From positions 4,774,001 to 4,838,000 of the forward strand of contig NZ_AP018920.1 in the NCBI RefSeq assembly GCF_003945385.1: a stretch of DNA of 64,000 bases, written 5' to 3'. This DNA is from Pseudonocardia autotrophica (lineage in GTDB: Bacteria; Actinomycetota; Actinomycetes; Mycobacteriales; Pseudonocardiaceae). Positions 1 through 64,000 of this stretch are shown in pieces (position 1 is the stretch's first letter; each line of letters opens with the position of its first letter). The translations under genes and the position numbers were made by a program. Under the pieces are notes generated by a model that saw nothing but the letters and a program-made list of their open reading frames with translations, was not told where the DNA came from and made no database searches.

Positions 1-152
1 GCCTCCAGGATCGCGAAGCTGCGATCCGGGTACTGCTCGCGCAGCCGGTGCGCGGCACCGATACCGGACACCCCGGCCCCGATGATCAGGACGTCGACGT
101 GGCCGGGGGTCCCGGCCTCCCGGTCGCGCTCGAGGGTGGCGGCGTCGGTCAT
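1..152 (-). CDS. FAD-dependent monooxygenase (BVMO-like), N-terminus only
   Basis: Only the first 50 codons lie in the window; the gene runs off the left edge. The start is ATG at 152, with GGGAGG a few bases upstream. After about 18 polar residues comes a dinucleotide-binding fold with the motif GAGVSGIGAAHRL, the Rossmann fingerprint that opens flavin-containing and Baeyer-Villiger monooxygenases. The substrate cannot be judged from this fragment. It is transcribed away from the GAF/Fis activator at 294, and that divergent layout suggests the activator controls it (inference). A different FAD oxidoreductase class remains possible because no fingerprint beyond the nucleotide fold is visible. 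Confidence 0.75.
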   Translation of the reverse strand, partial: MTDAATLERDREAGTPGHVDVLIIGAGVSGIGAAHRLREQYPDRSFAILE

Positions 153-293
153 GTCGGGACCTCCCGGATCGGCGGTGGCGGGACCGTTTCGACGCTAGGC
201 GGGGCCGGCGGACCGGCGGTGTCCCAAACTCGGACAGACGGCTTCCTTGACCGACACCGCATGATGTGATGGGGAGCACAGGGAGGTGCGACG

Positions 294-2033
294 TTGGGTG
301 ATCTCGTCGGCCGGCGCAGGCTGCTCGACGCAGCCCGCTCGGCGTTGTTGGAGCAGCCGGACGCAGATCTCCCGGACGTACCGCGACACGTCGTCGCGTC
401 CTGGCGGCGCAGCGCGGCCCGCGGCGTCGATCCGGGTGTGATCGCGAACCAGTACCACTCCGATCTCGACGTGCAGTCCCGGCTCGTCCGGTGCGCCCGC
501 CCGGTCCTCGAACAGCTCGCCGAGCAGGTCGCGGACATTCCGGTGTGCATCGCACTGACCGACGACCGCGCCCGGTTGCTCGTCCGGCGCGACACCACGT
601 CCGGGATCGGCCGGGACGCCGATCTGAACAACTTCGCCGAGCGGTTCGGCTACGCCGAGGACGCGGTCGGCACGAACGGCGTGGGCACGGTGCTGGAGAG
701 CGGCGAGTCCGTGCACATCGTGGGCGCCGAGCACTTCGTGGAACGCCTGCACGGCTACGCCTGCGCGGGGGCCCCGGTGCACGACCCGTTCAGCGGCCGG
801 ATCGAGGGCGTGATCGACATCAGCTGCCGGGCCGAGCACTCCTCGCCGGTGCTGCACTCGCTGGTCCGCTCGGCGGCCGCCCGGATCCGGGAGAACCTGC
901 TGCGCGACCGGGATCCCGACCAGCAGGCCCTGTTCGACCTGTACACCCGGGTCGAGGCGCGCACCCGGCGGGCGGTACTGGCGGTCGGCCGCCGGACGGT
1001 GCTGGCGAACGCGGCGATGCGGACGCTGCTGGAGCCGGGTGATCTCGTCGCGCTGCAGGACCACGCGCGGTTCCTGATGATCGGCGGGCCGGGGGTGGAC
1101 GACCGGATCGATCTGCCGTCGGGCGCCCGGGTCCGGCTGCGCGGCAGCACCGTCTCGGTCGGTGGGACGGTCGCGGGGCTGGCCGGGGAGGTCGCGGTGG
1201 TCCGCGAGGCGGGTGGGGTCCCGGCGCCCCGGATCGCCGCGGACGACCGCGCGCCGCTGCCGTCGGGCAGTGCCGGCAGCCCGGCGTTGCGGGTGGCCGG
1301 GGCGACCGCCGCGGAGGCGCTGCGCACCGGGACCCCGCTGCTGGTCGTCGGCGAGGCCGGGACCGGGCGGCGCCGGCTACTGGAGGATCTGGACCGCGCC
1401 CTGCACGGCACCGACGGCGTCCTCGAGCTCGCTCCCGCAGACCCCGTCCCCGAGCTCGCCGCCGGGACGTCGCAGCTGGTGGTGCTGTCCGACATCGACC
1501 GGCGCGACGACGACGGTGCCCGCCGGCTGCTCCCCCTGTTCGATCGGCCGGGCATCCGGTTCGCCGCGACCGCCACCGGGACCACCCGGCGCGGGCCGGG
1601 GCACGACGCGCTGCTCGCCCGGTTCCGGCAGTCGGTGACGGTCCCACCGCTGCGCAGCCGGATCGGCGACCTGCCCGGCCTGGTGGGTGAGCTGCTGGCC
1701 GAGCTCGCACCGGGACGCGAGGTCCGCCCGTCGCCGGACGCGCTGCGGACCCTCACCCGCTACGGCTGGCCCGGCAACGTGCGCGAGCTGCGGGCGGCAC
1801 TGGAGGCCGCGCTGGACCGGCGCCCGGTGGGCGAGCTGAGCGCGGCGGACCTGCCCGAGTTCTGCCAGAGCGCGCCGCGCACCTCGCTGCGCCCGGTCGA
1901 CCAGGCCGAGCGGGACGCGATCGTGGCCGCCCTGCGTGACAGCGGCGGCAACCGGGTGGCCGCAGCGGCGGCGCTGGGGTTCGCCCGGTCCACCCTGTAT
2001 CGCAAGATCGCCCGGTACCGGATCAGCAGCTGA
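294..2033 (+). CDS. GAF-domain / Fis-type HTH transcriptional activator
   Basis: 579 residues from a TTG start at 294, chosen because GGGAGG sits 7-12 bases upstream and the protein then begins like AcoR/MimR-type regulators. A GAF sensor lies at about residues 60-215, including an AVGTNGVGT stretch. A degenerate AAA+ region lies at about 330-530: the Walker A position reads GEAGTGRR, with Arg for Lys, and no GAFTGA sigma54-contact loop is present. The C-terminus (about 535-579) is a Fis helix-turn-helix containing NRVAAAAALGFARSTLYRK. It probably senses a small organic molecule and activates the divergent monooxygenase. Lack of GAFTGA fits the absence of sigma54 in actinobacteria, so activation must use another contact with RNA polymerase. 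Confidence 0.85.
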   Translation: MGDLVGRRRLLDAARSALLEQPDADLPDVPRHVVASWRRSAARGVDPGVIANQYHSDLDVQSRLVRCARPVLEQLAEQVADIPVCIALTDDRARLLVRRDTTSGIGRDADLNNFAERFGYAEDAVGTNGVGTVLESGESVHIVGAEHFVERLHGYACAGAPVHDPFSGRIEGVIDISCRAEHSSPVLHSLVRSAAARIRENLLRDRDPDQQALFDLYTRVEARTRRAVLAVGRRTVLANAAMRTLLEPGDLVALQDHARFLMIGGPGVDDRIDLPSGARVRLRGSTVSVGGTVAGLAGEVAVVREAGGVPAPRIAADDRAPLPSGSAGSPALRVAGATAAEALRTGTPLLVVGEAGTGRRRLLEDLDRALHGTDGVLELAPADPVPELAAGTSQLVVLSDIDRRDDDGARRLLPLFDRPGIRFAATATGTTRRGPGHDALLARFRQSVTVPPLRSRIGDLPGLVGELLAELAPGREVRPSPDALRTLTRYGWPGNVRELRAALEAALDRRPVGELSAADLPEFCQSAPRTSLRPVDQAERDAIVAALRDSGGNRVAAAAALGFARSTLYRKIARYRISS

Positions 2034-2188
2034 GGCTGGTCCACAGCTGCCCCGATCAGCGGCGGAGCTCGATCGACAGCTGAGCCAGGTCGGCAGCTGA
2101 GCCCGATCAGCGACCGGTCGACGGTCGCCCCCGACCGGCCCCCATCCGCCTCGACCCGCGACGACAGGCGTCGCCCGGGTGCGTGTGC
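2034..2188. repeat. Gap between convergent genes with CAGCTGAG repeats
   Basis: This gap separates two convergent stop codons. CAGCTGAG occurs three times near the 3' end of the activator gene, at about 2027, 2078 and 2093. A short stem (GCGACG/CGTCGC, 2158-2174) lies near the MFS stop and could contribute to termination. There is no T-run, and no coding potential is apparent. Confidence 0.3.
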
Positions 2189-3517
2189 TCAGGCCGGGAC
2201 CGGCCCGTGCGGGTGCCGCTCGTCGACGACCAGCCGGTGCGAGTGCGTCCATCCCCGCGCGGTCCGGTCGGCCCGGGCGACGTGGTCGTGGTCGACGTCG
2301 TCGTCGTGCCGGTGCCGGATCAGGTCCGCGTCCGTCCGCGGCCACAGCGCGGCCGCCGCCCCGGTCCCGAGCACCGCGAGCACGGCGAGCACCAACCAGG
2401 TTCCGGTGAGGCCCACCGCGACGGTGAGCCAGCCGGTCAGCGGGTAGGTGAGCAGCCAGCAGGCGTGCGACAGCGAGAACTGCGCGCTGAACAGCGCCGG
2501 TCGCTGCCCCGGACCGGCGGACACCCGCAGCAGACGCCCGGTGCTGACCATGATCCAGCCCGGGCCGAGCCCGACCAGCGCCCAGGCGAACACGGCGACC
2601 GTCCACGACGGGTACAGCCCGAGCATGACCGTGGCGGCCGCCGCGCCGAGCGAGACACCGGCTCCGGCCAGCATCACCGTGCGCATCGGCGCGCGCCGGG
2701 CGAACCACGGCGTGCAGGCCGCCGCCACCGCGGTGCCCGCGCCGGAGACCGCCAGCAGCAGCCCCACCTCGGCGTCGGTGCCGCCGAGCAGGTCCCGCAC
2801 CACGTTCACCGTGGTGACCAGCGAGATCACCCCGACCGTCGCGACCACCGCGTTCAGCGCCAGCAGGCCGCGCAGCTGCGGGACCGCCCGGAACAGCCGC
2901 ACGCCCAGCAGCAGCCGGGTACCGAATCCGCCGGGAGCACGCTGCGCCACCGGCGGGACGACCGTCACCGCGACCAGCACCGCCGCGACCGCGAATCCGA
3001 CGGCAGTGCCGACGAACAGCGACGAGTAGCCGACCACCAGCAGCGCCGCGGCAGCCAGCAGCGGGCTCAGCACCGTCTCCAGGCTGCTCGCGAGCTGCGC
3101 GGCCGACAGCGCCCGGGTGTAGTCCTGCTCGTCGGTGATGATGTCGGGCAGCACGGACTGGAAGACCGGGGTGAAGGTCGCCGAGGCGACCTGCAGCACG
3201 CCGATCAGGACGAACACCTGCCAGAGTGCGGTGACCCCCGGCAGCGCCAGTACCACCCCGGCGCGGACCAGGTTCGCGGCCAGCATCAACCGGCGGCGCG
3301 GCACCCGGTCGGCGATCGCGCCCACCACCGGGCCGACGAGCACGTAGGCGACCATCTTGACGGTCAGCGCCGAGCCCAGCACCAGCGCGGCCCGCTCCCC
3401 CGCCAGGTCGTAGGCCAGCAGCCCGAGCGCGACCGTGGTGAGCCCGGTGCCGGCGAGTGCCACCACCTGGGCGGCGAACAGCCGCCGGAAACGCACGTCG
3501 GCGAACAGCGATCGCAT
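2189..3517 (-). CDS. MFS transporter with His-rich C-terminal tail
   Basis: 442 residues. The start is ATG at 3517, preceded by AAAAAGGAACGACA, a clear ribosome binding site; an in-frame extension to 3682 has no such signal and is rejected. The protein has about 12 hydrophobic segments and an early LFAAQVVALAGTG stretch typical of DHA-type drug or metal exporters. The conserved loop after TM2 reads ADRVPRRRLM. The last 40 residues are polar and hold repeated His/Asp (RHRHDDDVDHDHV, then THSHRL), resembling metal-binding tails of NreB-like nickel exporters. Export of a divalent metal or a drug is plausible; the substrate is not fixed by sequence. It stands alone, convergent with the Fis activator. 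The 279-bp space upstream to 3796 shows no gene. Confidence 0.8.
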   Translation of the reverse strand: MRSLFADVRFRRLFAAQVVALAGTGLTTVALGLLAYDLAGERAALVLGSALTVKMVAYVLVGPVVGAIADRVPRRRLMLAANLVRAGVVLALPGVTALWQVFVLIGVLQVASATFTPVFQSVLPDIITDEQDYTRALSAAQLASSLETVLSPLLAAAALLVVGYSSLFVGTAVGFAVAAVLVAVTVVPPVAQRAPGGFGTRLLLGVRLFRAVPQLRGLLALNAVVATVGVISLVTTVNVVRDLLGGTDAEVGLLLAVSGAGTAVAAACTPWFARRAPMRTVMLAGAGVSLGAAAATVMLGLYPSWTVAVFAWALVGLGPGWIMVSTGRLLRVSAGPGQRPALFSAQFSLSHACWLLTYPLTGWLTVAVGLTGTWLVLAVLAVLGTGAAAALWPRTDADLIRHRHDDDVDHDHVARADRTARGWTHSHRLVVDERHPHGPVPA

Positions 3518-3796
3518 TGTCGTTCCTTTTTCTCGGATCCGGCGCGAGCCTAGATCCCGGAATCGATCGCCCCAATCACTCAACTGCCACCGAACTGCAT
3601 CAACAACTGGTGTTCGAATGACAGGAACTTCCAGCAGCAAGGACCCTGCGACCTGCGATCCGGCAGCGTGGCCGGTCAGCACGCGAGCAACTCGGACAAC
3701 TGTCCGCGCACTCTCGGCTGTTGCCGTGAATTCGCAACAGCTGCGACCACCGGAACGAGCCGGAAATCACACTCGAGCATCAACTGACGGGACGAG

Positions 3797-4564
3797 TCAC
3801 GGCTCGACCCGGAAGCGCTCGATGTACTGACCCGGCGTCACGCCGAAGTGCCCCTTGAACACCCGCCGGAACGCGCTGGTGTTCACGTACCCCACCCGGC
3901 GCGCCACGGCGTCCGGCGTCGTGTGCGAGCGGAGCAGGATCGCCGCGGCCTCCATCCGATTACCGATCCGCCAGCGACGCAACGTCATGCCGGTCTCGGC
4001 GAGGAAGGCGCGCTCGATCGTCCTGGTGGACGTGTGGACCGACTCGGCGAGCTCGTCGACGGAGCGTTCGTCGCCCGGATTGAATCGCAGCGCCTCGGCC
4101 ACGACGAGCGCCGAGTCGGTCGTCGGCATCGGCATCGAGGTGGCCAGCACGGGCCGTTCCTCGATCAGGGCAAGGATCTGACGGGCGATGTTCGTGCTGG
4201 GCCGGATGATGCTGTAGGTCGACTGGATGAACGCCAGGAACAGGGTCCTCAGGTCACGGTCGACGTCGATCGTGGTCGGCCGGGACAGCGTCGTGGCGGT
4301 CACCGCGACCTCGAAGGACATGGGGAGCAGTACCGCGTTCAGCTGCGTGGTGAACGAGTGCCGGGTGCCGACCGGCAGCCAGAGTGCCTGCCCGACCCGA
4401 AGTCCCCGGGGCACGTCGTCGACGGTGAAGTCGGAGCGGCCCCGCACCTGCCACAGCAGAACGTGCTTGTCGCGTTCGACGCGTTCGGCGATCGACACCG
4501 GCGGCAGGTGGATGCGCCACGGCAGCCCGGTCGCACCGGGCTCGGCGTGATCCGGGTCGCTCAT
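3797..4564 (-). CDS. AraC-family regulator of the siderophore uptake operon
   Basis: 255 residues from ATG 4564 (MSDPDHAEPG). A longer reading from 4660 is open but begins with low-complexity residues. The N-terminal half (about 1-130) is a cupin-like ligand domain with the pattern GQALWLPVGTRHSF. The C-terminal 100 residues are a double AraC helix-turn-helix, including SVDELAESVHTSTRTIERAF and a final RVFKGHFGVTPGQY signature. It is divergent from the ferric-siderophore transporter at 4774. AraC regulators in this setting commonly respond to the cognate siderophore, so it is inferred to activate uptake when the siderophore is present. Candidate direct-repeat half-sites and an iron box lie in the shared 209-bp intergenic region. 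Confidence 0.82.
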   Translation of the reverse strand: MSDPDHAEPGATGLPWRIHLPPVSIAERVERDKHVLLWQVRGRSDFTVDDVPRGLRVGQALWLPVGTRHSFTTQLNAVLLPMSFEVAVTATTLSRPTTIDVDRDLRTLFLAFIQSTYSIIRPSTNIARQILALIEERPVLATSMPMPTTDSALVVAEALRFNPGDERSVDELAESVHTSTRTIERAFLAETGMTLRRWRIGNRMEAAAILLRSHTTPDAVARRVGYVNTSAFRRVFKGHFGVTPGQYIERFRVEP

Positions 4565-4648
4565 CGGCCCGCCGTCGGGCAACCACGCAGCGTGCGACAC
4601 CCGGCCAGTCTCCGGCAGCGACGCCGTTCGGCGGGCGATCGTGGCGCC

Positions 4649-4680
4649 AACTGCACACATCGTGTCGGAATCTGCACCCC
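4649..4680. promoter_or_regulatory. Direct-repeat half-sites, candidate AraC operator
   Basis: CTGCAC occurs at 4651-4656 and again at 4672-4677 on the same strand. The 21-bp start-to-start distance is two helical turns, as expected for the two half-sites of an AraC-family dimer. It lies between the AraC gene and the transporter operon, just beside the iron box. Assignment is by geometry and position only. Confidence 0.4.
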
Positions 4681-4687
4681 ACCGGAG

Positions 4688-4706
4688 ATAGCGTTGCCTA
4701 ACCTGA
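4688..4706. promoter_or_regulatory. IdeR/DmdR iron box (candidate)
   Basis: The 19-bp site matches 13 of 19 positions of the palindromic IdeR/DtxR consensus (TTAGGTTAGGCTAACCTAA), with the right half GCCTAACCT nearly perfect. It lies 68 bp before the lipoprotein ATG, where a bound iron-loaded repressor would block transcription. The gene order around it (siderophore import) supports the call. Confidence 0.65.
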
Positions 4707-4773
4707 CTGCTGGTGTCCGGGGAGTCCGGATCACCCCGTTCCCGGGCATCGCTCCACTCAGGAAAGGACGGTC

Positions 4774-5826
4774 ATGGCTCTCTCCATGTTCCGCCGCGGG
4801 CGGCGGAACGCCGTGCCCGCACTCGCCATCGCGCTGCTGCTGGCGCTGGCCGGCTGCGCGGGTACCGGCAGCGACGACACGGCCGACGGCGGCACCGCAG
4901 CCGGTGGACCGGCGCTCCCCGCGGCCGAGGGCACCACCCGGTACCCGCTCACGCTCACGACCTGGGCCGGCGAGACGACGCTGCAGGAGCGCCCGGAGCG
5001 CATCGCCGTGATCGGGTTCTCCCCCAACGTGGACGCGCTCGAGGCGCTCGGGGTCACCCCGGTCTACACGATGGCGGAGGAGACGGAGTGGCCCTGGCGC
5101 AGCCAGGAGTGGTTCTCCGAGATCGAGATGCGGGACACCGCGACCCGCCGCGACCCGATCAACTTCGAGGGCATCGCCTCGACCGAACCCGACCTGATCA
5201 TCGCCACCAACTTCGTCCAGGACGACGTGGCTTTCGAGCGCCTCAGCTCGATCGCACCCGTACTGGAGAACCCCGAGCAGGTCGCCGGTGACCAGATCTC
5301 CTGGCAGGAGACGCAGCGCATGGTCGGTCGCGCGCTGGACCTCCCGGCAGCCGCCGACACCGTGATCGCCGAGGCCGAGCAGGCGGTCACCACCGCAGCC
5401 CGGGAACACCCGCGGTACGCCGGGCGGACGATCACGATCGCCACGGACTACACCCAGTCCGGCATCGACTACTACACCGTCGCCGGTGGCACCGCCGAAC
5501 GGATCGTTACCGCGATGGGCTTCGCCCCGAACCCGCTGGCCGAACAGTTCGCCGCCGACCCCGGCGTGGCCGACGAACAGGTCGGGCAGCTCGACGGCGA
5601 CGTGCTGGTCATGTTCTACAACGACGCGCCCGGCCGGGAGGCGCGTGAGAGCGCGCCGCTGTTCCAGGCCCTGCCGGCGGTCGCCGAGGGCCGCTACGTC
5701 GGCGTCACCATCGACGAGCCGGGCAGCGAGCTGACCTGGGTGCTGCGGCGCGGGGCGAGCGCGACGAGCCTCCCGTGGGCGGCCGACGAGCTGACGAGGC
5801 AGCTCGACGGGCTCGACCTCGGCTGA
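4774..5826 (+). CDS. Ferric-siderophore ABC transporter substrate-binding lipoprotein
   Basis: 350 residues, start ATG 4774 behind AGGAAAGGACGGTC. A signal peptide with Arg-rich N-region and hydrophobic core ends in the lipobox LAGC (Cys28), so the protein should be lipid-anchored outside the membrane. The mature part is a FepB/FhuD-type periplasmic-binding fold: after the linker the typical RPERIAVIGFSPNVDALEALG leads into a PDLIIAT segment. It would capture the extracellular ferric siderophore and deliver it to the permeases encoded next. It is the first gene of a five-gene operon (4774-9732). The iron box and AraC half-sites upstream suggest iron repression with siderophore-dependent activation. 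Confidence 0.9.
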   Translation: MALSMFRRGRRNAVPALAIALLLALAGCAGTGSDDTADGGTAAGGPALPAAEGTTRYPLTLTTWAGETTLQERPERIAVIGFSPNVDALEALGVTPVYTMAEETEWPWRSQEWFSEIEMRDTATRRDPINFEGIASTEPDLIIATNFVQDDVAFERLSSIAPVLENPEQVAGDQISWQETQRMVGRALDLPAAADTVIAEAEQAVTTAAREHPRYAGRTITIATDYTQSGIDYYTVAGGTAERIVTAMGFAPNPLAEQFAADPGVADEQVGQLDGDVLVMFYNDAPGREARESAPLFQALPAVAEGRYVGVTIDEPGSELTWVLRRGASATSLPWAADELTRQLDGLDLG

Positions 5827-5832
5827 TCGGAC

Positions 5833-6912
5833 GTGCCGACCACCAGGCTCCGGCGACGCACCGGGCGGGGAGACGCCCCAGCCCGGTCGTCCGGCCGGGC
5901 GTCCGCCCCGTCGTCGCTGTACCGGCGCCGGGCCCTCGGGCTCGGCGCCATCGTCGCCGCGCTCGCGGTCGCCGTGCTGCTGAGCCTGGCGCACGGTGCG
6001 AACCCGGTCGGCTACGACCAGGTGTGGTCGGCGCTGTGGTCCCGTGACGGCTCCGAGGCGTCGATCATCGTGTGGACCGAGCGGTGGCCCCGCACGGTCG
6101 TCGCGCTGTTCGTGGGCGCCGCGCTCGGCGTCGCCGGCGCACTGATCCAGGCGCTCACCCGCAACCCGCTGGCCGAGCCCGGCATCCTCGGCGTCAACGC
6201 GGGCGCCGGGTTCGCCGTCACCCTCGGCGCCGGGGTGTTCGGCCTGACGAGCATCACCGGGTACCTGTGGTTCGCCTTCCTCGGCGCCGCGGTGACCACG
6301 GTCGTCGTGTTCGTCATCGGCTCGGCCGGCGGCGGGACCGCGTCGCCGGTCACCCTGGTGCTCGCCGGGGTGGCGCTCGGCGCGGTGCTCAACGGCTTCT
6401 CGACCTTCCTCACCCTGATCGACCCGGAGACCTTCCGCGCGTTCCGCAACTGGGGGCTGGGCTCGATCGACCGCACCGGGCTGGCCGACACCCTGCTCGT
6501 CGCCCCCTTCCTGATCGCCGGTCTGATCGGTGCCGTGGCGCTGGCCGGTGCGCTGAACTCGATCGCGCTCGGCGACGACCTGGCCGCGTCGCTCGGCACG
6601 AAGGTGGCCAGGGCCCGGGTGCTCGGCATCGTCGTGATCACCCTGCTCGCCGGCGGTGCGACCGCGCTGACCGGCGGGATCGCCTTCGTCGGGCTGATGG
6701 TGCCGCACGTGGTGCGCTGGTTCGTCGGGCCGGACCAGCGGTGGATCATCGCCTACTCGGCGCTCACCGCCCCGGCGCTGGTGCTCGTCGCCGACGTGCT
6801 GGGCCGGGTGATCGCCCGCCCCGGCGAGATCGAGGTCGGCATCGTCACCGCGATCATCGGCGCGCCGGTGCTGATCGCGCTGGTTCGCAGGAGGGAGGCG
6901 AGCGGCCTGTGA
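5833..6912 (+). CDS. FecCD-family siderophore permease, first subunit
   Basis: 359 residues from GTG 5833, six bases after the lipoprotein stop; the ribosome binding site is weak, so translation is probably coupled. An Arg-rich N-terminal stretch of about 35 residues precedes roughly ten transmembrane segments. Family signatures include GAALGVAGALIQALTRNPLAEPGILGV near the first third (read here as two motifs: a Gly-rich helix and the RNPLAEP loop) and the late GLMVPHVVRW motif that contacts the ATPase. It pairs with the next gene to form the membrane channel of the ferric-siderophore importer. Its last four bases overlap the start of that gene. Confidence 0.9.
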   Translation: MPTTRLRRRTGRGDAPARSSGRASAPSSLYRRRALGLGAIVAALAVAVLLSLAHGANPVGYDQVWSALWSRDGSEASIIVWTERWPRTVVALFVGAALGVAGALIQALTRNPLAEPGILGVNAGAGFAVTLGAGVFGLTSITGYLWFAFLGAAVTTVVVFVIGSAGGGTASPVTLVLAGVALGAVLNGFSTFLTLIDPETFRAFRNWGLGSIDRTGLADTLLVAPFLIAGLIGAVALAGALNSIALGDDLAASLGTKVARARVLGIVVITLLAGGATALTGGIAFVGLMVPHVVRWFVGPDQRWIIAYSALTAPALVLVADVLGRVIARPGEIEVGIVTAIIGAPVLIALVRRREASGL

Positions 6913-8015
6913 CCCGCACCCGACACGACGTCCCGGGCCCCGGGACCGGCGAGCCGGTCGACTTCGGCTATCCGCTGCGCACCGTCCGCACCCCGCTGTT
7001 CTCCGGCCGGATCGGACTGCGGCTGGTCGGGGTCTCGGCGGTGCTGCTCGCCCTCGCACTCGGGGTCTCGGTGTTCGCGCTCGGCCTGGGCGACTACCGG
7101 CTCGGCGCCGGCGAGGTCGCCCGCGCCCTGGTCGGCGGCGGGGAGCGCTTCCACCGCACGATCGTGCTCGAGTGGCGGTTGCCGGTGGTCACGGCCGCGC
7201 TCGTGTTCGGCGCGCTGCTGGGCGTCGGCGGGGCGATCTTCCAGTCGCTCACCCGCAATCCGCTCGGCTCGCCGGACGTGATCGGCTTCGACGCCGGCTC
7301 CTACACCGGCGTGGCGCTGACCGTCCTGGTGTTCGGCGCCGGCAGCTACTGGAACATCGCGGCCGCCGCGCTGGCCGGCGGGCTGGTCACCGCGCTGGCG
7401 GTGTACCTGCTGGCCTACCGGGGCGGCATCGCCGGGTTCCGGCTGATCGTCGTCGGGATCGCGATCGCGGCCATGCTGCACTCCACCAACGCCTACCTCA
7501 TCACCCGCGCCGACGTCGAGGATGCGCTGACCGTCGGATTCTGGGCCGCCGGCTCGATCGCGAACATCACCTGGTCGTCGATGCTGCCGTCGCTGGGGAT
7601 CGCCGCGGTGGTCCTGGGCGCTGCGGTCGTGCTGTCGCCGTCGCTGCGCCGGCTCGAGCTGGGCGACGACGCCGCCGTCACCCAGGGCACCCGGGTCGGC
7701 ACGGCCCGGCTGTCGCTGCTGGTCGTCGGGGTGGCGACGACGGCGCTGGTGACCGCGGCGGCCGGGCCGATCGCGTTCATCGCGCTGGCCGCCCCGCAGA
7801 TCGCCCGCCGGCTGAGCCGCACCGCAGGCGTCAGCACGCTGTCCGCCGCCTGCACCGGCGCGGCCCTGCTGGCCGGCGCACACCTGCTCTCCCTGGTGAT
7901 CGCCGAGGTGTACCGGGTCGTCCCGGTCGGACTCCTCACGGTCTGCCTGGGCGGCATCTACCTGATCTGGCTGCTGGTGCACGAGGCCCGCCGGCAGTAC
8001 GGCACCCATCCATGA
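6909..8015 (+). CDS. FecCD-family siderophore permease, second subunit
   Basis: 368 residues from GTG 6909, overlapping the previous stop by 4 bp (GTGA) and preceded by GGAGGGAGG, a strong ribosome binding site. The frame stays open upstream to 6072, but that is a shadow of the first permease. It has about nine to ten transmembrane helices, the FQSLTRNPLGSPDVIG loop and the late AAPQIARRL version of the PHxxR coupling motif. It forms the heterodimeric permease with its neighbour. The order lipoprotein-permease-permease-ATPase-reductase matches catecholate siderophore uptake operons of actinobacteria. Confidence 0.9.
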   Translation: MTRTRHDVPGPGTGEPVDFGYPLRTVRTPLFSGRIGLRLVGVSAVLLALALGVSVFALGLGDYRLGAGEVARALVGGGERFHRTIVLEWRLPVVTAALVFGALLGVGGAIFQSLTRNPLGSPDVIGFDAGSYTGVALTVLVFGAGSYWNIAAAALAGGLVTALAVYLLAYRGGIAGFRLIVVGIAIAAMLHSTNAYLITRADVEDALTVGFWAAGSIANITWSSMLPSLGIAAVVLGAAVVLSPSLRRLELGDDAAVTQGTRVGTARLSLLVVGVATTALVTAAAGPIAFIALAAPQIARRLSRTAGVSTLSAACTGAALLAGAHLLSLVIAEVYRVVPVGLLTVCLGGIYLIWLLVHEARRQYGTHP

Positions 8016-8035
8016 GCGGGAACGGGAGACCCCCG

Positions 8036-8902
8036 ATGACCAGCACGACCTCCGGGAACACCGACACCGCCGGGGCCGGCGCGCCTGCCGGGCCCGGCGC
8101 TGCACGGATCGTCACCCGGGACGCGACGATCGGCTACCGGCGCCGCGTCGTCGCCGAACACCTCTCCGTCGAGGTACCCGACCGGTCGTTCACCGCGATC
8201 ATCGGCCCCAACGGCTGCGGCAAGTCCACCGTGCTGCGGGCGCTGTCCCGGATCCTGCCGCCGAGCTCGGGCGAGGTGCTCCTCGACGGCCGGGCGATCG
8301 CCGAGTACCCGGCCAAGGGGGCCGCCCGCCTACTCGGCCTGCTGCCGCAGAGCTCGCTGGCCCCGGACGGCATCCGGGTCGCCGACCTGGTCGCCCGCGG
8401 CCGCGCGCCGTACCAGAACCTGTTCCACCAGTGGCGTCCTTCCGACGAGGCCGCGGTGCGTGACGCGCTCGCCGCGACCCGGCTCACCGAGCTGTCCGGC
8501 CGGCTGGTCGGCGAGCTGTCCGGCGGTCAGCGGCAGCGGGTGTGGGTGGCGATGCTGCTGGCCCAGGACACCCCGATCATGCTGCTGGACGAGCCGACCA
8601 CGTTCCTCGACATCGCCCACCAGTACGAGCTGATGGAGCTGTTCCGCACCCTGCACGCCGACGGCCGGACGATCGTGGCGGTGCTGCACGATCTCAACCA
8701 GGCCGCCCGCTACGCCGACCACCTGATCGTCATGCAGGACGGCCGGGTCGTCACCACCGGCCCGCCGCAGGCGGTGATCACCGCCGAGCTGATCGAGGAG
8801 GTCTTCGGGCTCCGCTGCCTCGTCGTCCCCGATCCGGTCACCGGTACCCCGACCGTCGTGCCGCTCGATCCCCGCACCTCGACCACCGAAGGAACCCGAT
8901 GA
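8036..8902 (+). CDS. Siderophore ABC transporter ATP-binding protein
   Basis: 288 residues. ATG 8036 is preferred because GGGAG precedes it; an in-frame ATG at 8012 overlaps the permease stop but lacks such a signal. All ATPase motifs are intact: Walker A GPNGCGKST (57-65), signature LSGGQRQR, Walker B IMLLDEPT and the switch His in AVLHDLNQAARY. The sequence has the FepC/FecE character. It energises import through the two permeases. The stop overlaps the next ATG by 4 bp, so the importer and the reductase should be made together. Confidence 0.92.
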   Translation: MTSTTSGNTDTAGAGAPAGPGAARIVTRDATIGYRRRVVAEHLSVEVPDRSFTAIIGPNGCGKSTVLRALSRILPPSSGEVLLDGRAIAEYPAKGAARLLGLLPQSSLAPDGIRVADLVARGRAPYQNLFHQWRPSDEAAVRDALAATRLTELSGRLVGELSGGQRQRVWVAMLLAQDTPIMLLDEPTTFLDIAHQYELMELFRTLHADGRTIVAVLHDLNQAARYADHLIVMQDGRVVTTGPPQAVITAELIEEVFGLRCLVVPDPVTGTPTVVPLDPRTSTTEGTR

Positions 8903-9732
8903 CCGCTCCCGGACCCCGGACCCGCAGGCCCCAGATCGTGCTGGAGGTGTTCGAGCGCGTGCAGCTCTCGCCGCACCTGATGCGCATCGTCGCGGGCGGG
9001 CCCGCCCTGGCCGACGCCGCCGAGAGTGCCGCGAAGGGGCACACCGACACCTACACCAAGATGCTGTTCCGGCCGGCCGGCTCGGAGCTCGTCCCGCCCT
9101 ACGACCTGGCCGCGCTGCGCGAGCGGCTGCCGGTGAAGCAGCTCCCCTCGACCCGGACCTACACGATCCGGCGCTTCGACCTCGCGGCCGAGCGGATCTG
9201 GATCGACTTCGTCGTGCACGGCGACGCCGGGATCGCCGGGCCGTGGGCGGCGTCCGCGCGGCCGGGCGATCCGGTCGTGCTCGGCGGGATCGGCAGCGGC
9301 TACGCCCCCGACCCGGGCGCCGACCGGCACCTGCTGGCCGGGGACGAGTCGGCGCTGCCGGCGATCGCGTCGGCGCTGGAGGCGATGCCCGCCGACGCGC
9401 GCGGGACGGCGCTGATCGAGGTCGGCACCGCGGCCGACGAGCTCGACCTGGTCGCGCCGGAGGGGATCGAGGTGCGGTGGCTGCACCGCGGCGGCGCCGG
9501 GGCGGGCACCAGCACGGTGCTGGTCGACGCGGTCCGCGCGCTGGAGCGGCCGGACGGGGACGTGCAGGTCTTCGCGCACGGCGAGCGCGGGGCGATGAAG
9601 GCGCTGCGGCCGTACCTGGCCGACGAGTGCGGGATCGACCGGTCCCGGCTGTCGCTGTCGGCGTACTGGGCGCACGGCCGCGGCGAGGACGCGTTCCAGT
9701 CCGAGAAGCGCGAGCCGATCGGCCAGGTCTGA
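8899..9732 (+). CDS. Siderophore-interacting protein (ferric-siderophore reductase)
   Basis: 277 residues from ATG 8899, overlapping the ATPase stop (ATGA) with AAGGAA upstream. It belongs to the SIP/ViuB/YqjH family: the FAD-binding RTYT motif is at 86-89 and is followed by a DFVVHGDAGIAGPWA segment typical of the family. The C-terminal half carries the NADPH-binding fold and ends in the SAYWAHGRGEDAF signature. It should reduce the ferric siderophore in the cytoplasm and release ferrous iron. As the last gene of the uptake operon it ends just before a strong hairpin at 9741. Confidence 0.92.
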   Translation: MTAPGPRTRRPQIVLEVFERVQLSPHLMRIVAGGPALADAAESAAKGHTDTYTKMLFRPAGSELVPPYDLAALRERLPVKQLPSTRTYTIRRFDLAAERIWIDFVVHGDAGIAGPWAASARPGDPVVLGGIGSGYAPDPGADRHLLAGDESALPAIASALEAMPADARGTALIEVGTAADELDLVAPEGIEVRWLHRGGAGAGTSTVLVDAVRALERPDGDVQVFAHGERGAMKALRPYLADECGIDRSRLSLSAYWAHGRGEDAFQSEKREPIGQV

Positions 9733-9740
9733 CGCACGCG

Positions 9741-9786
9741 CCGGTGCGCACCGGGGCGGTCCGCCGCCGCCCCCGGTGCGCACCGG
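9741..9786. terminator. Bidirectional hairpin between convergent siderophore operons
   Basis: A nearly perfect inverted repeat of about 17 bp (arms begin CCGGTGCGCACCGGGG and end CCCCGGTGCGCACCGG) surrounds a short loop. It lies between the stop of the plus-strand uptake operon (9732) and that of the minus-strand biosynthetic operon (9801). There is no T-run, as is usual in high-GC actinobacteria. Position and stability argue for a shared terminator. Confidence 0.6.
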
Positions 9787-9800
9787 CCGGGTGCGGGCCG

Positions 9801-10895
9801 TCAGCCCGCGGGCACCGCCCCGGCCCCGGTCCGGGCCACCAGCTCGTCCAGCGCGGCCGCGCCGCGGGCGGCCACCTCGTGCGGGTCCCGCCGGCGCAGC
9901 GCCGGATCGAACAGCTCCAGGGACAGGGCCCCCCGGTAGCCGCCGGCCAACAGGGCGGCCAGCGGCCCGACGAGATCGAACTCACCGTCCCCCGGCAGGC
10001 AGCGGTGGTTGCGGCTCCACTCCGCGAGCCCGCCGGACCGCCACGGCGCATCGGAGACCTGGACCAGCGAGATCTTCCCGGCCGGCACCCCCGCCAGTGC
10101 CGCGGCGTCCTCACCGCGGCAGATGAGATGGAAGGTGTCGACGGCGACCGACAGCGCCGGATGATCGGCGCGGCGCACGACGTCCCACGCGTCGGTGAAC
10201 CGGCCGACGTGGGTTCCCCAGGCCAGGGCCTCGTAGGTCACCGTCATTCCCCGGTCGGCGGCGGCGTCGGCCAGCGTGGTGAGCTGGCGGACGGTGCGGT
10301 CCCGGTCGGGATCGGCGTCGGCGTCGGTGTTGGAGACGACGAGGATCGACGACGCGCCCACGTCGGCCATGACGTCGAGCTCGCCGCGGAAGCGGGCCAG
10401 CACGGCGTCGAACTCGGCGTCGTCCACCCCCTCGGCGCGCCGGAACGGCTGGTACAGGTCGATGTCCAGACCGAGCTCGGCGCAGCGGGCCGCCACCCGG
10501 GCCGCCGCCCACGGCCCGTCACGCAGGTCGGCGTCGAGCAGCTCGACGCCGTCGAACCCGGCCGCGGCCGCGGCGTCGAGCTTCTCGGGCAGTGTCCCGC
10601 CGAGCGAGACGGTCGCGATGCAGGTGCGGACCCGGGTCGCCGGCTCCGGATCGTCCCGGGTCTCCGCCTGCAGCTCACCCAGCAGCTCCAGCCAGCGTTC
10701 CAGCCTGCGGTCCTCGGCGAGCAGCACGAAGCTGACCCCCGGCACGCCCGCCCGGCGCCACCGGTCGACCAGCTCCATCGTGCGCACCGAGTCCAGGCCC
10801 TGCTCCCGCAGGTCGAGCCGGTGGTCCACATCGCGGGGTTCCAGGAACAGCACCTCCGCGACGTCCGCGGCGGCCTCGTCGGCGGTCAGGCTCAT
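9801..10895 (-). CDS. Aryl carrier protein fused to 3-dehydroshikimate dehydratase
   Basis: 364 residues from ATG 10895, overlapping the NRPS stop by 4 bp. Residues 1 to about 80 are an aryl carrier protein: [16 protein letters not shown] carries the phosphopantetheine Ser36 and closely resembles the carrier end of EntB/DhbB. Residues of about 88-360 form a TIM barrel of the QsuB/QuiC/AsbF 3-dehydroshikimate dehydratase family: [31 protein letters not shown], then metal-site candidates in [15 protein letters not shown] and LSLELFD. That family makes 3,4-dihydroxybenzoate (protocatechuate). In EntB an isochorismatase sits N-terminal to the carrier; here the partner enzyme is different and the order is reversed. 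Inference: the protein both makes the aryl starter and carries it to the first NRPS condensation domain. No entA, entB or entC gene is in the window. Confidence 0.85.
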
Positions 10896-13800
10896 CGATG
10901 TCCCTCCTGGTTGTGGGTCCCCGGTCCGCTGCGCTGGAGCAGGCCGGTGAGGTGGTGCGCCCAGTGCGGCAGGCCGCGATCCGGGCGGACGATCGCGTTG
11001 TGGTCGGCGTCCCCGACGTGCACCGTGCGGGCGCGCGGCAGGTGCGCGGTCCACCCGGCGATCCCGGTGCCGGCGGCCGTGTCGGCCTCGACCGGTGCGC
11101 CGGCCGCGACCAGCAGCGCCGGGCAGTCGAGCCCGCCGGTGGTCGGCTCGGCCATGTGCCGCTCGCACCGCAGCCCGGACACGGCGAACGCGGTGAGCTG
11201 GGTGTGGTCGGCGAAGACCTCGGCGCTCGCCTGTTCGCCGAGCACCTCGCGCAGCTCCCCGGAGGTCGCGCGCAGGAACTCCTCCTGCCGGAGCGTGTCG
11301 GCGGCCACCGGCACGCCGGGACGGGGCGCCACGTCACCCGGGTCGGGGACGTGGTCCGGGCCGGTCGGGGTGGTGTCGATGATCGTGATCGTGGCGACCG
11401 GCTCGCCGCGTGCGACGAGCTCGCGGGCGACGGCGAACACGATGTGCCCGCCGAAGGACCAGCCGAGCAGGTCGTAGGGTCCGGCCGACTGGACCCGCTG
11501 GACCGCGTCGGCGTAGACGGCGGCGAGCTCGCCCATCGAGCCGAACTCGGTGTCCAGCCCGGCGTGCGCCGGATCCTGCAGCCCGACGACGCCGACCCCG
11601 GGCGGGACGTGGCCGGCCAGCGCCGAGTACAGCGAGGCGTGCCCGTAGCGGGCGTGCGCGCAGAACAGGTGCCGGCCGGTGGTCGACGGCGCGAGCGGCA
11701 TCAGGACGGCACCGGCCACGTCGGCTGAGCCACCGCCACCCGGATCGGCGCCGGAGCCGGGATCGATCAGCTCGGCGATCGAGGCGAGATCCTGCGCGGT
11801 GAACACGTCGCGCACCAGCAGCCCGGAGCCGAGCCGCTCGTTCAGCCGCGCGACCAGGCGCATCGCGAGCAGCGAGTTGCCGCCGGCGTCGAAGAAGCCC
11901 GCGGTCGCCGACACCTGCGGCACGCCGAGGAGCTCGGCGACGGCACCGGTGACCGCGGCCTCGGCCGGGGTGCGCGGTGCCACGTGCTCGGCGGCGTCGG
12001 TCGTGATGTCCGGCAGTGCCCGCGCCTCGATCTTGCCGTTGACCGTCAGCGGCAGCTCGTCGATCGCGGCCAGCCCGGCCGGGACCATGTAGTCGGGCAG
12101 CAGCTGCCGCGCGCGTCCCCGCACCGCGTCGAGGGCGATCTCGCCGGCCGCCGAGACCAGGTAGCCGTACAGCGCCGTCGAGCCCTGCGGGTCCGGGCGG
12201 GCGATCACCGCGGCCCGGGCGACCTGCGGGTCACCGGCGAGCACGTCGGCGACCTCGCCGGGCTCGATCCGGTACCCCCGGATCTTGACCTGGTCGTCGG
12301 CGCGGCCGAGATAGTCGATGGTCCCCTCGGGGGTCCAGCGGGCGAGGTCCCCGGTTCGGTACATCCGGGTGCCGGGTTCCCACGGGCAGGCGACGAACCG
12401 CTCCGCGGTGCGCCCCGGCTCGGCCCAGTAGCCGCGGGCGGTCCCCGCCCCGGCCAGGTAGAGCTCGCCGGGCACGCCGGGCAGCGCCGGGTGCAGGGCC
12501 CCGTCGAGGATGTAGGCGCGGGTGTTGGCGATCGGCCGTCCCACGCTGGACGTCTCCGAGCGGGACAGATCGGCGCCCAGCGCGTTGATCGTGTACTCGG
12601 TCGGTCCGTAGAGGTTGTAGGACTCGACCCCCGGTGCCTCGCGCAGCCTGCGCCACAACGCCTCCGGCACGGCCTCGCCGCCCAGCGACACGAACACCAC
12701 ACCGGGCGCGTCGGCGGCGACCGACCGCCCCGCCGGCCGGTCCCGGTCGAGCAGGCCGGAGTCGACGAGCAGCTGCCCGTAGGAGGGGGTGACGTCGAAC
12801 CCGTCGATCCGGGCGGCGTCGTAGTGGTCGAGCAGCCGCTGCGGCTCGCGCCGCAGCTCCTCGTCGATCACGTGCACCTCGTGCCCGTTGAGCAGCCAGA
12901 ACAGCTGCTCCCAGGAGGCGTCGAAGGAGAACGACGTGGTGTGCGCGATCCGCATCCGGCGCCCGCCCTGGTGGGCGACGACCCGGTCGAAGATCTCCTC
13001 GACGTGGTTGGCGTACATGTTCGTCAGGCCGCGGTAGCCGACCGCGACCCCCTTGGGCAGCCCGGTCGATCCCGAGGTGAAGATGACGTACGCCAGGTTG
13101 TCCTGCTCGATCGGCCCGCCCCGCTCTGCGTCGGTCACCGGGGTGGGATCGCCCGCCGCCAGCTCCGCACGTACCGCCGGGTCGTCGAGATCGAGCAACT
13201 CACCGGCACTCCCCCGGCCGGAGCCAGGCGCGGGCCCCGGGACGCGGGCGGCGTCCCGGGTGGTCACCAGGGTCGCGGTCGGGCGCGCGATGTCGAGCAT
13301 CGTCCCGATCCGCTCGTCCGGGTGCTCGGCGTCGATCGGCACGTAGGCGGCGCCGACGGTGAAGACCGCGAACATCGCGACGACCATCCGCTCGTCGCGC
13401 GGGAGCAGCAGCGCCACCCGGTGCTCGGGACGGACCCCGCGGGAGAGCAGCAGCCGCGCGTAGCGGTTCACCTCGGCGGCGAACCCGGCGAAGGTGAGAC
13501 TGCGGTCACCGGCGACGATCGCCGTCTCCTGCGGGGAGCGGACGACCTGCTCGTCCAGCAGGTCGGCCACCGTCACCTCGCGCACCGGGCGGGCCGCCCC
13601 GGCGGGCGACGGCGGCCGCTCGTCGGGCAGGTAGGTCCCGACCCGGGCGACCGGCCGGTTCGGGTCGGCGGCGAGCTCGCCGAGGACGTGCAGGTAGCGC
13701 TCGGTGAGCCGGTCCGCGGCGTCGGAGCCGAGGGCGTCGCGGCGGTAGGACAGCCGCACGTGCACGGTGGCGTGGCCGGCCCGCTCCCAGGGGTTCACCG

Positions 13801-16800
13801 CGACGGTGACCGGGTAGTGGGTTGCGTCGTTGACCGTGCCCCCGGTCACCCGCAGCCCGCCCGGCGCCGTCTCGTCGGTACCGAACGGGTCGAACGGCAG
13901 GTTCTGCACCACGAACAGGGTGTCGAACAGCGCGCCGAGCCCGGTGGCGTCCTGGATCCGGGTCAGCTCCGCGTAGGGGTGGTCGAGTACCCGCAGCTGC
14001 TCGGTCCGGATCCGGGACAGGAGCTCGCCGACGCTCTCGGCGGGCCGGAGGCCGACCCGCATCGGCAGCGTGTTGAACAGCAGCCCGATCATCCGGTCGG
14101 AGCCAGGGAGCTCCGGTGGCCGCCCGGAGACCGTGTTGCCGAACACGACGTCGTCGCCACCGGTGACGCGGGCGAGGGTGAGCGCCCACGCGGCCTGCAG
14201 CAGGGTGCCGACGGTGACCCCGGCCCGGCGGGCTGCGGCGTGCACCGCGGCGGCCGCCTCCGGAGTGAGGTCCCGGTGCACGTCGCCGGTGTCGACCCGG
14301 GTCAGGCCGAGGTCGCCGCCCTCGGGCCAGAGCAGGGTCGGGCCCGCGAGATCGGCGAGGTAGTCGTCCCACGCCCGGTGGGCGGCGGTGGTGTCGCGGG
14401 CGCCGAGCCAGTCCAGGTAGTCCTCGAACGACGCCGGCCCGGTCCGTTCGGGCAGTCCCGGATCGGCGTAGCTGTCGACGATCTCGGCGAGCAGGGCATT
14501 GATCGACCAGCCGTCCATGAGGATGTGCTCGAAGGTCATCGCGAGGGTGGCGGCCCGCTCGGCGTGCCGGACCAGGGTGAACCTGATCAGGGGCGGGTCG
14601 GTGAGGTCGAACGGGACGCGGCGTTCGCGCTCCAGGTAGGACGCGGCGGTGTCGCCGGCGAGCTCGTCCGGGCCGACCACCCGGAAACCGGCCGTGGCCC
14701 CGGCCGGGACGACCGCCACCTCGGTGTCGTGCAGTGGCACGAAGGCCGCGAACAGGTTCGGGTACCGGGCACACACCCGTTCGACGGTGCGGCGCAGGTG
14801 GTCGACGTCGAGTTCCCCGCTGATCTCGCGCAGCACCTGCGAGACGTAGGCGTTGTTGTCGCCGGTCTCGCGGGACCGGACCATGTGGTAGAGCAGTCCG
14901 CTCTGCAGGGCGGACAGCGGCAGCAGCCTGCTGTCCGGGCCGTAGCGGGCGCGGAGGCGGTCGGCGTCGGCCGGTGCGACGCGGACCCGGTCGGCGGGCC
15001 GCAGCTGCGGGCGGCCCGGGTGCACGCCGGGTTCCCGGCCGACGGTCAGCGCGACCCGGGTCCGGTAGGACGCCACGAGCTCAGCGGCGAGCCCGGCCAC
15101 GGTGCCGAGCGCCGCGGCCGGGCCGCCGCCGGGCCCGGCGAGCGCCGGACCGTCGGGGTGCCCAATGAGCTCTGCGGAGCCGTCGTCGCGCACGTGCAGG
15201 GTGAGCGGGCCCGCCCCGGGGAGGGTGCAGCTCAGGTACTCCAGCGCGGCGTTCCAGGAGGCGACGTCGCCCGGGTCGAGGTCCGGCAGCGGATGGCGGG
15301 CCTCGGGCCCGGCCCCGGAGTGCACCGGGTCGGCTGTGTCCCGGTCGGCCCGGTCGTCGAGCCGGTCGCCTGCTGCCCGGACGAGCTGGACGAGATGGCG
15401 TACCGGTAGATGCGGGTAGCGGGCTCCGAGGACCAGGAACCGGTGCACCCGGGCGAGCAGGCGGTCGGCGGTGGCGGCGGTGAACAGCTCTCGGGCGGAG
15501 TTGAGCTGCAGGTCGAGCTGCCCGTCGGGGCGCCGAACGACGAGCCCGACCAGGTCGGACAGGGCGGGCCTGGCCCGGTCGTCGGCCGCGGCGGCCACGA
15601 CCGCCGGATCGGGGACGAGCCGGCGCGGCCGGTGGTCGTCTCGCCGGTGGTCGTCTCGAAAGGCGGCCATGACCTGGAACAGCGGGCTGATCCCCGGGAT
15701 CCGGGGCGGCGCGAGGGTCTCGACGACGCTGTCGAACGGGGCGTGCTTGTGCTCGCCGGCGTCGACGACCCGGTCGCGGACGTCGGCGAGCAGCTCGCCG
15801 AACCCGGCGCTGTCGTCGACGTCGGCGCGCACGACGACGGTGTTGACGAGGTAGCCGATGGCGTCGGCGAGCTCGGGCTGGTCGCGCAGCTCGACCGGGG
15901 TGCCGACCGGGACGGTGCTCCCGGCGCCCTCGGCCCACAGGCCGAGCGCCAGCGCGGTGACGAGTCCCTGCAGCGGGGTGGCCCGCCGGTCCGAGAGCAG
16001 CCGGTCGACGGCGGCGGACCCCTCGCCGCCCAGTCCGGCCCGCACGGTCCGGATGGTGCGTTCGGTGGTCTCGGCCCGCGGCCGGTCCAGCGGCAGCGGG
16101 GTCTCGACCGGCAGGTCGGCCAGCTGCTTCGCCCAGTGCTCCAGGTCGGCCCGGAACCGGGAACCCGGGTCGTGGCGGTCGCCGAGCAGGCGGCGCTGCC
16201 ACACCGCGAACTCCGCGGACTGGACGGGCAGCGGGGGCAGCGCGACCGGCGTGCCGGTCAGCTCGGCGTCGTAGAGCGCGTCGAGATCGCGGACCAGCGG
16301 CCGCACCGATCCCTCGTCGATCACGATGTGGTGGCCGTGCACGACGAGCAGGTCGTCCCGCCCGGCCGGTCCGGCCCCGGTGCGGTCGTGCACCTGGAGC
16401 AGGGTGAACCCGGCGCCGCCGTCGACGGCCAGGTCGCGCCGCTCGGCGAGCAACTCGCCGACCCGTGCCGGGACGTCGTCGGCGGCGACGGTCCGGACGG
16501 TCGGGCCCGGCTGCTGCGGCGGCGCGGTGACGACCTGGGTGAGCAGCCCGTCGTCGGCGACGAAACGGGTACGCAGGATCTCGTGCCGTTCGACGAAGCG
16601 GTGCAGCGCCCGGCCGAGCGCAGCGACGTCCGCGCCGCCGGGGATCCGCAGCACGATCCCGACCTGGTAGGCCGGGCCCATCCCGAGCTCACCGAGCACC
16701 CACAGCGCCTGCTGGCCGAAGGACGCCGGGATCGGGTCCGGGCGGACGACCCCGGTGATCGGTGGCAGCGGCGAGCTGTCGTGCCGGGCGGGGCCGGACA

Positions 16801-19800
16801 CGGCGGCGGCCAGACCGGCGATCGTCGGGTGGGCGAACACGTGCCGCAACCGCAACGCGGACGCGAGTGTGGTGTTGACGCGGGTCAGCAGCCGGGCGGC
16901 GAGCAGCGAGTGCCCACCCAGGCGGAAGAAGTCGTCGTCGACACCGAGCGCGGTGTCCGGGTCGAGTGCCAGCACCTCGCGGAACGCGGTGGCGAGCAGC
17001 CGCTCGTGGTCGGTGGCCGGGGCCCGTCCGGCGGCTCCGGTGCCCGGCCCGGGAGCGGGCAGTGCGCGCCGGTCGACCTTGCCGTTCGGGGTGAGCGGCA
17101 GCTGGTCCAGCTCCACCAGCGCCGAGGGCACCAGGTGGTCGGGGAGCCGCTCGGCCAGGAAGGCCCGCAGCTCCCCCGGCACGTCCGGGCCGGTCGACCC
17201 GGGGCGCACGGTCACGTACCCGACGAGGCGCATGCCGCCCGCCGGGTGTTCGGCGGCGACGACGACAGCCGAGGAGACCGCCGGATGCGCGCGCAGCACG
17301 GCGCGTGCCTGGCCGGGCTCGACCCGGTGCCCACGGATCTTGACCTGGTCGTCGGCGCGGCCCAGGTGTTCGAGCCGGCCGTCGGCGGTCCATCGGGCCA
17401 GGTCGCCGGTCCGGTAGAGCCTGCCGCCGCCGGCGGCGGCGAACGGATCGGCGACGAACCGCTCGGCGGTGAACGCCGGTCGGCCCAGGTAGCCGTCGGC
17501 CAGCTGGGCACCGCCCAGGTACAGGTCACCGGTCACGCCGGGGCCGACCGGGCGCAGCCGGCCGTCGAGCACCCGCGCGGTGACGCCGGGTTGCGGGCGC
17601 CCGATCGGCACCCGCCCGCCCGCGCGCGCTGTGTCGACGGTGCAGACGGTGGCATCGCCGGTGACCTCGGTCGAGCCGTAGAAGTTGTGCAGCACGGCAC
17701 CCGGGGCGAGCCGGCGCATCGTGTCCCGCGTCCCGGGGGTGAGCGGCTCCCCGGACGACACCCAGTGCCGCAGCGTGTCCGGTCCCGGGTCCCCGGCGGT
17801 GTGCGGCTCGGCACCGAGCCCGTCGGCCAGAGCGGGCACCGTGAGCAGGTGGGTGATGTCGTGGTCGCGCACGGCCGACCACAGTGCGGCGGCGTCGCGG
17901 GCGATCCGGTCAGGCGCGACGACGACGGTGGCTCCCGCGGTGAGCGGGCCGAACAGCTCGGTCACCGCGTCCACGAAACCGACCCCGCTCTTGACCAGCG
18001 CCCGCGACCCGGCGCCGAGGCCGAGCAGGGCGTTTCCCCAGCTCAGCCGGTTGGCCAGGGCGGCGTGCGGGAGCTGCACCCCCTTGGGCTCGCCGGTGGT
18101 GCCGGAGGTGAAGATGATCTGTGCGGGATCGCCGCCGGACGGGGCCCGGCGGTCCGCCGGGGCCGGCGGCGCCTGCGGCGCCTGCGCCACCTCCGGGACG
18201 TCGAGCAGCCGGTCGGCATCGAGCGGCAGCTCCGGCCCGCCGGGGGCGGTGACCACGAGCCGGGGCCGGGCGACCTCCACCAGCCGGGCGAGGTGCGCCG
18301 GCGGATGTGCCGGGTCGAGCGGCACGCAGGCCGCCCCGGCACGCAGCACGCCGGCGAGCACCGGCACGAGATCGACGCCGCGCGGCAGCAGCACGCCCAC
18401 CCGGTCGCCCACCGTGACACCCCGCTCGGCGAGGGTGGCGGCCACGGCGTCGATCCGGGCGTCGAGCTGGGCGAAGGTCCACCGGCGACCGCTCGCACCG
18501 TCCACGACCGCCGTCGCCGTCGGGGTGGCCGCGATCCGCTGCCGCAGCATGGCGTCCACCGTGGACGCCCCGGCGGGTGCCCCGGTCGTGCCGCGGGACC
18601 ACTGCTCGATCCGTGCGAGGTCGTCGGTGGGCAGCAGCTCCAGGCGGGCCAGCGGCTGCTCCGGATCGGCCGCGAACGCGGCCAGCGCCCGGGTGAGCAC
18701 CGCGACGAACCGCTCGGCGGTGGCCCGGTCGAACAGATCGGTCGCGGCGCTGACGAACCCGTCGATGCCGTCCGGGCGGTCCGTCAGGTACACGTCCAGG
18801 TCGGCCTTCACGGCGCCGATGCCGGTGCCGTCCGGGTGGACGTCGGCGCCCGGCAGCACCAGCGGGTAGGACTCGCCGGTGTGCTGCTGGTGGGTCAGCA
18901 TGACCTGGTACACGGGGTTGCGGCCGGTGTCCCGGCCGGCGCCGGCGGCGGTGACGATCCGGTCGAACGGCGCGTCCTGGTGGGCGAAGCCGTCGAGCAC
19001 GGTCTCCCGGGCCCTGGCCAGCACGTCGGCCGGCCGGTCGGCGGCGGAGAAGCGGTGCCGGAACGGCAGCACGTTCGCGAAGTAGCCGACCGCGTCGGCC
19101 AGGCCCTCCTCGGTGCGGCCGCCCACCGGCGACCCGACGACCACGTCGGCGTCGGCCGAGCCGGTGCCGTCGAGCGCGGACACGGCGAGTGCGACGGCGG
19201 CCTGGGCGATCATGAAGGAGGTGACGCCGTGGCGGGCGGCCACCGTGCGCAGCGCGCTCACCACGTCGCCGTCGAGTGCGAACCCGACGTCCTCGCCCCG
19301 GTGGGTCGGCTCGGCGGGCCGCGGCCGGTCCGCGCAGATCGTCGACTCCTCCGGCGCGCCGGCCAGCGCATCCCGCCAGTACGCCAGATGCCCGGCCAGC
19401 ACCGAACCCGGGTCGTCCGCCCGGCCCAGGTGGGCACGCCGGCTGATCGCGTGATCGGCATACTGCACCGGCAACGGCGCCCGTTCCGGCTCCCGTCCGG
19501 CCCGACGCGCCCGATACGCCACCGACACGTCCCGCAGCAGCACCGGCAGTGACCACTCGTCGACCGCATGGTGGTGCACCGCCAGCACCCACCGCCACTC
19601 CTGCGCCCCGGTGCGCAGCACCGCCACCCGCACCGGCAGGTCCACGGCCAGGTCGAAGCGGGCCCGCACCACCCGGGCAACCCGCTCGTCGAGCACCTCC
19701 GGCGCGGCAGCGCTCAGGTCCTCCATCGTGCACACCAGCCGCCGCCCCGCCTCGTCGGCGGGGACGACCACCTGCACCAGCCCGCCGCCGTCGTCGTCGC

Positions 19801-22800
19801 GCAGCAGGGTGCGCAGGGACTCGTGCCGGGCGACGACGTCACGCACCGCCGCGGTGAGCGCCGCCGGATCGAGGTCGCCGGTCACCTGCGCGACCGTCGG
19901 GACGACGTAGCGTCCGCCGGGCCCGCCGAGTTGCTCGGCGAACCAGAGCGCCTGCTGGCCTGCCGAGGCGGGCACCCGTCCCGGGCGGGCGGCGGCCGAA
20001 GCGGCCGGGGCCACAGCTCGGGGCAGCTCGCCGAGCAGGTCGGCGAGCCCGGCGATCGTGGGCCGGTCGAAGACGTCGCGCAGCGAGGCGCGGGTCCCGG
20101 CCATGGCGTTCACCCGGGCCAGCAGCCGGGTCGCGAGCAGCGAGTGCCCGCCGAGTGCGAAGAAGTCGTCGTCGACGCCCGGCCAGGTGTCGGCGGGCAG
20201 CCCGAGGATCTCCCGGAACGCCTCCGCCAGCGCGATCTCGGTGCCGGTGCGGGGCGGCCGGCCGGCGGCCGCAGGCTCGGCGAGCGCCCCGGGCTCGGGC
20301 AGGGCCCGGCGGTCGATCTTGCCGTTGGCGGTGACCGGGAAGCCATCGAGCTCCACGATCGCGGCGGGCACCATGTGGCCGGGCAGCTGCCCGGCCAGGT
20401 GCGCGCGCAGCGCCGCGGCCCGCCCGGACGGCTCGTCCCCGGTCCGCGAGACCGTGGTCACGTAGCCGACCAGCCGGGTTCCGGCCGTGCGGTGTTCCTG
20501 TGCGACGACCGCCGCGCGGGTCACCGCCGGGTGTCGCTCCAGCACCGCGGCCACCTCGCCGGGTTCCACCCGGTGCCCGCGGATCTTGACCTGGTCGTCG
20601 GCGCGGCCGAGGTACTCCAGCACGCCGTCGGCGGTGCGGCGCACCAGATCCCCGGTGCGGTAGAGGCGCTGCCCCGCGCCGCCGGGATCGGCGACGAAGC
20701 GTTCCGCGGTGCGGCCGGGCCGGCCGACGTAGCCGGTGGCGACCTGGTCGCCGCCCAGGTACAGCTCGCCGGGCATCCCGGCCCCGACCGGACGCAGCCA
20801 CCGGTCGAGCACCCGGGCCCGGGTGTTGGCCATCGGGGTGCCGATCGGCACCAGCGCGCCCCGGCCCGGCGTCGTCGGGTCCGCCTCGTGGTGGGTGATC
20901 TCGCCGGTCTCGGTGGGTCCGTAGATGTTGAGGACCGTGCCGCCGGTGCGCTCGCCGAGCGCGGTCGCGAGCGCGGCGGGGAACGCCTCGCCCGCCACCA
21001 TCGTCACGGTCGGCGACGGCAGCGTGCCGGTGCCGGCGCGGACGAACTCCTCGCCCATCGAGGGCACGAAGTTGATCCGGTGCACGGCGTGCCGGCGGAT
21101 CACCTCGTGCAGGTACTCCGGATCACCGTGCCGCCCGTCCGCGGCGACGACCAGCGAGCCGCCCTCGGTGAGCGGGGCGAACACCTCCGGGGCGGAGACG
21201 TCGAACGAGACCGGGGTCTTCATCAGCACGGTCCCGCCGGCGCCGAGCGGGTAGCGCTCGCGGCCCCAGGCCAGCCGGTTCACCAGTGCCCGGTGCGGGA
21301 CCTCGACGCCCTTGGGCCGTCCGGTGGTGCCCGAGGTGAAGATGACGTAGACCGGGTCGTCGGGCGCCGGTTCCCGGGACAGCGCCGGCGGCGTCGCCGC
21401 GCCCCGGTCGAGCTCGCCGGTGTGCTCGTCGAGGACCAGCACGTCCGGGCCGGCGCGGCCGGCGCCGCCGGTGTCGGTGACGACCAGGCACGGGGTGCCG
21501 TCCTCGAGGATCGTCGCGATCCGCGCACCCGGCAGGTTCGGGTCGATCGGCAGGTAGCCCGCGCCGGCCCGGAGGACCGCGGCCAGTGCCACCACCAGGT
21601 CGGGGCTGCGGGGCAGCAGCACCCCGACCCGGTCGCCCACCCGCACGCCGCGCTCGACCAGCAGCGCGGCCAGCGCGTTGACCCGCGCGTCGAGCTCGGC
21701 GAAGGTCCAGCGCAGTCCGGTCGGGTCGTCGACGACGGCGGTGGCCCCCGGGGTGCGGGCCACCTGCCGGCGGACGAGTTCGTCGACGGTGCGGGCGGGC
21801 GGGTCCAGCGCGATCCCGTCGGGCCCGGTGGCGGTGTCGCCGTCCGGGCGCGGCGCCCCGGCCCGGTCGAGATCGACCAGGGTCGTGTCGATCGGCAGGT
21901 CCAGCACCGCGTCGAGGTAGTCGGCGAACCGCCGGGCGTGCTCCTCGACGGCGCGCCCCGCGTACTCCGGCTCGCGCCCGCGCAGGTCGAGCCGGAAACC
22001 GTGGACCGGATCGTTGTGCACGGACAGGTCCAGCCGGCCGACCGGGCCGGGATTCACCGTCTGCTCTACGCCCGCGGTGCCGGCGAAGTCCGCGGCGTAG
22101 TCCAGCAGCTTGATGTTGACGACCGGGAGCTCGAAGTAGGCGGCCTCACCACCCGGCCACAGCCGGGCCAGTTGCGCGTCCTCGATCGCGGTGTGCGCGG
22201 GGACGCCGCGGATCTGCGCCGAGATCGCCTGCAGCAGCTCGGCCACCGTCGTCCGCGGTCCGATCCCGACGACCAGCGGGACGATCCGCGACGTCATCGA
22301 CGGGGTGCGCAGCCGGGCCGCCCCGTCCCGCAGCATGAACGGCATGCGGACCGCGACCCGGTCGGAGTGCCGGTCCCGCGCGGTGAACAGGCCCCACAGC
22401 GCCACGAGGGCGTCCGGCCAGGACAGTCGCGCGGGCCGGGCGAACGCGGCGATGCGGTCCCGGACCTCCGGGCCGAGCGGCACCGGCACGGTGTGCGGCC
22501 GGAACCCGAAGGCGTCGTCGAGCCGGCCCGCGTCGTCCGGGACGCCGGGATCGACGTCGAGCACCCCCCGCCAGTACGCCTCCGCCGCCTCCGGGCCGCC
22601 GTCGGGGGGATCGACGATGTCGGCCAGGGTGCCGAACCAGCGTTCCGGGGCCGGTGCGCCCGACACCCGCGCGGTGTAGAGCTCGGCGATCCGGCGGACG
22701 ACCAGCGAGACACCGTAGGCGTCGAGCACCAGGTGGTGGTGGTTGAAGGCCCAGGCCCAGCCGCCGCCGCTGCGCCGGGCCAGCAGCGACCACGGCGCGT

Positions 22801-23140
22801 ACAGCGTGTCCGATCCGGTCGCCGGCGTGCGGTAGTCGATCCGGGCGCGATCGACGATCGCGTCGTCGTCGAGCGGTTCGTGCACGATCGCGGTATGCAC
22901 CGTGGCGTCGTCGTCGACCCGTTGCACCGGCGATCCGTCGATCTCGCCGAACCGCGCGCGCAGTGCCTCGGTCTCGGTGACCGCCGCGTCCACCGCCTCG
23001 ACGAACGCGACCGGATCGATCGGCCCGGCCATCCAGATGATCTGGCCGACCCGATAGACGGTCGAGTCCGGGAACAGCTGCTGCGCGGACCACACCCCGC
23101 GCTGCGCGACGGACAACGGCAGGCGTACCGGATTGCTCAC
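10892..23140 (-). CDS. Three-module siderophore NRPS (C-A-T-C-A-T-C-C-A-T-TE)
   Basis: 4082 residues from GTG 23140, with AAGGA five bases upstream, one base after the ligase stop. Approximate layout: C1 5-440 (HHLVLDA at about 133, EntF-like starter type), A1 460-960 (FTSGTTG about 600), T1 (GGHSLL about 997), C2 1040-1480 (HHHAVDE about 1189), A2 1510-2030, T2 (about 2075), C3 2140-2575 (HHIVIDE), a linker of about 160 residues, C4 2740-3180 (EHILMDG), A3 3200-3690, T3 (GGNSLL about 3753), and a thioesterase 3800-4082 with GWSFGG. Pocket codes read by eye are A1 D-V-P-N-M-A-I-E-I-K (no confident match), A2 V-D-T-L-V-S-F-G-D-K (beta-alanine-like, lacking Asp235) and A3 D-A-E-D-S-G-L-I-N-K (acidic, suggesting a basic residue such as ornithine, lysine or arginine). 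Predicted product: an aryl-capped peptide siderophore. No MbtH gene lies nearby. Confidence 0.92.
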
Positions 23141-23141
23141 G

Positions 23142-24782
23142 TCAGTCCTTCTTCGTTCGCTGGGCGCGCTTGCTGACCTTCCCGGCGACCGTGCTGGGGA
23201 ACGTCTCGACGACCTCGACCAGGTCCGGGAGCTTGTATCCGGCCAGACCGCGTTCCCGCAGGAACGACCGCGTCCCGGCGAGCGTGAGCGCCGAGGGGTC
23301 ACCGCCCTCGCGGGGCACGAGGTAGGCCTTGGCTCGCTCCCCGAGCACGTCGTCCGGGACCCCGACGACGGAGGCGTCGTGCACCGCCGGGTGGGCGAGC
23401 AGGTGGTTCTCGACCTCCTCGGGCGCGATCTTCGAGCCACCCCGATTGATCTGGTCCTTCGCCCGGCCGACGACGGTCAGGTAGCCGCGCTCGTCCTGCT
23501 GGACCAGGTCGCCGACCCGGTAGAAGCCGTCGGCGGTGAACACCGTCCGGTCGTGCTCCGGGGTCCGGTAGTACCCGCGGACGGTCGCCGGTCCCCGGGT
23601 CAGCAGGTGGCCGGGAGTGCCCTGCGGGACCGGCCGGTCCTCGTCGTCGACGACGAGGATCTCGTCCGCGTCCGAGGTCGGCCTGCCCTGCCGGGTGGTG
23701 ATCGTCTCCTCGTCCTCGTCGAGACCGGTGAAGGTGTGCAGGCCCTCGGCCATGCCGTAGCTCTGCTGCAGGGTGGCGCCGAGCTCGCGGCCGATCCGGG
23801 CTGCGGCCTCCGCGCCGAACTTGGCCCCGCCGACCCGTACCGTCCGCAGGCTGGTGAGGTCGTACTCACCGCGCAGCGACGAGTTCAGCCAGGCCAGCGC
23901 CAGCGGCGGGACGAGCGCGGTCTCGGTCACCCGGTGCCGCTGGATCAGCGGGAAGACGGTGTCCGGGCTCCCGTCGGTGGCGAGCACGATCGTGGCACCC
24001 GCGTGCAGCGCGCCCAGGTAGCCGGGCGAGCGCATCGCGAAGCTGTGCGGCATCGGCAGCACGACAAGCTGGACGGTGTCCGCGGTGATGCCGCCGACGC
24101 GGGACGCCTGGACCATCGACCCCAGGTAGCCCTCGTGGGTGTGCGGGATGAGCTTCGAGGTGCCGGTGGTGCCGCCGGACAGCTGCAGGAACGCGACGTC
24201 GGAGGGCAGCGAGCGGCGCTCGTGGCGCAGCGGCTCGTGCGCCAGCAGCGCGTCGAGCTCCGGGCCGCCGCCGGCCCGGTCCAGCACGACGGTGTGCGCC
24301 ACCGTCGGCGACGACGCGGCGATCCCGGCGGCGAGCCCGGCGAGGTCGCTGCCGTCGTGCGACTCCACGGTCAGGTAGGCGACGGCCTCGGCCAGGTCGA
24401 CGAACTGGGCGATCTCGTTGCGCTCGTGTGCCGCCAGCGCCAGCACCGGGACGGCGCCGAGCTCGAACAGCGCGAACACCAGCGGGATGTACGCGGCGAC
24501 GTTGGGCAGCTGCACGACGACACGGTCGCCGCGGCCGATGCCCCGTGCGCGGAACCCGGCGGCCAGCCGCAGCACCTGCTCACCGAGCTCGGCATAGGTG
24601 AGCTCGGTGTCACCGGCGATCACGGCGACGTCATCGGGGACCCGCTCGACGGTGTCGAACAGCATCTCGGAGAAGGTCCGATCGATCCAGAGCCCGTCCC
24701 GGCGGTAGCGGGCGGCGAACTCCTCCGGGTGCCCGACGACGCCGTCGAGCACCAACGGCTCGAGATCCGGCACGGCGCTCAC
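23142..24782 (-). CDS. Aryl-AMP ligase (EntE/DhbE family), probably 3,4-DHB specific
   Basis: 546 residues from GTG 24782, overlapping the panD stop by 4 bp. It is a stand-alone adenylation domain with P-loop [17 protein letters not shown], the hinge YRVGDLVQ and the C-terminal catalytic Lys in [11 protein letters not shown]. It would adenylate an aromatic acid and load it on the carrier of the fusion protein encoded at 9801. In 2,3-DHB ligases the pocket reads HNYPLSS; here the same place reads HSFAMRS, so the Asn linked to 2-hydroxyl recognition is Ser and the following Tyr is Phe. Together with the dehydratase fusion this favours 3,4-dihydroxybenzoate as substrate (inference). Salicylate ligases differ at another position. 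The gene is coupled to panD before it and the NRPS after it. Confidence 0.88.
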
Positions 24783-25186
24783 CGGGAGGCGACCTGGTCG
24801 ACGGTCCCGGGAACCGGCTGGGCCGGGTCCACACCGAGCTCGACGATCCGGTTGTCCGCGTCGACGTGCACCACCCTGGGCCGGTGCGTGGCCGGTTCGG
24901 CGTCGTCGGCCAGCAGGTAGGAGATGATGATGACCAGGTCACCGGGGTGCACGAGATGCGCGGCGGCACCGTTGATGCAGACGACGCCGGAACCGGGCTC
25001 ACCCATGATCACGTAGGTCTCGAGCCGGGCGCCGTTGGTGATGTCGACGACCTGGACCTGCTCCCCCTCGACGAGCCCGGCGGCCTCCGCCAGGTCGGAG
25101 TCCAGGGTCAACGAGCCGACGTAGTGCAGATCGGCCTGGGTGACGGTCGCACGGTGGATCTTTCCACCGAGCACGGTGCGGAACAT
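24779..25186 (-). CDS. panD: Aspartate 1-decarboxylase (beta-alanine supply)
   Basis: 135 residues, the usual PanD length. ATG 25186 is chosen because GAGAGGAAT precedes it and the protein then begins [13 protein letters not shown] as in the family; the frame is open further upstream without a signal. The self-cleavage site that creates the pyruvoyl cofactor is intact: HYVGS, cut between Gly24 and Ser25. Lys9 and the NGAAAHLV segment are also present. The enzyme decarboxylates aspartate to beta-alanine. No panB or panC is nearby; instead it is the first gene of the siderophore operon and overlaps the ligase gene. The second NRPS adenylation domain has a beta-alanine-like code, so a dedicated precursor role is likely. 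Confidence 0.93.
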
Positions 25187-25565
25187 CGGATTCCTCTCGG
25201 GCTGCTCGGAGTCACGGCAGCCGACGTGACGGGCCGGGAGAAACGACGAGGGCCACGGAGGGACACGAAGGACACCGCCTCGCGTCACGACCCCGCCAGA
25301 CATCCGGGACGGTCCCGGCTCCTCGCCACGACGATGACCGGATACCTCGGTCGACGACGGCGGGTGTGTGTCGGCTGGTCTCGATTACGCCGAGCGACGC
25401 TAACTCCTGTGGTTTGTTTAGGCTAGCCTCAGGGTTGTGGTTACTGTCACCGGACGTAGGGGTTCGACCACACGATGACCCGTGGTTAGGGTCGCCTTCC
25501 TCCGGATCTTCCCGTGCCGCGCGGCTCGCCGGGCATCGACGGGTACGCCCTGCGGAAAGGACGAC
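25187..25565. other. Divergent promoter region of the siderophore operons
   Basis: This 379-bp gap separates panD (minus) from the ABC exporter pair (plus). It has locally higher AT content around 25380-25450 and contains the iron box at 25415-25433, which could control both directions. A ribosome binding site GGAAAGGAC for the short leader frame lies at its right end. No protein-coding gene was recognised in it. Confidence 0.6.
25415..25433. promoter_or_regulatory. IdeR/DmdR iron box (strong match)
   Basis: 15 of 19 positions match the IdeR/DtxR consensus, with the centre TTAGGCTAGCCT essentially palindromic. It is 229 bp upstream of panD and 133 bp before the leader ATG of the ABC pair. 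Iron-loaded IdeR binding here would repress biosynthesis and the exporter together. Confidence 0.78.
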
Positions 25566-25592
25566 ATGACCATGGCTCCGCGTGACCCCTGA
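25566..25592 (+). other. Eight-codon leader frame before the ABC exporter gene
   Basis: ATG 25566 has the best ribosome binding site of the area (GGAAAGGAC, three bases before the ATG) but the frame stops after MTMAPRDP. The stop overlaps the GTG at 25582 of the transporter gene, which has no Shine-Dalgarno of its own. This could be a coupling leader peptide, or the true start displaced by a one-base indel. Confidence 0.45.
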
Positions 25593-27330
25593 GCGCTCGA
25601 CGGACCCGGCCGGGCTCGGGCGTGGCCGCCTCACCCGCCGGTTTCCGGTGCTCTGGCAGGCCCCGCCCTCCCCACCCCCGGTGGAACAGTTCGCCGTCGC
25701 CCCGGGCACCGGCCCACGACGGTTCACCGCCCGGGTCGCGGTCGCGGCCCCCCGCCTGACCGTCCCGGCCGCGGCGCTGGCGATCGTGCAGAACGCCGCC
25801 ACCGCGTCCATCCCGGTGATCATGGGCCTGGCGATCGACCGCGCGTTGCAGACCGGGGATCTCGTGCAGCTCTCGGGCTGGCTGGCCCTGCTGGGGATCA
25901 CCTTCCTCTGCCTGGCGCTGGCCTTCCGGGTCAGCGCCTTCCTCGCAGCCCGGGCGGTGCAGACGGTCGAGCACCGACTGCGCAGCACCCTGTCCGGGTC
26001 GGTCCTGCACCCGGCCGACGGACGGGTCCGCCGGCCCGACGGAGTCGTCCTCTCCACCGCGACCAACGATCTGACCCGGCTCTCCACCGCGGTGAACCTC
26101 GGTGTGTTCCCGGTCGGCGAGCTCGCCGGGATCACCGTCGTCGCGGTGTCCCTGCTGGTGATCCACTGGCCGCTCGGCGTGGCCGTGCTGCTCGGCGCGC
26201 CGGTCGTCGTCTGGCTGATGGGTGCGCTGAGCGGGCCGTTCTCGCGGACCGCGCGGCACGCCCAGTCACTGCTGGCGGTCGCGGTCGGGCGAGCTACCGA
26301 CCTGGTGACCGGCTACCGGGTTGTCAAGGGGGTCCGCGCCGAGGAGGAGGCGACCCGCCGCTACCGGCACGAGAGCCGGGCAGCACTCACCGGGGCGTAC
26401 ACCAATCTCGGGGCTCTCGGCCGCTACCTCGCCGGGAGCAACACCATCTCCGGGCTCTTCGTCGCCGGCATCGCGGGGCTGGCCGGGTTCTTCGCCGTCG
26501 CCGGCGAGATCACGATCGGCGAGCTGATCGCGGTCGCCGGGCTGACCCAGGCGCTGCTGCCACCGTTGAACCTGCTGACCGCGAACGCCGGCGCCGTCTG
26601 GGCGGCCGCCGTCGGATCGGGCGAGCGGGTACTGGATCTGCTGCGTGCAGCCGGTGACGCACCGGAACCCGCCGCGCCCCCGCCCGGCCCGGCCACCCCG
26701 CCGGTCGTGGAGGTCATCGCCGACGGCGACGAACCGATCCGGCTCGAGCCGGGCGCCGTGATCGGGTTGCACGCCGACGACCGCACCGCGAATGCGATCG
26801 TCGGCTCCTTCCTGGCGCCGCGAGGTGTGGGGCGGATGGCCGAGGTGCTTCTCGACGGCGTTCCCGCCGCCGAGCTGGACCCGGCCGACTACCGGGCCGC
26901 AGTCGTCGTCGCACCGCACGAGGCCGGTCTGTTCAGCGGCACCGTCGCCGAGAACCTGGACCTGCCCGGTGCCGCCCCGCACCACCGGGCCACTGCGCTG
27001 TGGGCTGCGGCCTGCGACGACTTCGTATCCGGCACGCCGGGCGGCCTCGACATCCAGGTCGGGGAGAACGGCAACCGGCTCTCCGGTGGCCAGCGCCAGC
27101 GGCTCGCGCTGGCCCGCGCCTACGCCCGCGACGCGCAGGTCCTGGTCCTGCACGAGCCCACGACGGCCGTCGACTCGGTGACCGGTGCGGCGATCGCCGA
27201 CCGGCTGCGCCGGGTGCGCGCAGGGCGTTCGACGCTCCTGGTCACCACCTCCCCCGTGCTCCTGGCCCGATGCGACCGCGTCGTCGAGCCGGGGGCGCAC
27301 GCCGGCGGCCCGGTTCGGGTGACCCGGTGA
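25582..27330 (+). CDS. ABC exporter half-transporter, degenerate Walker A
   Basis: 582 residues from GTG 25582. About 45 N-terminal polar residues precede a six-helix exporter-type membrane domain (about 50-330). The nucleotide-binding domain follows. Its Walker A position reads GAVIGLHADDRTAN, with no GxxGxGKS, so it cannot bind ATP canonically, yet the signature LSGGQRQRLALARA is perfect. Walker B reads VLVLHEPTTA, with His for Asp in LDEP. It must therefore pair with the next gene, which has the opposite defects. The start is uncertain because the only good ribosome binding site serves a short frame just upstream. Next to siderophore biosynthesis it is most likely a siderophore exporter; an IrtAB-like importer is an alternative. 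Confidence 0.82.
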   Translation: MTPERSTDPAGLGRGRLTRRFPVLWQAPPSPPPVEQFAVAPGTGPRRFTARVAVAAPRLTVPAAALAIVQNAATASIPVIMGLAIDRALQTGDLVQLSGWLALLGITFLCLALAFRVSAFLAARAVQTVEHRLRSTLSGSVLHPADGRVRRPDGVVLSTATNDLTRLSTAVNLGVFPVGELAGITVVAVSLLVIHWPLGVAVLLGAPVVVWLMGALSGPFSRTARHAQSLLAVAVGRATDLVTGYRVVKGVRAEEEATRRYRHESRAALTGAYTNLGALGRYLAGSNTISGLFVAGIAGLAGFFAVAGEITIGELIAVAGLTQALLPPLNLLTANAGAVWAAAVGSGERVLDLLRAAGDAPEPAAPPPGPATPPVVEVIADGDEPIRLEPGAVIGLHADDRTANAIVGSFLAPRGVGRMAEVLLDGVPAAELDPADYRAAVVVAPHEAGLFSGTVAENLDLPGAAPHHRATALWAAACDDFVSGTPGGLDIQVGENGNRLSGGQRQRLALARAYARDAQVLVLHEPTTAVDSVTGAAIADRLRRVRAGRSTLLVTTSPVLLARCDRVVEPGAHAGGPVRVTR

Positions 27331-29057
27331 CCGCCGACGCGATCCGGCCGGGTCTGCCCGTCGCCGGCTGGGGGACGACCTGGGCCGAGCTGAAGCTGGT
27401 CAGCCGTGGCCACCGGCTGCGGCTGCTCGCCGTCGCGTTGCTGGGGCTGGGCAGCTCCGCGCTCGGGCTGGCGATGCCGGTGGCGCTCGGCTCGCTCATC
27501 AACTCCGTCGACGCCGGCACCGCGGACGCGGGCACCGTGTGGTGGACGATCGTGGTGATGGTCGGCGCGACGAGCGTCGCCGCGGTCGGCACCGCGCTCA
27601 CCGCGGTCCTCGCCGGACGGATCTACCAGACGCTTCTGGCGGAGCTGCGCGAACGCCTGGTGGCCCGGGCGATGCAGCTGCCGCAGGGCGTCGTCGAGCG
27701 GTCCGGGACCGGCGACCTCGTCGCACGGGCCAGTGACGACGTCTCCCAGATCGCCGAAGCCGCGCACCGGGTCGTCCCGGCGCTCACCTCGGCCGGTTTC
27801 ACGATCCTGGTCTCGGTTGCCGGGATGACCGCGCTGGACTGGCGCTACGGGCTGGCGCTCGCGGCCACTCTCCCGGTGCACGTGTTCGCGCTGCGCTGGT
27901 ACCTCGCCACCGCTCCCGCCGTCTACCAGGCCCAGCGCAGGGCCGCCGGCGAACGCGCGCAGCAGATCCTGGAGTCACTGCGCGGCTTCGACACCGTGCA
28001 GGCCTTCGGCCTCGGCGACCGGCGACACCGGCGGGTCGTCGGCGCGTCCTGGGAGGTCGTGCGGCACACGCTGCGGGCGCGGACGGTGCAGAACATGTTC
28101 GTCGGCCGGCTGCACCTCGCCGAGTACCTCGGCCTGGCGGCCATCCTGGTCGTCGGCTGTCTGCTGATCGGATCCGGCAGCTCGACGGTCGGCATGGCGA
28201 CCACCGCGATGCTCGTGACCCTGCGTCTGTTCGGACCGGTCACCCAGCTCCTGCTGGTGATCGACGTGCTGCAGTCGGCACTGGCCTCGCTGAACCGGAT
28301 GATCGGGGTGATCACCATGCCGCCGGGCCGCCCCGTGGAGGGCACCACCGGCGCCACCGCGGTGGGCGCTCCGGTCGTCCGGCTGAGCGGGGTCGGGTTC
28401 GCCTACCCGGGGGGCCGGCAGGTGTTGCACGACATCGATCTCACGATCGGACCGGGTGAGCGGGTCGCGGTCGTCGGCAGCTCCGGAGCGGGCAAGACCA
28501 CCCTGGCCGGGTTGCTCGCCGGGATCCACGCGCCGAGGAGCGGCACCGTCACCCGCCCGGAGAACACCGTGCTGATCACCCAGGACACCCACGTCTTCAC
28601 CGGGACGTTGCGCGAGAACCTGAACCTGGCCGCACCCGGCGCCGGTGACGCCGAGATCGCCCGCGCACTCGCCGCGGCCGGCGCGGACGGTCTGCTCGAG
28701 TCGCTGCCCGATGGTCCGGACACCCTGCTCGGCGCCGGCGGGCGGGCGCCGACCCCGGCTCAGGCCCAGCAGATCGCGCTGGCCCGCCTCGTGCTCGCCG
28801 ATCCCGACCTGGCGATCCTCGACGAGGCGACGGCCGAGGCCGGGTCGAGCGACGCGGAACTGCTGGACCGCTGTTCGGCGGCCGCGCTGCACGGACGCGC
28901 CGGCCTGGTGATCGCCCACCGGCTCTCTCAGGCCGCGGTCTGCGACCGCATCGTCGTCATGGCCGACGGCCGGATGATCGAGAGCGGCAGCCACTCCGAG
29001 CTCCTCGCCGCCCACGGGGCCTACGCCCGGCTCTGGCGGTCCTGGACCGCGCGCTGA
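27327..29057 (+). CDS. ABC exporter half-transporter, degenerate signature motif
   Basis: 576 residues from GTG 27327, overlapping the previous stop by 4 bp. The membrane domain (about 30-320) has six helices and a SGTGDLVARASDDV stretch typical of exporter coupling regions. The nucleotide-binding domain has an intact Walker A (GSSGAGKTT), an intact Walker B with catalytic Glu (LAILDEAT) and the switch His (IAHRLSQ). Its signature is degenerate: TPAQAQQIALAR in place of LSGGQ. Combined with its partner this leaves one complete ATP site (this Walker A/B with the partner's LSGGQ) and one dead site, the pattern of asymmetric heterodimeric exporters such as TM287/288. It is last in the iron-regulated plus-strand transcript. 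Confidence 0.85.
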   Translation: MTADAIRPGLPVAGWGTTWAELKLVSRGHRLRLLAVALLGLGSSALGLAMPVALGSLINSVDAGTADAGTVWWTIVVMVGATSVAAVGTALTAVLAGRIYQTLLAELRERLVARAMQLPQGVVERSGTGDLVARASDDVSQIAEAAHRVVPALTSAGFTILVSVAGMTALDWRYGLALAATLPVHVFALRWYLATAPAVYQAQRRAAGERAQQILESLRGFDTVQAFGLGDRRHRRVVGASWEVVRHTLRARTVQNMFVGRLHLAEYLGLAAILVVGCLLIGSGSSTVGMATTAMLVTLRLFGPVTQLLLVIDVLQSALASLNRMIGVITMPPGRPVEGTTGATAVGAPVVRLSGVGFAYPGGRQVLHDIDLTIGPGERVAVVGSSGAGKTTLAGLLAGIHAPRSGTVTRPENTVLITQDTHVFTGTLRENLNLAAPGAGDAEIARALAAAGADGLLESLPDGPDTLLGAGGRAPTPAQAQQIALARLVLADPDLAILDEATAEAGSSDAELLDRCSAAALHGRAGLVIAHRLSQAAVCDRIVVMADGRMIESGSHSELLAAHGAYARLWRSWTAR

Positions 29058-29194
29058 ACCGGGCCACCGACTTCCGCACCGCCGTCCCGTCATCGCTCCG
29101 GACGGCCTGACCCGCTCCGGACGAGTCGAGGTCGCCCGTTGCCGGAACAGCAACGATTCTTGCCGTCCCGGTCGCCCTGGATCAGGGTGGCGGC

Positions 29195-29824
29195 ATGAAC
29201 AGCACGGATGCCACCACCTTCTGGGACGACCTGTACGCCACCCGGCCCGCCGCGACGGACGCACCGTCGGCCAACGCCCGACTCGCGGAGACCGTCGACG
29301 GTGTCCAGCCCGGCACCGCACTGGATCTGGGCTGCGGCGCCGGGGGCGACGCCCTGTTCCTGGCCCGCCGCGGATGGCGGGTGACCGCGGTCGACGTGTC
29401 GGCGGTCGCGACCGGCAGGCTCGCCGATCTCGCCCAGCGGCTCGGGCTCGGCGACCGGATCCGGACCGCGACCCACGATCTCGGCGAGACGTTCCCGGAC
29501 GGGAGCTTCGATCTGGTGTCGGCGCAGTACCTGCACACCCCGCTCCCGCTCGACCGGGACGCCGTCCTCCGGGCGGCCGCGGGTGCGCTGCGGCCCGGCG
29601 GGCTGCTGCTCGTCGTCGACCACGGCTCGATCGCGCCGTGGTCGTGGAACCAGGATCCGGACACCCACTTCCCGGCGCCGGCCGAAATCGCCGCCGGGCT
29701 CGACCTGGATCCGGCAGGCTGGACGGTCGAGCGTGCCGATGCCCCGCGCCGGATCGCGACCGGTCCGGACGGAAGCACCGCCGAGGTCGTCGACCATGTC
29801 CTGACCATCCGCCGCACCGCCTGA
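29195..29824 (+). CDS. Class I SAM-dependent methyltransferase
   Basis: 209 residues from ATG 29195 with AGGGTGGCGGC upstream. The SAM-binding motif I is DLGCGAGGD (44-52), followed by a motif II acidic residue in VTAVDVS and the LRPGGLLLVVDHG strand. The N-terminus FWDDLYATRP resembles TehB/thiopurine-type small-molecule methyltransferases. The substrate is not evident. It is followed after 17 bp by a DinB-like gene, and the two probably form a small operon. Whether it belongs to the siderophore locus is unclear: the 137-bp gap before it has no obvious iron box. Confidence 0.82.
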   Translation: MNSTDATTFWDDLYATRPAATDAPSANARLAETVDGVQPGTALDLGCGAGGDALFLARRGWRVTAVDVSAVATGRLADLAQRLGLGDRIRTATHDLGETFPDGSFDLVSAQYLHTPLPLDRDAVLRAAAGALRPGGLLLVVDHGSIAPWSWNQDPDTHFPAPAEIAAGLDLDPAGWTVERADAPRRIATGPDGSTAEVVDHVLTIRRTA

Positions 29825-29841
29825 CCCACCGGAGGAACACC

Positions 29842-30324
29842 GTGCCGAGATCCGCACGACAGGACACCCCACCCCCGCGCACCGGAGCCTCGGAGGCCGA
29901 GGTCCTGCGCGGTTTCCTGGACTATCTGCGCACCTCGATCGCAGCGAAGGTGGAGGGCGCGCCGGAGCCGGCCGTGCGCACCGCCGCCGTGCCGTCCGGC
30001 ACGAACCTGCTCGGCCTGCTCCACCACCTGACCGCGGTCGAGCGGGCGATGTTCCTCGGGGAGCAGGTGACCGACTGGCAGGCGACCTTCCACACCGGCC
30101 CGGAGGACACCGTGGACTCCGTCGTCGCCGGCTACCGGGCCACGGTCGCGGCCGCGAACCGGGCCCTGGATGCCCTCCCCGATCTCGGTGCGCCGCTGCC
30201 GCGGCCCGGCCGGCCCGCACCGACCGTCCGCTGGGCGCTCACGCACATGATCGAGGAGACCGGGCGGCACGCCGGGCACGCCGACATCCTGCGGGAGCTC
30301 GTCGACGGGAGCACCGGCCGGTGA
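29842..30324 (+). CDS. DinB-like metalloprotein (DUF664 type)
   Basis: 160 residues from GTG 29842 behind GGAGGAACACC. The four-helix DinB fold is indicated by the helix with LLHHLTAVERAMF (His61/His62) and the later THMIEETGRHAGHADILRELV. These carry the three His ligands typical of the family's nickel or zinc site. Such proteins in actinobacteria include mycothiol-dependent enzymes and many with unknown function. It lies directly after a methyltransferase and ends 14 bp from the convergent rph stop. No specific reaction can be assigned. Confidence 0.78.
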   Translation: MPRSARQDTPPPRTGASEAEVLRGFLDYLRTSIAAKVEGAPEPAVRTAAVPSGTNLLGLLHHLTAVERAMFLGEQVTDWQATFHTGPEDTVDSVVAGYRATVAAANRALDALPDLGAPLPRPGRPAPTVRWALTHMIEETGRHAGHADILRELVDGSTGR

Positions 30325-30337
30325 TCGGCCAGGGCCT

Positions 30338-32959
30338 CTACTCGGCCAGGATCCGGACGTGACCGCTGGTCCCGTCGACCCGGATCCACTGCCCGTCCCG
30401 GATCAGCCGGGTGGCTCCCGCCACCCCGACCACGGCGGGCAGCCCGTACTCCCGGGCGATCACCGCGCCGTGCGTCATCAGGCCGCCCACCTCGGTCACG
30501 AGGCCGGCGACCGTCACGAACGCCGGCGACCAGCTGGGATCGGTGAAGGCGGTGACCAGGATGTCGCCGGTGCGGAGATCGGCCGCGGCCAGGTCGGGTA
30601 CGACGCGGGCGCGGCCCTCCACCTCCCCGGTGGACGCCGGCAGCCCGATCAACGCGCCGTCGGGCACATCGTCGCGCCGGTACGTCCCGGCGACGGTTTC
30701 GCCGTCCGAGGTGAGTACGCGAGGCGGGGTGAGCGCGCGGAACCTGTCGAGCTCCGCCCGCCGCCGGTGGACGAGCGTGTCGTCGACCCGCCCGGTCCGG
30801 GCGACGTCGTGGAGCTCGTCGAGCCGCAGCAGGAAGCAGTCCTCCCGGTCGCCGAGCACGCCGTCCCGCACGAGCCGGTCGGCCTCCCGCAGAAGCGCCC
30901 GCTTGTAGGCGAAGTAGCGGCCGATCATCGCGAACTTGGGGTACTCCCGATACCCGACGAAGGTCCGCAGGCGGTCGATCATCGCCGCGGTCTCGTCGGC
31001 CTTCCGCGCCCCGTCCGGGAGCGCCCGCAACCGCTCCAGCAGGTCCTGCTCCTTCGCCGCCGCCTCCTGCCGGCCCTGCTCGAAGCGGCGGCGCCCGGCC
31101 CCGGGCCCGGCGTTGTCGACGTTGCCGAGCAGCACCGCCACGAGATCCCCCGGGCGCTCGGCCCAGCGCGGCCGGGCGATGTCGATCTCGCCGACGCAGC
31201 GCGCGCCGTACCGGTCGAGGTAGCCGAGGATCGCGTCCCGTGCGTCGTGTCCGCCGGGCAGCCCGGCCAGCTCGCCCGGGAAGCCGTCGGGGAACCCGCG
31301 GTCGACGGCGGTGCGCAGATGGTCCACCACCGCGGGATGCGGGCGGATCGCATCGGCGACGTCGAGCAGCGCCAGCCCCATCTCCGAGGTGACGTTGCCG
31401 GGTGCGGACCGGGCCAGGGTGTCGGCCGCGTTCGCCTCCCCCAGCCACTCCCGCATCCGGTCGTTGAGCCACCAGGTGGCCTGCATCCCGGCCATGATCA
31501 CCTGGTGGCTGCGCGGCTCGATCAGCAGCCGCTGCAGCTCCCCGAGGTCCGTCTCCAGGAAGTCGAACAGCTCCGGTCCCCGCAGCTCCGCGATGTCCCG
31601 TTCGACGGCGGCCAGGGACGCCCGCCAGTGCGCGACCAGCTCCTCGACCAGGGCCGGATCGGCGTCGATCGGGGCGGGCTCGGCGGCGCCGGCCGGCGGC
31701 TGCGGCGGGGCCGGTGGCGGGACGTCGGGCACGATGCCGCCGCCGTCGAGCACGGTCTGCAACGCGTCCCGGATCAGCGGGTCGGACGCCCCCAGGCCGC
31801 CCAGGACCAGCTCCCGCGTCACCGGCGACGCCAGCTGGTCGACGACGTCGACGAACAGCCGTCCACCGGCCTCGGCCATCTGCCGCGGCGTGGTCCGCTG
31901 CCAGACGGACAGACCCAGCGGCGTCATCGCGTCGGTCATCATCTGCTGGTGCCCGACGGACACGTACACGTGGGGGCGGCCGTCCGTGGTCACCGGGACC
32001 GGGAACAGCGTGGTGATCGGCCTGCTCTGCAGGATCCGGAACCGTCCGTCGGCCAGGCACCACTCGATGTCCTGCGGGGCGCCCAGTGCCGCCTCGATCC
32101 GCCTGCCCAGCCGCGCGAGCTCCAGCACCTGCGCGTCGGTCAGCACCGGCCGCCGTTGCATCCGCGGATCGACGGCGTCGGTCCACGTCCCGCCACCCGG
32201 TGACGGGCGCACGGCCAGCGCCTTGCTCCCGATCGTCGTCCCGACGATGCCGTCGCGCACCGTGTGGTGGTCGGCGTCGACCCGGCCGGAGACCAGCGCC
32301 TCGCCGAGGCCGAAACAGGCCTCGACGGCCACCACGGTCCGGTTCGACGACACCGGATCGGCCGTGAACAGCACGCCCGATCCCTGCGGGTCGACCATCT
32401 CCTGGACGATCACCGCCATCCGTGCGGTGCGGTGGTCGATGCCGTGCCGGGCCCGGTACGCGACGGCCCGCTCGGTGAACAGCGACGCCCAGCAGGAGCG
32501 GACGTGTCCGACGACCGCCGACGACCCGACGACGTTCAGGTAGGTGTCCTGCTGACCCGCGGACGACGCCGTCGGCAGGTCCTCGGCGGTGGCGCTGGAC
32601 CGGACCGCGCGCCCGCCCCCGCCGGCCGCCGCCGCGATCTCCGCCGCCAGGTCGTCGGGTACCGGGGCGGACTCCATCGCCGCCCGGATCTGCGCGGCGA
32701 GCCCGGCGAGCCCGGCCGGATCGTCTGCGGCGAGCCCGTCCAGCCGGTCGACGAGTTCGTCGAAGGCGGGCACCTGGGCCGTGAACAGCCGGAAGGCGTC
32801 CGTCGACACGCAGTAGCCGGCCGGCACCTCCACACCCTCGATCCGCGACAGCTCCCCCAGGTGCGCGGCCTTGCCCCCGACCAGCGCGATCCGGCTCCGG
32901 TCGAGCTCGCGCAGATCGTGTACCCAGCGCCCGGTCGTCGTGCTCGCGGTGTCGACCAC
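30338..32959 (-). CDS. rph: Rifamycin phosphotransferase
   Basis: 873 residues from GTG 32959, with GGGAGAACA immediately upstream; an in-frame ATG at 33019 lacks a signal and abuts the RAE. The layout is that of RPH: an ATP-grasp domain (about 1-310; GGKAAHLGEL, VRSSATAEDLPTAS, IEWCLADGRFRILQSRP), a rifamycin-binding helical domain (about 320-770), and a swivelling phosphohistidine domain with THGAVIAREYGLPAVVGV, catalytic His830. The enzyme inactivates rifamycins by phosphorylation, using ATP and releasing AMP and phosphate. The rifamycin-associated element just upstream independently supports this call over a generic PEP synthase. The upstream LuxR gene is on the same strand, but the RAE and intergenic promoter imply a separate transcript. 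Confidence 0.92.
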   Translation of the reverse strand: MVDTASTTTGRWVHDLRELDRSRIALVGGKAAHLGELSRIEGVEVPAGYCVSTDAFRLFTAQVPAFDELVDRLDGLAADDPAGLAGLAAQIRAAMESAPVPDDLAAEIAAAAGGGGRAVRSSATAEDLPTASSAGQQDTYLNVVGSSAVVGHVRSCWASLFTERAVAYRARHGIDHRTARMAVIVQEMVDPQGSGVLFTADPVSSNRTVVAVEACFGLGEALVSGRVDADHHTVRDGIVGTTIGSKALAVRPSPGGGTWTDAVDPRMQRRPVLTDAQVLELARLGRRIEAALGAPQDIEWCLADGRFRILQSRPITTLFPVPVTTDGRPHVYVSVGHQQMMTDAMTPLGLSVWQRTTPRQMAEAGGRLFVDVVDQLASPVTRELVLGGLGASDPLIRDALQTVLDGGGIVPDVPPPAPPQPPAGAAEPAPIDADPALVEELVAHWRASLAAVERDIAELRGPELFDFLETDLGELQRLLIEPRSHQVIMAGMQATWWLNDRMREWLGEANAADTLARSAPGNVTSEMGLALLDVADAIRPHPAVVDHLRTAVDRGFPDGFPGELAGLPGGHDARDAILGYLDRYGARCVGEIDIARPRWAERPGDLVAVLLGNVDNAGPGAGRRRFEQGRQEAAAKEQDLLERLRALPDGARKADETAAMIDRLRTFVGYREYPKFAMIGRYFAYKRALLREADRLVRDGVLGDREDCFLLRLDELHDVARTGRVDDTLVHRRRAELDRFRALTPPRVLTSDGETVAGTYRRDDVPDGALIGLPASTGEVEGRARVVPDLAAADLRTGDILVTAFTDPSWSPAFVTVAGLVTEVGGLMTHGAVIAREYGLPAVVGVAGATRLIRDGQWIRVDGTSGHVRILAE

Positions 32960-33023
32960 TGTTCTCCCGTGTGTCCGTGCCGCATGCCGAAGCGGCGTCG
33001 GCGGGAGAGCTTCCAGCATGATC

Positions 33024-33044
33024 GGGGGCTTGCCGCAAGCCCCC
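33024..33044. promoter_or_regulatory. Rifamycin-associated element (RAE)
   Basis: A perfect inverted repeat: arms GGGGGCTTGC and GCAAGCCCCC around one central C. It contains the GGGGCTTGC/GCAAGCCCC core known upstream of rifamycin-inactivating genes in actinobacteria. It sits 64 bp before the rph GTG and just after a possible minus-strand -10 (TATAGC, 33056-33051), where a bound factor would gate transcription. Confidence 0.88.
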
Positions 33045-33132
33045 TGCCGCGCTATACGTTGAAGCGGGACGCGGGTACGACTCCGTGTTCACCGGGTCAC
33101 CGCCGCCGCGCTGCACGTTCGGCAGCGCATAC

Positions 33133-35502
33133 TCACCCGGGCGATCCGGCCCGCCGGCTCTGCTCGATCACCCACGTCGCGACCTGGGTCCGCGACCCGG
33201 CGTCGAGCTTGCGCAGGATGCGCTCGACGTGGCCGTCGACGGTGCGGCGCGAGATGACGAGCCGTTCCGCGATCGCCTTGTTGCTGAGGCCCTCGGCGAT
33301 GAGCAGTGCGACCTCCTCCTCCCGGGCGGTCAGCTCGGCCAGGGTGCGCCCGGCCATCCGGAGTGTCCGATCCGGCCGCCCGGACCCGGCGACGGTGACG
33401 ATGTCGATGCAGATCCGGACGGCGTCGGCCACGTCGGCACCCGCGTACTCGTTGCGCAGGGCGTCGGCGGCGTCGGCGCCGAGCACCCGGTCGATCTGCT
33501 CGTCGTAGGCGCGCCCCTCGGCCGAGGCGTGCGGGCCGAAGGCCGCGAGCGAGGTGCCGAGACGTCGCCAGACACCGGCGGCGACACCGGACAGGGTCGC
33601 CCCGTCCGCGGCCCGGCCGGTCGCCGTCATGATCCACGAGCAGACCTCGACGCTGAGCGCCGTGCAGACCCCGTCGCGGAAGTCCCGCTCGATCAACAGG
33701 GTGCTGAGGACCGCGTCGCGTGCCGCCTGCAGCTCGCCCAGGTGCAGCCTGGTGATGGCCTCGACCCAGCGTGCATAGCCGTGGTTCCACATCTCGCCGT
33801 CGGCGGTCGCCCGCTCGATGACGGCGGCGACGGTCGACAGCGCCTGCTGCGGCCGCTCTCCGTAGGTCTCGGCCATCCCGAGCTGGAAGCCGGCCGTGAG
33901 CTCGGCAGGGGCGTCGCCGACCTCACGATGCATCTCCATCGCGTGCCGGTACCGGTCGACCGACTCCACCAGGTCGCCCTCGAACAGGTTCATCAGAGCC
34001 GTCCAGTGGGCGGCGTGACCCTGCATGGCGACGTCGCCGAGCTCCTCGGCGATCGCCGTGCACTCGTCGAGGTACTCACGGGCCACCGACCGGTCGCCCT
34101 GGATCAGGGCGACCCACGCCACCACCCACAGCGCCTCGCCCCGCTCCGGGGTGCGCGGATCGAGCCGGCGCAGCAGCCGCTCCAGCCAGCGCCGCCCGTA
34201 GGTGAGGAAGCCACCGGCGATCCAGTGGTAGCGCAGCAGCGACGCGAGCCGGGCACCGGCGACCTCCTCGCCCGGGGTGCTCGCGCTGAACCCGAGCGCG
34301 GCGAGCAGGTTGGGATGGTCCAGCCGCAGGCGGGCGAGGTCGCGTGCCTGGTCCGGGCCGCACCAGCGCTCGAGCACCGTCGTGGCGACCGCGATGTAGT
34401 GGTCGCGGTGCAGCCGGCGGATCTCCTCGGTGCAGCCGGACTCGTCGAGCTGCTCGGCGCCGTACTCCCGGAGCGAGACGAACTGCCGATACCGCAGGTC
34501 CTCGCCGTCCCGGTCGACCACGACGACCGATTTTCCGATCAAGCCGTCCAGCGCGTCGAGCAGCCGGTCCCCGGCCAGGTCGCCGTGCCCGCACACGCCC
34601 TCCAGCGTCTCCAGGCCGGCCGATGCGGGGAACACCGACATCCGAGCCCAGAGCAGCTGTTCGGCCGGACTGCACAGGTCGTAGCTCCAGTCGATGAGCG
34701 CGCGCAGCGACTGTTGGCGCGGCTCCGTGCCGGGGCCGGGTGCGGCCAACAGGTGCAGGCGCCCGTCCAGCCGATCGACGACCTGCGACACCGACAGCGA
34801 CCGGAGCCGGACCGCAGCGAGCTCGATCGCCAGCGGCAGGCCGTCCAGCTTGCGGCAGAGCGCTACGACGGCGCCGCGGTTGCCGTCGTCGATCCGGAAC
34901 TCGGGCAGCAGGCCGCGGGCGCGGTCGAGCAGCAGCCGGACCGACGGCACCTCGGTCAGCGACCGTCCGTCACAGCGACCGGTCTCCGGGACGGCAAGCG
35001 GATCGAGCCGGTGCACCTGCTCGCCGCGCACTCCGAGCGCGGACCGGCTGGTGGCGAGCACGGTCAGCTCCGGCAGGTCCGCGAGCAGCCGCAGCAGCAG
35101 TCGCACGGTGCCCTCGACCAGGTGCTCGCAGTTGTCGACGACGAGCAGCGACGGCGCCGCGGCCAGGTGCCCGATCACCCGGTCGACGGCGTCCCGGTTC
35201 GACTGGTCGGACACGCCGATCGCGGTCGCCACGGTGGGCGCGATCTGCGAGGGGTCGGTGACGCTCGCGAGCTCGACGACGTACACGTCGTCGTCCCACA
35301 GCTCGGCGGCGGTCAGCGCGGTCCTCGTCTTACCGACGCCACCGGGCCCGGTCACCGAGACGAGGCTGTGCGTCCGGAGTTCCTCGTGCAGCCGGGCGAC
35401 GTCCGACTCGCGACCGACGAAGCTGTCGAGCGCCGTGGCAAGGCGATGGCGGCCCCGCGGAACCTGACGTTCGCGCCGGTCCTGCCCGGCGACGTCGACC
35501 AT
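33133..35502 (-). CDS. Large ATP-binding LuxR-family regulator
   Basis: 789 residues from ATG 35502, chosen for GGGGAGGCGTC directly upstream; about 70 further upstream codons are open but Arg-rich and unsupported. It has an NB-ARC/AAA-type P-loop GPGGVGKT (52-59), Walker B LLVVDNCEHL and the ATSRSALGV sensor stretch found in AfsR/LAL-type regulators. A long helical, TPR-like middle follows (about 380-700). The C-terminal LuxR helix-turn-helix (about 725-785) contains LTAREEEVALLIAEGLSNKAIAERL. It is divergent from the BVMO-esterase pair at 35747 and upstream of rph, so it could control either. The activating ligand is unknown. Confidence 0.85.
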   Translation of the reverse strand: MVDVAGQDRRERQVPRGRHRLATALDSFVGRESDVARLHEELRTHSLVSVTGPGGVGKTRTALTAAELWDDDVYVVELASVTDPSQIAPTVATAIGVSDQSNRDAVDRVIGHLAAAPSLLVVDNCEHLVEGTVRLLLRLLADLPELTVLATSRSALGVRGEQVHRLDPLAVPETGRCDGRSLTEVPSVRLLLDRARGLLPEFRIDDGNRGAVVALCRKLDGLPLAIELAAVRLRSLSVSQVVDRLDGRLHLLAAPGPGTEPRQQSLRALIDWSYDLCSPAEQLLWARMSVFPASAGLETLEGVCGHGDLAGDRLLDALDGLIGKSVVVVDRDGEDLRYRQFVSLREYGAEQLDESGCTEEIRRLHRDHYIAVATTVLERWCGPDQARDLARLRLDHPNLLAALGFSASTPGEEVAGARLASLLRYHWIAGGFLTYGRRWLERLLRRLDPRTPERGEALWVVAWVALIQGDRSVAREYLDECTAIAEELGDVAMQGHAAHWTALMNLFEGDLVESVDRYRHAMEMHREVGDAPAELTAGFQLGMAETYGERPQQALSTVAAVIERATADGEMWNHGYARWVEAITRLHLGELQAARDAVLSTLLIERDFRDGVCTALSVEVCSWIMTATGRAADGATLSGVAAGVWRRLGTSLAAFGPHASAEGRAYDEQIDRVLGADAADALRNEYAGADVADAVRICIDIVTVAGSGRPDRTLRMAGRTLAELTAREEEVALLIAEGLSNKAIAERLVISRRTVDGHVERILRKLDAGSRTQVATWVIEQSRRAGSPG

Positions 35503-35746
35503 GACGCCTCCCCATCCAGGAGTGCCGCCCAGGGTGGCACGAAACCTCGCCGACGCCATACCTGATGACGCTCGGTGAGTACCCGGGTAACACGCGCCGG
35601 CGCCGCGGGTACCGCCCCGGACGGCGGTGAGGTGCTTCCACGCTGTCGGCGGTCCGTGCCCCGAGGGCACGGTGTCGTGGCGATCACACGGCCGCCGGCT
35701 CGACCGGCGGACCGCCACCACGTCACCCGCAAGGAGGCTGGTTCCA

Positions 35747-37393
35747 GTGGTGTCCCCTACCGCCGAGAATCACGACGCGATCATCATCGGGGCCGGATTC
35801 GCCGGCCTGTACGCCATTCACGCGCTGCGCGACAAGGAGTCCAAGAACGTCGTCGCCTTCGACGCCGCCGACGGTGTGGGCGGCACCTGGTACTGGAACC
35901 GCTACCCGGGGGCCCGCGTCGACATCGAGAGCGTCCACTACTCGTACTCGTTCGACGACGCCCTCCAACAGGACTGGCACTGGACGGAGCGCTTCCCGGC
36001 ACAACCGGAGATCCTGCGCTACCTCGAGCATGTCGCCGACCGGTTCGACCTTCGCCGCAGCATCCGGTTCCACACCAGGATCGTCTCGCTCGCCTGGGAC
36101 GACGACAACTCACACTGGACGGCGACCACCGACGCCGGCGAGGTGCACACCGCGCGGTACGTCATCTCCGGCGCCGGCACCCTGTCCGTCCCGAAGGAGC
36201 CCGAGTTCAGCGGGATCGAGAACTTCACCGGAGAGACCTACGCGACCGGCAACTGGCCGCACCACGAGATCGGTTTCGAGGGCAAGCGGGTCGGGATCGT
36301 CGGTGTCGGCTCCTCGGGCATCCAGGCGATCAGCGAGATCGCGAAGACCGCCGGGCACCTGACCGTGCTCCAGCGCACCCCGAACTACGCCACCCCGATC
36401 GGCAACTACCCCACCGACCCCGCCGAGGAGGCCGCTGAGAAAGCCGACTACCGGGCGCTGCGGGATGCCTCGCGCAACCACTTCCTCGGTGTCCCCTACT
36501 CCGAGGTGCAGCCCTCCGCGGTCGCCGCATCCCCCGAGGAGCGCCGCGAGGTGTTCGACGACCGCTGGAACCGCGGCGGGTTCCGGCTGTTCATCGACTC
36601 CTTCGGCGACATCCTGTTCGACCACGAGGCGAACGACACCGTCGCCCAGTACATCCGGGACCGCATCCGCGAACGCGTGCAGGACCCGGCGACGGCGGAG
36701 CTCCTGGCTCCGCGCGACCACCCGTACGGCACCAAGCGGCCGCCGCTGGAGACCGACTACTACGAGGCCTACAACCGGCCCAACGTCGATCTGGTCGACG
36801 TGCGGTCCAACCCGATCGAGGCCGTCACCGAGACCGGTGTCCGGCTCGCCGACGGCACCGTGCACCGGTTCGACGTGCTGGTTCTCGCCACCGGCTTCGA
36901 CGCGTGCACGGGGCCTCTGCTCGCCATGAACATCGTCGGCCGCAGCGGCCTCGCGCTGGCCGATCACTGGGCGGACGGCCCGCAGACCTACCTCGGTCTG
37001 ATGGCGGCCGGATTCCCGAACCTGTTCATGATCACCGGCCCGCAGAGCCCGTCGGTGCTCTACAACATGCCTCTCGCCATCGAGGACCACGTCGACTTCT
37101 CGGTCGAGGCGATCCGGTACATCGAGTCCACGGGGCGCTCGGTCATCGAGCCCACCTCGGACGCGGAGCGCGACTGGGTCGCGCACACCAACGAGCTCGC
37201 CCAGGCGACCCTGCTGCCCGACTCCCCCACCTCCTGGTACATGGGCAACAACGTGCCCGGCAAGCCGAAGCGGGTGCTGGTCTACCTCGGTGGCGCGCCC
37301 GGCTACCGCGCCCGGTGCGACGAGGTGGTCGCCGCCGGATACGCGGGCTTCGACATCTCCAGCAGCTCCGACCGCGCGCTCGCGCAGGCCTGA
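35747..37393 (+). CDS. Baeyer-Villiger-type flavin monooxygenase, atypical fingerprint
   Basis: 548 residues from GTG 35747, nine bases after AAGGAGG. The FAD fold starts GAGFAGLYAIHAL. The sequence follows cyclohexanone-monooxygenase-like enzymes: VGGTWYWNRYPGARVD, the NADPH fold GVGSSGIQ, and YEAYNRPNV with the catalytic Arg. The BVMO fingerprint FxGxxxHxxxWP, however, reads FTGETYATGNWP, so the conserved His is Ala. The enzyme should insert oxygen next to a ketone, or be altered in that chemistry. The esterase 13 bp downstream would hydrolyse the ester or lactone product. A LuxR regulator is divergent. A 10-bp palindrome (TACCCGGGTA, 35580-35589) lies in the shared promoter region. Confidence 0.88.
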   Translation: MVSPTAENHDAIIIGAGFAGLYAIHALRDKESKNVVAFDAADGVGGTWYWNRYPGARVDIESVHYSYSFDDALQQDWHWTERFPAQPEILRYLEHVADRFDLRRSIRFHTRIVSLAWDDDNSHWTATTDAGEVHTARYVISGAGTLSVPKEPEFSGIENFTGETYATGNWPHHEIGFEGKRVGIVGVGSSGIQAISEIAKTAGHLTVLQRTPNYATPIGNYPTDPAEEAAEKADYRALRDASRNHFLGVPYSEVQPSAVAASPEERREVFDDRWNRGGFRLFIDSFGDILFDHEANDTVAQYIRDRIRERVQDPATAELLAPRDHPYGTKRPPLETDYYEAYNRPNVDLVDVRSNPIEAVTETGVRLADGTVHRFDVLVLATGFDACTGPLLAMNIVGRSGLALADHWADGPQTYLGLMAAGFPNLFMITGPQSPSVLYNMPLAIEDHVDFSVEAIRYIESTGRSVIEPTSDAERDWVAHTNELAQATLLPDSPTSWYMGNNVPGKPKRVLVYLGGAPGYRARCDEVVAAGYAGFDISSSSDRALAQA

Positions 37394-37405
37394 AAGGACC
37401 GACCC

Positions 37406-38326
37406 ATGCCACTCGACCCCGATGTCAAGGCCCTGATCGACGGCCTCGGCGCGCAGGGCTTCCAGTCCTTCGAGAAGCTCGGCGTGGACGGCACCCGCGC
37501 CGCCGTCGACAGCTTCACCGGTCTGCAGCTTCCCGCCCGCGAGGTCGCCGCCGTCGTCGACGCGAGCTACGGCCCCGCCCCGGAGCAGCGGCTGCGGATC
37601 CACGTCCCGCACGGCGACGGACCGTTCCCGGTGGTGCTGTACGTGCACGGCGGCGGCTTCGTCGGCGGTGGACTGGACGTCGTCGACGAGCGGGCACGCG
37701 CCCTCGCGCTCGATGCCGGTGCGGTCGTCGTGACCGCGACCTATCGGCGGGCCCCCGAGTCCAGGTTCCCGGCCGCACACGACGACGCCTTCGCCGCACT
37801 CCGGTGGACCGCCGGGGAGATCGCCGCGCACGGCGGTGACCCCGCCCGGATCGCCGTGCTCGGCGACAGCGCCGGCGCCAACCTCGCCGCGGCCGCGGTC
37901 ATCCGGGCCCGGGACGAGGGCGGGCCCGCCGTACGCTCCCAGGTCCTGCTGTACCCGCTCGTCGACCCGGCGGCCGAGACCGCAGCGCGTACCGAGTACG
38001 CCGAGGGGTACCTCCTCCACCTGGAGGCGCTCGCCTGGTTCGGTGCGCAGTACGTCACCGGCCCCGGTGACGTCACGGACCCGAGGCTGGCGCTGCCGGC
38101 CAACGACCTGGCCGGGCTGCCCCCGACCCTCGTTCTCACCACGGAGTTCGACCCGCTCCGGGACGAGGGTGAGTCGTTCGCCGCCGCGCTGGACGCCGCG
38201 GGCACCCCGGTCACCGCGACCCGGGCCGACGGACTCGTGCACGCCGTGTACTGGGCGTCCGGAGCCGTTCCGCGCAGCAGCGAGGTCCACGACGCGGTCC
38301 TGGCGCACCTGCGCTCCTCGCTCTGA
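37406..38326 (+). CDS. HSL-family alpha/beta hydrolase (esterase)
   Basis: 306 residues from ATG 37406 behind GAAAGGACCGACCC. It is a hormone-sensitive-lipase-type esterase: oxyanion-hole motif HGGGF, nucleophile elbow GDSAGANLAA, a late DPLRDEGESFA with the catalytic Asp, and the His in GLVHAVYW. About 50 helical N-terminal residues form the usual cap. It would hydrolyse short esters or lactones. Directly downstream of the monooxygenase, it most likely completes a ketone-to-ester-to-alcohol plus acid pathway, as in cyclohexanone or linear ketone breakdown (inference). Confidence 0.88.
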   Translation: MPLDPDVKALIDGLGAQGFQSFEKLGVDGTRAAVDSFTGLQLPAREVAAVVDASYGPAPEQRLRIHVPHGDGPFPVVLYVHGGGFVGGGLDVVDERARALALDAGAVVVTATYRRAPESRFPAAHDDAFAALRWTAGEIAAHGGDPARIAVLGDSAGANLAAAAVIRARDEGGPAVRSQVLLYPLVDPAAETAARTEYAEGYLLHLEALAWFGAQYVTGPGDVTDPRLALPANDLAGLPPTLVLTTEFDPLRDEGESFAAALDAAGTPVTATRADGLVHAVYWASGAVPRSSEVHDAVLAHLRSSL

Positions 38327-38351
38327 GGCACGCCCGACCGGCGTGCGGGAC

Positions 38352-38413
38352 CGGTGGCGGCCACGGCGGCGCCGGGCGTCAGGCCCGCGGCAACGCCGTG
38401 GCCGCCGCCACCG
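38352..38413. terminator. Long inverted repeat at convergent gene ends
   Basis: The arm CGGTGGCGGCCACGGCG (38352-38368) is complemented by 38394-38413 with a 3-base bulge. The repeat spans the last codons of the minus-strand TetR gene and the gap after the esterase. It could terminate the plus-strand transcript. Overlap with coding sequence lowers confidence. Confidence 0.35.
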
Positions 38414-39461
38414 TGTGCCCGGCCCCGAGCCCCTCGGCCCGCGCGACGATCCTCCCCCCGCGCACCCGCACCGCCACCTCGGTGCGCACCCCCGGCTCCC
38501 GCACCCCGAGCGCCGTCGCGACGGTCCCGTCGTCCAGTACGACCCGGAGCCGGGGCAGGTCGGACGGGGTGAACACCCGGCGCAGGCAGCCGACGAGATC
38601 GACGATCCGGAGCCGGGCCAGGCGACCCAGCTCGGCCGGATCGTCACCCACCACGACGACCGTCACCTCGTCCCGCAGCCGGGCCGACCGCAACGTCTCC
38701 TCGGCGGCCCGCAGGCGGTGCACGCCGAGCGCGACCACCACCCCGTCCCGGCCGGGTTCGGCGGGGCGACCGCTGATCTCGTCGACCAGCCCGCGCGGTG
38801 CCTCCCAGGGGAGGTCGACGATCTCGGCGGGGTCGACATGGTCCAGGTACGGGGGGCGGTCGTCGTCGACGATCGCGATGCCGGCCAGATGTTCGGCGGC
38901 GCGCACCAGGTCGAACGGGTCACCGACGCCGGGGGCGTTCTCGGCGACGGCCGCAGCCCCGGCGAGCAGGGTCAGTGCGAGCCCGGCCGTCCGCACCCGC
39001 CGGCCGGCCCCGGGGCGCCGAGCCTCCAGCGCGAGCCCCAGCAGCACCGCTTCGAACCGGACCAGCTCGGCCAGCGCCTCCCGGGCCGGTCCGTCCTCGA
39101 CGACGCCGGAGAGCGATCTCAACTGCAGGTGACCACTGCCGGGTGCGTCGCCGACGAAGGGGAGACGCTCCAGCCAGACCCGGGCGAACTCCGCCAGCGC
39201 CGCGCCGGTCGATCCCGGCGGCACCACGGGCGGCTCGGCCTGCTCGCGGGCCCGCTCGACGACGTCCACCAGCACGGCCAGGTACAGCGCGCGTTTCCCG
39301 GCGAAGTTCGAGTACACCGCGCCCCGGGTCAGCTCCGCGCGCTCGGCGACCCGGTCGACCTTCGCGGCGCCGAACCCGTGCTCGGCGAACTCCTGCCGGG
39401 CCGCGGCCAGCACGGTGCCTCGGGTGCGTTCCTGCTGCTGGGCCCGCGTCAGTCTCGGCAT
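38379..39461 (-). CDS. TetR-family regulator with extra C-terminal redoxin-like domain
   Basis: 360 residues from ATG 39461, preceded by GGGAGGGGTCG; most TetR proteins have about 200. The N-terminal helix-turn-helix (about 12-58) is clear: FGAAKVDRVAERAELTRGAVYSNF. A helical ligand domain runs to about 205. The remaining 155 residues have alternating strands and helices: VVVALGVHRLRAAEE, then VTVVVVGDDPAEL, then RVVLDDGTVATALGV, and a GGRIVARAEG end. That pattern resembles a thioredoxin/AhpC-TSA fold, with only one Cys (LVGCLRRVF). It is divergent from the 39549 operon and probably controls it. Whether the extra domain senses a ligand or redox state is unknown. Confidence 0.8.
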   Translation of the reverse strand: MPRLTRAQQQERTRGTVLAAARQEFAEHGFGAAKVDRVAERAELTRGAVYSNFAGKRALYLAVLVDVVERAREQAEPPVVPPGSTGAALAEFARVWLERLPFVGDAPGSGHLQLRSLSGVVEDGPAREALAELVRFEAVLLGLALEARRPGAGRRVRTAGLALTLLAGAAAVAENAPGVGDPFDLVRAAEHLAGIAIVDDDRPPYLDHVDPAEIVDLPWEAPRGLVDEISGRPAEPGRDGVVVALGVHRLRAAEETLRSARLRDEVTVVVVGDDPAELGRLARLRIVDLVGCLRRVFTPSDLPRLRVVLDDGTVATALGVREPGVRTEVAVRVRGGRIVARAEGLGAGHTVAAATALPRA

Positions 39462-39548
39462 CGACCCCTCCCATCGCCGACGTCATGCTACAACTGTCAT
39501 CCAGATGTTGCCGACATCTGAAGACTAACGGCATTCGGAGATGAGACC

Positions 39549-40163
39549 GTGGCGACCACGACTCCCCTGGACCTTCTGGTCCTGCACACGTTGCGCTGCA
39601 CCGGACACACCGACCTCGGCCGGCTCGCCGCCGCGACCGGGCTGCCGCCCGCCACCGTCGAGTCGGAGCTGCTCGATCTCGCCGCCGCGGGACTCGTCGT
39701 CCACGCGACCGGGCCCTTCGCGTCGTGGGGCCTGAGCGCGCGGGGCCGGGCAGCCGACGCGGACCGGATCGCCGCCGAGCTCGCCGCCGCAGGCACCGGC
39801 CCGGCCCTGACCGCTGCCCTCGACCGGTTCCTCGAACTCAATCCCGAACTGCTCGACCTGTGCACGGCGTGGCAGCTGCGCGGCGCGGGCGGCGCCACCG
39901 TGGTGAACGACCACTCCGACCCGGAGTACGACGCGCGGGTGCTCGACCGCTTCGTCGATCTCGACCGGCGCGCCGCCGTGGTCTGCGAGGAGCTGACCGC
40001 CGCGCTCGGACGGTTCGGGCGGTACCGCCCGCGGCTGGCACTCGCCCTGCGCCGGGTCCGGGCGGGCGACCTCCGGGAGGCCACCGACAGCACCACCTCG
40101 TTCCACACCGTGTGGGCCGAGCTGCACGAGGACCTGCTCACCACCCTCGGGATCCCGCGATGA
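39549..40163 (+). CDS. Winged-helix protein, first gene of the dikinase operon
   Basis: 204 residues from GTG 39549 with GGAGATGAGACC upstream. The first 75 residues form a winged helix (VLHTLRCTGHTDLGRLAAATGLPPATVESELL, read as two helices, followed by an FASWGLSARGR wing). The rest is helical and acidic and includes FLELNPELLDLCTAWQLR. It is not a recognised regulator family. It overlaps the PPDK-like gene by 4 bp, so the two are produced together. It could act as a regulator or as a substrate-binding partner of the dikinase. Confidence 0.7.
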   Translation: MATTTPLDLLVLHTLRCTGHTDLGRLAAATGLPPATVESELLDLAAAGLVVHATGPFASWGLSARGRAADADRIAAELAAAGTGPALTAALDRFLELNPELLDLCTAWQLRGAGGATVVNDHSDPEYDARVLDRFVDLDRRAAVVCEELTAALGRFGRYRPRLALALRRVRAGDLREATDSTTSFHTVWAELHEDLLTTLGIPR

Positions 40164-41527
40164 GCCGGGTGCACACCGTCTCCGCGCAGCTCGACGAACC
40201 GGCCGCGAGCATCGGCGCGAAGGCCCGCGGGCTGGCCGAGCTGCACCGGCTCGGGTTGCCGGTGCCGGCCGCCGTCGTCGTCACCACCGAGGTCTGTCGC
40301 GGCGTCCTCGGCACCGGCCGGCTCCCCGATGGGCTCGTCGAGGAGGTGACCAGCGCCCTCGGCTCCCTGCCGCAGCAGGTCTCGGTCCGCTCCGGTGCGG
40401 CCGATTCGATGCCCGGGATGATGCGCACGGTCCTCGACGTCGCCGTACACCCCGGTGGACCGAACGCGCCACTCGCGGACGCGCTGCGCGAGGTGTTCAC
40501 CTCCTGGGACTCGCCCCGCGCCCGCACCTACCGGACGCTGCACGACATCCCGCACGACCGGGGTACCGCCGCAATCGTGCAGGTCATGGTCGACGGCGCC
40601 CGCGACGACCACAGTGGATCCGGGGTCGCCTTCAGCCGGGACCCGAACACCGGTGCGCCGGCACCGTTCGGCGACGTCCTGTTCGGACACCGGGGCGACG
40701 ACGTCGTCTCCGGACGGGTCCGGACCCGTCCGCTGGGCGAGCTGGCCGGGCGCGAACCCGCGGTGTGGGCGGCGCTCACCACCGCCCTGGACCGGGCCGA
40801 ACGCCGGCTGCGGCGACCCTGCTATGTCGAGTTCACCTACGAGTCCGGCCGGCTGTGGTTCCTCCAGCTCCGCCCGGCCCAGGTCACCGGGCTCGCGGCG
40901 CTGCGGATCGCGGTGGACCTCGCCGACGACGGCCTGATCGACCGGCCGGAAGCGGTGCGGCGGACCACCGAGCGGGACCTCGACCGGGCCCGGACACCGA
41001 CGCTCGCGCCGACCGGCGCCGACGTCGTCGCCGGGCAGGGCATCGGGGCGTGCCCGGGAGTGGTGTCCGGCCGGGTGGCGACCAGTGCGGACGCGGCGGT
41101 CCGCTACGCCGCCGGCGGCCCGGTCGTGCTGGTCCGGCCGGAGACCTCGCCGCACGACATGCACGGCCTCGCGGCGGCCGTCGGGATCCTCACCACCCGC
41201 GGCGGGCCCGCCTGCCACGCCGCGGTCGTCGCCAGGGCGCTGGGCCGGCCCGCGGTCGTCGGCGCCGCCGATCTCGACGTCGACCCGGTCGCCGGGACGG
41301 TCACGACCCGCACGGGCACCCTCGCCGAGGGCACGGTGATCACCATCGACGGGACGACCGGCCAGGTCGTCCTCGGGCACGCCGGCGCCGTCGTCGACGA
41401 CGCCGGCCCGCACCGCGACCGGCTCCTCGACTGGGCCGACGAGATCTCCGGTGACCACACCCCGCGTCCCGGACCGGACCGCCTGCACGACGCGCACACG
41501 GCTCTGCGAACAGAGGAGAACCGCTGA
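40160..41527 (+). CDS. PPDK-like dikinase lacking the PEP/pyruvate barrel
   Basis: 455 residues from ATG 40160. The N-terminal part is an ATP-grasp domain of the pyruvate-phosphate-dikinase type: [11 protein letters not shown] and [18 protein letters not shown]. Residues of about 290-430 are the swivelling phosphohistidine domain: [13 protein letters not shown] and [18 protein letters not shown] with catalytic His353. PPDK proper is about 870 residues because it carries a C-terminal PEP/pyruvate TIM barrel; that barrel is absent here. The enzyme can probably move phosphate from ATP to the His and on to an unknown acceptor, as phenylphosphate synthase and CreHI do for phenols. Stop and start overlap the phosphatase gene by one base. 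Confidence 0.85.
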
Positions 41528-42114
41528 TGCCCGCGCGCCGCCTGCATCTCGTCCGGCACGGAGCCGCCGATCCGTTCGGCCGGCTCACCGACGACGGACA
41601 CCGGCAGTCCGAGCTGCTCGGCACCCGCTTGGCCGCGCTGCCGATCGGCGCCGTGTGGCACTCGCCGCTGCCCCGGGCCGTCCGATCCGCGCAGATCCTC
41701 GCCGAGTACCTGCCCGGTGCCGGAGTGCACGAGGCGGACGAGCTCGTCGATCACGTACCGCACGTGCCCGGCGCCCCGCCCGCGGAGTGGGCCGGCTTCT
41801 TCGACGGCTACGACGCCGCCGAGGCCGCCGACGGCGCCGCCCGCGCGGCCGCCCTGACCGGCCGGTTCACCCGGCCCACCGGCACCGACACGCACGAGGT
41901 ACTGGTCACGCACGCCTACCCGATCGCCTGGCTGGTGCGGCACGCGCTCGACGCACCACCCGCCCGCTGGCTCGGTCTCAACCCGGGCAACGCATCGCTC
42001 ACCGTGATCGAGTACCGGCCGGGCGCGGCACCGACCCTGGTGCTCTACAACGACATGGGGCACCTGCCCCCGGAGCTGCGCTGGACCGGCTTCGGCGGCG
42101 GCCCGCATCCCTGA
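41527..42114 (+). CDS. Histidine-phosphatase-superfamily protein
   Basis: 195 residues from ATG 41527 (TGATG overlap with the dikinase stop, GAGGAGAAC upstream). It carries the branch-1 signature RHG (10-12) with the second catalytic His in VTHAYPIAW and Arg in [11 protein letters not shown]. These enzymes remove phosphate from small molecules or proteins through a phosphohistidine. Because it is translationally coupled to a phosphohistidine dikinase, it probably hydrolyses the dikinase's product at a later pathway step (inference). A hairpin follows at 42122. Confidence 0.87.
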
Positions 42115-42121
42115 CCGGCGC

Positions 42122-42155
42122 CGCGGTACCCGGTGGTTCAGCGCCGGGTACCGCG
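42122..42155. terminator. Bidirectional terminator hairpin
   Basis: Perfect 12-bp stem (CGCGGTACCCGG/CCGGGTACCGCG) with a 10-base loop. It lies between the convergent phosphatase (stop 42114) and AraC (stop 42138) genes and overlaps the last codons of the latter. No T-run is present. Confidence 0.6.
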
Positions 42156-43088
42156 CCGTGCTGCGGACGGCGGGTGGCCGTAGCGACGCCGGTACGCGGC
42201 GGCGAACCGGCTCGGGCTGGAGAACCCCCAGCGCGCGGCGACGTCGCTCACCGAGAGCTCGGTGCGGTCCTCGAGATCGGCCTTGGCCCGCTGCAACCGC
42301 ACCACGGTGAGGTGTTCCGTCGGCGGGCAGCCGATCCACTCCTGGAAACCTTCCTGGAGCCGGCGCACCGTCGTGTTCCCGATCGCAGCCATGTCCGCCA
42401 CCGTCCACGTGCGGGCCGGGTCGTCCCGGACCGCGTCGACCACCCGGGAGATCGTGCGCGGCCGCGCGATGGGCCCGTGGCCCAGGTCGGGGCAGCTGGT
42501 CAGCAGGAAACCGGCGGCGACCGCACCGGCGAGCTGCTCGCGCACGGCCGGGGATCCGCTGAACGCGTCCGGCCTGCGCATGAGCGGAGCCAGGCTGTTG
42601 ACCAGTTGCCGCCAGTCCTCACCGGGCCCCGCATCGAGGTCGAGCCGGTCCGGCATGACACCGGCGACCCGCGCGGGTTCGCTGCCCAGGATCCGCTCGG
42701 CCTCCAGGTCGAGCCAGTCCCGGTCGAACTTGACCCCCAGAACGGTGCAGGTCGCATCCCAGTGGCTGATCACCGACAGCGTGTCGGCCCGGAACACCGC
42801 TGCCTGACCTGCCACCGAGGTGACCGGTCCGCGGCGGCCGCGGGAGACGAGATGCCCGGTCAGCGGCAGGTTCACCTCGTAGGCCCCCGGGTAGTCGCAC
42901 ACGATCTCGATGTTCGCGCCCCAGCCGACGTAGCCGAGCAGCACCGGCCCGAGATCGAGGGTCTGGAGCGTGAGGCGCGGCTCGTTCCGCGCGCCGATCG
43001 GGGTGAGCTCGTGCGGGAAATAGGCGTCGGCGACCGTGCGCGACACCTGCTCCCAGTCCCGTGGGGGCGCACCTCTGCGTGCGGCCAT
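42138..43088 (-). CDS. gcoR: AraC-family regulator of guaiacol demethylation (GcoR-like)
   Basis: 316 residues from ATG 43088. The frame stays open to 45122, but that is the reverse shadow of gcoAB. The N-terminal 190 residues match the AraC ligand-binding type found in aromatic catabolism regulators ([20 protein letters not shown]). The C-terminal AraC DNA-binding domain contains [20 protein letters not shown] and ends [22 protein letters not shown]. It is divergent from gcoA with 141 bp between them, matching the layout of the gco locus in Amycolatopsis. A 14-bp direct repeat with 20-bp period lies in that gap and is a likely operator. It is expected to activate gcoAB with guaiacol or a product as inducer. 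The symbol is given by context. Confidence 0.8.
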
Positions 43089-43125
43089 GCCCGGGAGCTT
43101 ATCCCAGGTCAGGCCTCCACGGATT

Positions 43126-43159
43126 TCCGCGCGATCGGTACCGGATCCGCGCGATCGGT
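43126..43159. promoter_or_regulatory. Direct-repeat operator for the AraC regulator of gcoAB
   Basis: TCCGCGCGATCGGT occurs exactly at 43126-43139 and 43146-43159, 20 bp apart start to start (two helical turns). It lies 38 bp upstream of the AraC start and 71 bp before the gcoA ATG. Two identical same-orientation half-sites at this spacing are the expected AraC-family binding pattern. Confidence 0.7.
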
Positions 43160-43229
43160 GTCGCCCCGGCCGGCCGCGCGGACCTACCTTCTCGCCGTCC
43201 CGAACGGCGCAGTGAAGGAGGTCACGTCG

Positions 43230-44462
43230 ATGACGACGTTGAACCACACCGCAACACCCGACCTGTCGTGGCTGAACGACGTCACGATGACCGAGCTGGA
43301 GCGCAACCCGTACCGGACCTACGAGCGGCTGCGGGCCGAGGCCCCGCTGGCATACGTCCCGGTCCTCGGCTCCTACGTCGCCTCCACCGCGGAGATCTGC
43401 CGGGAGATCGCCACCAGCCCGGACTTCGAGGCCGTGATCACCCCCGCCGGTGGCCGCACCTTCGGCCATCCGGCGATCATCGGCGTCAACGGTGACGTCC
43501 ACACCGATCTGCGCGGCATGGTCGAGCCGGCGCTGCAGCCGATCGAGGTGGACCGCTACGTCGAGGATCTCGTCCGCCCGATCGCCCGGCGGCATCTCGA
43601 ACGGATCGAGAACGACGGCCGGGCCGAGCTGGTCTCGCAGTACTGCGAGCCGGTCAGCGTCCGCTCGCTCGGGGACCTCCTCGGGCTCACCGACGTGCAC
43701 TCCGACACGCTCCGCGACTGGTTCGCCAAGCTGAGCCGGTCGTTCACCAACGCCGCCATGACCGAGGACGGCGAGTTCGCGAACCCGGAGGGGTTCGTCG
43801 AGGGTGACCAGGCGAAAGCCGAGATCCAGGCAGCCGTCGACCCGCTGATCGACCGGTGGATCACCCACCCCGACGACAGCGCCATCTCGCACTGGCTGCA
43901 CGACGGCATGCCGCCCGGCCGGACCCGCGAGCGCGAGTACATCTACCCGACGATCTACGTCTACCTGCTCGGCGCCATGCAGGAGCCGGGCCACGGCATC
44001 GCCTCCACCCTGGTCGGGCTGTTCGGCGAGCCGGAGCAGATGGAGCAGGTCGTCGACGACCCCACGCTGATCCCGCGCGCGATCTCCGAGGGCATGCGCT
44101 GGACGTCGCCGATCTGGTCGGCCACCGCGCGGATCTCGACCCGCCCGGTCACGGTGGCCGGGATCGACCTCCCGGCCGGCACCCCGGTGATCCTCTCCTA
44201 CGGATCGGCCAACCACGACACCGGTCGGTACGACGCGCCGACCCGGTTCGACCTGCACCGGCCGCCGCTTCCGCACCTGGCGTTCGGCGCGGGCAACCAC
44301 GCGTGCGCCGGCATCTACTACGCCAACCACGTCATGCGGATCGCGCTGGAGGAGCTGTTCGAGTCGGTCCCGAACCTGGAGCGCGACACCGGCGCGGACG
44401 TCGAGTTCTGGGGCTGGGGATTCCGCGGCCCGACCAGCCTGCACGTCACCTGGGAGGTCTGA
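43230..44462 (+). CDS. gcoA: Guaiacol O-demethylase cytochrome P450 (CYP255A type)
   Basis: 410 residues from ATG 43230, behind GAAGGAGG. The heme ligand is Cys359 in [10 protein letters not shown]. The I helix reads [11 protein letters not shown], not the usual AGxDT: the acid/alcohol pair is replaced by Gln-Glu-Pro, a hallmark of GcoA. The recalled Amycolatopsis GcoA agrees over long stretches, for example [14 protein letters not shown] and [15 protein letters not shown], so the assignment is firm. The enzyme demethylates guaiacol and relatives such as guaethol to catechol plus formaldehyde, using electrons from GcoB encoded 4 bp downstream. No catechol ring-cleavage gene lies in the window. 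Confidence 0.93.
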
Positions 44463-44466
44463 GCCG

Positions 44467-45495
44467 GTGGTGTTCACGGCGACCGTCGGTGGCAAGCAGG
44501 TGCCGTGCCACCCGGACCAGGCGATCCTCGACGCCTTCCTCCGCGGCGGGGTGTGGATGCCCAACTCCTGCAACCAGGGCACCTGCGGAACCTGCAAGGT
44601 GCGGGTGCTGCGCGGGGAGGTCGACCACCGCGACTCCCCCGCCGACACGCTCGCGCCGGACGAGCGGGCCGCCGGGCTCGCGCTGGCCTGCCAGGCCCGG
44701 CTCCGCTCCGACGCGGTCGTCGAGCCCTCCGGACCCGGCGCCGGCACCGCGGGGCGCGATACGCATCCGTTGCGCGACCTCGACACGACCGTCGTCGACA
44801 TCGAGGACATCGCACGAGACACCCGCCGGGTGCGGCTGGGCCTGACCGATCCGCTGGCCTTCCATCCCGGGCAGTACGTCGAGCTGGCGGTCCCGGGGTC
44901 CGGTGTCCGGCGGCAGTACTCGCTGGCCAACACCGCCGACGAGGACAAGGTCCTGGAACTGCACGTCCGGCTGGTCGAGGGCGGTGCCGCCACCGAGCGG
45001 TGGATCTTCGACGGGCTCGCCGTCGGCGACCGGGTCCGGGCCGCCGGGCCGCTGGGTGACTTCTTCCTGGCCCCCGCCGACGAGGACGGCGGGGAACCGA
45101 TGGTCATGATCGGCGGCGGCACCGGGCTCGCCCCGCTGATCGCCCTGGCCCGGACCGCGCTGACCCGCGACCCCGGCCGGCAGATCCTGCTGTATCACGG
45201 CGTCCGCGGCGCCGCCGATCTCTACGACCTCGATCTCATGGCCCGCCTCGGCGAGACCCACCCGGGGTTCACCTTCGTCCCCGTCCTGTCCCACGAGGAT
45301 CCGCCCCCGGGCACCGCCCACCGCACCGGTCTCCCGACCGATCTCTTCGTCGACGACGTCGCGTCGGCCCGCGGCTGGTCCGGCTGGCTCTGCGGTCCGC
45401 CACCGATGGTCGAGGCGGGGGTGAAGGCCTTCAAACGCCGGCGGATGGCCCCCCGGCTGATCCACCGCGAGAAGTTCACGCCGGCCGACGCCTGA
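44467..45495 (+). CDS. gcoB: Three-domain P450 reductase (2Fe-2S, FAD, NADH)
   Basis: 342 residues from GTG 44467, behind GGGAGGTCTGAGCC. The N-terminal ferredoxin domain has Cys35, Cys40, Cys43 (CNQGTCGTC) and Cys75. It is followed by an FAD domain (RQYSLAN) and an NAD domain (GGGTGLAPL, CGPPPMVEAG). This single-chain order is that of GcoB, in which one protein delivers electrons from NADH to the P450. The C-terminus KAFKRRRMAPR also follows GcoB as recalled. It is only 4 bp from gcoA and 29 bp from the next P450, so it could serve both. Confidence 0.93.
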   Translation: MVFTATVGGKQVPCHPDQAILDAFLRGGVWMPNSCNQGTCGTCKVRVLRGEVDHRDSPADTLAPDERAAGLALACQARLRSDAVVEPSGPGAGTAGRDTHPLRDLDTTVVDIEDIARDTRRVRLGLTDPLAFHPGQYVELAVPGSGVRRQYSLANTADEDKVLELHVRLVEGGAATERWIFDGLAVGDRVRAAGPLGDFFLAPADEDGGEPMVMIGGGTGLAPLIALARTALTRDPGRQILLYHGVRGAADLYDLDLMARLGETHPGFTFVPVLSHEDPPPGTAHRTGLPTDLFVDDVASARGWSGWLCGPPPMVEAGVKAFKRRRMAPRLIHREKFTPADA

Positions 45496-45524
45496 GCACC
45501 TGCACCCACAGTCGAGGAAGACTG

Positions 45525-46790
45525 ATGAGCAGCACCGTCTCCACATCCGCCCCGTCCACCTGCCCCCGCGACTTCAACCCGATGGTCGCCCCGGACCGGG
45601 ACGACCCGAACCCGTTCTACGCGGACTGCCGCGACACCGAGCCGGTCCGGTTCAGCGCGACCCTCGGGGCCTGGCTGGTCACCCGCTACGACGACCTGCG
45701 GACGGTCGTCGAGGACCCGGCGACCTACTCCTCCCGCAACGCGATCCCCTCGATCTGGAACAACCCGCCCGAGGTCGTGAAGGTCTTCGAGGACGCCGGA
45801 TGCACGCCCGAGGGCGCGACGATCGTCAACACCGACGAACCCGAGCACGCGCCGCTGCGGCGCACCCTGGAACACGCCTTCGGCGGGCGCCGGATCCGCG
45901 CGGTCCAGCCGCTGATGAAGCGCAAGGCCGACGAGCTGATCGACGCCTTCACCGCCGACGGCTCGGCCGACCTGCTCTCCCAGTACGCCGACCCGTTCGT
46001 GCAGGCCGTCGTCAGCGCGGTGTTCGGCATCCCGGAGGACGAGGTCGATCTCGTCCAGGACTGGACCGACGACCAGGTCCTGCTGTGGAACCCGCTCGCG
46101 CCGACCGACGGCAAGGTCGACGCCGCCCGGCGCATGGTCGAGTACGAGCGCTACATCGCCGCGCTGATCGAGGACCGTCGCGCGAACCCGCGCGAGGACT
46201 TCATCTCCGACATGGTGCACGGCGACGGCGACGCCTTCCCGCCGATGAGCTACTCCGACATCCAGTACGTGTTCCGCGGCTTGCGGGTCGCCGGGCACGA
46301 CACCACCCGGGACACCCTCACCAGCACGCTGCTCGCGATGCTGACCCACCGGCGCTGGTGGGAGGAGGCGATCACGAACCCGCGGATCATCCCGCGGCTG
46401 GCCGAGGAGACCCTGCGGCGCGACGCCCCGCACCGCGGACTGATGCGGGTGACGACCCGCGACACCCGGCTCGGCGGCGTCGATCTCCCGGCGGGCAGCG
46501 CCCTGCTGCTGTTGTTCGGCTCCGGCAACCGTGACGAGCGAACCTTCCCCGAGCCGGACCTGCTCGACCCGGACCGCCCCAACGTCCGCGACCATCTCGC
46601 GTTCGGCCACGGCATCCACCGGTGCCCCGGCGCGACCCTGGCGAGGACCGAGGTCAGGTTCGCCGTCGAGGCGCTGACCGGGCGCCTTCCCGGGCTCGCC
46701 CTCCAGCCGGGCTGGGAACCGACCTACATCGCCAGCTACTTCTTCCGGGGTCTGGAGGAGCTGCGTGTCTCCTGGCCCACCGCTTCCTGA
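45525..46790 (+). CDS. Cytochrome P450, substrate unknown
   Basis: 421 residues from ATG 45525. All catalytic P450 landmarks are standard: I-helix RVAGHDTTRD with the acid/Thr pair, ExxR in EETLRR, and heme loop FGHGIHRCPGATL. It therefore differs mechanistically from the neighbouring GcoA. It is followed after 15 bp by a phthalate-dioxygenase-type reductase, a pairing seen for P450s that demethylate or hydroxylate aromatic acids and alkylphenols. The position in the gco operon suggests a lignin-derived aromatic substrate, but its family number and substrate cannot be assigned here. Confidence 0.88.
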   Translation: MSSTVSTSAPSTCPRDFNPMVAPDRDDPNPFYADCRDTEPVRFSATLGAWLVTRYDDLRTVVEDPATYSSRNAIPSIWNNPPEVVKVFEDAGCTPEGATIVNTDEPEHAPLRRTLEHAFGGRRIRAVQPLMKRKADELIDAFTADGSADLLSQYADPFVQAVVSAVFGIPEDEVDLVQDWTDDQVLLWNPLAPTDGKVDAARRMVEYERYIAALIEDRRANPREDFISDMVHGDGDAFPPMSYSDIQYVFRGLRVAGHDTTRDTLTSTLLAMLTHRRWWEEAITNPRIIPRLAEETLRRDAPHRGLMRVTTRDTRLGGVDLPAGSALLLLFGSGNRDERTFPEPDLLDPDRPNVRDHLAFGHGIHRCPGATLARTEVRFAVEALTGRLPGLALQPGWEPTYIASYFFRGLEELRVSWPTAS

Positions 46791-46805
46791 GTCCCGGAGG
46801 TGCAC

Positions 46806-48858
<2,053 letters not shown>

Positions 48859-48872
48859 TCCCGGCCGATCCC

Positions 48873-48903
48873 GGCGGTCCCCGCTCCCGGAGCGGGGACC
48901 GCC
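48873..48903. terminator. Bidirectional terminator hairpin
   Basis: Perfect 14-bp stem (GGCGGTCCCCGCTC/GAGCGGGGACCGCC) with a 3-base loop, between the hydrolase stop (48858) and the convergent stop of the fusion gene (48937). Very stable, no T-run, well placed to end both transcripts. Confidence 0.7.
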
Positions 48904-48936
48904 CGCCCGGGTGGCCGGCGAGCCGCCGGTTCCGGC

Positions 48937-50877
48937 TCACCCGCCGTCGGCCGCTCCGGGCGGGGTCTGCAGCACGAACGTGAACCCGAGCGAGCGCCAC
49001 GGCCCGTCGACGTCGTGGCCGTCCGGAGCCGGACCCGTGTGCTCGGCGAAGTCGACGACCAGATCGTCCTTCACCCCGAAGACGGCGTCGGAGTCGAGAT
49101 AGCGGCCACCGCGCACGAACAGCTGGGTGATGAGCCGGGCGTATCCCGGAGCGTCGATCATGAAGTGCAGGTGCGGTGCACGGTAGGGGTGCCGCCCGGT
49201 CGCGGCGAGCATCTCGCCGACCGGGCCGTCGTCGGGGACCGGGTACTCACGGGGCAGGATCGACCGGAACCGCAGCGCTCCACCGGGATCGGTGCGGAAC
49301 CGGGCCCGCAGGACCGGGCCGTCGACATCGGGCAGCTGGACGTCGTAGAAACCGTTGTCGTCGGACTGCCAGACGTCGACGACGGCGTCCGGGATCGGTG
49401 TCCCGTCGGTCCCGGTCACCGCCACGTCCACGAACAGCGGGGTACCGGGCAGGCCCGCCGCGATGTCCGCGCCGGCCGCGAGCTCGGGCGGCCCCTCGAC
49501 GTAGAAGGGCCCGAGCACCGCGGACGGCGTGCTGTCCGGGGTGCGGGAGTGGGTGAGCAGGTCGACCACGCTGGAGAGCCCGAGGGTGTCCGAGAGCAGG
49601 ATGAACTCCTGGCGGGTCGCCGTGGTGACGTGCCCGGTCCGGGTCAGGAAGTCGATGCCGGCCGCCCACTCGTCCTGGGTCAGTCCGGTGGCGACGGCGA
49701 AGTCGTGCAGCCGCGGAACCAGCTCGGTGAGCAGCCGGTGCAGCCGCGGATCGGGGGTGCCGGCGAACGACGCGACGGCCTGCTCGGTGATCCGGCCGGC
49801 GGCCGCCGCGGGCGAGCTCCGCGGCCGCTGTCCCGCCCAGGCGTCGCGGAGCAGCCCCTCGATGCCGTCGCGGGTCAGCTCGGCCGGGTTGGGGTAGGGC
49901 TTCTCGACGGCGATCCCGGCCGCGACGGCGATGTCGGACTCGGCGAGCCCGAGGTCGCCCAGCGCGGTCGGGCCGCCCGCGCGCACCACGAGGTCGTACA
50001 CGCCCGACGGTGCGTCGGCGACGCCGAGCGCCTCCGCGACGCGCGCCATCGCCGCCGGGGCCGCAGCGGCGTTGTAGGCCATGGCGTGCGGGAGGACGAC
50101 CGTGTGCGTCGGTGCGTGCGGCAGGTCGAAGCTGCCGCCGAGGGTGTGGCAGAGCTTGTGGTGCAGGCTCATCCCGACCGCGCCCAGACACGTCCCGGCC
50201 AGCCAGGCGCCCTGCAGCAGCTCGGAGCGGGTCGCGAGGTCGTCGGTGCCGTCGCCGAGCCGGCGCAGTCCGGTCGCGAGCCGGCGGATCGCGTCGAGCG
50301 CGAGCGCGTCGATCGCCGGGTTCGCGTCCGGGGAGTAGAGGGCCTCGACCGCGTGGGCGAGTGCGTTCACCGCGCTCGTCACCGCGACCGGTACCGGCAG
50401 CCCGGCGGAGAGCTCGACGTCGTAGACGACGGTCTCCGGGAGGATGTCCGGGGAGGACCGCGTCGTCTTCACGCCGTCGGCGGTCTCCCCCAGCACCGGG
50501 GTGACCTCGGATCCGGCGTAGGTGGTGGGCACGACGACCTGGTCGATCCCGGTACGCGCGGCGAGCGCCTTGGCCAGTCCGGTGGTGGAGCCGCCGCCGA
50601 CGGCGACGACGCAGTCGGCCGACACCGCCCGCAGCAGCTCCGCCGCCTCGTCGGTCACCGGCACCGGGGTGTGCATGGCGGCGCCGTCGAACCGGGCGAC
50701 GGCGAGCGGGCCGAGCGCCTTCTCGATCCGGTCGCCTGCCTCGGCGAGCTCGGGCGAGGCCAGCACGAGGACGCGTTCCCGGCCCAGCCGGGTGACCTCC
50801 TGCGGGACCGTCTCGAGCGTTCCCGCCCCGAACACGATCCGGGACGGCGCGGTGGTGTGCACGAAACCGGTGGTCAT
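48937..50877 (-). CDS. Maleylacetate reductase / hydroxyquinol 1,2-dioxygenase fusion
   Basis: 646 residues from ATG 50877, overlapping the upstream stop by 4 bp. Residues of about 1-355 are an iron-type alcohol-dehydrogenase-like maleylacetate reductase (VGGGSTTGLAKALA, and CHTLGGSFDLPHAPTH with metal-site His). Residues of about 360-646 are an intradiol dioxygenase: LGPFYVEG and REYPVP supply the Tyr ligands, PHLHFMI the two His. The dioxygenase opens hydroxyquinol (1,2,4-trihydroxybenzene) to maleylacetate and the reductase converts that to 3-oxoadipate, so the fusion performs two consecutive steps. Separate genes encode these in resorcinol pathways such as that of Corynebacterium. Coupling to the hydroxylase gene supports hydroxyquinol formation as the preceding step. 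Confidence 0.92.
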   Translation of the reverse strand: MTTGFVHTTAPSRIVFGAGTLETVPQEVTRLGRERVLVLASPELAEAGDRIEKALGPLAVARFDGAAMHTPVPVTDEAAELLRAVSADCVVAVGGGSTTGLAKALAARTGIDQVVVPTTYAGSEVTPVLGETADGVKTTRSSPDILPETVVYDVELSAGLPVPVAVTSAVNALAHAVEALYSPDANPAIDALALDAIRRLATGLRRLGDGTDDLATRSELLQGAWLAGTCLGAVGMSLHHKLCHTLGGSFDLPHAPTHTVVLPHAMAYNAAAAPAAMARVAEALGVADAPSGVYDLVVRAGGPTALGDLGLAESDIAVAAGIAVEKPYPNPAELTRDGIEGLLRDAWAGQRPRSSPAAAAGRITEQAVASFAGTPDPRLHRLLTELVPRLHDFAVATGLTQDEWAAGIDFLTRTGHVTTATRQEFILLSDTLGLSSVVDLLTHSRTPDSTPSAVLGPFYVEGPPELAAGADIAAGLPGTPLFVDVAVTGTDGTPIPDAVVDVWQSDDNGFYDVQLPDVDGPVLRARFRTDPGGALRFRSILPREYPVPDDGPVGEMLAATGRHPYRAPHLHFMIDAPGYARLITQLFVRGGRYLDSDAVFGVKDDLVVDFAEHTGPAPDGHDVDGPWRSLGFTFVLQTPPGAADGG

Positions 50878-52667
50878 CGCGATACCTCCTGCTGCTGCGG
50901 CGAGCGGGTCCGGCCGAGGATCGAGCCGAGCGCGTCCGAGAGCGCCCCGGCCGGATCGGCGGGCAGGTCGTGCGACCGCCATCCGACGTGCGCGTCCGGC
51001 CGGACGAGCACGCAGCCGGCCTCCGACACCTCGCGCAGCCGGGACCAGTCGTCGTAGAGATCGGTGAACTCACGGCCGGGGCCGATCACGTGCGCGTCGA
51101 CCTGCACCCCCCACCGCTGCGACGCCTGCGCCGCAGCGTCCGCCCAGCGCTCACCGGAGATCCCGGTGAGCAGGGCGAACCGCCCCTTGCCCGTCACGTC
51201 GTGGGTGCTGACGCGGTGGCCGCCGCGGCCGAGCCAGCAGTGCGGCAGCCGGGCGCCCGGCCAGGTCGTCGGATGGTGGTAGAGCTCCGGGTCCCGCACG
51301 TACTCCGGCTCCGGCGACCCGTCCGGGACGACCGCGCCGGACCGGTAGCGCTGGCCGAGCTCGACGCCGTGCGCGTTGAACTCGTAGTTCTTCAGCTCCA
51401 GTGCCTCGCGCAGCGCGCGGCGCTGCTTCTCCGCCTCGGGGGTCGACCCGAACCGGGCGCTCATGTTGGCCTGCTGGGTGGCCGGGTCCTCGCCGCCGCC
51501 CACCCCGAGCGCGTCGAAGATCGGGCCGAACTCCTCGATGGACTTGTTGGCGCGCAGCACGATCTGCGCACCGACCGGTGCGCGCTCCGCGTCGTAGGAG
51601 TCGAGGAGCGACTCGTCGGCCCGCCCGGAGAGGACGGCGGCGAGCTTCCAGGCGAGGTTGTAGGAGTCCTGCACGGAGGTGTTGGAGCCGAGCCCGTTCG
51701 ACGGCGGGTGCCGGTGCACCGCGTCGCCCGCGCAGAACACCCTGCCGGAGCGGTACCGGGTGGCGTACATCTTGTTGTTGCCCCACAGCGACGTCGACCG
51801 GATCGTGACCGGCACCGTGTCGTCGCCGACGAGATCGTGCACGATCTTCGTGGCCATCGCGTCGTCGACCTGCGGCGGCGGCTCGTCGATGTCGTAGCCC
51901 CACACCACCAGCCACTCGTCCCAGGGCCGGACCATGCGGACCAGGCCCATCCCGATCCCGCCGATGTTCGAGCCGGGCTGGAGCACCCAGTACAGGACGC
52001 TCGGGCGATGCTCGACGAACCGGGACAGGTCCGCGTGGAAGACGATGTTCATGCTGCCCGCGAGGTCCATCCGCCCCTCGAACGGGAGCCCGATGTCCCG
52101 GGCGACCTGGCTCCGGCCACCGTCGGCTCCGATGACGTACTTCGCACGGATCGTGTAGCCGGCGCCGGAGAGCCGGTCCCGCACCGCGACCGAGACGCCG
52201 TCGTCGTCCTGTTCGAGACCGACGTACTCGGTGTCGAAGCGGATGCGGCTGCCCCGCTCGGCCGCGTGCCCGACCAGGATCGGTTCGAGCAGGGTCTGCG
52301 GCAGGTCGCAGTTGTCCGACGGGCTCGCCATGACGTAGTCGGCCCGCCGCTCGGGGTGGGTGCCCCAGGTCCGCACGCGGCCGATCTCGTCACCGGCGAG
52401 CGCCGTGCAGAACACGGTGTCGCCCATCAGGTGCGACGGCACGCCCTGGGTCGTGATGTCCTGCTCGATCCCCATGTCCCGCAGGATCTCCACCGTGCGC
52501 TGATTGGTGATGTGCGCTCGCGGGGTGTTCGCCGTCCAGCGGTACTTGGTGATCACCATGTGGTCGACGCCGTAGGTGGCGAGGAACAGCGCGGCCGAGG
52601 CACCCGCGGGGCCGCTGCCGATGACCAGGACGTCGGTGTGCAGGGTCGGTCCGGTGGTGTCGTGCAT
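50874..52667 (-). CDS. TfdB/resorcinol-hydroxylase-like FAD monooxygenase
   Basis: 597 residues from ATG 52667; a GTG three codons earlier is possible because AGGCGG lies nearer to it. It is a class A flavoprotein hydroxylase with FAD motif GSGPAGASAALFLATYG, the GADGGRSQVAR (DG) motif and RVFCAGDAVHRHPPSNGLG. Length and C-terminal thioredoxin-like region match 2,4-dichlorophenol hydroxylase (TfdB) and resorcinol 4-hydroxylase. Because the next coupled gene consumes hydroxyquinol, ring hydroxylation of resorcinol, or of a substrate leading to hydroxyquinol, is the best reading. Chlorophenol hydroxylation is an alternative. The divergent LysR gene likely regulates it. Confidence 0.87.
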   Translation of the reverse strand: MHDTTGPTLHTDVLVIGSGPAGASAALFLATYGVDHMVITKYRWTANTPRAHITNQRTVEILRDMGIEQDITTQGVPSHLMGDTVFCTALAGDEIGRVRTWGTHPERRADYVMASPSDNCDLPQTLLEPILVGHAAERGSRIRFDTEYVGLEQDDDGVSVAVRDRLSGAGYTIRAKYVIGADGGRSQVARDIGLPFEGRMDLAGSMNIVFHADLSRFVEHRPSVLYWVLQPGSNIGGIGMGLVRMVRPWDEWLVVWGYDIDEPPPQVDDAMATKIVHDLVGDDTVPVTIRSTSLWGNNKMYATRYRSGRVFCAGDAVHRHPPSNGLGSNTSVQDSYNLAWKLAAVLSGRADESLLDSYDAERAPVGAQIVLRANKSIEEFGPIFDALGVGGGEDPATQQANMSARFGSTPEAEKQRRALREALELKNYEFNAHGVELGQRYRSGAVVPDGSPEPEYVRDPELYHHPTTWPGARLPHCWLGRGGHRVSTHDVTGKGRFALLTGISGERWADAAAQASQRWGVQVDAHVIGPGREFTDLYDDWSRLREVSEAGCVLVRPDAHVGWRSHDLPADPAGALSDALGSILGRTRSPQQQEVSR

Positions 52668-52753
52668 CGTCGTCACGCCGCCTCGGGTCGGGATTCGGGG
52701 CCGTTCGGGTATGCCCCAGGTCACTACCGGAAGTATCGACACCGGCCGCCTAT

Positions 52754-52766
52754 TCGTCCAATACGA
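52754..52766. promoter_or_regulatory. LysR-type T-N11-A box
   Basis: TCGT-CCAAT-ACGA is a perfect inverted repeat with the T-N11-A spacing typical of LysR sites. It lies 29 bp before the LysR ATG and 86 bp before the hydroxylase ATG, in the 128-bp shared promoter region. It should serve autoregulation and activation of the hydroxyquinol operon. Confidence 0.65.
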
Positions 52767-52795
52767 GTTACGGAACTCCGATATATGCTCGCTGT

Positions 52796-53740
52796 ATGGA
52801 TGTGCGCGCGCTGGAGTGCTTCCTCGCCGTGGCCACCGAGGGGTCGATCAGCCGCGCCGCGGCCGCGCTGCACATGACGCAACCTCCGCTGTCGGTGCGC
52901 CTGCAGTCGCTGGAGCGCGAGCTCGGCGTCACGCTGCTGACCCGGCACGGCCGCGGCGTCGAGCTCACGGCGGCGGGGCGGCTGCTCGCCGAGCGCGGGC
53001 GGCGGATCCTGGCCGATCTGGCGACGACCGCCGACCAGGTCCGTGCGGTCGGGCTGGGCACGAAGGGATCGCTGACGCTGGCGATCGGCCACACCGTGTC
53101 GCCCCGGCTGCTCCCCCGCTTCGGCGTCGCCGTGAGCGACGAGATCGACCTGCGGTTGCTGGAGCTGGCCGACGACGACGCCGTCGAACGCGTCCACCGC
53201 CGCGAGGCACAGGCCGGGCTGCTGCACCTGCCCCCGTCCGGGCCGGGCGGCAGCCGGCACGCACTCGGCGCGGCACGCGGCCTCGAGGTCGCGGTGGTCA
53301 CCCGGGAACCACTGGTGCTCGTGCTGCCCGCCGCCCATCCCGCGGCCGGCCACGAGCGGGTGGACCTGACCGCGCTCGACGACGGGCGGGTGAGCACGAC
53401 GGGCGCCGGCCTCGCCGCCCACACCCGCGCGGTGTGGGACCAGGTCGGCCCGGCCGGCTACGACCACCGGCACGAGGCGACCTCGGTGCTGCACGCGTTG
53501 TCCCTGGTCGAGAGCGGCGCGGGGGTCGCGCTGCTACCCGCCCAGGTCACCTCGCTGCTGTGGCCGGGGCTGGTCGCGCGACCGGCCCGCCAGCACACCC
53601 CGGTCGTCGAGACCGGGGCGCTGTGGCGGGCCGACGAGGACTCGCCGGTGCTGCGCCGCTTCCTGCGCGCGGCGCTGTCCACCCCGGAGCCGGATGTGCT
53701 GGGCCCGCATCTGCGCCGGGTACCGGGCGCCGGGGGATGA
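52796..53740 (+). CDS. LysR-family regulator of the hydroxyquinol operon
   Basis: 314 residues from ATG 52796. The winged helix-turn-helix occupies residues 1-60 (MDVRALECFLAVA; SISRAAAALHMTQPPLSVRL). Residues of about 90-295 form the inducer-binding domain, with LVLPAAHPAAGHE and SLVESGAGVALLP as family landmarks. It is divergent from the TfdB-like hydroxylase and its fusion partner, the standard arrangement for LysR activators of aromatic catabolism. An upstream T-N11-A palindrome is present. The inducer is presumably an aromatic substrate or pathway intermediate. Confidence 0.9.
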   Translation: MDVRALECFLAVATEGSISRAAAALHMTQPPLSVRLQSLERELGVTLLTRHGRGVELTAAGRLLAERGRRILADLATTADQVRAVGLGTKGSLTLAIGHTVSPRLLPRFGVAVSDEIDLRLLELADDDAVERVHRREAQAGLLHLPPSGPGGSRHALGAARGLEVAVVTREPLVLVLPAAHPAAGHERVDLTALDDGRVSTTGAGLAAHTRAVWDQVGPAGYDHRHEATSVLHALSLVESGAGVALLPAQVTSLLWPGLVARPARQHTPVVETGALWRADEDSPVLRRFLRAALSTPEPDVLGPHLRRVPGAGG

Positions 53741-53770
53741 CATCCCGGATCAGAGGTGGGGCAGCCCGGG

Positions 53771-54151
53771 TCAGGGGCGGGGCATCAGCGGGGCGTCGGG
53801 GTGGTCGACCATGGTGCGCTGCTCGCGGGCGATCCGGTCCCGGCCCCACTCACCGAGCGGACCGAGGGCGGCGTTGAGCGTGCGACCGTGCTCGGTCAGC
53901 GAGTACTCCACCCGCGGCGGGACCTCCGCGTGCACCCGGCGATGCACCAGATCGTCCTCCTCCAGCTGACGCAGGTGCTGGGTCAGCATCTTCTCGCTCA
54001 CCCCGGGCAGCGCCCGGCGCAGCTCGGCGAACCGCCGGACGCCGTGCTCGTCGAGCTCCCAGAGGATGAGCCCCTTCCACTTGCCGCTGACGACGTCGAG
54101 CGCCGCGTCGATGCCGCAGATGTAGGGACCGCACCTGTCCGAAGCCGTCAT
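53771..54151 (-). CDS. HxlR-family regulator
   Basis: 126 residues from ATG 54151 behind GAGGAGCGCACA. It is a compact MarR/HxlR winged helix: CGIDAALDVVSGKWKGLILWEL is preceded by one Cys, and the recognition region is LRRALPGVSEKMLTQHLRQLE. HxlR regulators commonly sense electrophiles or aldehydes through the N-terminal Cys; here Cys7 and Cys12 are candidates. It is divergent from two imine-reductase-like genes. Two perfect inverted repeats lie in the 123-bp promoter region, one directly at its own 5' end, suggesting autorepression. Confidence 0.88.
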   Translation of the reverse strand: MTASDRCGPYICGIDAALDVVSGKWKGLILWELDEHGVRRFAELRRALPGVSEKMLTQHLRQLEEDDLVHRRVHAEVPPRVEYSLTEHGRTLNAALGPLGEWGRDRIAREQRTMVDHPDAPLMPRP

Positions 54152-54163
54152 TGTGCGCTCCTC

Positions 54164-54181
54164 ACTTACCAATAGGTAAGT
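54164..54181. promoter_or_regulatory. Perfect palindrome, HxlR operator candidate
   Basis: ACTTACC-AATA-GGTAAGT, 7-bp arms with a 4-bp AT-rich centre, 12 bp upstream of the HxlR start. Size, symmetry and position are typical for an autoregulatory winged-helix dimer site. Confidence 0.7.
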
Positions 54182-54196
54182 ACCGCAGTAAATAGT

Positions 54197-54222
54197 GGGT
54201 ACTTCCGACCTCTGTAGTACCC
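54197..54222. promoter_or_regulatory. Second inverted repeat in the HxlR promoter region
   Basis: GGGTACT and AGTACCC are perfect 7-bp arms separated by 12 bp. The site shares the GGTA/TACC element with the palindrome at 54164, so both could bind the same protein. It is closer to the plus-strand oxidoreductase genes. Confidence 0.5.
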
Positions 54223-54274
54223 GCCCAGCATGGAGGAACAGATACGGCGAACTCAAGAAGGAAGAACGACCTCC

Positions 54275-55159
54275 ATGACCGACACGGAACTTCCCGTCAC
54301 CCTCCTCGGGACGGGCGCGATGGGCCGCGCACTCGCCGGCACCCTGCTCGACGACGACCGTCCGGTGACGCTGTGGAACCGGACCCCGGGGCGCGCTGCC
54401 GACCTGCTCGCCCGCGGCGCGACCGGGGCGGCGACCGTACGGGAGGCGGTGGCCGCCGGCGGACCGGTCGTCGTCTGTCTCCTCGACCACGCCGCCGTGC
54501 ACGCGACCCTCGATCCGGTGGCGGATGCGCTGCGCGGGCGCACGATCGTCAACCTCACGACGAGCACCCCCGCCGAGGCGCGGGAGCTGGCGTCCTGGAG
54601 CGCGGAGCGCGGCATCGCCCATCTGGACGGGGCGATCATGGCGACCCCGCCGATGATCGGCGGACCCGGCGCGCAGATCCTCTACAGCGGCTCGCGCACC
54701 GTCTTCGACGCCCACCGGGAGCTGCTGGACCGCTGGGCGGCGAGCACCTACGACGGTGCCGACGCCGGGCGGGCGTCACTGCTCGATCTCGCGATGCTCG
54801 CGGCCATGTACTCGATGTTCACCGGGTTCCTGCACGGTGCCGCCATGGTGCGGGCCGGTGGTGTCACCGGCGTCGAGTTCGCCGAGCGCGCCACCCCGTT
54901 CCTGGCGGCGATGACGGAGTCGTTCGCGGCCTCTGCGGCGGTCCTGGACAGCGGCGACTTCTCCGCCCCGCCACAGAGCCTGGACTGGACCGGCGCCGCA
55001 CTGGACACGATCGGCCGGGCGAGCCGCGAACAGGGCGTCGATCCCGCACCGGTCGACCTGCTGCGGGCACTCGTCCGGCAGCAGATCGACGCCGGCCACG
55101 GCGCCGACGACCTCGGCCGGATCGCCGAGGGCCTGCGCGTGGGACGGAGCGCGGCATGA
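54275..55159 (+). CDS. Imine-reductase-like NAD(P)-dependent oxidoreductase, first copy
   Basis: 294 residues from ATG 54275; an in-frame ATG at 54230 is possible, but the AAGGAAG site between the two favours the later one. The N-terminal Rossmann domain has GTGAMGRALA, and NRTPGRA at the end of beta 2, which indicates NADPH. The C-terminal helical dimerisation domain (about 170-294) is that of 6-phosphogluconate-dehydrogenase-like imine reductases. The substrate is unknown; imines or beta-hydroxyacids are options. It overlaps the second copy by 4 bp. HxlR control through the upstream palindromes suggests induction by a toxic small molecule. Confidence 0.82.
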   Translation: MTDTELPVTLLGTGAMGRALAGTLLDDDRPVTLWNRTPGRAADLLARGATGAATVREAVAAGGPVVVCLLDHAAVHATLDPVADALRGRTIVNLTTSTPAEARELASWSAERGIAHLDGAIMATPPMIGGPGAQILYSGSRTVFDAHRELLDRWAASTYDGADAGRASLLDLAMLAAMYSMFTGFLHGAAMVRAGGVTGVEFAERATPFLAAMTESFAASAAVLDSGDFSAPPQSLDWTGAALDTIGRASREQGVDPAPVDLLRALVRQQIDAGHGADDLGRIAEGLRVGRSAA

Positions 55160-56028
55160 CCGCGGTGACCGTGATCGGGCTCGGGCCGATGGGCCGGGCC
55201 ATGGTGGGCGCCCTGCTCGGGGCGGGCCACCGGGTGACCGTGTGGAACCGGACGCCGTCGCGGGCCGAGCAGGTCGTCGCCGACGGCGCCGTGCTCGCGC
55301 CGACCCCGTCCGACGCGCTGCGGGCGAGCCCGCTGATCATCCTCAGCCTCACCGACTACCGGGCGATGTACGACGTCCTGGGCGAGGCCACCGACGACCT
55401 GCACGGGCGCACCGTCGTCAACCTCAGCTCGGAGGGGCCCTCCGGGACCCGCGACGCCGCCCGGTGGATCGCCGGGCAGGGTGCGCAGTTCGTCGTCGGC
55501 GGGGTGATGGTCCCGCCGCCCATGGTCGGCACCCCGGCCGCGTCGGTGTTCTACAGCGGCGACGCCGAGTCGTTCGAGCATTACCGGCAGGTGCTCGCCA
55601 CGATCGGCGAACCGCACCGGCTCGGCGACGATCCGGCGCTGGCGCAGCTCATGTACCTGGCCCATCTCGACGTCTTCCTGACCGGGCTGTCGGCGCTCGC
55701 GCACGGGACCGCACTGCTCGGCACCGCGGGCCTGCCCGCATCGGAGGTGATGCCCGGGCTGCTCGCGATGCTGGCGGCCACACCGGACATGGTGGCGGCC
55801 GGGGACGCGCCGTGGACCCAGATCGACACCGGGCACCACCCCGGTGACCTGAGCACCGCGACCATGATGGGCGCCACCGCCGATCACGTCGTGGCCGCGA
55901 GCGAGGAGGCCGGCATCGATCTCGCGCTCCCCCGCGCGGTGCAGGCGCACTACCGGCGCGCGATCGACGACGGGCACGGCGCGCAGAGCTGGACCCGGAT
56001 CGTCGACGGCATCCGCGCCCCGCACTGA
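55156..56028 (+). CDS. Imine-reductase-like NAD(P)-dependent oxidoreductase, second copy
   Basis: 290 residues from ATG 55156 (ATGA overlap). Same architecture as the preceding gene: Rossmann GLGPMGRAMV, NRTPSRA for NADPH and VVNLSSEGPSGT before the helical domain. The active-site helix differs (AQLMYLAHLDVF here against SLLDLAMLAAMY in the first copy), so the two likely accept different substrates or act as a heterodimer. A GC-rich hairpin overlaps the stop. Confidence 0.82.
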   Translation: MTAVTVIGLGPMGRAMVGALLGAGHRVTVWNRTPSRAEQVVADGAVLAPTPSDALRASPLIILSLTDYRAMYDVLGEATDDLHGRTVVNLSSEGPSGTRDAARWIAGQGAQFVVGGVMVPPPMVGTPAASVFYSGDAESFEHYRQVLATIGEPHRLGDDPALAQLMYLAHLDVFLTGLSALAHGTALLGTAGLPASEVMPGLLAMLAATPDMVAAGDAPWTQIDTGHHPGDLSTATMMGATADHVVAASEEAGIDLALPRAVQAHYRRAIDDGHGAQSWTRIVDGIRAPH

Positions 56029-56039
56029 ACGGGGCGCGG
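56013..56039. terminator. Terminator hairpin
   Basis: Perfect 10-bp stem CCGCGCCCCG/CGGGGCGCGG with a 7-base loop that contains the stop codon of the second oxidoreductase. It lies before the convergent CPBP gene (stop 56049). Confidence 0.6.
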
Positions 56040-56048
56040 GTCCGGTCG

Positions 56049-57002
56049 TCAGGCGACGGCCCGCTCCGGGCGTGCCCGTCGTTCGTAGCGCCACACGACG
56101 GCGACCATCGCGATGTTCGCGACGGCGAGGATCAGCAGCGACGGGCCACCGGTCTCGGTCGTCCGGTCGATGGTGTTGGTTCCGCCGCCGGACATCACGT
56201 TGGTGATGATGCCGGCCAGGACGTTGTTGACGACGTGGAAGGCGATCGGCGCCTCCATCCCGCCGCTGATGATCGCCATCAGTCCGGTGCTGAGCCCGAC
56301 CACCGTGAAGTAGCCGGCCAGCCACGGGTCGGTCGAGCCGTGCACCGCGGCGAACCCCAGGGACGACACCACGAGCCCGAGCGCCAGTGCCGGCCGGACC
56401 GCGCGCAGCCAGCTCGCGGCCGCCGGCAGCAGGACGCTGCGGAAGAGCAACTCCTCGCCGGCCGCCTGGACCGGGGTGGTGAGCAGGGTGACCGCGAGGA
56501 GGGCGACGGTCGTGCCGGTGATCGCGAAGCTGGTCCAGCCGGTGGACTGCGGCGCGACCACCGCGACGACCGCCATCGCCGCCCCCACCAGCAGCGCCGC
56601 TCCGAGCGAGTAGTGGGCCAGTCGCCGCGGGTCGAACGCCCGCCGGAGGCTGAACAGTGCTCGCCAGGGCACCCGGGTCATCCACACCAGCAGCAGGACC
56701 GCCACCAGGCCGGTCACCCCGATGGCGAGATTGGCCGCCAGGGACTTCGACGGGGTGAACTCGGTGGACAGCGGATCGTCGCTGCCCACGACGACGCCGA
56801 CGAACAGGAAGGCGAGCCACTGGGTGAGCACCAGCACCACCGGCAGCGTCACGAGCAGGACGAGCGGTTTCCACCAGCTCATCCGCAGGTGGGCGCCGAA
56901 CGGCCGGGTGGCGTCGAGCGCGGACCGGTCGAGCCGCACCGTGTGGTCGACCTCGCCGGCCTCCGGCGAGGTCGACCCGGGGCGGGGTTCAGGCGAGTGC
57001 AC
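56049..57002 (-). CDS. CPBP-family intramembrane metalloprotease
   Basis: 317 residues. GTG 57002 is chosen for the AAGGGG upstream; it overlaps the end of the broken glycosyltransferase gene by 14 bp. About 40 polar residues precede eight or so transmembrane helices. The Abi/CPBP motifs are complete: GEELLFR (EExxxR), FAAVHG and FHVVNN. The family includes type II CAAX proteases and bacteriocin-immunity proteins; its role here is unknown. It probably shared a transcript with the glycosyltransferase before that gene was damaged. Confidence 0.83.
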   Translation of the reverse strand: MHSPEPRPGSTSPEAGEVDHTVRLDRSALDATRPFGAHLRMSWWKPLVLLVTLPVVLVLTQWLAFLFVGVVVGSDDPLSTEFTPSKSLAANLAIGVTGLVAVLLLVWMTRVPWRALFSLRRAFDPRRLAHYSLGAALLVGAAMAVVAVVAPQSTGWTSFAITGTTVALLAVTLLTTPVQAAGEELLFRSVLLPAAASWLRAVRPALALGLVVSSLGFAAVHGSTDPWLAGYFTVVGLSTGLMAIISGGMEAPIAFHVVNNVLAGIITNVMSGGGTNTIDRTTETGGPSLLILAVANIAMVAVVWRYERRARPERAVA

Positions 57003-57920
57003 GATCGGCCCCTTCAGGACGCTGGTCGGTGGTCGGGTGGCGGCGGTGACCCGGCGCGTCGGGTGTCGTCGTCTGCGGGCGGCGGGCGTGCGGGAGCGCC
57101 GGCACGTCGGCGGACACCGGCAGCGGCAGCACCGGGGCGATCGTCCGGGAGGTGCGCCGGCGCTCGGCGAGCAGGGTGCGGAGCACCCGGGCGCCGTCGG
57201 CGAAGGTACGCAGGTTGGTGTCGCCGAAGATCCGGTGGCGCTCGACCGACGGGACCTCGGTGATCGCGAGACCGGCGGCCGCGATCCGGCAGTTGAGCAC
57301 CGTCTCGATCTCGAAACCGTCGCCCCACAGCATGCCCGCGGCCGGGGCCGGGGCGTCCGTCGCCGGGAGATCGAGCACCGGCAGCAGATCGGCCCGGAAC
57401 GCGTTGTAGCCGTAGCAGAGGTCGGTGTAGGACGTGCCGAACAACGCGTTGGCGACGACGTTGAGACCGAGGTTGCCGGCCCTGCGCAGCGCGGTGATGT
57501 CGTCGCTGTGCCGCCCGCGGTGAACCGGCTGCCCTTGGCGAAGTCGGCCCCCGCCACCAGCGCGGCGACGAACGCCGGGATCTCCGCGGGATCGGCCGAG
57601 CCGTCGGCGTCGAACATGACCACGATGTCCCCGGTCACCTCGGCGAAACCGCAGGCCAGCGCGTTGCCCTTGCCCCTGCGGGTCTGGGTGAGGGTCCGCA
57701 CCGACGGCAGCACCCGACGGGCCGTGTCGAGCGAGCCGTCCGTGGAGTGCCTGTCGACGACGATGATCTCGTGCAGTGCGGGACGCACCGCGGCGAGCGC
57801 CGGCAGGACGACCTCGAGGTTCTTCGCCTCGTTGCGGACGGGGACGACGACGCTCACCGTCGGACGGCCGCGTGCCGCCGGACGCGCCGGTCGGTCGGTC
57901 GTGTGCTGCACGTCGAACAT
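56989..57920 (-). pseudogene. Family 2 glycosyltransferase interrupted by a frameshift
   Basis: From ATG 57920 the frame encodes a GT2 domain: VSVVVPVRNEAKNLEVVLPAL, then VMFDADGSADP (DxD metal site), then KGSRFTAG. At about 57511-57520 the frame breaks. Removing one base from a GGG run explains it, because the expected continuation RHSDDITALRRAGN is found in the adjacent frame, followed by YGYNAFR and FEIETVLNCRIAAAGL down to the stop at 56989. Restored, the protein would be about 310 residues, similar to polyprenyl-phosphate mannosyltransferase-like enzymes of actinobacteria. Either the gene is a recent pseudogene or the G-run was misread. Only sequencing can tell. Confidence 0.8.
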
Positions 57921-58077
57921 GGTCGTCCTGCCCTCGTCGTCCACTCTGTTGCTCGTGTGAACGCAGTACAGGTCATGCCGCAGCGGCACACTCAACCCCG
58001 AGTGACGCCCACCACTCGCAGCACGGGATCCGGCAGTGGATCGCTGCGACACCGCGTCGGGGTCCCGACCACCCGGG

Positions 58078-59409
58078 TCAGCGGTCCATGGTCGTCTCGA
58101 TGCGCCGCCCGGTGGTCAGCACGACGCCTATGCCGGCCACCATGACCGCGGCGATCGTCAGCAGCGCCCAGGTGTAGCTGCCGGTGGCGTCGTGGATCGC
58201 GCCGGTGACGTACGGCCCGACGAAGCCGGACAGGTTGCTCACCGAGTTGATCACCGCGATCCCGGCGGCCGCCGCCGCGCCGGTGAGCGCGAGCGGCGGG
58301 ATCCGCCAGAACTGCGGCATCGCGCTGTAGATCCCGGCGGTGCTCAGGCACACCGCCGCCACGAAGAGATACCCGCTGCCCGCGGCGGTCGCGAGCACCA
58401 GCCCGGCGGCACCGACGGCCATCGGCACGACGGTGGCGGTGACCGCGCTGAGCCGGCCCGAGACCCGCGACCACATGATCATCACGATGATCGCGAAGGC
58501 CGAGGGGATCGCCGAGACGAGCACGCTGTTCACGTCGCCTCCGGCGGCGTCGCTGATCGTGGAGATCATCGTCGGGAGGAAGAAGGCGAGCGGGTAGAGG
58601 CCGAAGACCACGGTGAAGAACGCGATCGCGAGCACCCACACCCGGCCGCTGCGCATCGAGGCCCCGAACCCGCTGATCGCACCGCTGGCGGCGCGCTTCT
58701 CCTCGTCGGCCTGCAGCGCGGCCTCGACCCGTGCGCGGTCGTCGTCGGACAGCCATTTCGCGTCGGACGGACGGTCCGGCAGCAGGCAGAAGACGACCAC
58801 CGCGACCATCAGCGTCAACACCCCCTCGACCAGGAACAGCGACCGCCACGCGGACAGGGGGAACAGGATGTCGCCCCAGGACAGCAGGGCCGCGGCGAGC
58901 GGGGCACCGACGATCGACGACAGCGGGATCATCAGGAAGAACGTCGCCATCACCCAGGACCGCACCTTCCGGGGGAACCAGAAGGTCAGGTAGAGCAGGA
59001 TGCCGGCGGCGAGCCCGGCCTCGGCGAAGCCCAGGGCCAGCCGGGCGAGGTACAGGTGCGCCGCGGAGTCCACATAGGCGGTCAGCGCGGTGATCAGGCC
59101 CCAGGTGACCATGATCCGCGTGATCCACTTGCGGGCCCCGAAGCGGCGCAGCGCCATGTTGCTCGGCACCTCGACCAGGATGTAGCCGATGAAGAACAAC
59201 CCGCCGGCCAGGCCGATCTGGGCCGCGTCGAGACCGAGCTCGCGGGACATCGGCTGGGCGACGTACCCGAGGTTGGCCCGGTCGATGTAGCTCATCAGAT
59301 AGGCGAGGCCGACGATCGGGATGATGCGCCAGGCGATCCGGCGCCACAGGCGGCGCTCGGCCTCGTCCTGGATCTCCGGATCCGTGCCCGTGACGTCACT
59401 GCTGCTCAT
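58078..59409 (-). CDS. MFS transporter, anion:cation symporter type
   Basis: 443 residues from ATG 59409 with GGAAGGCCACTGTC upstream. It has twelve predicted helices, and the N-terminal YIDRANLGYV signature of the ACS family, whose members import organic anions such as phthalate, tartrate and allantoate. It lies 25 bp after the hyuB-like gene on the same strand, so it is probably the last gene of the hydantoinase-type operon and brings in that pathway's substrate. The substrate is likely a carboxylate or cyclic amide (inference). Confidence 0.87.
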   Translation of the reverse strand: MSSSDVTGTDPEIQDEAERRLWRRIAWRIIPIVGLAYLMSYIDRANLGYVAQPMSRELGLDAAQIGLAGGLFFIGYILVEVPSNMALRRFGARKWITRIMVTWGLITALTAYVDSAAHLYLARLALGFAEAGLAAGILLYLTFWFPRKVRSWVMATFFLMIPLSSIVGAPLAAALLSWGDILFPLSAWRSLFLVEGVLTLMVAVVVFCLLPDRPSDAKWLSDDDRARVEAALQADEEKRAASGAISGFGASMRSGRVWVLAIAFFTVVFGLYPLAFFLPTMISTISDAAGGDVNSVLVSAIPSAFAIIVMIMWSRVSGRLSAVTATVVPMAVGAAGLVLATAAGSGYLFVAAVCLSTAGIYSAMPQFWRIPPLALTGAAAAAGIAVINSVSNLSGFVGPYVTGAIHDATGSYTWALLTIAAVMVAGIGVVLTTGRRIETTMDR

Positions 59410-59434
59410 GACAGTGGCCTTCCGGTGTGTGGCC

Positions 59435-61144
59435 TCAGCGGGCCGAGCGGAGGAGTGCGGTGGCGGGGTGGTCGATGCGCCCGTCGCCGGTGACGACGAC
59501 GCGGTAGTCCTCGCGGGCGCCGCGGGGGCTGACCTTGTGGTCGAGGACGTCGTCGAGCACGGCCCCGGGGTCGCGGGTGAAGGGGTCGCCGTGCCCGCCC
59601 CCGCCGGCCGTGGTCTGCCGGTGCCGGGACCCGGCGACCATCGTGAGGTGGGGTTTGGTCTCGAGGAGGACCTCGTCCGGGCCGGGGTCGCGCAGGTTCG
59701 CCGACGGCGTGCCGTCCCGGCCGCCGGCGAGACCGTAGGGCAGCGACGTGCGCCGGTCGGACCGGATCTGGACGGTCGCCCACGGCGCGAGGACGGTCAT
59801 GTCCCGGAAGGTGGCGAGCCCGCCGCGGTAGCGGCCGGCGCCCGCCGAGTCGGTGAGGTAGCCGTAGCCGTCGATGCGGACGTGCCCGGAGCGCTCGATG
59901 TCCTCGACCGGGGTGTTGGCGAGGTTGGCGCCGAGCGGGCTGATCCCGTCGATGCCGTCCTGGTCCGGCCGGGCTCCCCAGGCTCCGCACAGGACGTCCC
60001 AGAGCACGGTGGAGGAGCCGTCGTCGCCGGTCACGCCGATCACCACCGAGTTCGGCCCGCCGTCGCCGGCCGCGGGGGTGCGGTCGGGGAAGACGGGCGC
60101 GAGCGCGCCGAGGACGGTGTCGATGAGCCGGTAGGCGACGAGCCCGCGCGCGCCGCGGGCGGCGGGCCGGTTCGCGTCGAGGATGGAGCCGGTGGGGATC
60201 TCGAAGCGGAACACCCGCTGGAAGCCGCTGTTGGCCGGGATGTCGGCGGCGAGCAGTCCCTGCACCGCGGCGTAGCACCCGGAGCGGGTGAACGACGCGG
60301 TCGCGTTGAGCGCCGAGGCCACCTGCGGCGAGCTGCCGGTGAAGTCGAACCCGAGGCCGTCGGCGTCGACGGTGACCCGGACCCGGAACGGGATGGGGTC
60401 GCCGCCGAGCCCGTCGTCGTCGATCTGGTCGGCGAACTCGTAGGTGCCCGCGACCGCGCCGTCGAGCTCGGCGCGCAGCAGGGCCTCGGAGTAGTCCAGC
60501 AGCTCGTCGACGAGCCGGCCGAACTCCCCGGTGCCGTGGCGCTCCACCAGCTCCCGCAGTCCGCGGGCCCCGGTGTGGTTGGCGGCGAGCTGGGACTCGA
60601 GGTCGCCGCGGAACAGCTCGGGTTCGCGCACGTTGCGCAGGATCAGCTCGAGGAACGTCTCGTTGGTCCGGCCGGCCTCGACGAGCCGGGACGGCGGGAT
60701 CTGCACCCCCTCGGCGAAGACGGTCGTCGACTGGACGGCCATCGAACCGGCCGCCCATCCCCCGACATCGGCGTGGTTGACGACACTCACCGCGAACCCG
60801 ACCAGCACGGCGTCGGCGAAGACCGGGGTCACCGCGAAGACGTCGGGCAGGTGCATCCCGCCGAGCGAGGGATCGTTGAGGATGTAGACGTCGCCGTCGG
60901 CGAGCGTGTCGCCGAAGCGCTCCAGCACCGCGTCCATCGCTTCGGGGATCGACCCGAGGTGCACCGGGCAGGTGTTGGCCTGGGCGATGGTCCGCCCGTC
61001 GGCATCGCACAGCGCGGCGGAGAAGTCCATGCTCGAGGCGACGATCTGGCTGTGCGCGGTGCGCAGCACGGTGATCGCCATCTCGTCGGCGGCACCGGTG
61101 ACGGCGTTGCGGAAGACCTCGAAGGTCGCGGCGTCGCGGATCAC
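59435..61144 (-). CDS. Hydantoinase B / oxoprolinase-type subunit
   Basis: 569 residues from GTG 61144, overlapping the A-subunit stop by 4 bp with GGAG upstream. The frame continues open to 63427, but that part is the shadow of the A subunit. Typical HyuB features include MAITVLRTAHSQIVASSMDFS at the N-terminus, the NDPSLGGMHLPDV metal-site region, and a Gly-rich end GGGGHGDPFTRDP. Together with subunit A it forms an ATP-dependent amidohydrolase or carboxylase-like complex acting on hydantoins, 5-oxoproline or related rings. The exact ring cannot be deduced. Confidence 0.88.
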   Translation of the reverse strand: MIRDAATFEVFRNAVTGAADEMAITVLRTAHSQIVASSMDFSAALCDADGRTIAQANTCPVHLGSIPEAMDAVLERFGDTLADGDVYILNDPSLGGMHLPDVFAVTPVFADAVLVGFAVSVVNHADVGGWAAGSMAVQSTTVFAEGVQIPPSRLVEAGRTNETFLELILRNVREPELFRGDLESQLAANHTGARGLRELVERHGTGEFGRLVDELLDYSEALLRAELDGAVAGTYEFADQIDDDGLGGDPIPFRVRVTVDADGLGFDFTGSSPQVASALNATASFTRSGCYAAVQGLLAADIPANSGFQRVFRFEIPTGSILDANRPAARGARGLVAYRLIDTVLGALAPVFPDRTPAAGDGGPNSVVIGVTGDDGSSTVLWDVLCGAWGARPDQDGIDGISPLGANLANTPVEDIERSGHVRIDGYGYLTDSAGAGRYRGGLATFRDMTVLAPWATVQIRSDRRTSLPYGLAGGRDGTPSANLRDPGPDEVLLETKPHLTMVAGSRHRQTTAGGGGHGDPFTRDPGAVLDDVLDHKVSPRGAREDYRVVVTGDGRIDHPATALLRSAR

Positions 61145-63228
61145 GGTCGACTCCAGGAGATGACGATGTTGTTGAGCTGGTCGCGGTGCGCCGACGCGCC
61201 GGGGGGCACGAGCGTCGTCGAGTCCATGTCCTCCACGACGAGCGGGCCGGACCGGGGCGTCGCGTCCAGCGCGGCGCGGCCGACGACCGCGACGTCGACC
61301 TCCCGGCCGTCGAAGAAGCATCGCCGGCGGCTCTCCGGGGCGGCCGGCGGGAGCGGCGCGGCGAGCGCGGCGTCCAGCCGGACACCGGCCTCGACCCGCC
61401 CGATCACGCGCAGGGTCACGATCTCGACCAGGGCGTCGGGGCCCCGGCGACCGTACGTCCGCCGGTGCTCGGCGTGGAACCACTCGCGGGCGGCGGCCAG
61501 CGCCGCCTCGTCGACCGGCCCGGACGGCAGCGGTGCCCGGAGCTCGAACCGCTGGCCGCGGTAGCGCATGTCCAGGAACCGCTCGACGACGACCTCGCGG
61601 TCGGCGACCGCGGAGCGCAGCTCGGCGTCGACGACGGCGGCCAGCCGGTCGAACTCCCCCGCGATCGCCGGCGCGCCGGCCCGGTCGGGGTCGTGGGCGG
61701 CCGAGGCGTGCCGCTCGATATCGGCGACGAGCAGCCCCAGCGCGGAGAACAGGCCGGGGTGGGTAGGCACGACGACGGTGTCGATGCCCAGCTCGCGGGC
61801 CAGCGCGGCGCCGTAGAGCGGGCCGGCACCGCCGAAGGCGACCATCGTCGTCTCCCGCGGGTCGCGGCCGCGCTCGCTGGTGACGGCCTTGACCGCGGTC
61901 GTCATCCCGGAGACGGCGACGTCGTAGGCGCCCCGGGCGGTTTCCGGCACCCCGGCGCCCAGCTCGGCGGCGACGCCGGCGAGCGCCTTGGTCGCCAGGT
62001 CCGGGTGGATCCGGACCCGTCCCCCGGCGATCGACTCCGGGTTCAGGTAGCCGAGGACGACGTTGGCGTCGGTCAGCGTGGGCCGCTCCCCGCCGTTGCC
62101 GTAGGCGGCCGGGCCGGGGCGCGAGCCCGCGCTGGACGGCCCGACGTGCAGCGCCCCGGCGGCGTCGGTGCGCACGATGCTGCCGCCACCGGCGCCGATC
62201 TCGGCGATGTCGATCGACGGCGCCCGCACCGGGTAGCCGGCGCCGGACCCGAGTCCGCGGGCCACGTTCATGCCGCCGCCGACCTCGTAGTCGGCCGAGA
62301 CGAACGGGGACCCGTCCTCGATCAGCGAGGCCTTGGCCGTCGTGCCGCCCATGTCGAAGGCGACGACCCCGGGCAGGTCCATCGCGCGGGCCAGCGCCGC
62401 CACCGCGGTCACGCCGGCCGCCGGGCCGGACTCGATGATCTCGACCGGGCGTCGGCCGACCTTCTCCGCGTCCAGCAGCCCGCCGCCGGACTGCATCACC
62501 AGCAGCGGGGCGGTGACCCCGGCGGTGACCAGGTCGCGCTCGAGCACGGTCAGGTAGTCCTGGACGGTGGGGCCGACGTAGGAGTTCACCACCGCGGTGC
62601 TGGTGCGCTCGAACTCCCCGGGCTCGGCGCCGAGGTCCACCGAGGCGGTCACGTAGACGCCCGGGAGCAGCCGGCCGAGCTCCGCGGCGACCCGCCGCTC
62701 CTCGTCGGCACGCAGGTGCGAGTTCACCAGGCACACCGCGACGGACGCGGCGCCGGAGCCCCGGATCTCCTCGGCGACCTGCGTGATCCCCTCGGCCGAC
62801 GCGGCCGGGTCGACCGTGGAGTCGGCGTGGATCCGGCCGTCGAGCTCGAACCGGCGACGCCGGGGCACCAGCGGGGCCGGCTTGGTCCAGCCGAGGTCGT
62901 AGAGCGTCGGCCGGCGCAGCCGCCCGAGCTCGAGCACATCCCGGAAGCCGCCGGTGGTGACCAGCGCGGTCACCGCGCCGTCCTTCTCCAGGATCGCGTT
63001 GGTGGCGACCGTGGTGCCGTGCAGCATCTCGGTGACGTCGGCCGCGGTCACGCCGGCGGCCTGCACCGCGGTCGTGGTCGCGGTGACGACACCCTCGCCG
63101 AAGGCCGGCGGGGTCGAGAGGACCTTCATGGGGACGATCCGTCCGCCGGAGCCGAGCGCGACGACGTCGGTGAAGGTCCCTCCGACGTCGGCGCCTACCC
63201 GCCAGCCGGCGGGGGGTGGGTGGGCCAC
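61141..63228 (-). CDS. Hydantoinase A / oxoprolinase-type subunit
   Basis: 695 residues. GTG 63228 is chosen because GGAGG lies six bases upstream; an ATG nine codons earlier has no such site. The HyuA ATPase core is clear: GADVGGTFTDVV (phosphate-1), LHGTTVATNAILEK, and DMGGTTAKASLI. The C-terminal region includes FGGAGPLYGAALAREL. It would phosphorylate the substrate to drive ring opening by subunit B. Acetone carboxylase subunits are related, but the gene order here (A, B, MFS) and a two-gene complex fit N-methylhydantoinase/oxoprolinase better. A divergent GntR regulator shares its promoter region. Confidence 0.88.
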   Translation of the reverse strand: MAHPPPAGWRVGADVGGTFTDVVALGSGGRIVPMKVLSTPPAFGEGVVTATTTAVQAAGVTAADVTEMLHGTTVATNAILEKDGAVTALVTTGGFRDVLELGRLRRPTLYDLGWTKPAPLVPRRRRFELDGRIHADSTVDPAASAEGITQVAEEIRGSGAASVAVCLVNSHLRADEERRVAAELGRLLPGVYVTASVDLGAEPGEFERTSTAVVNSYVGPTVQDYLTVLERDLVTAGVTAPLLVMQSGGGLLDAEKVGRRPVEIIESGPAAGVTAVAALARAMDLPGVVAFDMGGTTAKASLIEDGSPFVSADYEVGGGMNVARGLGSGAGYPVRAPSIDIAEIGAGGGSIVRTDAAGALHVGPSSAGSRPGPAAYGNGGERPTLTDANVVLGYLNPESIAGGRVRIHPDLATKALAGVAAELGAGVPETARGAYDVAVSGMTTAVKAVTSERGRDPRETTMVAFGGAGPLYGAALARELGIDTVVVPTHPGLFSALGLLVADIERHASAAHDPDRAGAPAIAGEFDRLAAVVDAELRSAVADREVVVERFLDMRYRGQRFELRAPLPSGPVDEAALAAAREWFHAEHRRTYGRRGPDALVEIVTLRVIGRVEAGVRLDAALAAPLPPAAPESRRRCFFDGREVDVAVVGRAALDATPRSGPLVVEDMDSTTLVPPGASAHRDQLNNIVISWSRP

Positions 63229-63335
63229 GAACGACCTCCGTCTGCGCGCTGCCATTGCGGATCCGGCGTCGTGATGACGGCGACGCCGGGTGAGATGCAC
63301 AGTAGGAGCGTTCTGAGATCTCAGCGAGACCCTGC

Positions 63336-63366
63336 TGACATATTGATTTCGCGGAAACATATGTCA
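63336..63366. promoter_or_regulatory. Inverted repeat in the hyuA-GntR promoter region
   Basis: TGACATA (63336-63342) and TATGTCA (63360-63366) are perfect 7-bp arms around 17 bp. A minus-strand TTGACA -35 overlaps the right arm, so repressor binding could block the hyuAB-MFS promoter. It overlaps the earliest possible ATG of the GntR gene. Confidence 0.5.
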
Positions 63367-63393
63367 ATCGCCGTGCGCTGTTACCGTGCGACG

Positions 63394-64000
63394 GTGCGCT
63401 ACGAGCCGGATCTGCTCCGCGAACCACCCCCCGCCGACCGGCTGATGGAGACGGCGTACCGCCGGCTGAAGCGGTCGATCATCGAGCTCCGGCGCCCGCC
63501 GGGCACCCAGTTCTCCGAGCAGGCGGTCGCCCGCGAGTTCGGGCTGAGCAAGACCCCGGTCCGCGAGGCGCTCGCCCGGCTGCACCGCGACGGGCTGGTC
63601 ACCCCGCAGCCCCGCGCCGGGTACGTGGTCTCGGCCGTGACGCTCAGCGACGTCGGCGATCTGTGCGCGATGCGCTCGCTGCTGCAGTCCGAGACCGCGT
63701 CGCTGACCGCGCGGCACGGCCTCTCGGCCGCCGAGGCGGACCGGCTGCAGGAGCTGTGCGTCGACGACGAGGACGGACAGCTCGGCGGACCCCGCTTCGA
63801 GGAGCGGTTCCGGCACAACTACGAGTTCGAGTCGATCATCGCCAACGGGTGCCGCAACGCCCGGCTCGCCGCGGCCGCGGTCGACGCGCTGGACGAGATC
63901 GAGCGCGTGGTCCGGCTGGCGCTGAAGCTGGACCCGTCGATGCCACCGGGGAGGATCGACGAGCGCCGGGCCCTGGTCGACGCGATCGTCGCCCGGGAGC
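63394..64000 (+). CDS. GntR/FadR-family regulator, C-terminus cut off
   Basis: At least 202 residues are visible before the window ends. GTG 63394 gives a protein starting MRYEPDLLREPPP; an in-frame ATG at 63361 is possible but overlaps the inverted repeat. The winged helix (about 20-85) is standard: FSEQAVAREFGLSKTPVREALARLHRDGLV. The helical FCD ligand domain follows, with the metal-site region FRHNYEFESIIA. It is divergent from the hydantoinase-type operon and is expected to repress it until a pathway metabolite binds. Confidence 0.88.
   Translation, partial: MRYEPDLLREPPPADRLMETAYRRLKRSIIELRRPPGTQFSEQAVAREFGLSKTPVREALARLHRDGLVTPQPRAGYVVSAVTLSDVGDLCAMRSLLQSETASLTARHGLSAAEADRLQELCVDDEDGQLGGPRFEERFRHNYEFESIIANGCRNARLAAAAVDALDEIERVVRLALKLDPSMPPGRIDERRALVDAIVARE

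Follow-up and report, generated by a model that had tools for sequence, protein, structure and literature searches.

EntB and DhbB join an aryl carrier to an isochorismatase for 2,3-dihydroxybenzoate (2,3-DHB). In the window considered here, a 64,000-nucleotide stretch of the Pseudonocardia autotrophica genome (NZ_AP018920.1, positions 4,774,001 to 4,838,000), a carrier of this type is fused to a putative 3-dehydroshikimate dehydratase (DSD) beside a siderophore NRPS, which raises the question of the aryl acid with which this NRPS begins its product. The sequence-only reading had proposed that the NRPS uses 3,4-dihydroxybenzoate (3,4-DHB) made by its own carrier protein. The sequence evidence gathered in this study supports that proposal, and we place the probability that the fusion protein produces the 3,4-DHB used by this NRPS at roughly 0.82, because the DSD active site is conserved, because the clustered AMP ligase has lost Asn235, has gained Arg239 and co-segregates with the DSD, and because three of the six genomes compared are without a convincing dhbA. 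The fusion gene and its two domains are located as follows:

9801 to 10895, minus strand: fusion protein of an aryl carrier (ArCP) and a DSD, 364 aa, with the carrier N-terminal and the DSD barrel C-terminal (ORF, Pfam/NCBIfam, PDB, model)
10659 to 10895, minus strand: aryl carrier domain, residues 1-79, with predicted phosphopantetheine attachment at Ser36, codon 10788-10790 (Pfam, PDB match, model)
9840 to 10631, minus strand: DSD barrel, residues 89-352, with the active-site set R152, L185, E222, L224, D253, H256, Q279, S294, R298 and E327 (NCBIfam, QuiC1 match)

The fusion is encoded by an ATG-start ORF of 364 residues on the minus strand (window:9801-10895). The NRPS upstream of it ends in CATCGATGAGC, and the overlap of the NRPS stop (TGA) with the fusion start (ATG) as ATGA agrees with the translational coupling suggested earlier. 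The EntB-like carrier that had been placed N-terminal to the barrel (GLDSVR, Ser36) was likewise recovered: residues 12-67 match Pfam PP-binding (E 1.3e-4; 22.6 bits against a cut-off of 20.8), residues 19-73 match EntB (2fq1) in a PDB sequence search (E 0.0012), and the GLDS motif holds Ser36 as the predicted modifiable serine. The carrier occupies residues 1-79 of the fusion, and the stretch of EntB that it matches lies at 233-283 of 287. Besides PP-binding, only the AP_endonuc_2 barrel exceeded its cut-off in the Pfam scan of the fusion, with no isochorismatase domain found. An AlphaFold2 model, computed from an alignment of 24 sequences, has a mean pLDDT of 92.3 and consists of a helical carrier (residues 5-79), a loose linker (about 80-88) and then the barrel. 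A search for further carrier-dehydratase fusions returned seven others (358-373 aa) among 120 listed matches; together with fused genes in three genomes (G000, which is the window's own, G002 and G038), these proteins rule out an assembly error or a chance fusion.

The barrel is the domain on which the identity of the acid depends. Residues 106-351 correspond to the Pfam xylose-isomerase-like barrel (E 8.4e-39), and residues 91-352 match the NCBIfam QuiC model for 3-dehydroshikimate dehydratase (E 1.1e-72), with a score of 245 bits that is far under the cut-off of 1200 because the match covers only 262 of the model's 635 positions. QuiC1 (5hmq) matches the barrel in the PDB sequence search (E 3.8e-67) and is also the top PDB fold for the fusion model (rmsd 1.3 A, 45% identity in the structural alignment), whereas AsbF (3dx5) came only at rank 39, with 14%, in the structural comparison, which rules out an AsbF-type barrel, and was absent from the PDB sequence matches of the fusion at E<=1. 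The barrel type had been given as 'QsuB/QuiC/AsbF'; the QuiC/QsuB-like part of that assignment stands and the AsbF-like part falls. All ten active-site residues common to QuiC1 and QsuB (PMC7442255) are identical in the fusion barrel, and the same ten are invariant in all 24 aligned sequences, the window's included. Assignment of the barrel as a 3-dehydroshikimate dehydratase is well supported by this conserved active site. The protein stops after the barrel, and a C-terminal HPPD-like domain is absent. The window's genome has no close QuiC-type DSD other than the fusion barrel, and the next-best match there is 33% identical; a second DSD match occurs in G002 (49%) and in G038 (47%), both in long open frames. 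The best further match in 394 class genomes (G222, 55%) was set aside as a catabolic DSD, being a 619-aa QuiC-type gene whose neighbours look catabolic by eye.

The genes around the fusion present all the features of an aryl-capped NRPS siderophore cluster, namely an EntE-type ligase, an ArCP, C-A-T modules with a thioesterase, and iron-siderophore uptake genes; no IucA/IucC-type (NIS) synthetase was found among 14 cluster proteins in a Pfam scan. The neighbouring features are:

10892 to 23140, minus strand: siderophore NRPS, 4082 aa, C-A-T-C-A-T-C-C-A-T-TE, with A2 beta-alanine-like and A3 hydroxyornithine-like (domain scan)
23142 to 24782, minus strand: EntE/DhbE-type aryl-AMP ligase with the altered pocket Ser235/Arg239/Ser240 in DhbE numbering (domain scan, alignment)
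24779 to 25186, minus strand: panD, aspartate 1-decarboxylase, probable beta-alanine supply (ORF opens at 25303; PanD homology from Met40)
25413 to 25431, plus strand: iron-box-like site of the IdeR/DmdR type with 4 mismatches in 19 positions, lying between the exporter genes and the panD operon
25582 to 27330, plus strand: ABC exporter half (Pfam)
27327 to 29057, plus strand: ABC exporter half (Pfam)
8899 to 9732, plus strand: siderophore-interacting FAD protein (SIP), its gene converging on that of the fusion (Pfam)
8012 to 8902, plus strand: ABC ATPase, FepC-like (Pfam)
6909 to 8015, plus strand: FecCD permease (Pfam)
5833 to 6912, plus strand: FecCD permease (Pfam)
4774 to 5826, plus strand: FecB-like substrate-binding protein, Peripla_BP_2 (Pfam)
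4688 to 4706, minus strand: iron-box-like site with 5 mismatches in 19 positions, upstream of the gene for the FecB-like protein
3797 to 4660, minus strand: AraC-family regulator (Pfam)
2189 to 3682, minus strand: MFS transporter, possible siderophore exporter (Pfam)

With what we take to be the code positions and their meanings, the A-domain codes were read by eye as DVPNMAIEIK (A1), VDTLVSFGDK (A2, beta-alanine-like) and DAEDSGLINK (A3, hydroxyornithine-like). The A2 motif also occurs in G038, G032 and G009, and twice in G002, and the A3 motif occurs in G002, G038, G032, G023 and G009. Additionally, in all six genomes panD is no more than about 70 bases away from the ligase match, and each of the six encodes an Orn/Lys N-oxygenase, which in G000 is distant from the cluster. 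Given the A2 and A3 codes, the adjoining panD and the N-oxygenase, the product is likely a 3,4-catecholate peptide with beta-alanine, perhaps a hydroxamate as well; the beta-alanine made by PanD is probably incorporated into it. Among known siderophores, kasichelin contains beta-alanine, and the words 'decarboxylase', 'panD' and 'aspartate' are absent from the main text of the kasichelin paper; kineochelin was dropped as a precedent, being a salicylate system. Tandem condensation-type domains were observed in the NRPS (window about 13633-16729, NRPS residues about 2138-3170), and neither an adenylation nor a carrier motif separates them. The idea that this pair is the scar of a lost beta-alanine module was weakened by G002, which has two beta-alanine-like modules plus the tandem pair.

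Iron control was addressed with a 19-base sequence that we take to be the IdeR/DmdR iron-box consensus. A strict search of the window (<=3 mismatches) returned no site, and the two iron-box-like sites come from a relaxed second search, in which the two best places in the window, 25413 (4 mismatches) and 4688 (5), are both upstream of cluster genes; 20 first-order Markov-simulated windows contained a mean of 0 sites at <=5 mismatches. The best sites in the corresponding stretches of G002 and G038 have 4-6 mismatches. Elsewhere in the window, ferredoxin-, P450- and flavoprotein-like frames were seen by eye at 44467-52742, together with a weak match to the protocatechuate-dioxygenase family near 49078-49446 (36.7 bits), and this region suggests an aromatic or alicyclic catabolic cluster.

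The pocket of the ligase bears most directly on the acid that is activated. The window's ligase is 97% identical to one assigned to Pseudonocardia sp. NPDC046786. The alignment comprised 18 of the 23 ligase matches from the six Pseudonocardia genomes that carry a DSD of this type (the three named above and G023, G009 and G032) and four of five PDB relatives. In each of the six genomes, the ligase closest to that of the window carries Ser235/Arg239/Ser240, and Asn235 is found in 10 of the other 12 aligned ligases, including the dhb-cluster ligases of G000 and G038, as well as in the four PDB reference ligases; the two remaining ligases, both remote, have Leu and Cys at this position. The fifth PDB alignment, EntE 6iyk, has Gly at 235 and was left out of the comparison, since it is presumably an engineered variant. 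On a larger scale, 120 listed ligase homologues (of 6495) divide into 72 with the altered pocket (70 Ser-Arg-Ser and 2 Ala-Arg-Ser) and 48 with the classical one (Asn-Ser-Ser), and Ser240 is retained in every one of the 72; one of the two Ala-Arg-Ser ligases belongs to Demetria, whose DSD is fused.

In DhbE, Asn235 contacts the 2-hydroxyl, and the retention of Asn235 in salicylate ligases also suggests that it serves this group. In BasE, Asn242 and Ser247, which correspond to DhbE Asn235 and Ser240 by motif and not by alignment, bond the hydroxyls of 2,3-DHB, and both are given bonds to the C3 hydroxyl (PMC12005286). For that reason loss of the Asn does not by itself name the missing hydroxyl, and it is we who infer the choice between 2,3-DHB and 3,4-DHB from Asn235. 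Two further pocket types were observed. A third ligase subgroup combines Ser235-Arg239 with the pocket GSGVS (P0185, P0188-P0194, P0196, P0197, P0199, P0201 and P0205), its named members coming from Parafrankia, Phytohabitans, Pseudonocardia and Kineosporia. Its ligases have no linked DSD among the matches listed, and such Ser-Arg-Ser ligases (e.g. P0185, P0188-P0194) weigh against the 3,4-DHB reading. A second aryl ligase in G002, with a salicylate-type pocket (Asn235, Cys240), lies beside a chorismate-binding enzyme (G002:C1:2934205-2936675), and this locus is probably a salicylate siderophore cluster.

Co-occurrence of the altered ligase with the DSD was tallied among 120 listed matches of 1297 for the DSD and 120 of 6495 for the ligase. 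Contig sharing was counted for 119 DSDs (P0002 left out; 56 below 380 aa and 63 longer, including P0019), and 16 of these are apparently on the same contig as a listed ligase, a judgement that in most of the 16 rests on equal contig size and not on contig names; the ligase is Ser/Ala-Arg-Ser in all 16 and Asn in none. The shared contigs include sizes of 8.0, 10.0, 11.3 and 29.7 kb. The linked DSDs measure 270-373 aa and are therefore one-domain or fused, and the named genera among them are Pseudonocardia, Demetria, Williamsia, Rhodococcus/Rhodococcoides and Nesterenkonia; by this count, the pairing of an unfused DSD with the ligase extends to other genera. Direct coordinates place the DSD and the ligase on one contig in G000, G002, G038, G009 and G032, and on different contigs in G023, a fragmented assembly. 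The order of fusion, NRPS, ligase and panD is the same in G002 and G038. In one metagenome protein, P0019 (570 aa), a single reading frame covers a DSD followed by the beginning of a ligase (Thr235, Arg239), which makes it another kind of fusion within this pathway; it may be frameshifted, its ligase part ending early.

The fusion is rare. Fused proteins number 8 among the 120 listed DSD matches, from Demetria terragena, Pseudonocardia or unnamed sources, and of 62 genomes of the genus only 3, counting that of the window, carry a fused gene. In G023, G009 and G032, a separate DSD lies beside a separate carrier gene whose product is 56-58% identical to the window's carrier; the two genes are on opposite strands and face each other, and therefore a lost stop codon alone could not yield the fusion from that layout. 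No match outside the genus was found in a family sample (390 genomes, query P0002) at the threshold used or in an order sample of 397 genomes searched with P0014, an unfused relative (E<=1e-90), and no match covering the carrier was found beyond the six genomes in a class sample (394 genomes); a scan of genome contigs gave 12 remote barrels at 27-35% identity. A quick maximum-likelihood tree of 121 barrels, with a root for drawing only, was built from the 119 DSDs, P0002 and the 5hmq barrel, P0019 being labelled one-domain and the two-domain class consisting of 62 matches plus QuiC1. In this tree, 56 of the 58 one-domain or fused sequences separate from a group of 65 that holds all 63 two-domain sequences (SH-aLRT 100). 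The group of 56 includes all 8 fused and all 12 further ligase-linked sequences; the two exceptions, P0067 and P0115, are one-domain sequences that group with the two-domain ones. This tree gives the fusion a single origin (support 96) and makes it one branch of a larger unfused family.

A supply of 2,3-DHB from elsewhere in the genome had been named as an observation that would refute the proposal, and in the window's genome this objection applies in part. A DhbC-like isochorismate synthase is encoded there near 2.50 Mb, and the region near 6.58 Mb holds a stand-alone carrier, a DHB ligase and a dhbA-like SDR (287.7 bits against a cut-off of 300); 2,3-DHB is therefore probably available in this cell. 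However, that pathway has a carrier and a ligase of its own, the latter with the classical pocket (Asn235). The 2,3-DHB genes of G000 are split between L062 6279-9793 (2.49 Mb) and L060 17233-19998 (6.58 Mb). At the 2.49 Mb locus the isochorismate synthase adjoins an N-monooxygenase, and an isochorismatase-like frame was seen by eye with no NCBIfam match at 1e-20. The best TIGR04316 match in G000 is at 6.59 Mb and two TIGR00543 matches above cut-off are at 2.50 and 6.37 Mb; homologues of EntA and EntC are not in the cluster at 4.78-4.80 Mb among the matches listed. Best dhbA matches reach 272-288 bits in G000, G038 and G023 and 164-177 bits in G002, G009 and G032, the latter being the level of many other SDR matches in the same search; by a dividing line that we set ourselves, none of the six genomes reaching the family cut-off, G002, G009 and G032 appear to have no convincing dhbA.

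Combined, these observations are best explained by a route in which the C-terminal barrel would draw 3-dehydroshikimate from the shikimate pathway and dehydrate it to free 3,4-DHB. The AMP ligase encoded next to it would activate this acid and load it on the Ser36 phosphopantetheine arm of the same polypeptide's carrier, and the first condensation domain of the NRPS would accept the 3,4-DHB group. The NRPS would then extend it with a first amino acid, with beta-alanine from PanD and with an ornithine-type residue, and the thioesterase would release a 3,4-catecholate siderophore. A protocatechuate 3,4-dioxygenase beta subunit scores above the family cut-off in all six genomes, and because this enzyme could consume free 3,4-DHB, we suggest that holding the dehydratase next to the acceptor carrier may reduce its loss.

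The 2,3-DHB genes at the two other places in G000 also allow for an NRPS loaded with 2,3-DHB made elsewhere, with the DSD as a bystander that makes free protocatechuate as an iron ligand or nutrient. Sources name the altered-type ligases 2,3-dihydroxybenzoate-AMP ligase, and a Pseudonocardia cluster with this order was assigned 2,3-DHB in a 2016 prediction (PMC5183585), which both agree with this view. Nevertheless, it is unlikely: the clustered ligase is without the Asn235 that the genome's own dhb ligase keeps, the dhbA matches of G002, G009 and G032 are all <=177 bits, and the DSD accompanies an altered ligase in 16 of 16 apparently shared contigs among the matches listed. A variant in which the ligase loads 3-dehydroshikimate on Ser36 and the fused barrel dehydrates the tethered thioester would fit the linker of about ten residues between carrier and dehydratase and the on-carrier tailoring that we take to be common in NRPS systems; if it were true, free protocatechuate would never appear and would be safe from the cell's protocatechuate dioxygenase. 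Such on-carrier aromatisation is very improbable, given that the ten residues of an active site acting on the free acid are kept, that in G023, G009 and G032 the DSD is not joined to the carrier and the genes for the two lie on opposite strands, and that the ligase is closely related to DhbE, presumably an activator of flat aryl acids. We attach equally little credence to a ligase that uses another aryl acid (e.g. 4-hydroxybenzoate or a gallate-like acid), so that 3,4-DHB itself would not be the starter. Taken by itself, the altered pocket shows that a contact with a DHB hydroxyl has changed, and a 4-hydroxybenzoate moiety is found in the metallophore methylolanthanin (PMC11317620), but Ser240, whose BasE counterpart Ser247 bonds a DHB hydroxyl (PMC12005286), is kept throughout the altered ligases listed, and 3,4-DHB is what a DSD makes, the gene for this one being in the same operon.

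With 3,4-DHB as the predicted starter, the system resembles EntB/DhbB in that one polypeptide combines an aryl carrier with an enzyme of aryl-acid supply and has as its partners a ligase of the EntE/DhbE type and an EntF-like NRPS, but it has a DSD barrel and an N-terminal carrier where EntB/DhbB have an isochorismatase, a C-terminal carrier and 2,3-DHB. The likeness to QuiC1/QsuB lies in the barrel, with its 45% identity in the structural alignment, full active-site set and same predicted reaction, whereas the fusion is without the HPPD-like domain, is joined to a carrier and sits in a siderophore operon and not in quinate/shikimate catabolism. Petrobactin is made with AsbC-AsbD and the NIS synthetases AsbA/AsbB. 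As in that system, a DSD would supply 3,4-DHB to a ligase and carrier for a siderophore; here, however, an NRPS takes the place of the NIS synthetases, the barrel is far from AsbF (14%), and the carrier is fused to the DSD. AsbF is named as the 3,4-DHB source in a paper that treats a rhodopetrobactin NIS cluster (PMC13251462).

Siderophore cluster I of the ant-associated Pseudonocardia Ps1 was predicted to yield 2,3-DHB-ser-ala-(ala)-orn (PMC5183585). Its order and its optional second Ala match the clusters described here, with one beta-alanine-like domain in G000 and G038 and two in G002, and for this reason the cluster described in 2016 was probably of this kind, with its starter taken to be 2,3-DHB; the DSD is unmentioned in the accessible part of that paper. 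In the accessible sections of a 2026 eLife survey, the chelator groups of nearly all NRP metallophores are listed without 3,4-DHB, and the antiSMASH rule for 2,3-DHB (catechol) is EntA plus EntC (PMC12971057). The route had been thought undescribed, and in the open-access literature, at the level of titles and the starts of abstracts, neither an NRPS siderophore built on 3,4-DHB nor a carrier-DSD fusion was found, which agrees with that view.

If this reading is true, peptide siderophores would have a second catechol starter route that is missed by current automated rules, Ser/Ala235-Arg239 in DhbE-type ligases would offer a specificity code open to testing, and the name 2,3-dihydroxybenzoate-AMP ligase would be wrong for a number of the ligases that bear it at present. 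The 3,4-DHB siderophore petrobactin escapes the siderophore-binding protein siderocalin, and therefore 3,4-DHB chemistry matters beyond the genus. The fusion itself would be a clean case of convergence with EntB.
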